A stretch of DNA of 64,000 nucleotides, taken from NCBI GenBank assembly GCA_903813345.2, contig CAIIXF020000011.1, positions 24,854,166-24,918,165 of the forward strand, in the 5' to 3' direction. The position numbers and the translations under genes were made by a program. Position 1 is the first letter of the stretch. Each line of letters begins with the position of its first letter. Source of the stretch: Owenia fusiformis (Eukaryota; Annelida; Polychaeta; Sabellida; Oweniidae). Positions 1 through 64,000 of this stretch are shown here, in pieces. The notes beneath the pieces were generated by a model. That model did not search any database. It saw nothing but the letters and a program-made list of their open reading frames with translations, and was not told where the DNA came from.

Positions 1-3000
1 GTTATAATTAATGAAAGTCAAGAAGTAGTGCTATTCACTGTACTTAGAATGTACTCTATAAAAGTGCTATACTTCTTTCCTGTTTCATATTACATATTTA
101 TTTTTTTAATTGCAGTGAATAAGTCTCACTTATCAACCTTGAAATTTAATCATTAATTTAAGTTCTGCGAAGATTATAATTACCACACAGTACATACTAT
201 AAATTGTATAAAATTCATTAAATAATGATTCAAATCTTGTCGCGGCAACACGGAGAATTGCTATATAGCTAGGCTCATTTGTTACTGGTATTGCCATTTT
301 GCATCTTTAACAAATTGTTATTATACAGTATTTAATTTACCAGTTGCAAAAGTGTTCAAAATGGTTGTTGTGACTATTTGTTAATATTGGTAATTTGTTA
401 ATATGTGTGGAATATTAACAAAAACGTGTGGAATATCATATTTGAATATTGAACAAAATACTGCAAAACTGTAGCCTTGTTAAAATGAGAGATCAAAATA
501 TATCCATGGTATAAGTATGCTAACGAGACATAAAATTAAAAAGAATGAACTCGAATGACTTGAATTTCTGCAATTGAAGTACTGTATAAAAATCTATATT
601 TTATTGACAAGGATATCAAAGATCTCCAAATTTTATGACTTTCAAGTATTGAGTTGATATTCCTGTTATCAGGTACCTAAAACAAAAATAAAACTAATAC
701 AGGGCAGCAAACATGCAGGTGATTTCTCTTTGAATTCATTCCAAAGTGCCATAATCTGAAACCTTGTGAGTCAATATATGGTTATCTCTTACCTTTATTT
801 ATAACGTAAACAAGGAAGTTCAACATTTGGTCAGAAGGATAACCTCATAAGAATTTTCAAAGAAATAAATGAACACGATTTAAGAAAAGAAAACCAATTA
901 AGGAAATAACATTTTTTGTGGTTTTCTGTTGATAGAAGATATGATAACATAAATATCCTTGTCAGCTGAAAGAAGTATATTGTAAATATGATATTAATTT
1001 GTCATTTAAGTAGTGCAACTTATATTATGGACTAGTCAGATTATTGTGATATATGTCTACAAATGTTATCAACTATATTTTTTTTTGGGGGGGGGGGCAT
1101 GGGGCTAACTTCATTTCGCTGGGGTAGATTTATTCCTGATTTCCAAATCATCCAGTTCGGAATTGAAAAATCCCCAAAATTAGGATAGGGTGTCCACTTT
1201 TGTACCCTCAAGAATTTAAATCCTCTTGAGAATCTGCACTTAAATAGAAACTTAATGAGGATGTTCTGTCTGATGCATCCGTTTCACTATTGCTAAATCA
1301 TTCTATGAACATCATTGTTATCGTAAGAATTATATTTATACAAACATGCACTAGATATTTGCCAATGGTTACAAAAATCAGTTCAAACAACTCAACATTT
1401 GGTAGTTTTGATTACAAAATATATTTATACAATTTTAAGTCAATAAGTGGTGTAATTTACTTAGAATGCACTTGTGGAGTGTCCTAGGTATAAATGTGTA
1501 CTTCAACTCCTTCCTTGAAGTTTCATATATAAAAATATTTTAATTACTGTGATTTAGTTCATTCAAATAAAGTCACTCTTATCAAACTTAAAATACTATT
1601 AATTATTAATTTACATATCTAAGAGGAATATATTTACTGTTCATGAAGAATTCATAATTTATTTAAAAAGTCACTGGTTATTTAACAATGCAAGCCAAGA
1701 ACAGAAAATGCAATACCTAAAAGAGTCTTTTTGTCACATTATCCAATCAGATGGCTAGAAATTTCACAATAATGTACAATGGTACATTGTAATTATCCAT
1801 TTTATATAAATCAAAGGATTATTATGGGTTGTTTTAATCATTTCATAGCAGGAGTTTCATTAGCAACAGGCAACAGGCGATTTTCACTGGTTGTTTTCAC
1901 AAAATCACTTGTTATTTTAAGGGACTTTTCAACTTTTTCATGTTGAATTTATGATGTCCATTAATTTTGCCTGTTGTTTTCATTTATTTAGCATATTGTG
2001 AGAAATTCTAGTGAAACCCCTGTATAAGTAATCTATCTGCCATACATTTATGTTGATCACTCAAAAGATATAATACTAATAGGGAGGCTAAGCTACACAT
2101 TTTTAAGAGAACCTGTTTATGTTATGTACTATTATGACTCAAGGATAATACTGTCTCCCTCTACTAGATGAGTGTAGAAATAATCTCGATTTACTTCATT
2201 AAATATTCAATACTCAGTCAAAGTGATGTCATATTTGAAATCTACATGTAAAAGAATATCTAGAAATATGGTTTCGAAAATTGTTTATCAACTTTGAAAA
2301 ATTGTGTGACTTCTAGTTCGGGTTGATTCCATATAGACCCCATGTTACAAAATCTTTTTTTGTATTAGACAGTTAACATTTTCTTTTACTGGACATGTTT
2401 TAATTTGCATAACTATTAGATACATAAGAGTTATATGAAAATTGAACCACTAAAACAGATGAAATTTGAAAAAAGGGAACTTTCTACCATACCCACCATG
2501 CGGGTTGACCCGAATGAGCCACCTGGTGGTGAAAATGGTAACTACTTACTCGCAAATGCTTTATTATTTCCAAGGTCCTAATTAGTAATTCCAACTATTT
2601 TCCTTCTACCCATTCAAGGAAGGGGAGCACTAATCCCTAGAGACACAATTTTATACTTATTCCCTTAAAATGTGTAGCTTACCTCCCTAATATAATTATT
2701 CATTCTCTAATATCATAGGGTCATTGTTAGTCTAACCTCTGTGGTTGCCATATCACAATGTTAAGATTTTCATGAAAAGAATTTTGTTTTATTTCACTTC
2801 AAAGGTAAACAAAAACTCTCAGGGATTATTAAAATATATATTCTTTGTTATATTCTGTTCAATATATATTTTTGATAAATGATCATTTCAGAAACTTATT
2901 GACATCACTCTTAGATGGGGTATAAATAATTTATTTGCAGGACTTTTCAATGGCTGACAGTTTTTAACACCTTTTTACATTGAATAATTGTATTATTCCG

Positions 3001-3147
3001 GATGCAAGAGAAAATTTACTACTGTACACCATTCATGTACAGCTTTTTACAGCATTAGCTTGACTTAGAAGCACTGCAGTATAGTTAGATATTAAAAAAA
3101 GACAGAAAAGACAACAGCTTAATTCACATGCTTTGTATCTTTTATAG
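1..3147 (+). other. Intron of ZC3H12-like gene, open to the left
   Basis: No exon is recognisable here. The exon starting at 3148 begins in the middle of the nuclease domain, so at least one coding exon lies left of the window and this stretch is intron. It is AT-rich, with a T run followed by a G run at about 1078-1098. A possible short TIR element is listed separately at 1849-2022. I see nothing else. Confidence 0.6.
1849..2022. mobile_element. Possible 174-bp MITE with CAGGGGTTTCA-type ends
   Basis: The left end reads CAGGAGTTTCATTAG. The right end, reverse complemented, reads CAGGGGTTTCACTAG. The ends match at 13 of 15 bases and no clear target duplication is visible. The call is tentative and rests only on this inverted match. 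Confidence 0.3.
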
Positions 3148-6100
3148 ATCAGGAAATTCTGCATAAACTAGATCAGGAAAACATCCTTGTTTACACACCA
3201 TCACGACGAATTGGTGGCAAACGTGTTGTGTGTTATGATGATCGATATATCATTAAACTGGCATCAGAATGTGATGGCATTGTTGTGTCAAATGACAACT
3301 ATAGAGATCTCCAAAACGAAGCCCCAGAATACCGCAAAGTGATTGAGGAGAGACTTTTGATGTATTCATTTGTCAATGTCAACGGAGAATCTAGGTAGGT
3401 CATTCTTACCCCATCTAAAATTCCACTTTTCCACTGATATAATTATGGGATATGGCGACTGGTGCAATCATGTTATGGGAAAATCATGGGGTGTTATGGG
3501 GAAACCAATGGTAATTAAAGTACTAAGAAAGCAAGTCATGTTCCTGGATTAACTTCCCAATAGAATACAACCTCCATTTGAACTTCCTAATAATTTTGAG
3601 AAGTATTTTTAACTATGTTTACTTCCTATTATTGTTGTCCACTTGTTTATTGTAATGTTATTGTAACATAAATAGGGTCATAACGGTTTGGTTTTGATAT
3701 TTATTTCTACTTAAACTTTTCTATGGTTATTTCCTACATTGCATTGATATGGTCATGACAGAAGTCAAGTTGACTTTGTTTTTTGTTTGTATTGTTAGGC
3801 GTAAAGTGGCCTTAATTAAACTTTTGAACTATTGATTTATATTAATCAGAATGACAACTCATGTTGTTAAAGTTGACATAGGGCGTCATGAATCTTTCAA
3901 ATTATCTTTCCATCAATATCAATTGGATTGTAGGAGTATAATAAAGATTAACTGGTGAATATATAGGAATTATAGCTGTGATATCATTCTAAACTGAATT
4001 GAACTCCATGTTGGATGCATAGTCATGTTGATGTCTCATATTGTGAAAAACTGGACCCATTGTGACCCAGTTTACTTCTCTACTTCCGACTTAATTAGGC
4101 AACTATGTAATGAAGTCACGTTTACACTACAGCTGTATTCTCACTGTTCCAAATCTGGACGACTCTAACTGCAGTTAGTATCATTCAAGATGGTGGCCAT
4201 AATTATTTTGTTTTTGATAACCAAAGATTTCAGCTAAAATTAGTTGAATCTGGATTCCAAATGTTTCGCCCTGCAAACAATATCATCATCTGCATCAAGT
4301 TCAATTAGAGTCATTCTAAGTGAGGCTGTTTTCTTTAAATTTATCCAATATCGCTGGTGTTTGAACATTTTCTTGCGACTGTTTTCAATCATAACTTTAT
4401 TGGTTTCCATGACGAAACATTTGGAATCGAGATTCAACTTAGTTTAGCTGAAATCTGAGATATTTCCAAAACAAAAGTATTTTGGCCACCATCTTGAATG
4501 ATACAAACTGTAATTAGAGTCATCCAGCTGTAGAACAGTGATTCTCCTATTTCTTTTTCACTCCTATTCACCTAAAAATGATTTTAAAATCAGTTACCGT
4601 TGGTTTCTATTGAATAAATGTACTTATACTTGTAATAATTTTCTTTGTCTTTGTTTTCCGATTTTCATACTTACTTTTTAACCATCATATTTTAAAATAC
4701 TGACTTCTGAAAATATTAATGTAAACTCAGTTAATTATTCATCCTTATGTTGTTGTGTTATGTTAGACTAATTCAAATGTCAGCAAAATATTTTATTTCG
4801 TTTGAACTTAAAGCCCTTGTTTAAAGGCTCATATACAAGAATCTCATCTGCATGAAGATTTCTCAGGAAAGGGGGAATTATATAGTGTATGTCAAATGAT
4901 ATTTACAATATTGATAATTGACATGGACTTTCAAACTTTATTTATAGTTCATGAGGGTACAAATAACACATACAAACAAACAAACAAACATACTAGTCTG
5001 TTTATTCGGCTAGTATTTTGTAGTCTTTGTATAGACTTATTTCAAAGGGCAACATAGTGAAATCTTGGCCCAAGGGCCGAATCTACATAGTAAGATACAA
5101 GCCTTCTAAACTAGTACTAATACCCTTAGAAGAGGCCTCACAAGGTGGTGATAATACTTTATAATGTAAAATAGGTGCAAATATAAGAAAATAGTTCTGG
5201 TATAGAGTAAAAAAGAAGTCTGATTCTGCTTAGATTGTTTTTGTCATAAACTATGTTGAATCTTTCAGATTTATGCCACCTGATGACCCATTGGGTCGAC
5301 ATGGCCCATGTCTAGATAACTTTCTCCGCAAGACCCCAACTATACCAGAGCAAAGACCACCTAACTGTCCATATGGGAAGAAATGTACGTATGGGAACAA
5401 GTGCAAATACTACCACCCTGAACGTGGGAACCAGCCACATAGGTCAGTCACAGAGCGAATTGCGTCAGAAGCAGCTACGAACATTAAGTTGGCAAAGGAA
5501 CAGAAATCAAGACAAGCAGGTATGTCCCCCTGTGCAACATTCTCAAGAAGTATATTGCTTATGGACAGTCCTCTTAAAGTGAATACATTTTGGCTGTTTC
5601 TACAATTTTCTCTTTGTAACTTTGAAACTCATCTATTCTTGCATGTAAGTTGATGAAAAGTTACATGAATATGAATAATGCTGTGAGTGTTATTATGAAA
5701 CGATATATAGTACTATATTAAGCATATGCCTCTGGCATGTGTGACATTGATAGAATACCTTTTATTAAATGTATTAATCATTCTTATATCCGTTTCAAAT
5801 AGGTGATGTGCCTGAGATCCAGCTACCAGACTCGGAAAGTCCGTCCCTGAAGCAAACAAGCAGGTTCAATAGACTTCAACCAGCTAAGAAAACTGCACTG
5901 ATGCGAACGACATCTGTCATAGAACAGCCAGTGACATCAAATCGCGACCTCGCAGACTCCATGAAAACCATGAGTTTGACTGATTCAGATAGGGAAAGGA
6001 TTATTAAAGAGAAGGCATACAATGAAAAATTGAAAAATATTTCAAAGCAAATTGATGAACAGGACAAATTACCAGATCATTGGAGTAAAGTGTCTGAAAA

Positions 6101-7307
6101 TGCACCTGTCCCCAAGAAACCATTGGCATTAACTAGCGGACATTTGACATTAGCGAAAAAGTTATCAGATGAAGGTCAAAGCAATGAATCATCGGGTAAG
6201 CAGTCGCCTTTGGGATCTGGCCTGACCCCCAGGTCTTCAGGCTCACCCCAAGGTAAGCCCCAGGATGGGCACGCTAAACTTGGACGTCAGTTGTCACTAA
6301 CTGGATCAGAGGACCCAAGACTGAAGAAACGACAACATCACCCACAGTCCAGACCAATGGCCCCTTCACCTGTGTATGACGAGGAGCGCCATCATTCATA
6401 CCCCTTAGATATACACCAGGTTCGCCCCCCTACACAAGTGGTACGTCCAATTGGGAGACAGCTTAGCACAGGGACTAGACCACCGGTATTAGGACATCAT
6501 TTGGGACCCTTTGTCACAAGAGAGATGCTGCCAGAACATGCTCAATTGACACAAATGTCAAGTGATCCGCATGCCTATGGTAAAGCACAACCTCATGCAA
6601 AACAAATAAACCCCCGTATGCTGAGACAGAATAGCACGTCAGACCCACAGATAGCTCAAATGGATGATACTAAAGGCATGATCCCTCACTCCTCTTATGG
6701 TCTACATCAGGGAGTACATTCACAGGCTAGATCATCTTGGCCTTACGCCATGGACAATAAGAACATATACAACCCTCAACCACCCTACACCCAAGGACAG
6801 GGAAATATTGTATATGGAGCAGGGGGGTACAACCAATATACAGGAGACTACCAACAGGCACAGAGCTATATGTCCCACCCAGGGAATCAACCACAAGTTC
6901 ATCAGTTGACCCCTCAACCCCAGTATGGGGGTGTGCACTATCCAGGGGGATTACTACCACAGGAGGGTCATTACTCCCATGTCCACAATATACCGTCTAC
7001 CCAGCAGTCTCATATGTTCCAACACCAACAACAACAGGAACCACATATTTTGATACAGAGTTCAGCCAAAGGACCTATAGGTATAGGTGGAGCTACCAGT
7101 TCAGGTAGTCAAATGACCCAGAGTCAGATGCCAACACTTTCGTATGATGAATCTGATGACATCAAACCAACAGATACTCGCTATAACACTTACTTGCATC
7201 TGTGTGGCATTTTCCAAGAAAAGGATGTTCGTAAGGTTATGAACAAGTATCCACACGAATTAGACGCAAAAAAGATATGTTCGTATCTAATAAGTATGAA
7301 TCCATGA
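3148..7307 (+). CDS. ZC3H12: ZC3H12/Regnase-family CCCH zinc-finger RNase, 3' three exons
   Basis: Exons 3148-3394, 5269-5519 and 5803-7307 (stop TGA) join in consistent phase with GT-AG borders. The first exon carries the second half of the NYN/PIN nuclease fold, with [17 protein letters not shown] followed by the CDG and SND motifs. The aspartates in these motifs correspond to the metal-binding acids of Regnase. The second exon opens with [13 protein letters not shown], a linker typical of the family, and holds one CCCH finger (C-x5-C-x5-C-x3-H, from CPYGKKC). The large last exon is Gln/Pro/Ser-rich and low in complexity. It ends with a conserved ~45-residue C-terminal domain ([14 protein letters not shown] to the stop). 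Family members cleave stem-loops in the 3' UTRs of immune and stress mRNAs in the cytoplasm. The 5' exons, including the first catalytic Asp, lie outside the window. It converges with CDC40 downstream. Confidence 0.93.
4138..4544. mobile_element. Palindromic MITE (~0.4 kb) in ZC3H12 intron
   Basis: The two halves are reverse complements for most of their length. The left half has TATCATTCAAGATGGTGGCC and later ATTCCAAATGTTTCG; the mirror copies occur on the right. Both strands therefore show near-identical short open frames at 4240-4447, which are artefacts of the palindrome and not genes. A diverged half copy of the same family (GTTAGTATCATTCAAAATGG) lies at about 53170-53275. Confidence 0.75.
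4969..4990. repeat. (ACAA)n microsatellite
   Basis: About five copies of CAAA/ACAA in the intron between the nuclease and zinc-finger exons. Confidence 0.8.
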
Positions 7308-7789
7308 TTCTATCCGTAGGCTAGACACCTAAAATTAGTGTTTTGCACATAAGTGAAGAATTAAGTCAAAATATAATAATCATTATGGTGGGAGTAAAGA
7401 TTCTGGAGTCGAAATCTTGAAAACTCAATCATCTAGAAATGTTGAATGCTTATATACAGGTAGTATGTCATTTTTTCATGTTTGATTTTTTTTAAGATAC
7501 AAGACCACTGACCCTCCTGATGTTTTGACTTGATCCAAAAGCACAGTTTTTGTCTAATGGTGTTGTAACATACACAATTTGTAAATTTCACACCTTTATG
7601 TGTATACTCTTTATTGTAACTCTGTAATTAAACTCTGTTTGAGCTTTTTGAGCCCTCTCTCATGACCAGGCTATTATATGATATATAACTGAACTGAAGA
7701 GCCTACTCCAATATAACTTCACCTCATTAGACTGTCATTGTGTTAACAGAACTCCAAATCAGTTGAAATGAACAGCCCTAGTAAAAGCC

Positions 7790-7970
7790 AATGCCTCAGT
7801 AAGTCAGTCACATTTGATCTAACGCAACTTTCCTGCAGCCGTAGCTTCCCAAAATCTAGAGAAATAATGCAGCATAGAATAAAGGGAGAAGCAGTACGAT
7901 TTAGATTTTCTATATCAATTTTGTGAATCTACGGCCGTCATAGGGCAAATGTGACTGGGGTTTCACTTAG
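7790..7970. mobile_element. MITE, GCCTCAGTCACATTTG family, copy 1
   Basis: It starts with TGCCTCAGTAAGTCAGTCACATT and ends with CAAATGTGACTGGGGTTTCA. The ends are imperfect inverted repeats. A second member with the same ends lies at 11146-11290, which supports a real repeat family. If the ZC3H12 3' UTR is long, this hairpin would be transcribed in it. Confidence 0.6.
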
Positions 7971-9737
7971 AACAATCATATATGTATTAATATATATTAA
8001 TTACTGACACAATTAGCCATGTGTAAGGGCTGTGTACTTGACTGCAGTGTGTGTACGATTTCAACATATCCCAATTGCATATATCACATATAGGCTATAG
8101 GCTTAATATACTTAAGTATATGGTTTCTCAATTTCATCTTGACATCTATATACAAGCATGCGCACAGGAGGTATTATATTCTTGTATTTGTGTGTTGATA
8201 TGAAATATGAAACTATTATTATTGTTCTGCTGTATATTTGTATGAATTAATCATCTGTTGATATGCTGTATCTGATATTATTGAATGATTGTATTAATGA
8301 ATGAACTGAAATTACTTGTGTAAGATTACATTTATCCCGTACACATAACCAGTAAATGTATCCTTTCTTATACCATAAATGATTACTTTGTAAGCATATC
8401 GCTGCTATTCATATTCAATTTGATAGTTAGCCTGTAGACGATAGCTTAATGACTCAGCTATAGAGGATTAATTTTACGTCAACTTTTAAGAGATAAAGGA
8501 AGGTTACATATGAAAGTTGTTTGGAATATCGTGCTGAAACACGATCCTACTCTGTCATGACTGAACAAAACGTGAGTGAAATCTGCATAGTAAAATCTTG
8601 TCATATGGTGATGTTCTAAAATCCAAAGTAGAATAAGAAATGGGGAAGCGAGAACATTTTGACGTAAAAAGGTATGAAGACAAAATTTCAAAAAGTACAA
8701 AAAGACAAAAAAATAAGATACATCATTCACATTTTAAACAGAATGGATTGAATTAAGCAAAATGCTTGAGGAATTTCAGTCAGGGGCACTACGTGACTAT
8801 TGCAGTTGTAATAATTGTTCATCATGTAAGATTATAATTTCAAACCCTCTCAAAACAGCCATCATTTATTATGTATTCTACATTTAAAGAACATTTGGAC
8901 AATATTACATGAAAATAGCTTGTATTTTCATTTTCTGTTCAGTTCTGAGAAATTAAATTCTCGATTTATTATTGCTTTAATGAGAGACAACAGAATTATG
9001 AAGTAAGGGATATATTGTATGAGCATAAAGTGAGCACACCTTGACTATTAGAAATCACAAAAATGGTAATTTGTTCATGGCTGCATGCAGGCTATAAGTC
9101 AATCTTTAGCTGCTATGGAGATCATTAGTGTGAACCTTGTTCAACCATGATAGACATTTATATAGATATTTAATAAAAGTACATCTTGTTTTCTCTCCAT
9201 GACATCTCTGGCTTTCAAATATGAACATGTTCAGATGTAAACGATTTTCTAATGTGATTATTTGTGGCAGATTCCTACGATGAAAGAAATCGTCTCAAAT
9301 AAGTATTGTACATAACATCCTGTCTGTTACAGCTGGTTTCTTTGACTCTTACAAAACAGAGTCATGACTTCAAATTAATCTCATGGAACTATTTATATTG
9401 GATTAACATGAGACGTCTATCTCATGCCAAGTAGCAATACTATTTAGCATGTAATTTTTGCAGACATTTTAATCACAATACTTCTCTGTTCATGAATTTA
9501 ATGTGTCAATATTTTTAGTGATATTGTATTGAGATCATTGAGACTTGCAGTAGATTATCATTCTAAAATTATGTGTAGTTCCACCAACATACTTTTCAAT
9601 TTAGAAATCTTAAAAGTTGTTATAAAGTGAAAAACACATGTTATATGTAGTGTTACAGCGGGATGTGTGCTCTGTATGAGACTACTATTCTTAGAATTCT
9701 CTAAGGAATCACAGTTCTTATATAGATAAGCTTAATG

Positions 9738-10242
9738 CAGGGCTGTCAACTTGGGACCACCTAATATGAGTGACTTCAAAATGTTGGACACCTAAGTCCA
9801 AATCTGAACACTTTTGTCCAAATTTTGAACACCTTTGGCCAACTTTTAAACACCTTTGGCCAAAGTTTGAGCACCTTTGCCAAACTTTGAACACCTCAAA
9901 TTTTTCGCGCTCGCTACGCTCGCGTTGTCGACAACGGGGGGGGGGGGGGGGGGGGGGGGGGGGGTAGGTGCGAAAAATTTCCAATGAACATGCGTGACAC
10001 ATACGGGATTCTCGTGACAAATCCTAACAAATTGCGTTCGGTTTTTTCCGGCGTTCGTATATTTACCGTATCGTAAACATATTTCGAAAAAGTTTCTACA
10101 GAAATATTTTTGCTTGACAATTACCAGGTAAAATGCGTATTTTGCGTGACATTTTCTGTCACGCAAAAAAAACTGGCGTGACTTCAAATTCTTCAGCAAA
10201 TGCGTGACAAATACGCAAATTGCGGGACAGTTGACAGGCCTG
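9738..10242. mobile_element. 505-bp TIR element with CAGGGCTGTCAACT ends and a poly-G core
   Basis: The left end CAGGGCTGTCAACT matches the reverse complement of the right end (CAGGCCTGTCAACT) with one mismatch. TTAATG flanks both sides directly (9732-9737 and 10243-10248), so the termini are well supported. Inside are about four copies of a ~23-bp unit related to TTTGAACACCTTTGGCCAAA (9780-9900). These are followed by a CGCTCGCTACGCTCGCG stretch and a run of 29 G. CAG/CTG ends suggest a hAT-like origin, but a hAT element would normally give an 8-bp duplication, so the superfamily is open. Confidence 0.6.
9936..9964 (+). repeat. Homopolymer run of 29 G
   Basis: Twenty-nine consecutive G bases directly follow the self-complementary TTGTCGACAA. 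The run could fold as a G-quadruplex and is a likely site of length error in sequencing. Confidence 0.9.
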
Positions 10243-11145
10243 TTAATGTCACACCCAGGGCAGCATGACTCCAGGTTTATATCAAGATATTTTCAATCTG
10301 TCTTCCCCATTGTTAATATTTTGTAAACTAATTTTGTGTTAACTCATAGTTTTTCAAGGGATTGGTGTTGTTTATGGTAGATAGAGTTCCATGTATATAT
10401 TAATCATTTTTTGTTGATTTGTCTTTCTTTAAAATTTGTTTCGTTAAATTTTTAATTAAATTGTTAATTATTTGCTGGCTGGGACAGCACTTGAAAAATG
10501 CAAGGAAAAATATTTTCTGTATCAGGATGACTGAATTTAAGATGATGTGTTTAGACGTGAATGGATATGTTGGTTCACTTAGCTGTTTTATAATTCTATT
10601 CAGTGTGGTTGGTTATATGAACTATAAAAAAACTATACAAGTACACCTATTCTTCTGAGCAATGACTATCATGAAGTTATTTTCACAAAGAACAGTCGGG
10701 CAACTTCACTATGTACATAAAATATGTTTCCAAAGCAGTTGAATATCTTGGAGGCAAACCATTTAATTTTGGAAGAAATTGTTAATCATAAAAATTGAAT
10801 GTACTGTACCAAGTAACAATCTGTAGATGTCTCTGCTCAGAAGAATGGGTTGATGTAAAAAAAAATGTATACAAATATCTACAGTATCACTAGTGATGTG
10901 TGTAATTATTATTAGGTTGTGCATACACTATTACATCTGTAATATGCATTAGGACCCAATGAATAGCATACCATTGTTGCTGAAAGGGTACCAAATTGAA
11001 GATGTAGTATTTGGATTGGTTTAGTGTTGAATCAGTGCCAAATGGAGAGATTGCGTGTACATGTATAGTTAATACTTGTAACCCCCCCCTCCTTGGTAGC
11101 AGGGCTAGGAGGGTCAATTAATTAGCTGATGAATTATAAGGTATA

Positions 11146-11290
11146 ATGCCTCAGTCATTTTGGATCTACGACAGCTGTATACTCCCAAAATTGTAAGAAA
11201 ATGCAGCTTAGAACATAGAAACAAGCATTTCAATTTTGTAAAGCTACAGCCACCAAACACCATCCAGAGAGCAAATGTGACTGAGGCTCA
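11146..11290. mobile_element. MITE, GCCTCAGTCACATTTG family, copy 2
   Basis: It begins TGCCTCAGTCATTTTGG and ends GCAAATGTGACTGAGGCT. Internal stretches (for example CTACGACAGCTGTA near the left and AAAGCTACAGCCACC near the right) also pair. It belongs to the same family as 7790-7970. Confidence 0.6.
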
Positions 11291-13809
11291 AGTGTCCAAA
11301 AAATGAGATGTGGAATGGGTTGATGAGTTAATCACTATCTCAAGTTGACCATAGATTTCTTGTATTCACACACTATAATCTACTATTAGGACATCATAGT
11401 TGTATTTCACAATATGGTCATATTATTATTATTATGTCCAAGCTGCTTTTGAAGTGCAGTATTATTTGATGATTGCACAGTTGTATGGTTTATGCTTATA
11501 GAAACAGTTAAAATACTAATCCAGTTAACCATGCCCTCAAGTTAATCACTAGCCCTCTTCACAACCATGCCCTCTTCACAACCATGCCCTCTCCATACTA
11601 ATGAAGCTATATAGTAAGGGCTTCGGGCTAAATACCAATGTGTCATTTTTAGCTGGACTAATTACGCTAGAAAATCATTGAGTGGGTGATAATACGATCA
11701 GAGCAGTTCCAAAGAGATATTTTGTTATGTTGAGTTCTCTGGCTAAATAAATTAAATGCCACAAAATAAAATGGAATGTAATCTAAATGTAGTCCTAAAA
11801 TAATTGTTTAATGCAAATAGCATTGGTATCCATTGATATGGGATTATGAAAACACATTATCTTAAGTTATAAAATCAAAATATATATAAGAATATTATGG
11901 TTAGATATATGTAATGATTATGTTCTATTCTGAGTTTCAATTAGTTATACTGATATATTTATCTGTTTATATATTTTTGATTGTTTGTTTAGAATAAGAA
12001 TATTAGGGTTGCTAGTGAATTATAATCACAAGAAAATGTAATTACAGGGGTGTTAGGATATGTTGAATCCTTCTTGGAAAAAATCCTAACTTCCCGAAAG
12101 TGTTTGCCATGGCACTGTCTTTTGGGCATGTAAATGATTTGATCCTACATCTACGTACCCTGATCTGTTTGTATGTTCTCCATACCAAAGCAGGGGATCA
12201 CTTCATAAAAAAAACTCTCGCTTACTAAGAAATTACTGAATCATAAGTCATAAGAACAATAGATATGAAATGCATATATGGAGGAATGGAAGTCTTATTA
12301 AATCAAGTGCTGCTTATTACATGTATATTCCCTAGAGACATGCTATGTGGCAAGAACAATTTGTATGCTCTTTATGAGCAAAAATGTTATATTCAAGTAT
12401 TGTACAGAATTATTAACCTGTGTAATTGCATTGTAGTGTAGTGTAGTTTATGCTTATATCCATGATGTAGTTTCCAATTATAATAGGATGTTATGTATTG
12501 ATAGTGTTATAATTATTATTTGAAAAATAAAGTGTTTGGAATTGTACATAATGTTTTATGTTTTTAACAGGCAATACTTGTAAAGATGAGGCCCTTTTCT
12601 TCTAAAAAAATGCTGACTCTTTTTGTTTCAAAAGTAAAATATATAATATGAGATAAAGTTGATACCTGTGTCTAATCCACACACCAAGATATATCATGTT
12701 TTCTGTATTAGAACTAAGGCTTTATACATTCTATCTTGACAATGGGACTCAGCCCGAGGTAGTAACTTTAATAAACCCTTCAATTCTTTGCTTTTAGCCA
12801 AATACCTTATTTGCCATTTTTCCATGAGACTTGGCCAGACAGACAATCAAATAAAGATTTTCGTTATAAAATAGCCAAATAAAAATTATATCCAGTTTAT
12901 TCCTCCAGAATACCTGATGCACATTGTTTCAAATACATTCTCATGGTGGGGGCATCATCCAAAATACAGTTCCACTGTAGAACTGTTGAATACCTAAGTT
13001 TTTCCTCGATAAACCAACTCAACCAATGTTTATAGTGGGATTATAAACATGCAAAATGTCACCACCTGCAGACATCAAACGCTGAACACCATTCACCAAA
13101 AAGATGGAGACTATCAAAATTGAAAATAAGCAATTTATTTTTGAGGTATTGCACAGCTTAGGAATTGAACGACTATAAATGGGGAGAAGCAGAACTAAAA
13201 TATGGTGAACTGACATTGTGATCAAATCAACATTACATATAATATGTAGCAGGTGCAATATACATTTATTTCATTAAAAAATATTTGTACAATATATACA
13301 TCAATTATGTACATTATACTTGGGCCTTGGACTTATTTGATAAGGTGAATTGCATATTATATTATAACAAGTCACAATGGAGTCAAGGTGAACAATTTTT
13401 CATGATTCACTGTGTCCTCCCTTCAATAACTGTCCATAATGACATTTAATTGTAGAACTGCAGAATGTTAATGCAAGAACTACTATAATTTCTCAATGAT
13501 CAACAAATATTTCACAAATGGCTAGATTTTGTTGATAATGAATAAACAAAGAAGTGAAAACTCCTGCTCCTGGGTGCAGCCATTTTGGTATAAATGAAGG
13601 ATCACTTTAAGAGGAGACTTCTATATTATCAGGAAAATTAGTGATTTTTGTGGTTGTTTTTAAGAGTGAAAATCATATTGAGAGAAAGTAATCATAGAAT
13701 CAAAGTTCCATGACTTGTATAAATATTGCGTCCAATTTTGTCGTCCAATGGAAGATTCTCCAACACAGAAAACAGAGAGATCACTACTATAAAAAAAAAA
13801 CAGATGTTT

Positions 13810-16800
13810 TCAGTCCCAGTATTTAATAAGTCCATCCCACCCTGCAGATGCCACTTTTGATGTCTCATGGGGATGCCATAATACTGCAATACACACATCA
13901 TCATGTGCCTTAAACTTGGAGTAGAGCTTAGTCGTCTTCCAGTCCCAGACATACACCTTCCCATCAGCATCACCTGAGATCACATAACTGAAAGTAAAGA
14001 GAGTTATTCATTTTACAATGAGTGCTTGATATAACAAGGTCTATACAATTGTTACAGACATTGAGGCTGAATGCCAGCCGCATATAAAGGACACACATCT
14101 TCTATGCTCACGCAGTGAACTGTTACCAAAATGTGTAAAATTAAAATTACCAATTTCTTGAAAGATGACTACAACTTTTTGTCCAATGTCAAAAGCTGTT
14201 ATCCATGGATGGATTTTTAAACATTTTTTATTCCAAGAACAACTTAACAGCATTGTATTGTACTTCTAGCATGCATCATTTTGTGACTAAATGAGACTTT
14301 TGATGTCAAAATCACCATTTTCACAAAAACTAGGAAAACTTGCAATTAGACAAATAGCTTCATGTTATTTATAAACATTAGAAGGATGTGTTCATGGGCT
14401 CATATAAATTGTAAGTTTTCAATTATAAAACCCTCACTGACCAAAGACAAAGAGCACAAAACTCAAATTAAGAATGACTAGAAGGTACCTGTGCCAGTTG
14501 TAGCTTTGCAATATTACACAGCAGAGTAAAATTGCTTCGTCACTATTCGAAGCTTCCTAACAAAGGATTCTGTGCCCTGATGATGTATCACCTTAAAAAT
14601 CATCAATTTCAAAGCTTCTTTGTCAAGATGCTGAGAAAATCTAACCATTGTCAGAACTTACCTCATATCAGGTGCAAAATCTGGAGAACATGCATACCCA
14701 GCCACCATATGTCCCTTGAAGACCTTCTTGCGCATATTCTTCATCCTGTCAAGGGCATTGAAGATCACTATCTTGTTCTCCATGGACTGACATGCCAACC
14801 ATTTACCTGAAACATATCATGTAAAATATCAGTGTCAATTCTTTGAGTTTATCTAACAGTATTGACACTTTGATAGATGGAAATTCAACGTATATATACA
14901 GTAAAAGCATTTTTCATTTTTTGCTCATTTGATATTCTTTTTGTTATACAATTTGATTTCATTTTGATGATATGAGTGAGCAAACAGAGACCAAGTACAT
15001 GTATGCACATTTTAATACATAATTTTTAATTGTAAAATTGAATTGAACAAAATATGTCAAAGTAAAACCTATTTTAGTGATAAATTCTGTGACTGATATA
15101 TCCGTCACACTGTATATAAAAAATCATTTGAAACTCTCCTCTATAATATGCAATATCTTTAAGAATATGGCATAAGAAATACAGGTAGCCTCCTCCTTTT
15201 GAAAGTGATCAGTATGTCACTTACCATTCCTAGAGAGTGTTGTTGAAGGCATCGAGTGCATGCCTGGCTCAGCAATGTATTTGAAATCAACAGGTATGTC
15301 CCTGGAAAAATAATAAGCACATCACATATCAAGAATCTAAAACCAATTAACATTAATACGTAATAAGAATGGTCACATAAAATATAAGGAATTTCAGATA
15401 TTACTTTATAGATGATATTCACAATAATACATACCCACATACATATAAAAAATCAAAAAATCATATTTTCAAACCCAGGTGTTAAACCCATTTTTGCCTT
15501 TAAGATATATGAATGTGTGTTTCCAATTATCTATACCTACAACAAATACAAGGGGTAGTTCTCTCACATAATTCTGTATCACTACTAAGAATTTAGTCAG
15601 TAGTCTTTCAAGGGTTTTTGAGAATTTCATATCCAAAACTGTCATAACATTATTATCATACAGAGTGGTAAAAAATGGAAACCCTTACGCCATTTTCCTC
15701 ATATCTTTCTCATTTTGATTAATAACTCCCTGATATTTTATACATTTGTACATCAAAGTGCTGTTACATTGTGACTATCAGTCTGATGGTCATGAAATAT
15801 GATAGGATGGTAGAAAAGTGAATGATGTACAAATGTGTGAAATATAAGGGAGAAATTTCTAAAAGTGACAAAGATATGAGGAAAATGCAGGGTTTCCATT
15901 TTTTACCACCTTGTACCTGATCCTGCTCTATATGCATGTTGTTTTAAGATATGTATAAAAACATGTGTCTTCATAAACATATCCTTTTAATACATTAACA
16001 CTGACTCAGATGTACATACCATTCCCAAACTCGTAAACTTTTGTCATCTGAAGTGGAGACAAATCGTCTGTTCCCATCTATGAAGTTGATTGAATTGACT
16101 GCTCCCAGATGTCTGTCGTATTCCTGTACTACGTCCCCTGTACGTATGTCCCACTACACAACAAAATAAATGAAATCATTAATATGTAGTATGGTAATGG
16201 AACCACTGTCTCTAAAGTATGGTCATAGAAACGTATCATTTGAGTATGGTAATGGAAACACATCACTGGAGTATGACAATGGAAAAACATCATTGGAATA
16301 TGGTGATGGAAAGATATATTATCAGAGTATGGTAACGGAAGCACATCACTGAAATATGGTATACCTGTCTATGTGAACACCTAATGAATAGAGATATTAA
16401 AATTCTGTACTACAAAATTCTGCAAGCCTAAATGTGGAATTCTGCATTTTATCGTGGATTTTTTTCACAGCATTTTTAAGTCGAAATTGTGTGAAAATCA
16501 AAACTGCCATACGTTCATCTCTAATGTAACAACAGATATATTTGGTAACAATATAGTGATGATATATTGAAAGCATGAATTCCGCAAAAAATCAACAGAA
16601 ATTCAACATGCTTTAAATTTTTACAAAACTAAAAATTCTGCTTTTTTCTGCTGCGGCGTGGAAAAAACGAATTCTAGTATCTCTGATTGATGTACAAATG
16701 TACCTCTGTTTAACAAATAGTTAACACATAGTAAAATACACCTAACTTCCTCATTATCAAGTGTTTCAGCATCAGCAACATTTTTGTGATTTGAAATGCA

Positions 16801-19800
16801 AACACAGAAAATATGAAACAGCGGAAGAGTGTTATGCCTCAATGGAGTAAAACAAGCAACAGGGTTCAATGACTTTACTATGAGAAAATGCAACATTATG
16901 TTCAAATATTTTTATGTAAATAAATATGGGATACACTAAATACTTACACAAACAATCTTTTTGTCTGATGTTCCTGCCACAAACAAATGTTGTTTGTCTT
17001 CATCTGGGTTAAACTTAACACAATATGGCACCTTTTTACTGGTAAATCTTGATATGCATTCACCTGGAAGAAAAAATTGAACAGTTGATGGTGAATACAA
17101 GATGGATATCAATGATCTCACAAGAATTGAAGCAACTGCACCAACTTGAGATATTCAAAACAGTTTGCCTCCACTTGAAAGCCAAATTGCACCCACTTGA
17201 TTTAAGGAAAATCATAAAACATTGGCATAATTTGACCGCATTGAGAAAGACGTGAGAGAGAGAATTTTACAAATACTTGAAAAAAGTATAAACTCTTCAA
17301 AGAAAACACTTCAATAGTTGAAAACTATATTTTGCATTTTCACTTTACCGTCTGACATTCAGAGAGCTATGTACAGTGCATAATAATATAAAGAACTATT
17401 TAGGAGGAATGACGGGAGCTGGTATATTTGAAAATTCAAGGGTTCAAAAGTTAAATTAAACAGACAAAGTTGACTACTCTTGAGAATATATAGATTCAGT
17501 TACCTGTTTCAGTATCCCAAAGTTTACAGAATCTGTCATATGCACAACTGATGAACTGAGTCCCAGGGTTATTAAAGCAGATATCTCTAACAGCCTGCTT
17601 GTGTCCACTGTATGTCCTTACACAACGACGCTCATTATACACCTCCCATATCTAGAAACATGTAATTATACTGTGTGAAATGTTTACAAAAGAACTCAAT
17701 ATCAAATATCATTAAGACATACTTTAAAAGGATGATTATGTTACATTAGTGCTATGTTATGTTATTTCAATGTCTATAAGCTTTTCAAGAAAGAGTGGAA
17801 CATGAGTTGATAAAATCTACATTAAATATTAATTTACAGAATATATTGATGATTCTCCACCTATATTATTTCAAATCCCTTTTTAACTTTGATTTTATGT
17901 ACTAATCGGTGTTCTTCCATTTCATATTAAAATGTTCGATCTTTTTCCACTTCCACAAATTTTTGATTAATTTGATTAATCTCCAAATAACAAATAACTT
18001 ACTTTTATTTTTGAATCCATGCCAGCAGACAGGAGTAGATGTGCAGATTGCGGGAACCATTTTATAGTAGCGATACCCTTACTGTGTCCTGACCAAGTGT
18101 GGATCAGCTTTTTGGGGATAAAACATTTTTCTGGAGGTTCCTCTGATTTGAGATTCACCCCAACGTCCTGAGGTATATGTAGGAACGATCGACCTTGGTA
18201 GTCAAATGCATCTTTGACTGAAATGAAATAATTAAAGGGCGAACTGTACATATTTTATAGCATGAAGTTGCAGTTAGTACACATAATATAACAGAGAAAC
18301 GGCTATAGGCTTTTTTCTAAATATCAAACATTTTTTAAGTTTATAGTTCCATTCAAATATTTACAAACATATGATAACAATGTGACACATTTTACAGATA
18401 TAAATCAATTAGTTTTTTAGGTTTCATTTTGCCAAACAGCCCGTCTGATTCCCTTTAATATAATTAAATAAAATGCATTTGATCAAACATAAAATGATTA
18501 ATAGTCCTACTGTGTAAAGTTGTTTTTTCTTCCATAGGTTTCTCCTCCACTTGTTTTCCTTTCTTGTTTCTCTTTGCCAGAATGACATCCAGATCTTTCT
18601 GATCCTCCTGTAAATAGACATGTAAAATAACCCTTGTGTTATTAATATATTTGCCAGAATGACATCCAGATCTTTCTGATCCTCCTGTAAATAGACATGT
18701 AAAGTGACCCTTGTGTTATTAATATATTTGCCAGAATGACATCCAGATCTTTCTGATCCTCCTGTAAATAGACATGTAAAGTAACCCTTGTGAAATTAAT
18801 ATATTTGCCAGAATGACATCCAGATCTTTCTGATCCTCCTGTAAATACACATGTAAAATAACCCTTGTGTTATTAATATATTTGCCAGAATGACATCCAG
18901 ATCTTTCTGATCCTCCTGTAAATACACATGTAAAATAACCCTTGTGTTATTAATATATTTGCCAGAATGACATCCAGATCTTTCTGATCCTCCTGTAAAT
19001 ACACATGTAAAATAACCCTTGTGTAATTAATATATTTGCCAGAATGACATCCAGATCTTTCTGATCCTCCTGTAAATAGACATGTAAAATAACCCTTGGG
19101 AAATTAATATATTTGCCAGAATGACATCCAGATCTTTCTGATCCTCCTGTAAATAGACATGTAAAATAACCCTTGTGTTATTAATATATTTGCCAGAATG
19201 ACATCCAGATCTTTCTGATCCTCCTGTAAATAGACATGTAAAGTGACCCTTGTGTTATTAATATATTTGCCAGAATGACATCCAGATCTTTCTGATCCTC
19301 CTGTAAATAGACATGTAAAATAACCCTTGTGAAATTAATATATTTGCCAGAATGACATCCAGATCTTTCTGATCCTCCTGTAAATACACATGTAAAATAA
19401 CCCTTGTGTTATTAATATATTTGCCAGAATGACATCCAGATCTTTCTGATCCTCCTGTAAATACACATGTAAAATAACCCTTGTGTTATTAATATATTTG
19501 CCAGAATGACATCCAGATCTTTCTGATCCTCCTGTAAATACACATGTAAAATAACCCTTGTGTAATTAATATATTTGCCAGAATGACATCCAGATCTTTC
19601 TGATCCTCCTGTAAATAGACATGTAAAATAACCCTTGGGAAATTAATATATTTGCCAGAATGACATCCAGATCTTTCTGATCCTCCTGTAAATAGACATG
19701 TAAAATAACCCTTGTGTTATTAATATATTTGCCAGAATGACATCCAGATCTTTCTGATCCTCCTGTAAATAGACATGTAAAGTGACCCTTGTGTTATTAA

Positions 19801-22800
19801 TATATTTGCCAGAATGACATCCAGATCTTTCTGATCCTCCTGTAAATAGACATGTAAAGTAACCCTTGTGAAATTAATATATTTGCCAGAATGACATCCA
19901 GATCTTTCTGATCCTCCTGTAAATAGACATGTAAAATAACCCTTGTGAAATTAATATATTTGCCAGAATGACATCCAGATCTTTCTGATCCTCCTGTAAA
20001 TACACATGTAAAATAACCCTTGTGTTATTAATATATTTGCCAGAATGACATCCAGATCTTTCTGATCCTCCTGTAAATACACATGTAAAATAACCCTTGT
20101 GTTATTAATATATTTGCCAGAATGACATCCAGATCTTTCTGATCCTCCTGTAAATACACATGTAAAATAACCCTTGTGTAATTAATATATTTGCCAGAAT
20201 GACATCCAGATCTTTCTGATCCTCCTGTAAATAGACATGTAAAATAACCCTTGGGAAATTAATATATTTGCCAGAATGACATCCAGATCTTTCTGATCCT
20301 CCTGTAAATAGACATGTAAAATAACCCTTGTGAAATTAATATATTTGCCAGAATAACATCCAGATCTTTCTGATCCTCCTGTAAATAGACATGTAAAATA
20401 AGCCTTGTGTAATTAATATATTTGCCAGAATGACATCCAGATCTTTCTGATCCTCCTGTAAATAGACATGTAAAATAAGCCTTGTGTAATTAATATATTT
20501 GCCAGAATGACATCCAGATCTTTCTGATCCTCCTGTAAATAGACATGTAAAATAACCCTTGGGAAATTAATATATTTGCCAGAATGACATCCAGATCTTT
20601 CTTTGTAAATGACATGTAAAATAACCCTCATAAAATTAATCTATTTACAAGAACAAGTTATAAATTACTTCAAATCAGTTTTCATGATTTAAAAGCAATG
20701 TTAAATTACTTGTTTTTAAGAGAACTTATGTGATAGTGTACAATTATGGTGGGAGGAAAATTCCTGTGGGTCATATAACATGTTCATGTGCTACACACGG
20801 TTCCTTTAACAACTTGTAGGTAACCCTATACCCTCCCTAATAAGATTCAGCTAACATTAATAAACACGATCTCTTGATTAGTTATCAGACAAATGAGCCA
20901 TCTCTAGATGAGTAATCAGAAAAATTAGCCTCCTCTAGATGAGTTATCAGAAAAATGAGCCATCTCTAGATGCGTTATCAGAAAAATGAGCCATCTCTAG
21001 ATGCGTTATCAGAAAAATGAGCCAAGACTTACCTCTGAAGGTTTAATGACTGTTTTCTCATCAACAAACTTGCCCCAAGGTCCCAAATAGCCATCTATGT
21101 CTCCAGCATCAGTGTTTTTTAATCTTTTTCTCTTGTCTCCAGGCCTCACATCTATACTCTCAAACACTGTCTTGCCTGTAAAGTACAGCAAAATGATTAA
21201 AGAAAAAGTTTGGTCAAATCATTTATTACATTAAAAGCTCTTTCAACTCGTGTAGAGGTGAACTGGGCTACATGGTTTTCACACTTTATAATCAGACTAT
21301 CCATCTATGTAAAACCAAAAAGCTGGTCATTGATAACAGCTCTCGATAGAATGTTAAAGCAAAGCTCTTTGCACATAGCATCTCTGTTCAGAATCTTAAA
21401 GTTATAGCTCAGTAAGGTATTTCATGCAGTTTCTGCAATTCTTCAGTGCAGTGCATTTAATGTACAAAGAAGAAAATTGCTCCAAATTAAAGTCATATAA
21501 CCCCTCAGGTTTTAGACTCAAAATATTATTCACACATTAAGATTTTATTTCATGAAAGTCATGGAATATATTCATATACCAAGAAAACAGCCTGAGGGAG
21601 TTGTGTTTTCTTTTGACAAATATCTTAAATCATAACACTTATATCTTTACTTCCTGTCATCCTTCAAAGTCTATCATATTTTGTGATTCATGACATTTCA
21701 TCATTGGACTCTTTGGGTTAATACACATTTTTTAAAGGAAGGGCAACCTACCTTTCCCTTCCTTCTCCTTTTCTACATCTCCAATGACTGTCTCTGGCTC
21801 CCCTGACTCCACGCTGGGGTCTACAGCATAACCTACAAATAAAATAAACTCTACATATAATGTCCAGTCATAGAGCTGCTCTACAATGATCATCTCATGC
21901 TTAAAGGCCCCATATAAAGTTTAAACCACTTTGGCTTATATTGTAGTCTTACCCAATGTTATCAAAGTGTGATATGTGAAACTTTTTTTTTAAATTTCAA
22001 AAAGTGGTTTTTGATAGACTTTTTGTTCCAAAATTTGTGAATTTATTTAAAACCAACTTTAAGAGGTCACTCATATCTTCTAATTAGCCACAATTCATAC
22101 CAATGCATAGCATTCATCCTCCCGTGTTTTTTGCCGAAAAAATTAAGAAAATCAGTTCATAAATAAGCGAGAAATGAACTTATCAGTGCATGAAAATGGT
22201 TCTGAGAAAAATGCATTTCAAAATTTTAGTTCTCATAGAAACCAATGGTACAATGATATCTAAAACATAATTTATTCTTCCTTTTAACCTGGTTAGACAA
22301 TCAACATTGGTTTTTTATGAGAGTCTAACATATTTAGAAAAGATTGACATTGAAAAAAAATTTCAATTTTTTTCAAAAAGTTTTTGGTACCTTAGTGACA
22401 TCACTCATGTTTCAAAATATTTTTGATATGCTAAAACATTGAAGTGGCCCATTAAATATGGCATTTTATTATTGAAATAGTGTGTCCTTTGTTCAACCTT
22501 TGCATTGGTGTTAAAAAGATAATCTTTTTTGAAATGCATTAAGAAATATTTGATGATTAAGAAATTTCAACTTTTTTTGAAAAATGGCGGGAAATTTGAA
22601 TATTTGAGAAATGAAATGCTCACAACTTTTTTTGAAAAAAAACTTTTTTGTTCAAAAATCTCTAAAATCACTTTTTAAGTCCTGACAAATAGTAAATGAA
22701 TGATAAAAAAATATTTTCAAACTTTAGACGGGGACTTTAAAGCATGGACTTTCCAGTCCAGAAAGCTCACTAAAGATTCAAATATCTGTATTCAAATCAC

Positions 22801-25800
22801 AATGTACTCCTTATAATGTGACATACCATAACTTGTGAATGTTCTCCTTTGATTCTCAAACTGGAAAGCATTGAAGTGACTGTCTTCAACAAATCCTGTT
22901 AACATGTTTTTCCTCGCCTTCTGTTGCTCTGTCTTAAAGGGGTTGGTTGGGCCTACCTAAAATCACATAGAAACCTTTAGAGACATAGTTCAATGTGAAT
23001 AGGACAACCACATTGTTGTATGGGGCAACCACATTGTCATATAATGAACGACGGCAATACTTGTTCCTTGTAAAAACCTGATGGAAATCAGAATGCGGTA
23101 TCTTTACTAAAGCTCCTGAAAAATCATATATCTGATAAAAGATGAGATTTCATCCCAATGCTTTCATTATCCAACTAAAACAAAATTCAAAGGCAAAATT
23201 TCAAGAGCAAAATTCTGGATATTTACATAATTTATCTTTGGCATTAAAATAAAAAAAGCAAAAAACAATTATGATTCGGGATGGAGAAAAAACATTCAGG
23301 GGATCAGTGTTCAAAGTTCAGGAATGGTGAAGTGAGAATTGATTGTAATTCGAGGCTCAGTGTTCAAAATTCAGGTGAGAAGAATTTTGAGAATAATACA
23401 TACCTCAGGTGCATAGAGCTGGTCAAAGGTTGGGTTGTATGCAAGCTCCTTTGTTGTAGAGTCTATATGGTTCACAAGATTTACATCATCCTATAAACAC
23501 ATAAGAATTATTAACTCAAATGACGTGCAACTAGATGATCTTGTATTACTTGAGTCTCTAGCCAAATTACTTGGCTAGACATCATGGCATGTGGAACACT
23601 GTAAAGTTTTCCTTTAGAAAAATATTTAATCTAAATAATATTCTAAAAAAATCATTGTAAGAATAGTCCATGAATTGAAACAATGTATTTTGTGTGATAT
23701 TGCATGATTTCCACTAAAATTAGAGCAACAGCTCTGAGGAAAATGGTGGAAAATGTTGTTAATGTCTGACATTATAACTGGCTGTAAATTCAAAGTAAGC
23801 AATCCAAAGGATTTAAAATTATATATTGATCACTTCTTGTATGTTTTGATTTTGTGAGGTAATAAGACCAAAACTTCAAATATTCAAAAACTTCAAAAAT
23901 TCAAATTGTGATGTGAAAAAATGGGGGCTGGTTTGATTTCAAATTTTGTGATCACGACATGACTCATGATATACAGCAGGATAAAACCTACAGGGATTTA
24001 GGTTAGCCTAAGACTGCAACACAGTGGAAGCCCTAGACAAATGTAAATCTTGTAGACATGCGGACTGTGGTCTAATCTTACAATTTATTGTAATCTGAAA
24101 GAGAAAATCAACTTTCAAAGAATTTTGAAATTCATAGGGATGTAGGCCAACTACATTACATACATGTATGAGTGAAAATGTGGTAGTAATGCATGTTGAA
24201 TTACCCAGATGCGAGTAGGTAGTAGTAGGAACTCCAGGAAATTCTGATATTTCACACTTTCTCATTCTCAAAATTCATTTCGTTCTTTGCGTACCTTCAC
24301 TACCTCTCTGATGTTGTTAAAATGGTTCTAAAATTCCCGGGGTAGTAACTGAGAAAGCTTCAGAAATTAGTACTTTCTTTATTACGAAATCAACAACGCC
24401 AAAACTTTGATATTCCATAAATCATAACGTTTACAAATTATTTTACCATCGAAATTGGTAATCAATGTTGTATTTGATGTGTTTTAGGTAAAAATCTCCA
24501 AGGAGCAACAAATTGTAAAATGTCAAGATCGATAATCAACATTACTACACAATTTCAAGATGGCGGTGTCAAAATTTTCTAAAATGCATCAAATAATATT
24601 ATGTTAATTTCTGGCGAATTCACCAATATCATAACTTGTTATCTAACAACAAGATAAAGAAATAAGTAAGAAATTCAATTTTATCCATTAAAACATCACA
24701 TCGACATGTGGTATTCGTTTATTAGAAAAATTAAGAATATGGGGATGACGTCATTTCAAAAAGAACTGCATAGCAACGGTGTTAATAAACAATTTCTGAT
24801 CGGAAGTCCTTGCAAATTCCTAAGTATTCACTATTTTTAACAGTTTGTTACGAATTACTTTTCGGATATTATTTTTCTTATGAATGGATTCTTACTACAT
24901 AGAAATAAACATTTTATAAAATATAACGAATAAAATCAGTCGCAAACACAAGAAATAGATTTTTTTGAAGGAGGTCAAAATATTAAGAAGGGTAAATTTC
25001 GCGGGAATTTAAAGATCTGCATGAGGTAAGGCACATAAATGTCTCACTTTATTACAGTAATTATATGTAATCGTTGCAGATAAGGCGAAATTGCATTTCC
25101 GACAGGTCTTCTTGACATTTTCGCTGACCTAATTTCAAGTGCGCATGCATGGCATTAATCGAGTGAGATGATCATGTGACGTAATTTGATGATCACGTGA
25201 CGTAATCTTTTGCCATTACTAGTTGGTAAACTGCTATAGTGGATTCTTGATTCAATATGTTTGTTATCACGTCTTGTAACTGTTCTGGCTTCAAATCAAA
25301 TCCAAACTTTGGTTTTATGTTATTCGAATAAAGATCATTGATTTCTTCTGTTGAATACATGATGGTCGAATCAACGATATAAACTCTGTATAGTTAAATA
25401 GATGGCAGCAATATTCAATGGCTATTCTCGTCAAATCTCGTGAGAATAGAAGCCGCAATAAAGATTTTGAGAACAGTTGCGACAAACGGCAATTTTGCTA
25501 CAAAATTAGCACAATTCAACCTTCTACAACCACAAAAGTATGGTAAGTTTTTGTATAAATCATCAATGTATCCATTTTGTTTATATTTCTCTATAAATGA
25601 CGCAGAGATTCTAAGCAGAAGATTAAAATAAAGTGAACCATCAAAAATAATCAAGAAAAACTTAGATTGGCATGAATTTACAAGGATAAACACTGCCTCT
25701 AATGCGACAATACAACAATCCAATGTATTAGAGTCGGTGTTCACCATCTACTTGAGACATTGTTATCGAGGTACTGATTCTACTACATACGATCATGCCA

Positions 25801-26137
25801 GCATCTATGTTTTGTAGACCTACTCCTAGACTAAAGACACAAGAAGCTGTATCACTAAAGGACCAAAAAGGACTTGATACAACTAACTGTGACTCAAGAG
25901 AAGAAATATTATTGAGAATAGATCTAAATTTAAAAATTGAATATTTTTTTGAAAAAAAAAATAAAAAATTACCTTTGTGGCAACCACAGGGGCGATACAG
26001 AGGGCTTGTGAAGGATTTGATGGGACCAAATTGTCCTTCCGCCCAATAGGTTTCAAATGTGCCGTAAAATCTTCCTTCTGTTGCCCTGTATCATCGTCAG
26101 AATCACTTGAATCGACGTAATTTTGTAGTGCTTCCAT
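13810..26137 (-). CDS. CDC40: CDC40 / PRP17 pre-mRNA splicing factor, 13 exons, complete
   Basis: Exons in coding order: 26137-25973, 23490-23404, 22956-22827, 21832-21752, 21175-21033, 18607-18511, 18217-18003, 17651-17504, 17063-16948, 16153-16020, 15301-15225, 14806-14662, 13987-13810. All have GT-AG borders and compatible phases and give 571 aa, close to the ~579 aa of vertebrate CDC40. The N-terminus is acidic (VDSSDSDDD), followed by the conserved blocks [22 protein letters not shown] and [16 protein letters not shown]. From about residue 272 WD40 repeats form the C-terminal propeller, starting at WSGHSKG (residues 276-282) and ending [12 protein letters not shown]. The protein acts in the nuclear spliceosome at the second splicing step. 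The start lies 52 bp from the start of the divergent oxygenase copy 1. Oddity: intron 5 contains ~27 tandem copies of the exon-6 acceptor. Confidence 0.96.
15661..15913. mobile_element. 253-bp TA-flanked MITE in CDC40 intron
   Basis: The left end CAGAGTGGTAAAAAATGGAA and right end (reverse complement CAAGGTGGTAAAAAATGGAA) are inverted repeats flanked by TA on both sides. The arms extend over most of the element (ATTAATAACTCCCTGATA on the left; AATATAAGGGAGAAATT on the right). It is the internally deleted relative of the transposase-bearing element at 59758-60722, which shares the arms and the GGTGGTAAAAA ends. Confidence 0.8.
16185..16362. repeat. Degenerate ~31-bp tandem repeat in CDC40 intron
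   Basis: About six imperfect copies of a unit close to GAGTATGGTAATGGAAAC plus an ATCACT-rich tail. It lies in the intron just upstream (in the - sense) of the exon ending at 16020. Confidence 0.7.
18576..20648 (-). repeat. 77-bp minisatellite carrying 3' splice acceptor plus exon-6 start of CDC40
   Basis: The period is 77 bp. Units begin at 18576, 18653, 18730 and so on to 20578: 26 full units and one damaged unit. In the CDC40 sense each full unit reads a branch-like TATTAATAAC, then TCTATTTACAG, then 32 nt of exon 6 starting GAGGATCAGAAAGATCTGG. The unit nearest the rest of the exon (18576-18652) holds the true acceptor at 18608/18607. Single-base variants recur in the same order every seven units (539 bp). 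The last unit (20578 onward) has lost the acceptor core. Confidence 0.97.
20879..21023. repeat. 31-bp tandem repeat next to CDC40 exon 5 donor
   Basis: About five copies of a unit like AGATGAGTTATCAGAAAAAT plus GAGCCATCTCT. The array stops a few bases from the donor of the exon 21175-21033, so it fills the start of the same intron that carries the 77-bp minisatellite. Confidence 0.85.
21905..22736. mobile_element. 832-bp TTAA-flanked TIR element in CDC40 intron
   Basis: It is flanked by TTAA at 21901-21904 and 22737-22740. The left end is AGGCCCCATATAAAGTTT and the right end, reverse complemented, AGTCCCCGTCTAAAGTTTG. The interior is rich in A/T homopolymers and holds no reading frame. TTAA duplications point to the piggyBac or Kolobok type; the superfamily is not decided. 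Confidence 0.65.
23491..25972 (-). other. CDC40 intron 1
   Basis: A 2.5-kb first intron without recognisable coding sequence. The only notable feature is a pair of ATF/E-box-like motifs at about 25168-25208, listed separately. Confidence 0.7.
25168..25208. promoter_or_regulatory. Twin TGACGTAAT / E-box motif in CDC40 intron 1
   Basis: GATGATCATGTGACGTAAT is followed immediately by TTGATGATCACGTGACGTAAT, so an E-box-like CACGTG/CATGTG overlapping a bZIP-type TGACGTAA is repeated with a ~21-bp period. The site lies about 1 kb inside CDC40 from its start codon. A regulatory role is inferred from the motif only. Confidence 0.4.
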
Positions 26138-26189
26138 GTTCTATTCTTATCTAGGTCACGAGCCACCACAAAGTCACGTGATTGTTAAA
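26138..26189. promoter_or_regulatory. 52-bp bidirectional spacer between CDC40 and oxygenase copy 1
   Basis: The two start codons face away from each other with only 52 bp between them, so both 5' UTRs and any promoter overlap. GTCACGTGAT at 26173-26182 is a close match to the palindromic E-box bound by USF/MiT-TFE factors. A reading frame across this stretch is not a gene. Transcription start sites are not visible from sequence. Confidence 0.6.
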
Positions 26190-29100
26190 ATGGCGGATGA
26201 TACATTTGGAATTCCTATTATTGATTTCGGTATTTATGGCCTTCAAAACGATGAAAGTGGACCTTTGAATGATGGTCAAATGCACGATTTAACTTCAGCT
26301 GTATATAGAGCATGTACCGAGGTGGGATTCTTGTACCTAAAAAATCATGGTATTGATTTACAACAGGTAAAGTGTTTACTTCCGGGTATATGACCATCGA
26401 GAGCTACATGTATATCTCATAACGGCCAGTATCCAAGCTTAGTGCAACACTCCACAGTGCTCGGGAGAGACTTATCTAGCTTAGTGTTACAATATGAGTA
26501 TGGGCTGTTCCATGGCTGTTCAAAGAAATTTTGTGATAAACAATGAAAACAAATGAAAGTAGTCTGTGCCAAACCGTGTTGCCCTTGCTTTACTCTCTCC
26601 AGTGCAGAAAGAGGGAACGGTGCCTTATTTGCGCTAAACCCGCATCGCTACTCGTTATGCGGAATATTGTTTTACTTTGCATTTGTATATTACTGGCCCT
26701 AGCGATGTCAGTCTGAATAGCAAGCCGAATTAGGTTACATTGGATCTGGATGTGAATTCAATTGCGGTTCAATTGTGTGTATGTACATGTATGGTGGGAC
26801 TTTTGGAACCTGGGCAGTAGCCATTACAGATTACATTTGTAAGTTTAATATTTATGATAAATGTATATATATATTGTTTATTTTGTATGTTGCACTAGGT
26901 AGAAAAAGTGCGAAGTGTATCGAAAGCATTCTTCCTACTCCCAGAGGAAACTAAGAAACGTTACGCTCGAGTAGACGGCAATAACTTTGGTTATATTGCC
27001 AAAGAAGTTGAAAGGTAAATTGCTTCCAATTCATAATGAAACGATTTACAATATGTTCTCCCTGTCTTCGTATGAGTATTGTCGTATAGCCCCAGGAGAC
27101 TCCCAGGGGAATAGCCTCAGCCCTGAACAACTATATCTATTGTATCTTATTTCAGACTTAATCCGGAAAGAGAGGCTGGTGATCTGAAGGAAGCATTCAA
27201 TATATCTCCCAACATTGCTAAGGTGAATGACTAACGTCATATGATTCAATAGTATTTATTCGTAATGTTGGTTATTAGTACTGTATATTGGTTTTGCATT
27301 AGCTTAATTAAGATGAATGAAATGATAGTCTCGGAATGGGGGTTAATTACGGCCAGGAGATCGATTTGTCCCCCCTTTGTCAGATGTGGCGGAGCATGGT
27401 ATTTTTCATAAAAACACTAAGAAAACTTCACAATTTATTTTTTAAGTTATATGTTTCGTTATACCAAAGAAAATGACTTACTCCATGCAATGGATATACA
27501 ATGTATTAGTTGCGGGTTTGAAGTCCAATAACATGAATAACGCGAGGAGTAAAAGCTATTGAATACGGCGTCAGAGTGTCATACTCTAAAATTTACCCGA
27601 TTTCTTTTTTCATTTTTAATGGCACGATATAGTGACACGAAAATATTCACACATGTTTTCAGCACAACTCTGAAGGTATTAATGAGATATGGATATGTTG
27701 GATGGAGTAAGTAATTTTCTTTGATATAACAAAACATACATACACTCCCCTCAATAAGTTTGGCAACCCTTGCTCCCCCATTGAACTACGTGTTAAAGCC
27801 TCTTTACCTTTGAATTTTTGCCAAACTTATGGAGGGGAGTGTATGTATGAGTTGTGAAATAAATTGTGAAGTTTTCTTAGTGTTTTTATGAAAAATACCA
27901 TGCTCCGTCAAAGCGGACAAATCTGTCGATCCCTGTCCGTGTTAAGCCCGGTATACAACAATGGGGCAAGTTGGGACCTCCATAGACTTAATTAACATTG
28001 CGTGGGACCTCGTGGTACCTTTTGGGATTTTGCCCCATGAAGTCCGTGGGACTCCATGGGACTCCGTGGGATTTTGCCCCATCGAGTCCCACGAGGTCCC
28101 GTGAGGTCCCATGAAGTCCCACGTGGGACTCGGTTGGACTCGATGGGGCAAAATCCCACGGAGTCCCATGGAGTCCCACCGAGAATGACCATGTTCATTC
28201 TTTCCATGGGGCATCGTGGGATTTTCGATCATATGACGTGTTGTGTGAAGCCCGACATACACCAATGGGACACGGTGGGATTTGATGGGACTCCATGGGG
28301 CTTGATGGGACTCCATGGGTCACGATGGGGCAAAGTCATCAAGGTCCCATGGGACTTCGTGGGATTCGATGGGGCAAATTGGGATTCGATGGAGCAAGAT
28401 GGGACTCGATGGGGCAAGTGGGATTTTGCCCCATTGGTGTATACCGGGCTTTATTCATTACTAAGAAAGTATTATACAACTACTTATCACATACAACTAG
28501 ATGTTTAGCTGAATGTACCATTTTACTTTAAATGTTAGGTTTGAATAACAAAACTGCTTGAAAAAATTGAAACAATTTACAGTGTATACAGGACTTAAGA
28601 GACATGATATTACTTTCATAATGCATCTATGCGATGCCCTGTGTCCTGTTTTTAAGAAATGGCCCGAAGAAGAGATCCCTGGATTCAAAGATGAGGCAAT
28701 GACGTTATTCAACCAGTGCAACAAGTTATCAATGAGGATATTGGAAGTTATGGCCATTGGATTAAAATTGGTAAGGCGTGTTTTATATGTCTCTGGTAAA
28801 ATAGCTCGTCATAAATGTTGCTTTTTCTGTCGGACTAGTTCATATACATATGGTTAGCACGGTTATTTAACTTAAATTTGATTAATCGAAATTTAAACTT
28901 TCATTTGTAAGTAAAATGAGTTAACGTTGAACTGAAATTTCTTAGTTACCCTGCGCTCATGGTTTACTTATAAGCTTCTGAAGACGAAGCTTTCTTTTTT
29001 TGAAGTGAAGTAGAACGAATGCGAAAGGTTTCTCTTAGTAAACTCAATTTTTCTGGACATTCTCTTTGTGAACGGAATTTGGATATTGGTGTTAAGTAAA

Positions 29101-30122
29101 TTATGGTCCCCTTCCATATACCAAATGCCATAACTCTGATTTAGTATGAATTATCAAGAGTCTGGCAATTGAGAGGGACCAGCACTGGCTAGCACAGCAG
29201 AGATTTTTCCGTTGTTCTATTTAATCTAATGACTTCTAGTGTGAAATATCTGTACATTAGGATCGAGATGCATTCACAAAATACCACACTCCAAATAACA
29301 TATGTGGCACTACGATGAGATCTCTTTACTACAATCCTCTCCCAGAGGACTTCATCCCCAAAGCGGACCAGGTGAGATGCGGAGAGCACTCGGACTATGG
29401 CTCAATTACGTTGCTGTTCCAGGACGACGTCGGAGGACTCGAGGTAGATATTTATATGTGATTCATCCTGTAATATTACTGCATTGTAAACATGAATCCT
29501 ATAAATTGGAAATAACATTGACTTGTATTATCAAATTTTGTTAAATTTTTGGACTTTTTAATAAAAACGTTTAGAAAACGTTGTCATCATGATACACAGT
29601 ATGAATCGATACACCACTCTTGTTCTTTGAACTATACATATTTCGTCAAATATCATGAATGGAATGTCGCAATTAACGGTGTCGTTGATTATTCAGGTTG
29701 TAGATCGTTCTGGGCAATATATGGCAGCGACACCTATCGACGGTACAATAGTTGTAAACATAGGAGATCTCATGCAGCGTTGGACTTCTGATACTTTTAT
29801 CTCAACTGTAAGTTTTTTCAAATAAAAACAAATATAATTTTTTAGGTATTGTCGGCCTTATCCTTATGGGTATAAACAAACTCATTCTTCTTTTAACTTT
29901 CAGAAACATCGAGTGCTAATACCCAAAGAAGAGCTTCACAAAAAGGAAAAGATGGCGCGTCAATCAATAGCTTTTTTCGTGCACCCCGATGATGACGCCA
30001 TGATCACGTGTATAGATGGCTCTGAGAAGTATGAACCAATCACCGCAGGAGATTATTTACAAATGCGATTCAGAGATAGCTATGGTGATAAAAATAAACA
30101 ATCAAGGGAAACGTGGAAATAA
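26190..30122 (+). CDS. 2OG-Fe(II) oxygenase (isopenicillin-N-synthase-like), copy 1
   Basis: Exons 26190-26366, 26899-27014, 27156-27222, 28657-28770, 29261-29443, 29697-29807 and 29904-30122 (stop) give 328 aa with consistent phases. The N-terminal DIOX_N-type domain starts MADDTFGIPIIDFGIYG and contains GFLYLKNHGI. The catalytic jelly roll has GEHSDYGSITLLFQDD, with iron ligands His201 and Asp203, a distal ligand His258 in KHRV, and Arg275-x-Ser277 (RQS) for 2-oxoglutarate. All expected catalytic residues are present. Family members use 2OG, O2 and Fe(II) to oxidise small molecules; the substrate cannot be told from sequence. It is head-to-head with CDC40 and is the most diverged of the three copies: exon 3 is two codons shorter than in copies 2 and 3. 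Confidence 0.93.
27345..27943. mobile_element. ~600-bp long-TIR element in oxygenase copy 1 intron 3
   Basis: The arms share TGGTATTTTTCATAAAAACA and AAGAAAACTTCACAATTTAT in inverted orientation (27400-27490 and 27700-27905), plus GAGATCGATTTGTCC against GGACAAATCTGTCGATC near the ends. A small second element sits inside the right arm (27743-27841). The exact termini are uncertain. It is absent from the same intron of copies 2 and 3. Confidence 0.7.
27743..27841. mobile_element. 99-bp Tc1/mariner-type MITE
   Basis: It begins CACTCCCCTCAATAAGTTTG and ends with the near-perfect reverse complement AAACTTATGGAGGGGAGTG. TA flanks both sides. It is nested in the right arm of the element at 27345-27943, which is therefore older. 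Confidence 0.8.
27945..28450. mobile_element. 506-bp palindromic element built of GGGACTCCATGG-like units
   Basis: The ends are AGCCCGGTATACAACAATGG and, reverse complemented, AGCCCGGTATACACCAATGG, flanked by TTA on each side. The interior is packed with ~10-11-bp motifs (GGGACTCCATG, GATGGGGCAAA) and their reverse complements, so several hairpins can form. A third, internal copy of the terminus (AGCCCGACATACACCAATGG) at about 28249 suggests a dimer. Apparent proteins rich in W, P, S and H across it are translation artefacts. A TTA duplication would fit PIF/Harbinger. Confidence 0.75.
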
Positions 30123-33100
30123 AACAAACGTTTGTATGTTGACAGTTATTACACGAGCAATATTTTCAGGCATGTACAGTACAGTACTTTCCTAGATAAT
30201 ATGATCAGTAAAATCAATTGCAGATCATAATCATTTTTTGAAGTTCCTTTTACGTAACCAAAGTATATGTTATACTTGATATACGTTTGTGATAAAAATG
30301 TCTACAACACGTGAAAAGGGAAAAAACTAAAAATCGTACCTTCGAAGTTCCAACATTTTGTTACCGTTACCAGCGTAATCGAGTGGATCACCAGTGAACC
30401 TGAAATTCCTGGAACAAATGAATGGGACAACATGGAAGCAAATGCAAATTCATACAATTTAAAGAAATTGAGAAAAATAGACCCTTAGGGTGCAATGTCT
30501 GAACAGCGGAAAATTTCCCCAAACAAAAGTACTCAAATAGCATCCGGCAGATTTGAATTCAGCACATCTCAACTATACTGAAAAGTTACAAAAACTGCAA
30601 GATTCCAAAATTGCCATAAGTTAAAATAGTGCAGGACTAAATCTTCATGTTTTGATAAGGTATACTCAAAGACTTGAAACGTTAATTTTTTTTCTTTGTT
30701 TACCAAAACGTTGTTGTCTTCCACACTGGTGTCCCCCCGCCCTTGGGTCGGCCCAGAAAAATTGGCCCCAAAAACAATTAGTGGGCCTTTTTGTCAAATA
30801 ATAAATGATAAATTCTGGTACATGGTACTTCAATTACAAATTCCGAGTCTAACAAATGTTAATATAGTTTCTCTCCCTGGATCGTATCAATTATGCCGGC
30901 TTGATACCTGTGTCCAGGTATGTGATATGATTCAGCTCAACGAAACCCACCCTGAAGTTCACAATGCTTCTCCTCTATGTCGATAGACGGTCAAGCCAAG
31001 TAACTTAGTCAACATTCGATATTCGTATGTTCATCAATATTGACTAAGAATGGTGCCACAATTGAAGTAAACCTCTGTTTAATTATTTTCAATAAACCTA
31101 TCAGCAAACGTGTAAATGACAAATTTGATGTTCTGTTACATATTGGTGAAGCAATCTTGGGGATATGGCCTAAATTTCTGAATTTCCACTATGTCACTGT
31201 ATACCCCTACTTCAAAAGATGTATGTTATTGGTCATTTTTCATTATGAATCAACCATTATGTATTTTTTCTTGTTTACATACAGAATGAACTTTCTGTTT
31301 TCAAATATTGAAAGATGGTACTGCATCTATTTTTTCATGATATAGAGCAAACAAATGCGTGTCAATTTACACTGTAATATCCCACATACTTATATTTTAA
31401 AAGTAGTTTTGAGGAATAATCAAGAAAATCCATGTTTTCAAATGAATTCATCCTTGTCAAAGAACGTAAATGAGGATGTGCGGTTTGAAAAACTAACAAC
31501 ATGTTTTAAGTTCTTACAACTCTTGGTTAAAACAAATATTTCGAAAGTTGTGATTTCGAATGTAATATCCAACTCAATGAAATTTGTTGATATTTGTGAA
31601 TTTTTTCTTTCGGAATGCACATTGCTGGATCACAGAACATTGCCTCTTTCGAGATGCACGAAAAGTGTATTGCTAATACTTGACGTCGTTCGGATATTTG
31701 GATGTGATTGACGTTTTTGTTAATCTCCAACCACTGTAACTTCCAACTTAATTTTTGAAAGCCAAATATGATAGTCACGAATTGATATTTAAGTCACACG
31801 TTGATGCATACATCATGTGTCTACATTAACTGTCAAATGCATGCCGACTTACATTTATATAAATATCCACAGTTAACTCAAATCATCAATTCTCGAAACG
31901 GTTTATCAAATAACCTGGTGAGTTTAATGTTTCATTTTAATTCATAATTATGTTATCGGATTTGAGTATGATATTAGTCGAGGCTTAAACAAAGCAATAA
32001 AATTGCGTGAAACCTTTTGTGAAAATTTGAACAATTTTTCAAGAATTCTCCTTCAAAGTGTTACCACAGTGCTCCCCGGGAGTAGAAATTTCGTCTTGTG
32101 TAATCAAAATAATAGCGGGTGGTTTGAATTTTTGTTTGAGTTTATAGCCCAGCATCTATAAATTTAAAAACGTGTCGCCTCATTGAGAGGTACATGCAGA
32201 TTTTGGCGATCTATCATTCTAAAAGGCTAAATTTTGTGCAAAAACAGGAGTTGACACGCTTACATTTGGAATTGAAATTTCCTACATAATTGTCGACTAT
32301 TTGTTTAAAAGTCATGAAAACAAGGTTGAACACAAAACAATGACCTAATTACTGTCTATATAGCATGGGATCACTTAGGGAAATATTATTCATGACTTAA
32401 ATCGTTAACAGTTAAGTTGTATCCCAAGAAACTTATCAATTTAGAAATGCAAATTGTTTTTCAATTATAAAAATGGCACCTGTAGAGAACAACGTTTACA
32501 AAATTATTTTAAACGGAGATATTTACTTATGTAACATTCGTTAGCATGTGTCAGCGAGTAAACAAGAAGAATATGCATATGATTCTATATCTTGTTCCCA
32601 AAGGAGTTTGTTAAGGAGCGGTATATCTTAACGTACTTTTATCATCCCGAACTCAAATATTTCGAATACTTATTTCGAGAACGCTTTGTTGAGAATGGAT
32701 TCGAGATGTACTCAAAATTAATACGTTAAAATGTGTATTATCGTCTTAATAACCACCTCACAAAATATTTTGGAAATCAAAGATGTACGATTTTTGAGAT
32801 TTTTATTTTCGAATGTTGACTTACTTACTTGGCTTCACTGTAGAGTCGGATAGACCAAGCCCATGAACAAATTAATGGTGTGATCAAAAGTGAGGGAGGA
32901 GTTTTGGGGTTATTTGACAATCCGATGGCATTATAGAAATGAATGGTTGATGGTCCAGAGTTGGCAAGAATGTTAACTAAGTTTGAGGATGAGATGAAGG
33001 ATAATGATGGCGAAGTCCCTGCAAACCATGTCAGTAAAGAGACGACAACTTTGATGAATTTTTCCAACATAATTCGGCTCCATCGCTTTCACAAGATGGC

Positions 33101-34036
33101 GTAATCAAGGCTGGACTCAAAGCAGATTCTTAAAACCAATAGAAGACCGTATTCCAAATGGAGAGATCACTGTACCAGATGTTGATTGAATCCATGTTTC
33201 TTGATGGTGCAGTAATAGTCCACCTGCTGAAAACATAAGAAGCAGCAAGAACCTTTCCACAGTACTCGAATGACATAATAAGTACATTGGAGATCAACTA
33301 ATTAATAGAGTACGAGGATTTGATATTAGGGATCGATATGAATATATACCAAATAGTCTCAAATGTTCAACTAGAGAAAAACGGGGATTTTGAAAACCTC
33401 ATTGAAAGGTACATGCAGTTTTTAGCAATATTTCATGATAAAAGGCAAAATATTGTGAAAAACACTGGTTGACACGCTGACATTTGGAGACTCATGTTTA
33501 AAAGAAAACGAGATTGAACATAAAACATTGACCCGGCCAGTCACTAATTTATCATGAAATCACTAAGGAAAACATTATTAATGACTTAAATCGTTAACAT
33601 TATGTTGTATTCCAAGAAATTTTTAAATGCAAAATGTTTTTTGTTTAATTATAAAAATGGCACATGTAAATAACTGTGATATAAAATTAAATTATGTAAG
33701 TCGTTGTGAAAATTAAATCACAATGTGTTTATGCAATCAAATAGGCTTATGAATAGTAAGGCAAATTAACAGAGGTAAAAACAGATACAAAGTGCACATA
33801 AGTCAGTTGAGAAAAATTACGCTGAGAGTAAACAGGCAATCATATGCAGAGATGAGATGAGTTTGGAAGAAATGAGATAACTAGATATGAGATAATTAGA
33901 AATGAGAAACAATAACAACGTTTACAAAATTGTTTATGACAGATATATTTATTTATGTTACATTCGTTGGCACGTGTCAGCGAGTAAATAAGAAGAATAT
34001 GCTTTTGATTCTATTTCATGTTCTTAAAGGAATTTG
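30123..34036. repeat. Duplicated intergenic block after oxygenase copy 1
   Basis: Segments of this block recur after copy 2. Sequence near 30123-30990 matches 47459-48400, and 32840-34036 matches 48410-49625. In addition 32200-32640 resembles 33400-34036, so the block is itself partly duplicated. About 31000-32200 has no second copy and no recognisable gene. The arrangement indicates repeated unequal exchange in the oxygenase cluster. Confidence 0.75.
32836..33120 (+). pseudogene. Transposon-like ORF remnant (IDQAHEQ motif), copy 1
   Basis: The frame reads IDQAHEQINGVIKSEGGV, then LGLFDNPMAL, two stops, then MVDGPELARMLTKFEDEM. From memory, a DQAHEQ...GGxVGL...MVxGPExAR pattern recurs in uncharacterised, probably transposon-encoded proteins of invertebrates and fish. 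In-frame stops show decay. A sister copy lies at 48405-48676. Confidence 0.5.
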
Positions 34037-34039
34037 TTA

Positions 34040-34140
34040 AAGTGTGCGCCAAAGTTTAAAACTGCGCAGGCGCACCGCTCTCGCTAAACTATATAAAGAG
34101 ATTGCCCGGTACACGATTCAGAGGTAAGCCGTGATGATTT
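34040..34140 (+). promoter_or_regulatory. TATA promoter with GC-rich upstream and a donor-like end
   Basis: CTGCGCAGGCGCACCGCTCTC is followed by TATATAAAGAG and, about 30 bp later, by CGATTCAGAGGTAAGC, which contains a strong splice-donor consensus. This looks like a core promoter plus a short non-coding first exon. It begins exactly where similarity to the block at 48410-49625 stops. No downstream exon can be paired with it. Confidence 0.4.
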
Positions 34141-34459
34141 CCCATATAATCTTAACCAGGGAAGTTTCAACATTGAAATTGAAAATCACTATTAGATATA
34201 CTTTGTAGATGTTATTTATGAAGCTATTTAGTGTTTGCATCAATCAAATGGCTCATTTTGAACATATAAAACGTATTTGTGTTTTGTTTCCCAGGGAATT
34301 GTATTGTATGTAGTACACACATAAATAGTGTACATTATACTTGAATAGCCTGGTTTACATAATATTGAAGGGCATGCTAATTACATGCACACGAGTACAT
34401 GAATGAAGGCCTAATATTGATATACGTAGCTTGCATACCTAAATAAAAAATAAACTCTT

Positions 34460-34633
34460 CTAATCCCCTATACTCGGGGTGGAAGGTGTGAGAATTGTGC
34501 AAAAAATGACTTTGTGAGCTGGATGGAGTTTCTCTGTATTTTTCATTCTATTAGGGCTTTCTGCATAAGGGATTTCGCCTGCGAAGCATATTACTCTTGC
34601 GAACATATCTAAATATTGGTCCGAAGAAGACAT
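34460..34633 (-). pseudogene. Mirror copy of the ORF at 40647, truncated
   Basis: On the - strand this reads MSSSDQYLDMFARVICFAG and EIPYAESPNRMKNTEKLHPA, then diverges and stops after 57 codons. It is the left-arm counterpart of the + strand frame at 40647-40943, and the frame is kept without a stop over the shared part. The family is not recognised. Confidence 0.45.
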
Positions 34634-35956
34634 ACCTTGAATTTTTTAGAAAAAATTGGTTAAAAATGGAAACTACAAAAAGTCAAAATGTTCAACTCAA
34701 CTATAGCTATTTAATATTAACACTATGTATTATTTCATGTTTTTCAGATGTTTAAGGACCTTCATTAGTCTACTAGTGTCTAGAAATAAGATAATTAAGG
34801 ACAAAACTTGGCATTTTTGATCATTTTCGCTTTCAGCAGTAACATATAGTTCCTTATATCTTGAGTTTAATGTTGACTGGTTGTTGCAATTTTGATCAAA
34901 TCTGTTCTTATACATGTCTTCTTCCATTTAAGATACAAAAAATGTATATTGGACCACCAATGGTCATATTAGAGCTTTCAGATCTCCCCTACCCCATTTA
35001 TTATGAAAAATTACTGAAACATATGAAAATGTAAAATAACATAAATTTATAAACTTTAACAATGTTGTAGCTATTCTATATCAATATTATGTATTATTTA
35101 ATGTTTTCCAGATATTTCAGAACCTTTTATTGGTATACTAGTGCCTAGAAATGAGACATTTAAGGACAAAACTTGGCATTTTTAAGATCATTTTAGCTTT
35201 CAGCAGTAACATATAGTTCCTCATATATTGAGTTTTATGCTTACTGGTTGTTGCAAATTTGATCAAATCTATACTTGTACATGTGTTCTTTCATTTAAGG
35301 TATAGAAAATGTATAGTGGACCACCAATGGTCATGTTAGAGCTTTCAGATCTCCCCTACCCCATTTATAATGAAAAATTATAAGAAAAATATGAAAATAT
35401 AAAATAACTTGAAACTATTAACTTTAGTAAAGTTGTATCTATTCTATATCAATATTATGTGTTATTTAATCTTTTTAAGATATTTCAGAACCTTTATTGG
35501 TAAACTAGTGCCTAGAAATGAGACATTTAAGGACAAAACATGGCTTTTTTTACCATTTTCGCTTTCAGCAATAACATATAGGTCCTTATATCTTGAGTTT
35601 AATGCTGACTGGTTGGTGCGTTCTTAGTCAAATTTGTTCTTGTAGATGTCTTTTTTCATTTACGATATAAAAAATGTATAGTGGATGACCAATGTTCATA
35701 GTATAGCTTTCAGATCTCCCCTACCCCATTCATTATGAAAAATGACCGGAAAATATTAATAAAAAGTAAAATAACTTCAAATTATGAACTTTTACAAAGT
35801 TGTACCTATTCTATGTATGCCAATACTATGTATTATTTAATCTTTTTCTGATGTTTCAGGACTCTCATTAGTATTCTAATGCCTAGAAATGAGATATTTA
35901 AGGACAAAACTTGGTTTTTTTCATTTTCGCTTTCAGCAATAATGTATAGGTCCCTA

Positions 35957-37329
35957 AGTATAAGTCCCGTCCCCCCCTCTACAGCCCAAACCAAGATATT
36001 TGGTACCAAGTGTGATATATCATTGGAAAGGTCTTTTAAAGTTACGTTGATTGGCATATATCTGACACATGTCAATCAATCTCAGAAATTTTTACATTGT
36101 ATCAATTGAGGTGACCATATGCCTAGAAACATGGCAATTTGGCGTATTTGGCACGATTTTAAGAATCGTGTATAAGAAAGGTCACAGGACCAAAATATAA
36201 CTAAATATGTTTATGGCGATGAATTTGACCTATTTCTGGATAGGGTTAGATGTGTAGAAAATAGAGGTGCAAGGAAAGTGGTGAAAACCTTTTTGTAACA
36301 AGTGGAATGTGAAAAAGATTATTTTTTGATGTATATCTGAGGTCATATCATACTCCCAGCAATATCAATAATACTTTAGATGTAAAAGAATATACTATTG
36401 ACGCATCCGAAGTTGTTTGTAAATCAAAAATTAGTTTTGAAGATTATTGGCGAAATCAATTGAATTCCGACCAATGTCGCAAACTGAATACATACAAAAT
36501 ATTTAAAAGCAATTTCAGGTTCGAACCATATTTAGATTCAATTTCAAATGGGCATTTACGACGAAGTCTAACAAAGTTTCGTATCAGTAACCACAAATTA
36601 AAAATAGAAACGGGTAGATACGAACGCCCAAAATTAAAGATCGATGAAAGAATTTGCGAGGTTTGCAATTTAATAGAAAACGAAAAACACATAATGCGTT
36701 CATGTAAAAAATACAGTATATATAGAAAGAAAATGCTCGATAAACTTGTATCACACGGCAACCCAATTAAACACCTTTTCAACATGGAGGACGATTCACT
36801 TTTTTTCCAATATTGTATGTCTTGTGAAAATAAAGAAATTGAAATTGTAGCAGAATTTATTCATAAATGTAATATAACATAGAAGGGTGTGATATATGAC
36901 ATAAACAATGGACGCGTATCACAATCACCATTCATGTGCTTATCCATGATGCATATTTATTTGTTCATTTATTTACTTATTTATTTATTATGAAGTGTTA
37001 ATTTTGTGTGTTGTTATATATACTGTTTTCTGTTGTATTGATATATTGTAAAATTAGTGTTTACTTTGTGTACACTTAACCTTTTATGGGTATGAATGTG
37101 TAATAAAGTTCATAAATCTATCCTTGTCATTTTGACGCAAAAAGCTACTTAAAGGAGGGCACGTTAATTTAAAAGACATCATAAAAATATAGGTAAATTT
37201 CATCCAAAATACTTGAGAGTTGGTGAGTTAACATAACTTTGGATGATCTTTCCAATGGTATATCACACTAGGCACATTCTGTTAAGGTGTTAGCTGTAGC
37301 AGGGGGGACGGGACTTATTTGACACCCTG
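35957..37329. mobile_element. TA-type element nested in the foldback left arm
   Basis: The left TIR contains AAGTCCCGTCCCCCCCTCTA and the right TIR GCAGGGGGGACGGGACTT. Both continue inward with the TGTGATATATCATTGGAAAG / CTTTCCAATGGTATATCACA match. It interrupts a foldback repeat unit, whose two halves resume on either side around a TA. It contains a LINE tail. Confidence 0.65.
36310..37120 (+). pseudogene. 3' end of a non-LTR retrotransposon (LINE)
   Basis: The reading frame 36418-36882 contains HLRRSLTKFRISNHKLKIE, then CEVCNLIENEKHIMRSC, a C-x2-C-x7-H-x4-C zinc knuckle that follows the reverse transcriptase in many invertebrate LINEs. The frame ends in TAG at about 36880. A ~240-bp 3' UTR follows, ending in AATAAAGTTCATAAATC. 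No reverse transcriptase core is present, so this is a 5'-truncated, dead copy. Confidence 0.65.
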
Positions 37330-38288
37330 TATATTGAGTTTTATGCTGACTGGTTGGTGCATTCTTAGTCAGATCTGTTCTTGTACATGTCTTCTTCCAT
37401 TTAGGATATAAATAATGTATATTGGACAACCAATGTTGATATTAGAGCTTTCATGTCTCCCCTGCCCCATTTATAATGTAAATGAAGAAGTAATTTCAAA
37501 TCATAAACTTTAACAAAATTGCAGCTATTCTCTATCAATACTATGTATTATTTAATGTAACCTTCATTTGATTACATGTGTCTAAAATTTGGCATTTTTA
37601 GCATTCTGCATTGAGCAGTAGCATATAATTTTCCACAATTATAATTATTTGATGATAGATTCATATATGTTTTCTATTGAATCTGTCTTCTTTGATTTAA
37701 GTTAAAGAAAATGTATGTAAGACAACGAATGTTTTTATTAGAGGTTTAAGATCTGCCCTCCACCATTTAATAAGAAAACCAACACAAATGTTATTATTGC
37801 ATGTTAATATTCTTAAACTTTTCAAAAGTTTAGCACATTTATTTGCACACTAGAATCAAGAAATGACACACAAATGGGCAAAATGACCAATTTTTCACTT
37901 TCAGCAATAGTTGTTTATATTTTTAGTTGAATGGTGATTGTTGATATATTTTAGATCATATATATTCAATTATGTGTCTTGTTATCTTCAAAGCATGGAA
38001 AATGTGTTTTAAACACAAATGTACATATTAAAGATAAAATTACTACACTACCATATTTTTAAAAGATTACTCAAAAATAGAATAGTGCGAAATAATTTTG
38101 TAATTTCACAGTTTGTTCACAACTCTCGAACTTAATCTAGCAACAACCTGATTTTTCAAATCTCCCTGGTTCTATGTTAGAGCTCCATTTAAGTCATTTT
38201 AAAGGTCTAAGTTGCTCATGACACCACAAGCTATATATTCAGATATGTAAGATCTCTAAATAATTTTTATAGTTCTGAGAAACTCATC

Positions 38289-38830
38289 CTAAAATATTGT
38301 CCAACGATGTGCACTTGTGTTGTTTATTGCCACATGGACAAGTAGCAATACACCCTTGACTAGAAACTTTGTATTTGCAATTTTCTCTGCCTCTTGCCAT
38401 TTTACATTTGCGAATTGCCAAGGACATATGTTTTTTGTGTTGCTACGAAGGTTTGTTTGTGAGTACTGGTACAAGACACCCATCTTTGATATATCTTCAA
38501 ATAGGTATTGCACTTTGAGATTCATATAGTAATTTAGAATGCTACCTTGAAGGACATAAGAAACTTTAAGAGCTCTTTTTAACTCTCATCCTTCTTTGCA
38601 AGCAACATTCTGTATCATCAGACTGAATACAAATTCTCTCAACATTGAATTCCTTTGTCTTGTCTGCAGCACTGTAATAGACATGGCCATAAGGAGAGTG
38701 TCAACTTCTTCATTTCACAATGTTTGCATTTACCAAAATTCCCCAAGCTCAATATCCATCATGAACTTCCTAATTACACCACCCTTAGGTGTAATATGGA
38801 AATCACCAAGCCTTTGACAACATTGCAATT
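38289..38830 (-). pseudogene. Degraded coding remnant in the foldback centre
   Basis: A 78-codon open frame (38525-38289, - strand) contains WQFANVKWQEAEKIANTKFL, and broken frames upstream contain GKCKHCEMKK and YYSAADKTKEFNVE. Residue use looks protein-like, and these may be leftovers of the element's own protein. No family is recognised. Confidence 0.3.
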
Positions 38831-40646
38831 GATATGAGAGAATTGGAACCAATATGGCTTGATCACTGGTTATAATTATCACTATACCCCATTACATTTA
38901 AATGTATTCCAAGTGTTCTACTATACATTGCATAGATTCATGAGCAGTTTGCAACGTATTATTACCAGAAAGCCCAAATAGACAAAGATAGAGAATACCC
39001 GCCCCATTTGCAACTCAACTTTAAATGTCTAATTTTTAGACTTGTATACTCATGAAGTTCCTGAAACATCTGAAAAATATCAAATAATACATAGTATTGA
39101 TCTAGAATAGCGACAACTTTGTTAAAGTCTATACTTTGATATTGTTTGGTTTTTATATTTCTGGTTATTTTTTCAAAATAAATGGGGTAGGGGAGATATG
39201 TAAGCTCTAATACAATGTCAGGCTCTCCAATATACATGTTTAAATACTTTCAATCAAAGAAGGCAGGCAAAAGAACAGATTTGTTCAAGAATCCATCAAC
39301 CAATCAGCATAAAACTCAAGATAAAAGGAAATACAGTAATGTTATTGCTAAAAGTGAAAATGATGAAAAATGCCAAATTTTGTTCTTAAATGTCTAATTT
39401 CTAGACACTAGTATATTAATGAAGGTCCTGAAACATTAATTATACCATTCAATAACACATAAGGAATGGCTACATCTTTGTTAAAGTTTATACTGGTAAT
39501 TTGAAGTTATTTTTTATATTTTCCGGTCATCTTCCCTAATAAATGGGGTAGGGGAGATCTGAAAGCTCTAATATGAACATTGTTTGTCCACTATACATTA
39601 TCAATCCCTTAAATGGAAGAAGACATGTACAAGAACAGATTTAATCAAAAATGCATCAACCAGTCAGCATAAAACTCAAGATATAAGGATTTATATGTTA
39701 TTACTGAAAGCAGCATTGATTAAAAAATGCCAAGTTTTGTCCTTAAATGTCTCATTTCTAGCCACTTGAATACCAATAAAGGTTTTTAAAAATCTTAAAA
39801 ACATAAAATAACACATAATATTGATATAGAACAGCTACAACTTTGTTAAAGTTTATAATGTCAAGTTATTTTACATTTTCATATTTCTCGTTTATTTTCC
39901 ATAATAGATGGGGTAGGGGATATCTGAAAGCTCTTATATGAACATTGTTTGTCCACTATACATTTTCTTTATCTTAAATGGAAGAAGACATGCACAAGAA
40001 CAGATTTGATTGAAAATGGAACAATCAGACAGCATAAAACTCAGGATATGAGGAACTATATATTACTGCTGAAAGCGAAAATGATAAAAAAAAATGCAAA
40101 GTTTTGTCCTTAAATGTCTCATTTCTAGGCACTTGTATACCGATAAAGGTTCTGAAATATCTTAAAAACATTAAATAACACATAATATTGATATAGAATA
40201 GCTACAACTTTGTTAAAGTTTATAATGTCAAGTTATTTTATTTTTTCATATTTTTGGGTAATTTTGCATAATAAATGGGGTAGGGGAGATCTGAACGCTC
40301 TCATATGAACATTGGTTGTCCACTATTCATTTTCTATAACTTAAATGGAAGAACACATGTACAAGCACACATTTAATCAAAATTGCGACAACCAGTCAGC
40401 ATTAAACTCAAGATATAAGGAACTATATGTTAATGCTGAAAGAGAAAATGATTAAAAAATGCCAAATTTTGTCCTTAAATGTCACATTTCTAGACACAAG
40501 TACACTACTGAAGGTCCTGAAACATCTGAGAAACCTTACATAACACATAATATTGATATAGAATAGCTACAACTTTGTTTGAGTTGAACATTTTGACTTT
40601 TTGTAGTTTCCATTTTTAGCCAATTCTTTTCTATAATATTCAAGGT

Positions 40647-40943
40647 ATGTCTTCTTCCGACCAGTATTTAGATATGTTCGCAAGAGTTATATGCTTCGCA
40701 GGCGAAATCCCTTATGCAGGACACCCTAATAGAATAAAAAATACACAGAAATTCCATCCAGCTCAAAAAGTCATTTTTTCCTTAACGGAGCCTCTTAGAA
40801 AATTTTCCACCCCGAGTACTAATGTAAACACGGCGGTATACGTAGCCCGATTTATCGGGGACTTTAACTTTTATCACCCCGAACTCAAACATTTCGATTA
40901 CTTATTTCGCGAACTCTTTGGTAAGAATGGATTCGAGATGTAA
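40647..40943 (+). CDS. Unrecognised 98-aa ORF at the foldback right edge
   Basis: The frame starts MSSSDQYLDMFARVICFAG inside the right arm and runs past the arm's edge into unique sequence. It ends with FYHPELKHFDYLFRELFG and NGFEM. Its first ~45 codons occur again, in frame, in the left arm (34633-34460). Its last ~25 codons recur at 32635 (in frame) and at 49626 (broken by a 4-nt insertion). Reuse of the frame suggests former coding function. I do not recognise the family, and it may be one exon of a transposon gene. Confidence 0.35.
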   Translation: MSSSDQYLDMFARVICFAGEIPYAGHPNRIKNTQKFHPAQKVIFSLTEPLRKFSTPSTNVNTAVYVARFIGDFNFYHPELKHFDYLFRELFGKNGFEM

Positions 40944-41310
40944 TCAAAATTGATACGTTAAAATGTGTATTTTCATCTTAATAACCACCTCACAAATTAT
41001 TTTGGAAATCAAAGATGTACGATTTTTGAGATTTTTATTTTCGAATGTCAGAATGTTGACTTAGTTACTGAACCTGACTAAGTGTGTATTTTCTGTTTGA
41101 TAAGAGTAGTTCAGAGTAAAACGGCATATCGTTCAGACGTTCAAGTTCAGTCCAAAAGTCAAAATGTATATTATTGCTGCAGGGACCAATTCAACATCAT
41201 AGTCGTTTTCCCCTCCATGAAAGGGTACGATTTTCGCCACTATTGTTAGTCTGCACACCAAGTGCTGCTGCAAGCAAAGAAGTGCGCGAATAACAGTACA
41301 ACGGAACAGA
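40866..41310 (+). promoter_or_regulatory. Upstream region of oxygenase copy 2
   Basis: This sequence is nearly repeated before copy 3 (49626-50086), and its first ~200 bp also occur at 32640-32830. It bears no similarity to the CDC40-side promoter of copy 1. No TATA box is evident near the start. A promoter role is inferred from its position. Confidence 0.4.
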
Positions 41311-44300
41311 ATGGCGGATGATACATTTGGAATTCCTATTATTGATTTCGGTATTTATGGCCTTCAAAACGATGAAAGTGGACCTTTGAGTGATGGTCAG
41401 TTGCACGATTTAGCTTCAGCGGTATATAGAGCATGTACCGAGGTGGGATTCTTGTACCTAAAAAATCATGGTGTTGATATGCAACAGGTAAAGTGTTAAT
41501 TTCTGGGTTTATATTAAAATTAAATCAAGAAAGAGTAATACAGAATTGGTTGAAGACAGGAGAGATTCCCATAGCGACCATTATAACGTTTTACCCTAGT
41601 ATACAGTTGTAAAGTATCCATGCTTGGTGCTACATGCTACAGTGGTTGAGAGAGACTTATCTAGCTTCCTGATACAATGTTGCCATGAGCTGTTATCTAC
41701 AGAAATTTTCAAGGGGATAAATGAACGAACTTGAAGACAACAATCCCTTCCTCAATTTTCTGATTTGGAACACAAATAAATATAAGTCTGCTTAGAGTAA
41801 TCTCCTCAAATCGCCCCGCAATTTAATAGTTTGAAAATACGTATATCATTTTTACCTGGAAATGTTTTCTGATAGATCAATTCCTGTCCTTTGAAATAGA
41901 TCCTCAATCAATCCGTTTAACACAAAACCTGCGCTGGGCTCTACCAGTGCAGAAAGAGGGAAATGTGTTTTATATGCGCAAAACCCGCATCAACATTCGG
42001 AATATTGTTTTCCTTTGCATTGCGATCTAACTATAACTGGCCTTAGCTACATAAATAATAACAGGCTGAATTAGGTAGCCCTGTAAATGTGGACGGTGTT
42101 CGGTCGGTGTCTGTAACAAATGGCAGGTCGTGAAATTTTGCATTTTAATGCCTTGTTTTACATACATATATTGTTATAATAGGTAGAGAAAATGCGAGGT
42201 GTATCGAAGGCATTCTTCCTACTCCCAGAGGAAACTAAGAAACGTTACGCTCGAGTAGACGGCAATGACTTTGGTTATATTGCTAAAGAAGTTGAGCGGT
42301 AAATTGCTTCCAACAAATAGCCAAATGAAACGATTTACAATATATGTTGCCCTGTCTTCGTATGAGTGTAGCCCCACGGACTCCCAGGGGAATATCCTGA
42401 TCAACTAGAATAGTATAGAAATCTTAAGACTACATTCTCAGACCGTTCATTTGTTTAGTTTTGGCATGTACTAATTACTATAAACTGGCTAGTAATGGCT
42501 TGTATCTGCTGTATCTTTTTTCAGACTTAATCCTGAAAGAGAAGCTGGTGACCTGAAGGAGGCCTTCAATATAACTCCTAACAATGCTAAAGCCAAGGTG
42601 AATGGATTGTACATCATACTAACTAACATCATATTCTTCCTATTCGCACATTTGGTTTTGGGATTATAGTAGTGATAGTTCAAGCCCGTAGCCCCCCCAC
42701 TGGCCAAAAATTCTTTCAAATCCCCTGTAGTCTATGTATTTTAACTCACTGTCACAGGATGTAAGCCTATATAACTTAGCTCAAGACTCAAAAATGTAAT
42801 CTTACTTTAAATGTCAGGTTTAAAAACTTAAAAAAGCTTAAAATTCTTTGTTTGAATGTCCCTCCTCGCTAGATATGTTTTATCGCATATGTATTCTGAA
42901 AGTACTGTATATATTTATAGTATAATGTGATAATTTGATTTTTGAGTGCTCAGTATAGTTAATAAACATGTATGTACATTTATGTAAAAGTATCATGTTA
43001 TTATGTTAAATTCACAAACTTACATAGCATTATTTTATAGGAAACAAACAAATATATGTATATGTTATAATGAATATTTATCATTTAATATAAATATATA
43101 CAAACATGTTGGCATCTGGGCATCTCATGAATTGACTGTGACACTCTCTTGCGTATGAAGTCGCTTCGTTTGCGACATGTGAATGAACGTTGAATTCTCC
43201 TTCATAGCAAATGAAATCAGTAGCCCCATAATGTGGATGGTGCTATATTTGAAAGCACCATAATGTGGATGGTGCGGCGTTAGTCTGAAAGCGCCATAAT
43301 GTGGATGGTGCTTAGGTCTGTAAGCCCCATAATGTGGATGGTGCTTGGTTCGGAATGCACCATAATGTGAATGGTGCTAGTCTGGGAGCGCCATAATGTG
43401 GATGGTTCTCGAGTCTGAAAGCGCCATAATGTGGATGGTGCTTGAGCGATTGCGCCATAATGTGGATGGCACAACTGTTTGAAGCGCCATAATGTGGATG
43501 GTGCTCGAACAGTTAGATTCCATAATGTAATGGAATTGACGATTGCCATGAAGGAGATACGAAAAGTATGTGATTGAATAAGAATGCAATGAACATATGA
43601 ATTTGAACCTTGGGAATGGAACGAACGCAAGTAAGTGACACAGCCAAGTCTTGTAGACGCCTATAACGTTAGTGTACAATTACAAATAATTATATCTTTA
43701 AGACTTTAAGATATCTTAAGATTGTTCATTTATGAGAAAGGAGGTGGTTGGGGAGGTTGGTGGATAGCTATGGATAAATTGATGTTCGCTGGTCGCTAGG
43801 TTCAATCGAATAGAACGACTGTATCGTGTGTGCAACGGATAGAGTCACGTTCATCCATCCGAATGATTGACGTGAAGGCGGGGCATGAGAATCAGTATGA
43901 ATATTTTTCAAGCTTCCTATAAACGATGCTTAACAATATTAAGCAACCATTTATAGGAAACAAACAAATATATGTATATGTTATAATGAATATTTATCAT
44001 TTAATATAAATATATACAAACATGTTGGCATCTGGGCATCTCATGAATTGACTGTGACACTCTCTTGCGTATGAAGTCGCTTCGTTTGCGACATGTGAAT
44101 GAACGTTGAATTCTCCTTCATAGCAAATGAAATCAGTAGCCCCATAATGTGGATGGTGCTATATTTGAAAGCACCATAATGTGGATGGTGCGGCGTTAGT
44201 CTGAAAGCGCCATAATGTGGATGGTGCTTAGGTCTGTAAGCCCCATAATGTGGATGGTGCTTGGTTCGGAATGCACCATAATGTGAATGGTGCTAGTCTG

Positions 44301-47300
44301 GGAGCGCCATAATGTGGATGGTTCTCGAGTCTGAAAGCGCCATAATGTGGATGGTGCTTGAGCGATTGCGCCATAATGTGGATGGCACAACTGTTTGAAG
44401 CGCCATAATGTGGATGGTGCTCGAACAGTTAGATTCCATAATGTAATGGAATTGACGATTGCCATGAAGGAGATACGAAAAGTATGTGATTGAATAAGAA
44501 TGCAATGAACATATGAATTTGAACCTTGGGAATGGAACGAACGCAAGTAAGTGACACAGCCAAATCATGGTAGCATGGGTGCTACTATGAGAAACCCCAA
44601 GGTAGCATTATCTTATCAGTTGGTTGAACTTATAACTTCTACGTGGTTGCGATATGTACCGTTATATATGTTTTAGAGAGTCGATCAATAAAAAATATGT
44701 ATATATTTACGAAATTAAGCAAAATACATTTGTTAAGCTTAAAACCACAACCGTATATTATAGTATATATGTATAATGATTTATTTTTATACGACAACAG
44801 CAACCTGGGATAGCTGTTCTCTATAATTTCTACCGGAATTTCTATTTCTATTTGAAAAAATAAAATGCACAAGTATCATTACATGTATTTCGATGTAATG
44901 AATTTGATAACTTTGACATATTGTTGGTTGACATCATGTCACAAAAAGCCAATGTTAGGAAGGGGAAGAACTAGTGGCTGCTCATTCTCTTGAATATTGA
45001 CACACATATTGCAGTATAATAAGCCAATGTAGTCTTACAGGGTGTGTTATAATGACCGTCCCCCCATCAATCGCCAATCCTAAATAGCATACCACCATAT
45101 GTTATATATCATATGAAAGCTTGTTCAATACTGGGCTTATTTAAATAACTTTGAATAGGCTCAACACTCTTTACAACTTGCTTCATACCTCTACAAAAGA
45201 TACCCATTTCACCTTAGGCATAGAATCTGAAAGCTGTATCTTTTCCAAAATTAGCCATGTACCATGCAAACAGCAATGGTAACCATGCCTCAATACACTA
45301 TTATCTATAGTGACGTACAACTCATAACATTTGATGGATGCTGAGGATACATCCTGGTGATATTTGAAAGACAAAAGTATAAAATAGAAAGAAATACCAA
45401 GAGACTTCTAAGTGATTCAATGGATTATGTAGCAATATGCTCCTCCCTTTAAATTTATTAGGAATGGTACCCACCACAAATCACACAAACTGAGGGTATA
45501 GTGACAATCAAACATAAATTTTACAAATTATGTTCCCAATGACCAGCTATGATAAAAGTTGGCACATAACTCCAGAATTGAATAACCTTTATTATGGTAT
45601 ATAGATTATGGGGCCACATGATCTCGGATTGGTTGTGGATGGGGGACGGTCATTATGAAACACCTTGTACAAGGGATGTGTATTAGTCTAGCTACAAGCC
45701 TTTGTGACACAGTTGTTATAGTAGATAGCCCGGGGTCTCGAGGCAAGACTAATTTGCAACAGCTACTGCCGTACGCATCGTTCTGTGCTAAATAGATAAC
45801 AGCGCAACATCGAATTTAAAAAATACAATACGACGCGGAGGAGCTATGAATGGTTTTTGATTTAAGTAGGTTATATTGTACTGTTTCCTACATTTTAAGA
45901 AATGGCCCGAAGAAGAGATCCCTGGATTTGAAGATGAGGTAATGACGTTATTCAACCAGTGCAACAAGCTATCAATGAGGATATTGGAAGTTATGGCCAT
46001 TGGATTAAAACTGGTAAGGCATTCTTTGAATCAGACCTCTCTAATTAATTCTTTCTCTTTCTATAAAGTAGTCCCCGAGCTTAGCACTGCGATTTAAAGG
46101 GTGACGCATATCGTTTAGCAAATCGAACGCTCGTTTCTGGTGTTGCTCACCATTTAGTATAAAAGGCTCGATCCCGGAATAATACTCAAGGGTTCAAAGG
46201 CTCGAGGTCGTTGTGTCAACACCTCTAACTTTTATATAACATTGGTACAGTTTAGATCGTCACACATTTATAAAAGGGAGATTTTCATTTTAACAAATAT
46301 ACGGGAAGCTTATCGGAACCCTTTAAGTTGAACAAATTCTAAACTGCCATTTGGGTTGAATTGAAATTTCTTGGGACGAGCACATTTTTCTTTTTCCGAG
46401 CATTCTCTGTTTCGATAAGGATGTAAAACAAATTATGACCCCCCCCCCCCCTAGACATGCCTCATACCATGACCCTGATTGAGTAATAGAGTTGTAATTG
46501 GGTTACTCTAGTGATTCAATGGATCATTGAGAGAGACTTATATCATATAAGTTATATGTACTATTACCTGATGATATATATTGTGAAAATTCTAAACATT
46601 AGGATCGAGATGCATTCACAAAGTACCACACTCCCAATAACATATGCGCCACTACGATGAGATCTCTTTACTACAATACTCTCCGAGAGGACTTCATCCC
46701 AAAGGCGGGCCAGGTGAGATGCGGGGAGCACTCGGACTATGGCTCGATTACATTGCTGTTCCAGGACGACGTCGGGGGACTCGAGGTAGATATTTATATG
46801 TGATTCATCCTGTAATATTACTGCATTGTAAACATGAATCCTATAAATTGGAAATAACATGGCATTATTAAATTTTGTTCAATTTTTGGACTTTTAAATA
46901 AATACGTTTGGAAAACGTTGTCATCATGATACACAGTATGAATCGATACACCACTCTTGTTCTTTGAACTATACATATTTCGTCAAATATCATGAATGGA
47001 ATGTCGCAATTAACGGTGTCGTTGATTATTCAGGTTGCAGATCGTTCTGGGCGATATATGGCAGCGACACCTATCGACGGTACAATAGTTGTAAACATAG
47101 GTGATCTCATGCAGCGTTGGACTTCTGATACTTTTATCTCAACTGTAAGTTTTTTCAAATAAAAACAAATATAATTTTTAGGTATTGTCGGCCTTATCCT
47201 TATGTATATAAACAAACTCATTCTTCTTTTAACTTTCAGAAACATCGAGTGCTAATACCCAAAGAAGAGCTTCACAAAAAGGAAAAGATGGCGCGTCAAT

Positions 47301-47458
47301 CAATAGCTTTTTTCGTGCACCCCGATGATGACGCCATGATCACGTGTATAGATGGCTCTGAGAAGTATGAACCAATCACCGCAGGAGATTATTTACAAAT
47401 GCGATTCAGAGATAGCTATGGTGATAAAAATAAACAATCAAGGGAAAAGTGGAAATAA
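41311..47458 (+). CDS. 2OG-Fe(II) oxygenase (isopenicillin-N-synthase-like), copy 2
   Basis: Exons 41311-41487, 42183-42298, 42525-42597, 45900-46013, 46603-46785, 47034-47144 and 47240-47458 (stop) give 330 aa. The gene structure is identical to copy 1, with the same splice phases. Iron ligands are His203 and Asp205 (GEHSDYGS) and His260 (KHRV); the 2OG-binding pair is Arg277/Ser279. No stop or frameshift is present, so it should be functional. It differs from copy 1 in exon 5 (NICATTMRSLYYNTLREDF) and has two extra codons in exon 3 (NNAKAK). Exons and introns are far closer to copy 3. Intron 3 (42598-45899) is enlarged by the insertion 43039-44602 and a TA-type MITE. Confidence 0.93.
43213..43530. 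repeat. Array of GCRCCATAATGTGGATGGTGC hairpin units, first set
   Basis: Nine full units and one partial unit, spaced 31-36 bp apart. Each holds the near-constant core CCATAATGTGGATGG inside short inverted arms (GCACCAT / ATGGTGC), separated by variable 10-15-bp spacers. The same array is repeated without change at 44129-44446. Confidence 0.92.
44129..44446. repeat. Hairpin-unit array, second identical set
   Basis: Exact repeat of 43213-43530 at an offset of 916 bp, spacers included. Confidence 0.92.
45038..45667. mobile_element. 630-bp TA-flanked MITE in copy 2 intron 3
   Basis: It begins CAGGGTGTGTTATAATGACC and ends GGTCATTATGAAACACCTTG, with TA on both sides. No reading frame of interest is present. 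The same element sits at the same place in copy 3 (52178-54953), so it inserted before copies 2 and 3 separated. Copy 1 lacks it. Confidence 0.85.
46098..46322. mobile_element. 225-bp TTAA-flanked element in copy 2 intron 4
   Basis: The ends are AGGGTGACGC and GGAACCCT, flanked by TTAA on both sides (46094-46097 and 46323-46326). Copy 3 shows the empty site GCGATTTAAGTTTAAC at about 55379-55394. The element is therefore younger than the copy 2/3 duplication. It fits the piggyBac/Kolobok target preference. Confidence 0.75.
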
Positions 47459-49625
47459 AACAAACGTTTGTATGTTGACAGTTATTACAGGAGCAATATT
47501 TTCAGGGATGTACAGTCATGGGCTGAGCCCATGGTACAGTACAGTACCTTCCTAGATAATATGATCAGTAAAATCAATTGCAGATCATAATCATTTTTTG
47601 AATTTCCTTTTACGTAACCAAAGTATATGTTATACTTGATATACGTTTGTGATAAAAGTGTTGTGGATCACCAGTGAACCTGAAATTCCTGGAAAACTGG
47701 AAAAAATTAATGGTACAACATGTAAGCAAATGCAAATTCATTAAATTGAAAGAAATTGGGAAAATAGACCCTTAGGATGCAATGTCTGTACAGAGGAATA
47801 TTTCCCCATACAAAAGTACTAAAATTGCACCCGGCAGATTTGAATGCACTATACTGAAGAGTTACAAATACTGCATGATTCCAAAATTACCATAAGTTAA
47901 AATATTGCAGGACTAAATCTTTATGTTTTGATAAGGTATACTCAAAGAATTGAAACGTTAATTGATTTTTGTTTGTTTACCAAAACGTTGTTGTCTTCCA
48001 CACTAGTACCCTCCCTCCCCCCTTGGGTCGGCCCAAAAACAATTAGTGGGCCTTTTTATCAAATAATAAATGATAATTTCTGGTACATGGTACTTCAATT
48101 ACAAATTCCGAGTCTAACAAATGTTAATATAGTTTCTCTCCCTGGATCATATCAATTATGCCGGTGTAAAAAGGGTAGGAGGTCCTATCAAATTATGGTC
48201 CTACTTTCCATTGATTTATATGGTGACCTAAATACAACTCTTTCCGTTATTATCGTATCCACAATCAGGGCCAGTAAAGGCCTTTAAGAAAGGGGACCAT
48301 AATTTCTTTAACACCTACTTGATACCTGTGTCCATGTATGTGATATGATTCAGCTCAACGAAACCCACCCTGAAGTTCACAATGCTTCTCCTCTATGTCG
48401 ATAGACCAAGCCCATGAACAAATTGTATGATCAAAAGTGAGGTTGGAGTTGTGGGGTTATTTGACAATCCGATGGCATTATAGAAATGAATGGTTGATGG
48501 TCCAGAGTTGGCAAGAATGTTAACTGAGTTTGAGGATGAGATGAAGGATAATGATGGCGAAGTCCCTGCAAACCATGTCAGTAAAGAGACGACAACTTTG
48601 ATGAATTTTTCCAACATCCCTCCATCGCATTCACAAGATGGCATAATCAAGGTTGGACTCAAAGCAGATTCTTAGAACCAATGGAAGACCGTATTCCAAA
48701 TGGAGAGATCACTGTACCAGATGTTGATTGAATCCATGTTTCTTGATGGTGCAGTAATAGTCCACCTGCTGAAAACATAAGAAGCAAGAACCTTTCCACA
48801 GTACTCGAATGACATAGTAAGTATATTGCAGATCAACTAATTAATAGAGTGCAGGGATTTGATATTGTATGAGATTAATATGAATATATAACAAAATAGT
48901 CTCAAATGCTCAACTAGAGAAAAACGGGGATTTTGAAAACATCGTCTAGTTTATCAAGAAAACAAATTGCCAGAATTTCTACGCTCATTGAAAGGTACAT
49001 GCAGATTTTAGCAATATTTCATGATAAAAGGCAAAATATTGTGAAAAACACAGGTTGACACGCTGACATTAGAAGACTCATGTTTAAAAGAAAACGAGAT
49101 TGAACATAAATTATTGACCCAGTTACTAATTTATCATGGAATCACTAAGGAAAACATTACTAATGACTTAAATCGTTAACATTATGTTGTATTCCAAGAA
49201 AATTTTAAATGCAAAATGTCTTTTTGTTTAATTATAAAAATGGCACCTGTAAATAACTGTGATATAAAATTAAATTATGTAAGTAAGTCGTTGTGAAAAT
49301 TAAATCACAATGTGTTTATGCAATCAAATAGGCTTATGAATAGTAAGGCCAATTAACAGAGGTAAAAACAGATACAAAGTGCACATAAGTCAGTTGAGAA
49401 AAATTACGCTGAGAGTAAACAGGCAATAATATGCAGAGATGAGATGAGTTTGGAAGAAATGAGATAACTAGATATGAGATAATTAGAAATGAGAAACAAT
49501 AACAACGTTTACAAAATTGTTTATGACAGATATATTTATTTATGTTACATTCGTTGGCACGTGTCAGTGAGTAAATAAGAAGAATATGCTTTTGATTCTA
49601 TATCATGTTCTTAAAGGAATTTGTT
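47459..49625. repeat. Duplicated intergenic block after oxygenase copy 2
   Basis: Closely matches segments of 30123-34036 but lacks the ~1.8-kb stretch present there at about 31000-32830. The block ends at TTGTTAA, the same point where the sequence after copy 1 runs into the foldback region. Here it passes directly into the copy-3 upstream sequence. Confidence 0.8.
48405..48676 (+). pseudogene. Transposon-like ORF remnant (IDQAHEQ motif), copy 2
   Basis: Counterpart of 32836-33120. SIDQAHEQIV is followed by a stop and a small deletion; the frame resumes with MVDGPELARMLTEFEDEM and ends within about 60 codons. Decay is similar to that of the first copy. It is part of the duplicated block between oxygenase copies. 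Confidence 0.5.
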
Positions 49626-50086
49626 AACTTCTATCACCCCGAACTCAAACATTTCGATTACAGTACTTATTTCGCGAACTCTTTGGTAAGAATGGATTCG
49701 AGATGTAATCAAAATTGATACGTTAAAATGTGTATTTTCATCTTAATAACCACCTCACAAATTATTTTGGAAATCAAAGATGTACGATTTTTGAGATTTT
49801 TATTTTCGAATGTCAGAATGTTGACTTAGTTACTGAACCTGACTAAGTGTGTATTTTCTGTTTGATAAGAGTAGTTCAGAGTATAATGGCATATCGTTCA
49901 GACGTTCAAGTTCAGTCCAAAAGTCAATTATAATACAAAATGTATATTATTGCTGCAGGGACCAATTCAACATCATAGTTGTTTTCCCCTCCATGAAAGG
50001 GTACGATTTTCGCCACTATTGTTAGTCTGCACACCAAGTGCTGCTGTAAGCAAAGAAGTGCGCGAATAACAGTACAACGGAACAGA

Positions 50087-53000
50087 ATGGCGGATGATAC
50101 ATTTGGAATTCCTATTATTGATTTTGGTATTTATGGCCTTCAGAACGATGAAAGTGGATTGAGTGATGGTCAGTTGCACGATTTAGCTTCAGCTGTATAT
50201 AGAGCATGTACCGAGGTGGGATTCTTGTACCTAAAAAATCATGGTGTTGATATGCAACAGGTAAAGTGTTAATTTCCGGGTATATATCAAAATTAAATCA
50301 AGAAAGAGTAATACAGAAGGTTGAAGACAGGAGAGATTCCCATAGCGACCATTATAACGTTTTACCCTAGTATACAGTTGTAAAGTATCCATGCTTGGTG
50401 CTACATGCTACAGTGGTTGAGAGAGACTTATCTAGCTTCCTGATACAATGTTGCCATGAGCTGTTATCTACAGAAATTTTCAAGGGGATAAATGAACGAA
50501 CTTGAAGACAACAATCCCTTCCTCAATTTTTCTGATTTGGAACACAAATAAATATAAGTCTGCTTAGAGTAATCTACTCAAATCGCCCCGCAATTTAATA
50601 ATTTGAAAATATATCATTTTTACCTGGAAATGTTTTCTGATAGATCAATTCCTGTCCTTTAAAATTGATCCTCAATCAATCCGTTTAACACAAAACCTGC
50701 GCTGGGCTCCTCCAGTGCAGAAAGAGGGAAATGTGTTTTATTTGCGCAAAACCCGCATCAACATTCGGAATATTGTTTTCCTTTGCATTGCGATCTAACT
50801 ATAACTGGCCTTAGCTACATAAATAATAGGCTGAATTAGGTAGCCCTGTAAATGTGGACGTTGTTAGGTCGGTGTCTGTAACAAATGGCAGGTCGTGACA
50901 TTTTGCATTTTAATGCCTTGTTTTATATACATATATTGTTATAATAGGTAGAGAAAGTGCGAGGTGTATCCAAGGCATTCTTCCTACTCCCAGAGGAAAC
51001 TAAGAAACGTTACGCTCGAGTAAACGGCAATGACTTTGGTTATATTGCTAAAGAAGTTGAACGGTAAATTGCTTCCAACAAATAGCCTAATGAAACGATT
51101 TACAATTGTTCCCCTGTCTTCGTATGAGTATAGCCCCACGGACTTCCAGGGGAACATCCTGATCAACTAGAATAGTATAGAAATCTTAAGACTACATTCT
51201 CAGACCGTTCATTTGTTTAGTTTTGGCATGTACTAACTACTAAGTACTATAAACTGGCTAGTAATGGCTTGTATATGCTGTATCTTTTTTCAGACTTAAT
51301 CCTGAAAGAGAAGCTGGTGACCTGAAGGAGGCCTTCAATATAACTCCTAACAATGCTAAAGCCAAGGTGAATGGATTGTACATCATACTAACTAACATCA
51401 TATTCTTCCTATTCGCACAGTTGGTTTTGGGATTATAGTAGTGATAGTTCAAGCCCGCAGACCCCCCCCCACTGGCCAAAAATTCTTTCAAACCCCCTGT
51501 AGTCTATCTTACTTTAAATGTCAGGTTTAAAAAACTTAAAAAAGCTTAAAATTCTTTGTTTGAATGTCCATCCTCGCTAGATATGTTTTATCGCATATTT
51601 ATTCTGAAAGTACTGTATATTTATATTTATAGTATAATGTGATAATTTGATTTTTGAGTGCTCAGTATAGTTAATAAACATGTATGTACATTTATGTAAA
51701 AGTATCATGTTATAATGTTAAATTCACAAACTTAATTTGCATTATCTTATCAGTTGGTTGAACTTATAACTTCTACGTGGTTGCGATATGTACCGTTATA
51801 TATGTTTTAGAGAGTCGATCAATAAAAGATATGTATATATTTACGAAATTAAGCAAAATACATTTGTTAAACTTAAAACCACAACCGTATATTATAGTAT
51901 ATATGTATAATGATTTATTTTTATACGACAACAGCAACCTGGGATAGCTGTTGTCTATAATTTCTACCGGAATTTCTATTTCTATTTGAAAAAATAAAAT
52001 GCACAAGTATCATTACATGTATTTCGATGTAATGAATTTGATAACTTTGACATATTGTTGGTTGACATCATGTCACAAAAAGCCAATGTTAGATGGGGAA
52101 GAACCCGGGGGAAGAACTAGCGGCTGCTCATTCTCTTGAATATTGACACACGTATTGCAGTATAATAAGCCAATGTACAGGGTGTGTCATAATGACCGTC
52201 CCCCCATCAACCGCCAATCCTAAATAGCATACCACCATATGTTATATATCATATGAAAGCTTGTTCAATACTGGGCTTATTTAAATAACTTTGAATAGGC
52301 TCAACACTCTTTACAACTTGCTTCATACCTCTACAAAAGGTACCCATTTTACCTTAGGCATAGAATCTGAAAGCTGTATCTTTTCCAAAATTAGCCATGT
52401 ACCATGCAAACAGCTATGGTAACCATGCCTCAATACACTATTATCTACAGTGACGTACAACTTATAACATTTGATGGATGCTGAGGATATATCCTGGTGA
52501 TATTTGAAAGACAAAAGTATAAAATAGAAAGAAATACCAAGAGACTTCTAAGTGATTTAATGGATTATATAGCAATATCACTGGGGGGTATCGTGATGCA
52601 ACAACACCGTGTTGTTGCATCAAGATGGCCAGACTTCCGGTGATAGATTTTCGTACGATATTTTGTTTCCCCAATTAAACCCATTTCTAGGACGAGTTGC
52701 TCAATAACCATACACGTGCAGTTAGCACACGATCTATATTTAAAGAAACTGTCATTAGTATACATGTACCATCACCAAGAAGCAATAAGTTAACGGTTTT
52801 AGTTCCTCACTATTGATGCAACAACACCAAACCGAAGATGCAACAACACTCCTCTAGATTTGAGCAATGATGCAGCAACACCAATTAAAAGTCTAATTTC
52901 AGAAGACCATAGATCTCGAGAGGAACAGATTTTAAATGCTACCATTGCAACACCGTTACCCATTACCCATATTTGCGTTCTTCTCAAGGCATTCAAAATA

Positions 53001-56000
53001 CACGTCCTGCGGGCGAAGATCCTTTATATGTATTTTCAAAAATTTATACTTTTAAAAATTATAATGTACTGGACGTTGTTCTATAACATAGTTCAATCGC
53101 CTTTAACATGGCAAGCTTTAGCAACCCAATCTATTTTCATAAACCACTGTTCCATAGCTTAATGACCCTGACTCCAGTTAGTATCATTCAAAATGGTGGA
53201 CAAACATCTTTCGTTCTCGGTAAACTTGACGAGCTATTGGAAATTATCTGTCATCCATCTGTGGAACAGTGATAAACTAGTAGATGTACGTTACCACTGT
53301 TTATCAAATTATAACTAAAACAGTTTAACGGTGACATTCGTGAGCTTATGTTGATGGGATGATTGCTTCATCTATGATATAATATGATATGATTCTTTAT
53401 TTCCTCCAATTTGGAGAGCCAACGTGTAAAAACGTCTAATTGACTTATGTAGAATTATTGCTCTCTTTGGATTCCTTCTCTCCGACTGAGTAAAAAGGAA
53501 AACAAAAGTGATAAGATTAAGGGCCCGAAAAGGTAAATTGATAGGGGTACAGTTATCCCAGATATCCCGGGCCCTCGGGAAATATCATATTGTCTCTCGG
53601 AATAAAACCGATATTGAATCCCTCTCAGTAAATAACGTTTATATAATAGCATTGTATAACTGCAATATCATTAAACCAACACTCATCCTTTACATCTCTT
53701 GAGAACGATGTACAACTCCTGGATAGCGTAAACTCCTGAGCAGCGTATACAACTCTTCAACTTGATATATGACATCATACTTTGGGTGGGATAACAAAGG
53801 ATATACAATATACAATTGTTGACCTCTCCAGAGGTCAACCGGCAAAATTGTATACCGAGACTGTAAACCGAGAAACTACTGTTGACAGAGACCGAAGTAG
53901 TACAGTAACATACGCGGTCAATAATATGATATCCCATGATGCACAGGTGGGGTACAGGCAAAAATGTTGACCGCCAATTGACCAATCAGATGCGAGTATT
54001 TACACTGAGGTACTAACAATACATTTTGTTGACCGCTCATCAACCAATCAGAATTGAGTATTTCAATTGAGGTACTAACATGACTAACAACACAAAATGA
54101 CGTTGTCTTTCCAAAATCATATTAGTTATTTGTAAACAATTTCCATATGGCAAATCAAGGGCATTTAATTTAGAAAATGTATAATCTTTATTTTTCAGAT
54201 ACAATATCAATGAGATTGCCTCCCGGGGATTTAGTACTTTATTTAGTTTGCCTTGTATATCCTTTTAACTTTGATATAGACAAAGAAACCAAACAAAATA
54301 CGTTTCGTCCATGGACCACTGACTCACGCGTTTTATTCATGTCCCGACCTACACCTGTAAACAGAACATAAAACAGTTTCTCTTGTTGTTCAATGATACA
54401 TTATATTGGCGTTTTTGCATCAGCACATTGGTGTTGTTGCATCATCGATAAGAAACAGAGTGGTGTTGTTGCATCAATAGTGAGGAATCAAAACCACGAA
54501 TTTATCGCTTCTTGATGATGCTACATGTATACCACTGACAGTTTTTTAAAATATAGATCATGCGCTAACTGCATGTGTATGATTATTGAGCAACTCGTCC
54601 TAGAAATGGGTGTAAATTGGGAAAACAAAACATCGTACGAAAATCTATCACCGGAAGTCTGGCCATCTTGATGCAACAACACGGTGTTGTTGCATCACGA
54701 TACCCCCCAGTGAATATGCTCCTCTCTTTAAATCTATTAGGAATGGTACCCACCACAAATCACACAAACTGGGGGTAAAGTGACAATCAAACATAAGTTT
54801 TACAAATTATGTTCCCAATGACCAGCTATGATAAAAATTGGCACATAACTCCAGAATTGAATAACCTTTATTATGGTACACTAGTATAGATTATGGGGCC
54901 ACATGATCTCGGATTGGTTGTGGATGGGGGGACGGTCATTATGAAACACCTTGTACAAGGGATGTGTATTAGTCTAGCTACAAGCCTTTGTGACACAGTT
55001 GTTATAGTAGATAGCCCGGGGTCTCGAGGCAAGACTAATGTGCAACAGCTACTGCCGTACGCATCTTTCAGTGCTAAATAGATAACAGCGCAACATCGAA
55101 TTTAAAAAATACAATACGACGCGGAGGAGCTATGAATGGTATTTGATTTAATAAGTAGGTAATATTGTACTGTTTCCTATATTTTAAGAAATGGCCCGAA
55201 GAAGAGATCCCTGGATTCAAAGATGAGGTTATGACGTTATTCAACCAGTGCAACAAGCTATCAATAAGGATATTGGAAGTTATGGCCATTGGATTAAAAC
55301 TGGTAAGGCATTCTTTGAATCAGACCTCTCTAATTAATTCTTTCTCTTTCTATATAGTAGTCCCCAAGCTTAGCACTGCGATTTAAGTTTAACAAATTCT
55401 AAACTGCCATTTGGGTTGAATTGAAATTTTTTGGGGCGTCCCATATTTTAATTTTTCCGAGCATTCTCTCTGTTTCGATATGTACCAGGTCGTTCAATAA
55501 GTTCCCGGAAAAACGCTCTCATTTTTTTAGTTTGTGGTATTTTTTATTGAAATTTTCACAGTATGTGTAAAATATATTTAGAATTTATGTATAGAAATAT
55601 TTGTATACAATATTTCATATTTATTAACTTATCCTTGATAACGTGACGTCATAAATGGGTATGCGGGGCACTATTTTGATGTTAAAATTACACAATTTTC
55701 AATTTATTCATCATATGTTCACATTTTTTGTATTTGTTTTATTTCAACTGAATAAACAGTCCTATTGCCATGGTAACTATGTGACATCATATTACTGCTG
55801 TATGTAAAACAATTTATGCCCCCCCCCCCTAGACACACCTCATACCATGTCCCTGATTGAGTAAAAGAGTTGTAATTAGGTCACTCTAGTGATTCAATGG
55901 ATCATTGAGAGGGACATATATGTACTATAACCTGATGATATATATTGTGAAATTACTGAACATTAGGATCGAGATGCTTTCACAAAGTACCACACTCCCA

Positions 56001-56779
56001 ATAACATATGCGCCACTACGATGAGATCTCTTTACTACAATACTCTCCAAGAGGACTTCATCCCAAAGGCGGGCCAGGTGAGATGCGGGGAGCACTCGGA
56101 CTATGGCTCGATAACATTGCTGTTCCAGGACGACGTCGGGGGACTCGAGGTAGATATTTATATGTGATTCATCCTGTAATATTACTGCATTGTAAACATG
56201 AATCCTATAAATTGGAAATAACATGGTATTACGTTTGGAAAACGTTGTCATCATGATACACAGTATGAATCGATATACCATTCTTGTTCTTTGAACTATA
56301 CATATTTTGTCAAATATAATGAATTGAATGTCACAATGGTGTCCTTGTTTTTCAGGTTGCAGATCGTTCCGGGCAATATGTGGCAGCGACACCCATTGAT
56401 GGTACCATAATTGTGAACATAGGAGATCTCATGCAGCGTTGGACTTCTGATACTTTTATCTCAACTGTAAGTTTTTCAAATAAAAACAATATAGATTTTT
56501 GGGCATTGTCGGCCTAGTCCTTATGTGTATAAACAAACTCATTCTTCTTTTAACTTTCAGAAACATCGGGTGCTAATACCCAAAGAAGAGCTTCACAAAA
56601 AGGAAAAGATGGCGCGTCAATCAATAGCCTTTTTCGTGCACCCCGAAGAAGACGCCATGATCTCGTGTATAGATGGCTCTGAGAAATATGAACAAATCAC
56701 CGCAGGAGATTATTTACAAATGCGATTCAAAGATAGCTATGGTGATAAAAATAAAAAATCAAGGGTAACGTGGAAATAA
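50087..56779 (+). CDS. 2OG-Fe(II) oxygenase (isopenicillin-N-synthase-like), copy 3
   Basis: Exons 50087-50260, 50948-51063, 51294-51366, 55189-55302, 55967-56149, 56356-56466 and 56561-56779 (stop) give 329 aa. Exon 1 has lost one codon (the Pro of ESGPLSDG). All ligands are kept: His202/Asp204, His259 and Arg276/Ser278. No disabling change is present. The last exon carries several substitutions compared with copies 1 and 2 (PEEDAMISC, EQITAGDY, KKSRVTWK), so it has diverged at the C-terminus. Intron 3 contains the shared TA-type MITE with a 2.1-kb CACTG-ended element inside it. Confidence 0.93.
52579..54712. mobile_element. 2,134-bp CACTG-ended TIR element with 5-bp target duplication
   Basis: The ends CACTGGGGGGTATCGTGATG and, in reverse complement, the same 20 bases open TIRs of about 250 bp at roughly 90% identity. 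AATAT flanks both sides (52574-52578 and 54713-54717). The undisturbed paralogous site in copy 2 (about 45431-45443) has AATAT once. Each TIR holds the perfect odd palindrome GATGCAACAACAC-C-GTG..., and GATGCAACAACACC recurs subterminally. No transposase is recognisable inside. CAC ends with a 5-bp duplication fit Transib/RAG-like elements; CACTG also fits EnSpm, but those give 2-4 bp. Confidence 0.85.
53965..54085. repeat. Tandem pair of ~67-bp units inside the CACTG element
   Basis: TTGACCGCCAATTGACCAAT...GAGGTACTAACA is followed by TTGACCGCTCATCAACCAAT...GAGGTACTAACA. The two units contain CCAATCAGA, an inverted-CCAAT-box-like match. They may be a remnant of a promoter or a structural repeat; their role is unknown. 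Confidence 0.5.
55485..55800. mobile_element. Mariner-type fragment in copy 3 intron 4
   Basis: It starts CCAGGTCGTTCAATAAGTTC right after TA, a terminus style common to IS630/mariner elements. The right border is at TATG. The equivalent intron in copy 2 (about 46418-46425) lacks it. The right end does not mirror the left, so the element is probably truncated. Confidence 0.55.
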
Positions 56780-57692
56780 AACAAACGTTTGGATGTCGAC
56801 AGTTATCACACGAGCAATATTTTCAGGCATTTACAGTACCTTCCCAGATAATATGATCCATAAAATCACAAGATTCAATAAAAAAAAAACTGCAGATTTA
56901 GCAGCTAATTTCTGGTTAATTTGTAATGATGTATTTCTGTTTTGAATAAAAAAAATATAAAATAATAGCTGATCAAACTGAACCTATGTTTTTCTGTTAT
57001 AAGAGCAAATGAGCAACAGTAAAAACATACAGGTATTTCATGCAAGGTCATTCTCACATAAATAGGTCAAGGTCACAAAAGATCAAACTGTTCCAGTTTT
57101 AAGGTTATTCGGTCCATCTTATTCCAGAAGTGATACATAATATTTGATCAAACATACACATTTTGTAATATTCCGATCATTGAAATTGTCTATATTGCTA
57201 GATAAAAACAATATGGAATTGTGCACTGAAAGCCCAAAACTGCTAATACAGGGTGATCATTAAGTTCTGGGAATTGGTCTGCCATTTCAAGATTTCCCAA
57301 CCATTTGAGTTGAAATTTTTAGCAGGTGTACATTGTACATTGTTGACTAAACTGTCATATTTCAGTGATTTGTAGGACAAGTGGTGGAAATTTTCAAATA
57401 TTTCAACTTTAACTTTGGGTTCACAGGGTCAAGGTCACTTGCCGATGGCAAGTTTTGTCATTTGTTTTCCTGGGAAATCCACCCTGTTTAATATGTTTTA
57501 TCGATAATCTAGTGAGATATGCACAAAATAGGTAGTATTTGCTCTTTATTGTTAGTTTACACTTGTAAAACGGTCCGGTAAAATATAAGTTTTCATGTAA
57601 ATGCTACTACATGTAGTTGAACTATAATATGGATGCTATTGATTGATGAATGTTCAAGGGTGTAATATTTGTGCTCTATTTTGCAAATATTG
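56780..57692. other. Intergenic gap between oxygenase copy 3 and the PAN/fucolectin gene
   Basis: The two genes converge here. At 57249 TACAGGGTGATCATTAAGTT resembles a mariner terminus, but no matching inverted end was found. I see nothing else. Confidence 0.5.
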
Positions 57693-60600
57693 TCATATTT
57701 TAAATGGAAGTGTTCCCATTGCCAAAACATGACATGCACAGTCATCCTTAGCAGTGAGCTCCCCAAATACTTCTATCTCGCACAATGTCAGTGTTTTTCC
57801 AGATCCGGCCATTTGCAGCTTTAAGTAGCGACCAAGCACGATGTTCTCGCAGCAGAGAGTTTCTGATCTCCCTTGAGGTGTTCTGGTGAAGGAGGTACAT
57901 CGTTCCCATAACCCCATTGGTGCATCTCTGGTAAACGTGGGTGACACTTCTATTGAGTAGTCTGTCAACATCTCACCTAAAATGTCATTTAATCAGTGGA
58001 TCGACTTGAGTAGTGTCGGAATTATTTCAAACACAATAGTGATGTCTTATCAAACATAACTATTGTCGGATCAAATGCAAAGATGCATTTCTCATAATTC
58101 ACACATAGCTAGGCAAGATGTGTCCAATTTAAGCCAATCAGAACACGCTATTTTACGGAACTACATTCCGTTATATAACCAATTACGAACTCAAGATCAC
58201 TAGTTAAACGGTTGTCATGGTGATGACTGGACTGTACATATTGAAATTGATACTTTGGCAGCTTGTCACTTGCAAAAAATATGTTCTTTTAGTGATTTCG
58301 TATCTTTTAGATGATTTTGTGGAAAATATTTGTAAATGCAATGTGTGAAAAGAATTAAGCCCAATACTCAATGCCCCGCATCTCGTGCAAATTTTGGAAA
58401 GCAACACCTTCAAGCATGCAATGGTCGTTCCACACTGCACTGAGTCCAGGGCTTAAATCCTTAAATATATCATTGAATTAACAATTTTACACCATGCTGC
58501 TCATGTGACTATTGGTCACTTTGTATATTTTCTTAACAGTATCACTTACAATATTTTCACTTAACAAGAAGAACTTAAAATGATCGGATTGCGAATAACT
58601 GTTACTTACTCTGAAGAGTATGGAATTTTACAAGAAATTATGGAAAACGCTCTAACCATTATTCAATTCTTGTGGAAATGCTAAGAAATGAAACATTAAC
58701 TGCAAAATTGTTCGGTCCTTTGTTCCCAACAAGTTGTAAAAATATTTTAAAATGCCGAATTTATTTAATCATTGAAACTTGCCAACATCCAATCAATAGT
58801 AATTTGGCAAATATTTCACACTTTTGTACAGCAGTGTATTTCATAAATATTTACCACAACAATCTTGGCGATTCCATACTCTGACACCAGACACACGGTA
58901 TGTGGTTCCCATGTCTACAACCCACCATGGTTCATTTGACATTGGCTCAGAGTGGGCGCATGGGTGGGGAACACCTCGTTTGTGGATACCTTAAATGTAA
59001 TTATGGATTATTTTAAAAGTCTTGTACACAAATCATGTTGAAAGAATGAGAACTTGTCAACCATCATACTTTTAGAGGACAAACGTAAAATATTGTTGAA
59101 TTTTATTGTTGAATTATTGATAATGTAGCTGTTTTCAGAATACCTTCAAAAAAGCTATCAATCGTGTTTTGAGATTCCGAATAATTAATTATCTTTGTTG
59201 TATTGACCGTTCAATTTACGGAGTAGTGTATTTTGCTAATTGTTCACGGTGAGATTCGTGAGGTGAGGTGTAGAAACAAGAACTTAAAGTATAATTCAAT
59301 CATGGCTTAAAATACCTTGAAAATGGCCATCATTTGCATTTTCAGGGTCCGACTTGATTTGGAATTTTTGGAGTGTATTTTGCTGATAAGACTTCTTGCC
59401 CACCGCCACATTAGTCAGTTTCAGATCTGGAAACAGAAAGATGCAATGAAACTTACCACATAATTAGAATCAGAGACCTATAAAACATGTTTTATATGTC
59501 TCTGTTAGAATTATCAAATATATGATACTAGGGTGTTTCATTTTTCAAGAATGTTCTCAGATTATAACGGCCCTTCAACGTGGGGTTACAAATGGTGCTG
59601 GTAGTTCACTGATTTTTTGTCAACAAAATCGGATAACGTTAAAACTGGTCCGTCGGCCATTCTTTCCGTCCCATTGGATTACATTGTGGGCGACACCCAC
59701 TTTTTAATGGAAAACAACATTTCTTTGTTGCTCATTTACCGGAAATACAGGGTGGTAAAAAAAACGGCAATCCTAGTTTTTCCTAATATCTTTGTCATTC
59801 TAAGGAATAACTCCCTGATATTTTACACATTTGTACATCATTCAATTTCCTACCAACCTACCATATTTCATGACCATCGGACTGATAGTCACAATATTAC
59901 TGCATTTTAAGCAACATACCCCAGATGGCCACTTTCGGGCTGTCTGAGCTGGTCTGTTATCCAAATGAACTCCATTTTCAACTTGATGCACTGGTGAACT
60001 GTAACAATTATGTATTCTTGGGGAGCCAAGCACTTTATGAAGTAGTGGAGAGGCACTTTCACACAGACAGATGCACAGTTTAGTGTGTTCTCAGAAGATT
60101 GGGTCCTTTACCTTTGATGATGCTAACAGATATGCAATAACTGTCAACATCAAAGTCAAAGTCCATGATTCCCATGGAGTTCTTGGGGACTTTAGGTGAA
60201 CCCAGGGTGGTTGAAAGGCAGCAACAGTGGTTCCAACAAGACAGAACCATACCCCATACACCAAATGATGCACAATATTGGCTTTGGGACCACTTCAATG
60301 ACCACATTATCAGCAGTACAACAGACAATGAATGGGCACCCCATAGTCCAGATATGGCCCCATTTAATCTTTACCAGTGGGGATACCCAAAAGATAGAGT
60401 GTAGGGTAATAACACCAGAAAGACATTTGACCTCAAAATAAAGATCACATGTGTCATTCAGGCCATACTTGCTGAGGGATGCTGTTATGTCACTGACAGG
60501 TTTGGAAAACATGTGCAGGTTTGCCTACAGCACGATATTGGAGAACTGGGGCATCTTGTTTAAAGTGCTGTAACATTGCGATTATCTGTCCAATTTTCAT

Positions 60601-62840
60601 GAAATAATACAGTCTAGTATGAAATTGAATGATGTACATGTGTGCCAAATATCAGGGCGAAATTTCCAAAAATGACAAAGATATGAGGAAAAATTAGGGT
60701 TGCCGTTTTTTTGACCACCCTGTAGTTAGAACCAATTTTTCTGATATAAGCATTTGAGAATACGTCAAAACACTTTCAATTGATGTAAACTAGACTGTTC
60801 TAGCACTTTTTATCGCAAAGATATTGCAGATCTACTGGCCCAGGGGTCGAACAAATAAAAAATGCATAATATCGTGCAGTTAAATTCACGAATGTTTTTC
60901 TTTTCTGTCAACAATTTGAATATTTTAGAAATTTTTTATCATAAAATAACAAAATATCCCCTTGCAAATCTAATAAAACATGTTTTAAGAATAAAAGTGG
61001 CTGAAATCAATTTTTATTTTTGACCCCCTCCCCCAGTAGACTACAGGTTAGTAGACTGCCAATATCTCGGTGACAAAAAGTGGTAGAACAATCTAGTTTG
61101 CATCAATTGAAAGTGTTTTGATGTATATCCAAATGCTTATAACAGGAAAACATTTTCCAATCATTTCCCGCAAATGATAGGCAAAGAAGTGCGAAATAAT
61201 GTTTTCCATTGAAAAGTGGGCGTCGCCCACAATGTAATCCAATGGGACGGAAAGAATGGCCGACGGAGACGGACCAGTTTTAACGTTATCCGATTTTGTT
61301 GAAAAAAAATCAGTTAACTACTGGCACCATTTGTAACCCCACGTTGAAGGGCCGTTATAATCTGAGAACATTCTTGAAAAATGAAACACCCTATAGGATA
61401 CCCATATACTGAAGGGCAAGACCTAACTAGACCATTCCTATCCGGAATCTGGCCACTACACTGTAGTTAGCGGATTTTTTCAAAGGTTTATACTTTTTAC
61501 TGTATAATTTGGCGCAAATTTCTGTTTGGGGATAATAATTTCCTACTTGTATTATCTTTACTCAGTGTTTACTCGGAAGGGGACTTCATAATACTAAATT
61601 TTTTTAGTATTAGTCCCCTTCCGAGTAAACAAAAAATAGACCCGCGCATTTTCACCGAACTAAACGAAGGTGACTCCATGAAGAATCTATAGTGGATTTT
61701 CATCATCAGACATCGACCCTTTTCTCTATAGGCACGAAACAGGGAGTAGATTAAACCTCACTATAAATTGTGTTGCATCTCATATTCCTAATAATAAGGA
61801 TGTTTAGATACACGTTTTTAAAACCTAAACTTGTACGTGAACGTGTAGAATTATGATGCTCTATGGATCCCTCGGTAAATACAATATATCAACCCTAGGT
61901 CCCTACGGTCCCTCGTTTAGATATATTGTATTTCCCTCAGATATACCCTGTATCAAAAACCTCACATTAAATAACCTCTATTATGTATACGGAAAATAAT
62001 TATAATTTTTAGGTTCCTGGGAAAGTGAATTGAGAGTGGAACAGTAATCCCCGGGGGTCGAAATATTATACACGCTCATGTACAGGTTCTTTTAAAAAAA
62101 CGCGTAGCTTAACCTCCACAATCTCTTAAACCGTGAACGTCTTCACACAATAACTTGAGGGTTGAGGCAATATTGGACGATCCGCCTTTTTACAAGATTT
62201 GGTTTCATTATAATTACAGTCTATGCAATAAGGCGTTCATAATCACTGCCATGTAGATTCGTAATTACCAATCTGAGGTACATTTATACTTTAGCAATCA
62301 AAGGTTTATTATTATGTCACCACCAAAATGAACATTTTGAAAGAAGAATACTTTGGAAAAGTAATGTTTTTGAAAAATAAATATAAGAAAAAAGTTAAAA
62401 TAAATAAAATACTGGAATGACCTGTCGAATACGATTTTCTGAGCAGGGATTTTTCAATACCAATTATATCCACCGAGAAGTAATATTATCATGGTCTAAA
62501 AATGTCTACCTTTCATGAAGCCCGTTGAGATGAAGACGGTTATCCATCCCTGTCTTTCTTCCCCCAGTCCGCAGTGTTCTTGTAGTAAGCACTCATCTCT
62601 GCTATAACTTATTCCCATACATGCATCTCCTCGAGTCAGACATAGGAGCAGACAGTGGTCAAGGCTCTCAATGGGAAAGGAAGTAGGCACTCCACCTTGT
62701 ATTTTCATTCCGTGGTTAAGGTAATATGTATTTGGTACCACTGAATCTACTACCTCCAATACAGGTGATGAGTATAATTGCATCGATTTGATAGGGACTA
62801 TTATGATTAAAAAACTGAAGGTGAAACATAATAAATACAT
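57693..62840 (-). CDS. Secreted protein with PAN/apple-like and fucolectin (FTP) domains
   Basis: Exons in coding order 62840-62510, 59426-59316, 58989-58855 and 57976-57693 (stop) give 286 aa with matching phases. Residues 1-20 (MYLLCFTFSFLIIIVPIKSM) are a signal peptide. Residues ~45-110 hold a Cys-rich segment (CLLLCLTRGDACMGISYS, ECLLQEHCG) like a PAN/apple fold. Residues ~112-270 are an F5/8-type fucolectin domain: LTNVAVGKKSYQ, then NANDGHFQG, EPWWVVDMG, VRVWNRQDCC, TLCCENIVLGRYLKL and LTLCEIEVFGEL. The CC pair and the His/Arg-rich loop are typical of fucose-binding lectins, so secretion and glycan binding, perhaps in innate recognition, are inferred. Intron 1 is enlarged by nested transposons. 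Confidence 0.9.
59758..60722 (+). mobile_element. 965-bp IS630/mariner-type element nested in the longer TIR element
   Basis: The left end CAGGGTGGTAAAAAAAACGG and right end (reverse complement CAGGGTGGTCAAAAAAACGG) are flanked by TA. Arms of ~150 bp pair (ACTCCCTGATATTTTACACA against TGTGCCAAATATCAGGGCG). It holds a decayed transposase C-terminus and is the fuller relative of the MITE at 15661-15913. Confidence 0.88.
60130..60560 (+). pseudogene. Transposase C-terminal half, DDE IS630/mariner type, frameshifted
   Basis: RYAITVNI is followed, in another frame, by WFQQDRTIPHTPNDAQYW (second catalytic Asp in QQD) and then APHSPDMAPFNLYQWGYPKD, which carries the third acidic position (SPD). A further shift gives the CLQHDIGELGHLV tail typical of these proteins. 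The N-terminal DNA-binding part and the first Asp are missing, so the copy is inactive. Confidence 0.75.
61566..61631. repeat. 66-bp perfect-arm hairpin GTTTACTCGGAAGGGGACT
   Basis: GTTTACTCGGAAGGGGACT, then ATAATACTAAA, a short T-rich loop and the mirror copies. It may be a minimal MITE or a foldback remnant in intron 1 of the lectin gene. Confidence 0.7.
61872..61943. repeat. Hairpin with TAAATACAATATATC arms
   Basis: TAAATACAATATATC and its mirror GATATATTGTATTT are separated by about 30 bp containing GGTCCCTACGGTCCC. It is a local inverted repeat of unknown origin. Confidence 0.55.
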
Positions 62841-64000
62841 CGCTCTCGATTCCTCAAATGTTCTTTGCTTCTGGTCAAACTTAACGGTGTGTGTCCACTC
62901 AATCCACTCAAAGGCTTTGTTTCTAGACTTCTCAATTGTTCACTCAAGTTCTACTTTCTCTTTGATGTGATAGCCGTTTTCTACTCAATTCAAATACTTT
63001 GTACCCTCACTTAATTTCTCATAATGTTCCCTGAGATTACATTGACTCATTTTATTGTTTTTCTAATGTTATTGTACATACGTCTACTTATTTTGCAGTT
63101 TTACCTTAAAGTATGTATTCCTCGACTTTATTTTCTTGTTTTTACACTAATTCTAGTGTCACGCTCCACTCAATACCTCATTTTGTCACAAAAATGGTTT
63201 AAATCTAATTAGATAGTTTTTTCATTTATTCAAATGCTGCATCCGCTTATTTCATCTTCTCAAGAATAATGTTTGCATTTGAATTGTTCGGGTATCTTGT
63301 CTTCTCTCCCCAACCTCTTGTTACTCCTCGAATGGTTTGTGTGTCAACTCAATTTGTAATCGTTTTATTTAAATGTTTTGTGTGTCATCGCAGCTCGCAA
63401 TTTCTCCAAAACTTCATTTTTTCTATCAATCAGGTCTGAAAAACTCATATGCTAGATATTCTTTCCGACAGTATTTCTGTTTTGCGTTCTGTGCTAATTC
63501 GTGAAAGTGTAGTTTGCACGCAAATCATTTCTTGGAAAATATTGTAAAACAGCTCATTTAATTTCGCCTTTCATCAGATATTGTATTGCTCATTTGTCCT
63601 AGTATTACTTTTCGTGATTAAAAAACTCTTTTAGACTTTGAATTTTCCAATAATTGAATTTTCCGCCATTTAACAGCAGCATTTCAGATTTTTAGATCAC
63701 CATTACAAAACACGTACATAGAATTTAGGTCGTTATTTTGAGTAATAGCATGACGTCCTTGTATTGCAGCTAAACCTGAGATCGGTAGTCCGATATTTAG
63801 ATTAGCCTACTACCAAAAATAAACACGTACATTAAATTAATCACTCTTTCTTTACTTTTCAAACATGCAAAAATTAAATCATTTCAATATGAAAACCTTT
63901 TAAATGGTTTTATATTCAGGGCCCAACCCAGCCCTCAGTTCCTAATACCTAGACAGGCGTAAGTGCCAACCAATTATTTATGAAAGTGTTTTTCACATAG
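62841..64000. other. Upstream flank of the lectin gene
   Basis: No coding exon, RNA gene or clear repeat was recognised. The promoter of the lectin gene should lie just above 62840, but no TATA box stands out. Confidence 0.4.

Follow-up and report, generated by a model that had tools for sequence, protein, structure and literature searches.

The 64,000 nt stretch of DNA analysed here (the window) carries a CDC40/PRP17 gene on the minus strand (13810..26137), in which 13 coding exons, their ends placed at GT/AG borders after translation of that strand, give an uninterrupted frame of 571 codons. The top PDB match of the 571-aa product is PRP17 (5mqf; residues 35-571, 880 bits, E=5.5e-264), and with the 13-exon model intact the gene is CDC40, as the original prediction had it. 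An open-reading frame at 5778-7304 on the plus strand, which matches Pfam Regnase_1_C (E=3.7e-08), is the end of a Regnase/ZC3H12-like gene, and an imperfect 20-bp repeat cluster lies upstream of CDC40 at 28265-28425. The GC content is 34.5%, which would be lower than that of amphioxus.

All on the minus strand, exon 5 of CDC40 (21033..21175) ends in the donor GAG/gtaagt, intron 5 (18608..21032) spans 2425 nt, or about 420 nt with its repeat array cut to one unit, and exon 6 (18511..18607) is 97 nt long, its last 62 nt being purine-rich (0.77) and its donor ACA/gtagga. Across the exon 5/6 join the protein aligns to PRP17 of PDB 5mqf without a gap (VAKPSEEEQKELDEITAKRQKKGKQEEEKP), and this homology supports 18608/18607 as the likely authentic acceptor of exon 6, in agreement with the position first proposed.

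The boundary between intron 5 and exon 6 is repeated in a minisatellite, which TRF placed at 18573-20602 with a period of 77, 26.4 copies and 97% matches. Intact TTTACAG/GAGGATC acceptors occur in 26 units spaced by exactly 77 nt, with first exon bases at 18607, 18684 and so on to 20532, and each 77-bp unit consists of 42 nt from the end of intron 5 and 35 nt from the start of exon 6, the latter having been given as 32 nt originally. The authentic unit (18573..18649, minus strand), with its acceptor at 18608/18607, is the one joined to the remainder of exon 6; the 25 decoys, each a 77-bp unit, occupy 18650..20574 (minus strand), with acceptors before 18684 + 77k up to 20532; and a diverged 27th unit of 69 nt forms the 5′ edge (20575..20643, minus strand), where the alignment places the loss of the acceptor AG in a 7-nt gap. 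A minisatellite of near-identical acceptors had been predicted and is confirmed, but the count of about 26 decoys becomes 25 plus the authentic site, the 27th unit having no AG. Similarly, the branch-point-like sequence ascribed to every unit is found in all 26 in its shorter form, TATTAAT, but as the full TATTAATAAC in just 12, the authentic unit among them; counted on the sequence, the site lies 31-34 nt before the AG in each unit.

Mean pairwise identity among the 26 units is 96.8% (minimum 93.5%), which excludes a chance origin of the array, and the units fall into nine distinct types. Eight columns vary, seven of the 42 in the intron part and one of the 35 in the exon part, which is no significant sign of constraint on the latter (P=0.06, in a test limited by block copying, which makes the unit columns non-independent). 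A scan of the 100 nt past the 27th unit detected no further eroded unit, its score of 16 being attained in 60% of 500 shuffles. At the thresholds used, no copy of the 77-bp unit and no CDC40 exon turned up in the window beyond the array and the gene themselves, and an Rfam search at the gathering threshold returned 0 matches.

Read in the gene direction, the unit types follow the order ABCD-AEFFDGHI-AEFFDHI-AEFFGHI. At lag 7, 9 of the 19 unit pairs are identical, and at lag 8, 6 of the 18, against no more than 3 at lags 1-6. The arrangement in one eight-unit block and two seven-unit blocks, the latter missing either G or D, points to duplication of whole blocks and loss of single units, and growth of the array probably proceeded in part by seven-unit (539-bp) blocks. 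The block pattern, taken from a single sequence, would fit past changes in length. Before unit 27 the intronic CTTGTAAA resembles the exonic CTGGCAAA at the repeat junction, and the array may have originated in a short duplication between these imperfect matches, with later expansion, presumably by unequal exchange or slippage and in part via seven-unit steps.

Two further minisatellites in CDC40 lie close to exon boundaries without spanning them, one of 31 bp × 5 (20869-21024), separated from the exon 5 donor by 9 nt, the other of 27 bp × 6.3 (16188-16361), 35 nt away from the exon 10 acceptor; a distance of at most 35 nt for both was reached in 1.9% of random placements (a post hoc test). 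Elsewhere in the window there are large direct duplications (40864-47661 and 49624-56868, related sequence lying at 29237-30301 and 33398-34040; mostly 92-96% identity in the listed pieces), which a search showed to be free of CDC40 exons and of the 77-bp unit, and two arrays of a 367-bp unit (34501-35953 and 39021-40779), in opposite orientation and about 78-85% alike. A 33-bp minisatellite occurs twice, 916 bp apart (43222-43506 and 44138-44422), the surrounding 624 nt being 99.5% identical, which is either a very recent duplication or an assembly error.

Boundary-spanning minisatellites are already published for amphioxus as “mirages”, in Adh3 and the globins BflGb6 and BflGb9, where the repeats span exon-intron boundaries (PMC3087553, in the parts of that report drawn on here, as for the other papers cited below). 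The CDC40 array is a long, clean example of them; the original observation is real, but its kind had been described before. In the amphioxus mirages length is unstable, edge units are diverged and interior units are homogenised (PMC3087553), and in CDC40 we found repeats across the boundary (42 nt of intron and 35 nt of exon in 26 intact units), splice signals within them (TTTACAG in 26 of 26, with acceptor scores of 9.0-12.1) and a homogenised interior (96.8% identity) that excludes a diverged edge unit. As in BflGb6, where acceptors are kept in many repeats, the 3′ end of an intron is repeated along with the 5′ part of an exon; the unit measures 77 bp, compared with 150-160 bp in BflGb6 and 10-72 bp in Adh3, and there are 26 intact units as against six and three in two BflGb6 haplotypes (PMC3087553). 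The seven-unit block structure and CDC40 as the host gene distinguish the array from the amphioxus mirages, for which Adh3 data and RT-PCR suggest that regular splicing is undisturbed (PMC3087553). Our literature search, which covered open-licence papers, found the amphioxus mirages as an acceptor-side precedent, and others may exist; DDX3Y, considered as another, was rejected as not being such a case in the part of its source drawn on.

Arrays bearing donors offer a partial likeness. The VNTR in ABCA7 intron 18 is a tandem array with splice sites in which use of cryptic units leads to a frameshift and premature stop, but it lies on the donor side, is human, has a 25-bp unit in about 12 to 427 copies and has a measured effect on splicing (PMC5954066), whilst the units of the IFI6 (IFI-6-16) minisatellite also carry splice sites, again on the donor side, with two downstream repeat units serving as donors (PMC4526556, citing Turri 1995). 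The CDC40 repeat falls outside this donor-side class, as it carries the acceptor and its internal donors are weak. In potato RdRp the 3′ side of an intron was duplicated together with the 5′ side of an exon, as in CDC40, but only once, and this gave rise to a new intron, seen in RNA-Seq, whose donor had been activated (PMC4974935); as candidates for such a donor the CDC40 units have only weak donor-like sequences, of which two are in frame. Also related is an engineered beta-globin construct in which identical 3′ splice sites compete and the upstream copies have a truncated exon, which differs in having two sites and being assayed in vitro (PMC5389562).

A matrix built from the 11 other CDC40 acceptors scored the authentic site at 9.3 and the 25 decoys at 9.0-12.1, so the idea that decoys are weaker sites was rejected; the matrix is rough, as leave-one-out scores of the 11 training acceptors spanned -1.4 to 13.3 and 3 of them reached 9.3 or more. 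Among the 3048 AG sites that the same strand has elsewhere than in the array region, 25 attain such a score, some of them perhaps training sites. Upstream, decoy 19146 is identical to the authentic site for 173 nt and decoy 19685 for 240 nt, and both match it for 35 nt downstream; given this local match, discrimination can come only from the remainder of exon 6, from its donor or from position. From +36 to +97 the authentic site is followed by 77% purine and 18 GA-only hexamers, the 25 decoys by 52-58% purine and 4 such hexamers. Splicing enhancers, as known from other organisms, are usually purine-rich exon sequence. The donor of exon 6 is the weakest of the 12 in CDC40 (0.5, the next being 1.2), and is thus a poor anchor for exon definition. 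Predicted RNA accessibility was rejected as a discriminator, since at 0.021 the authentic AG lies below 19 of the 25 decoys (range 0.009-0.070) and is not favoured.

As predicted, all 25 decoys run into a premature stop in silico when splicing to them is followed by read-through, which describes the potential of the decoys rather than their use. The expectation of a stop within two units is borne out for 24 of the decoys, where it falls 120 nt past the acceptor, but not for the nearest, 18684, whose reading frame stays open for 237 nt and ends in exon 7. Skipping of exon 6 would give a stop at codon 223, and retention of intron 5 one at codon 210. Within the unit the donor-like sites GAT/GTCATT and CTG/GCAAAT would define micro-exons of 21 and 30 nt, after which the remainder of the gene is still read in frame; both sites are weak, with scores of 1.4 and 5.3, the latter obtained only by treating GC as if it were GT.

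We consider it likely that the array is a neutral or slightly harmful mirage minisatellite, tolerated as the body of exon 6 selects the last acceptor. The last acceptor is the sole one joined to the complete exon, with its purine-rich body and the donor downstream of it, and would on that basis be used often enough for a working gene; whenever it is used, the array, at any length, would leave with intron 5, which could account for its persistence. Some use of the nearest decoys is to be expected, their products presumably entering nonsense-mediated decay. Counted in favour of this reading are the 26 intact units with their eroded edge unit, the block pattern, the two decoys that locally equal the authentic site, the purine contrast downstream of the acceptors and the intact CDC40 gene. 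In beta-globin, duplicated 3′ splice sites were spliced inefficiently and at the downstream site exclusively (PMC5389562), with upstream exons of 14, 55 or 205 nt (PMC5389562, citing Reed and Maniatis 1986). Use of the last CDC40 acceptor would be predicted from this, but as the downstream site was taken at every upstream exon length, the parts of PMC5389562 drawn on do not single out the exon body, and with no exon-length effect there the paper supports the outcome more than the cause. Against tolerance through the exon body we count the matrix scores, on which the decoys are no weaker, the weak exon 6 donor, the accessibility prediction and the potato RdRp duplication, in which both acceptors are used (PMC4974935), as well as the fact that we infer use of the authentic acceptor from the protein.

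An array that is absent from the genome, or whose unit number is far from the true value, is very unlikely. Its blocks are near-identical and the window holds further recent duplications, and one amphioxus mirage was misassembled in the draft genome (PMC3087553, supplement legend), so the CDC40 unit number may likewise be wrong; nine unit types in order and an eroded edge unit are, however, hard to obtain by simple error, an argument that leaves room for error in the exact number of blocks. It is unlikely, but less so, that the decoys act as a dose dial without feedback, sending a sizeable share of transcripts, rising with unit number, to nonsense-mediated decay and so setting CDC40 output. 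For this speak the decoys' matrix scores, as strong as that of the authentic acceptor, the weak exon 6 donor and the premature stops for all 25 decoys, each with at least five exon junctions downstream in the gene model, together with ABCA7, whose splicing is affected by the length of a donor-spanning VNTR (PMC5954066); however, use of distant units would create exons as long as 2022 nt, which are unlikely to be favoured, and regular splicing was reported as undisturbed by the amphioxus mirages (PMC3087553).

Autoregulation through mis-splicing, raised in the original prediction, would have the level of CDC40 protein shift acceptor choice in its own transcript, with decoy products destroyed. 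Prp17/CDC40 acts as a second-step splicing factor (PMC11651659), and this and the premature stops predicted for decoy use are what make the idea attractive. A branch-point-like site in every unit, however, means that the selection of a unit amounts to that of a branch point, which takes place ahead of the first chemical step, so that unit choice would precede the step at which Prp17 acts, and autoregulation through unit choice fits poorly. With no sign of constraint in the variable columns either, and no such work evident by title or opening of the abstract in a literature search on CDC40, autoregulation and nonsense-mediated decay, the proposal is left unsupported and we regard it as highly improbable. 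Lower still do we place intron gain or micro-exons under way, in which an upstream acceptor and an in-unit donor would add 7 or 10 in-frame residues: the two frame-keeping micro-exons and the activated cryptic donor of potato RdRp (PMC4974935) give it a model, but the donors are weak, and splicing to the next unit would leave introns of 47-56 nt, their branch point lying very close to the donor, longer skips being possible. The array is probably neutral or slightly harmful rather than a regulator.

The interest of the array is that of a natural competition experiment rather than of a shown regulatory role. Choice among equal 3′ splice sites has been studied with two-site constructs, and CDC40 offers 26 in a natural gene; given the two decoys that match the authentic site, counts of junction reads could separate the effects of local sequence, exon body, donor and transcription order. 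It is distinctly unlikely that the array forms a heritable, fast-changing dial, in which added blocks of acceptors divert more CDC40 transcripts to decay; if it did, animals with different unit numbers, and even cells, if the repeat is unstable, would differ in CDC40 dose, and these differences would change the accuracy of second-step splicing at large. If the organism is not a cephalochordate, mirages would reach beyond the group for which they were reported in the parts of PMC3087553 drawn on here.
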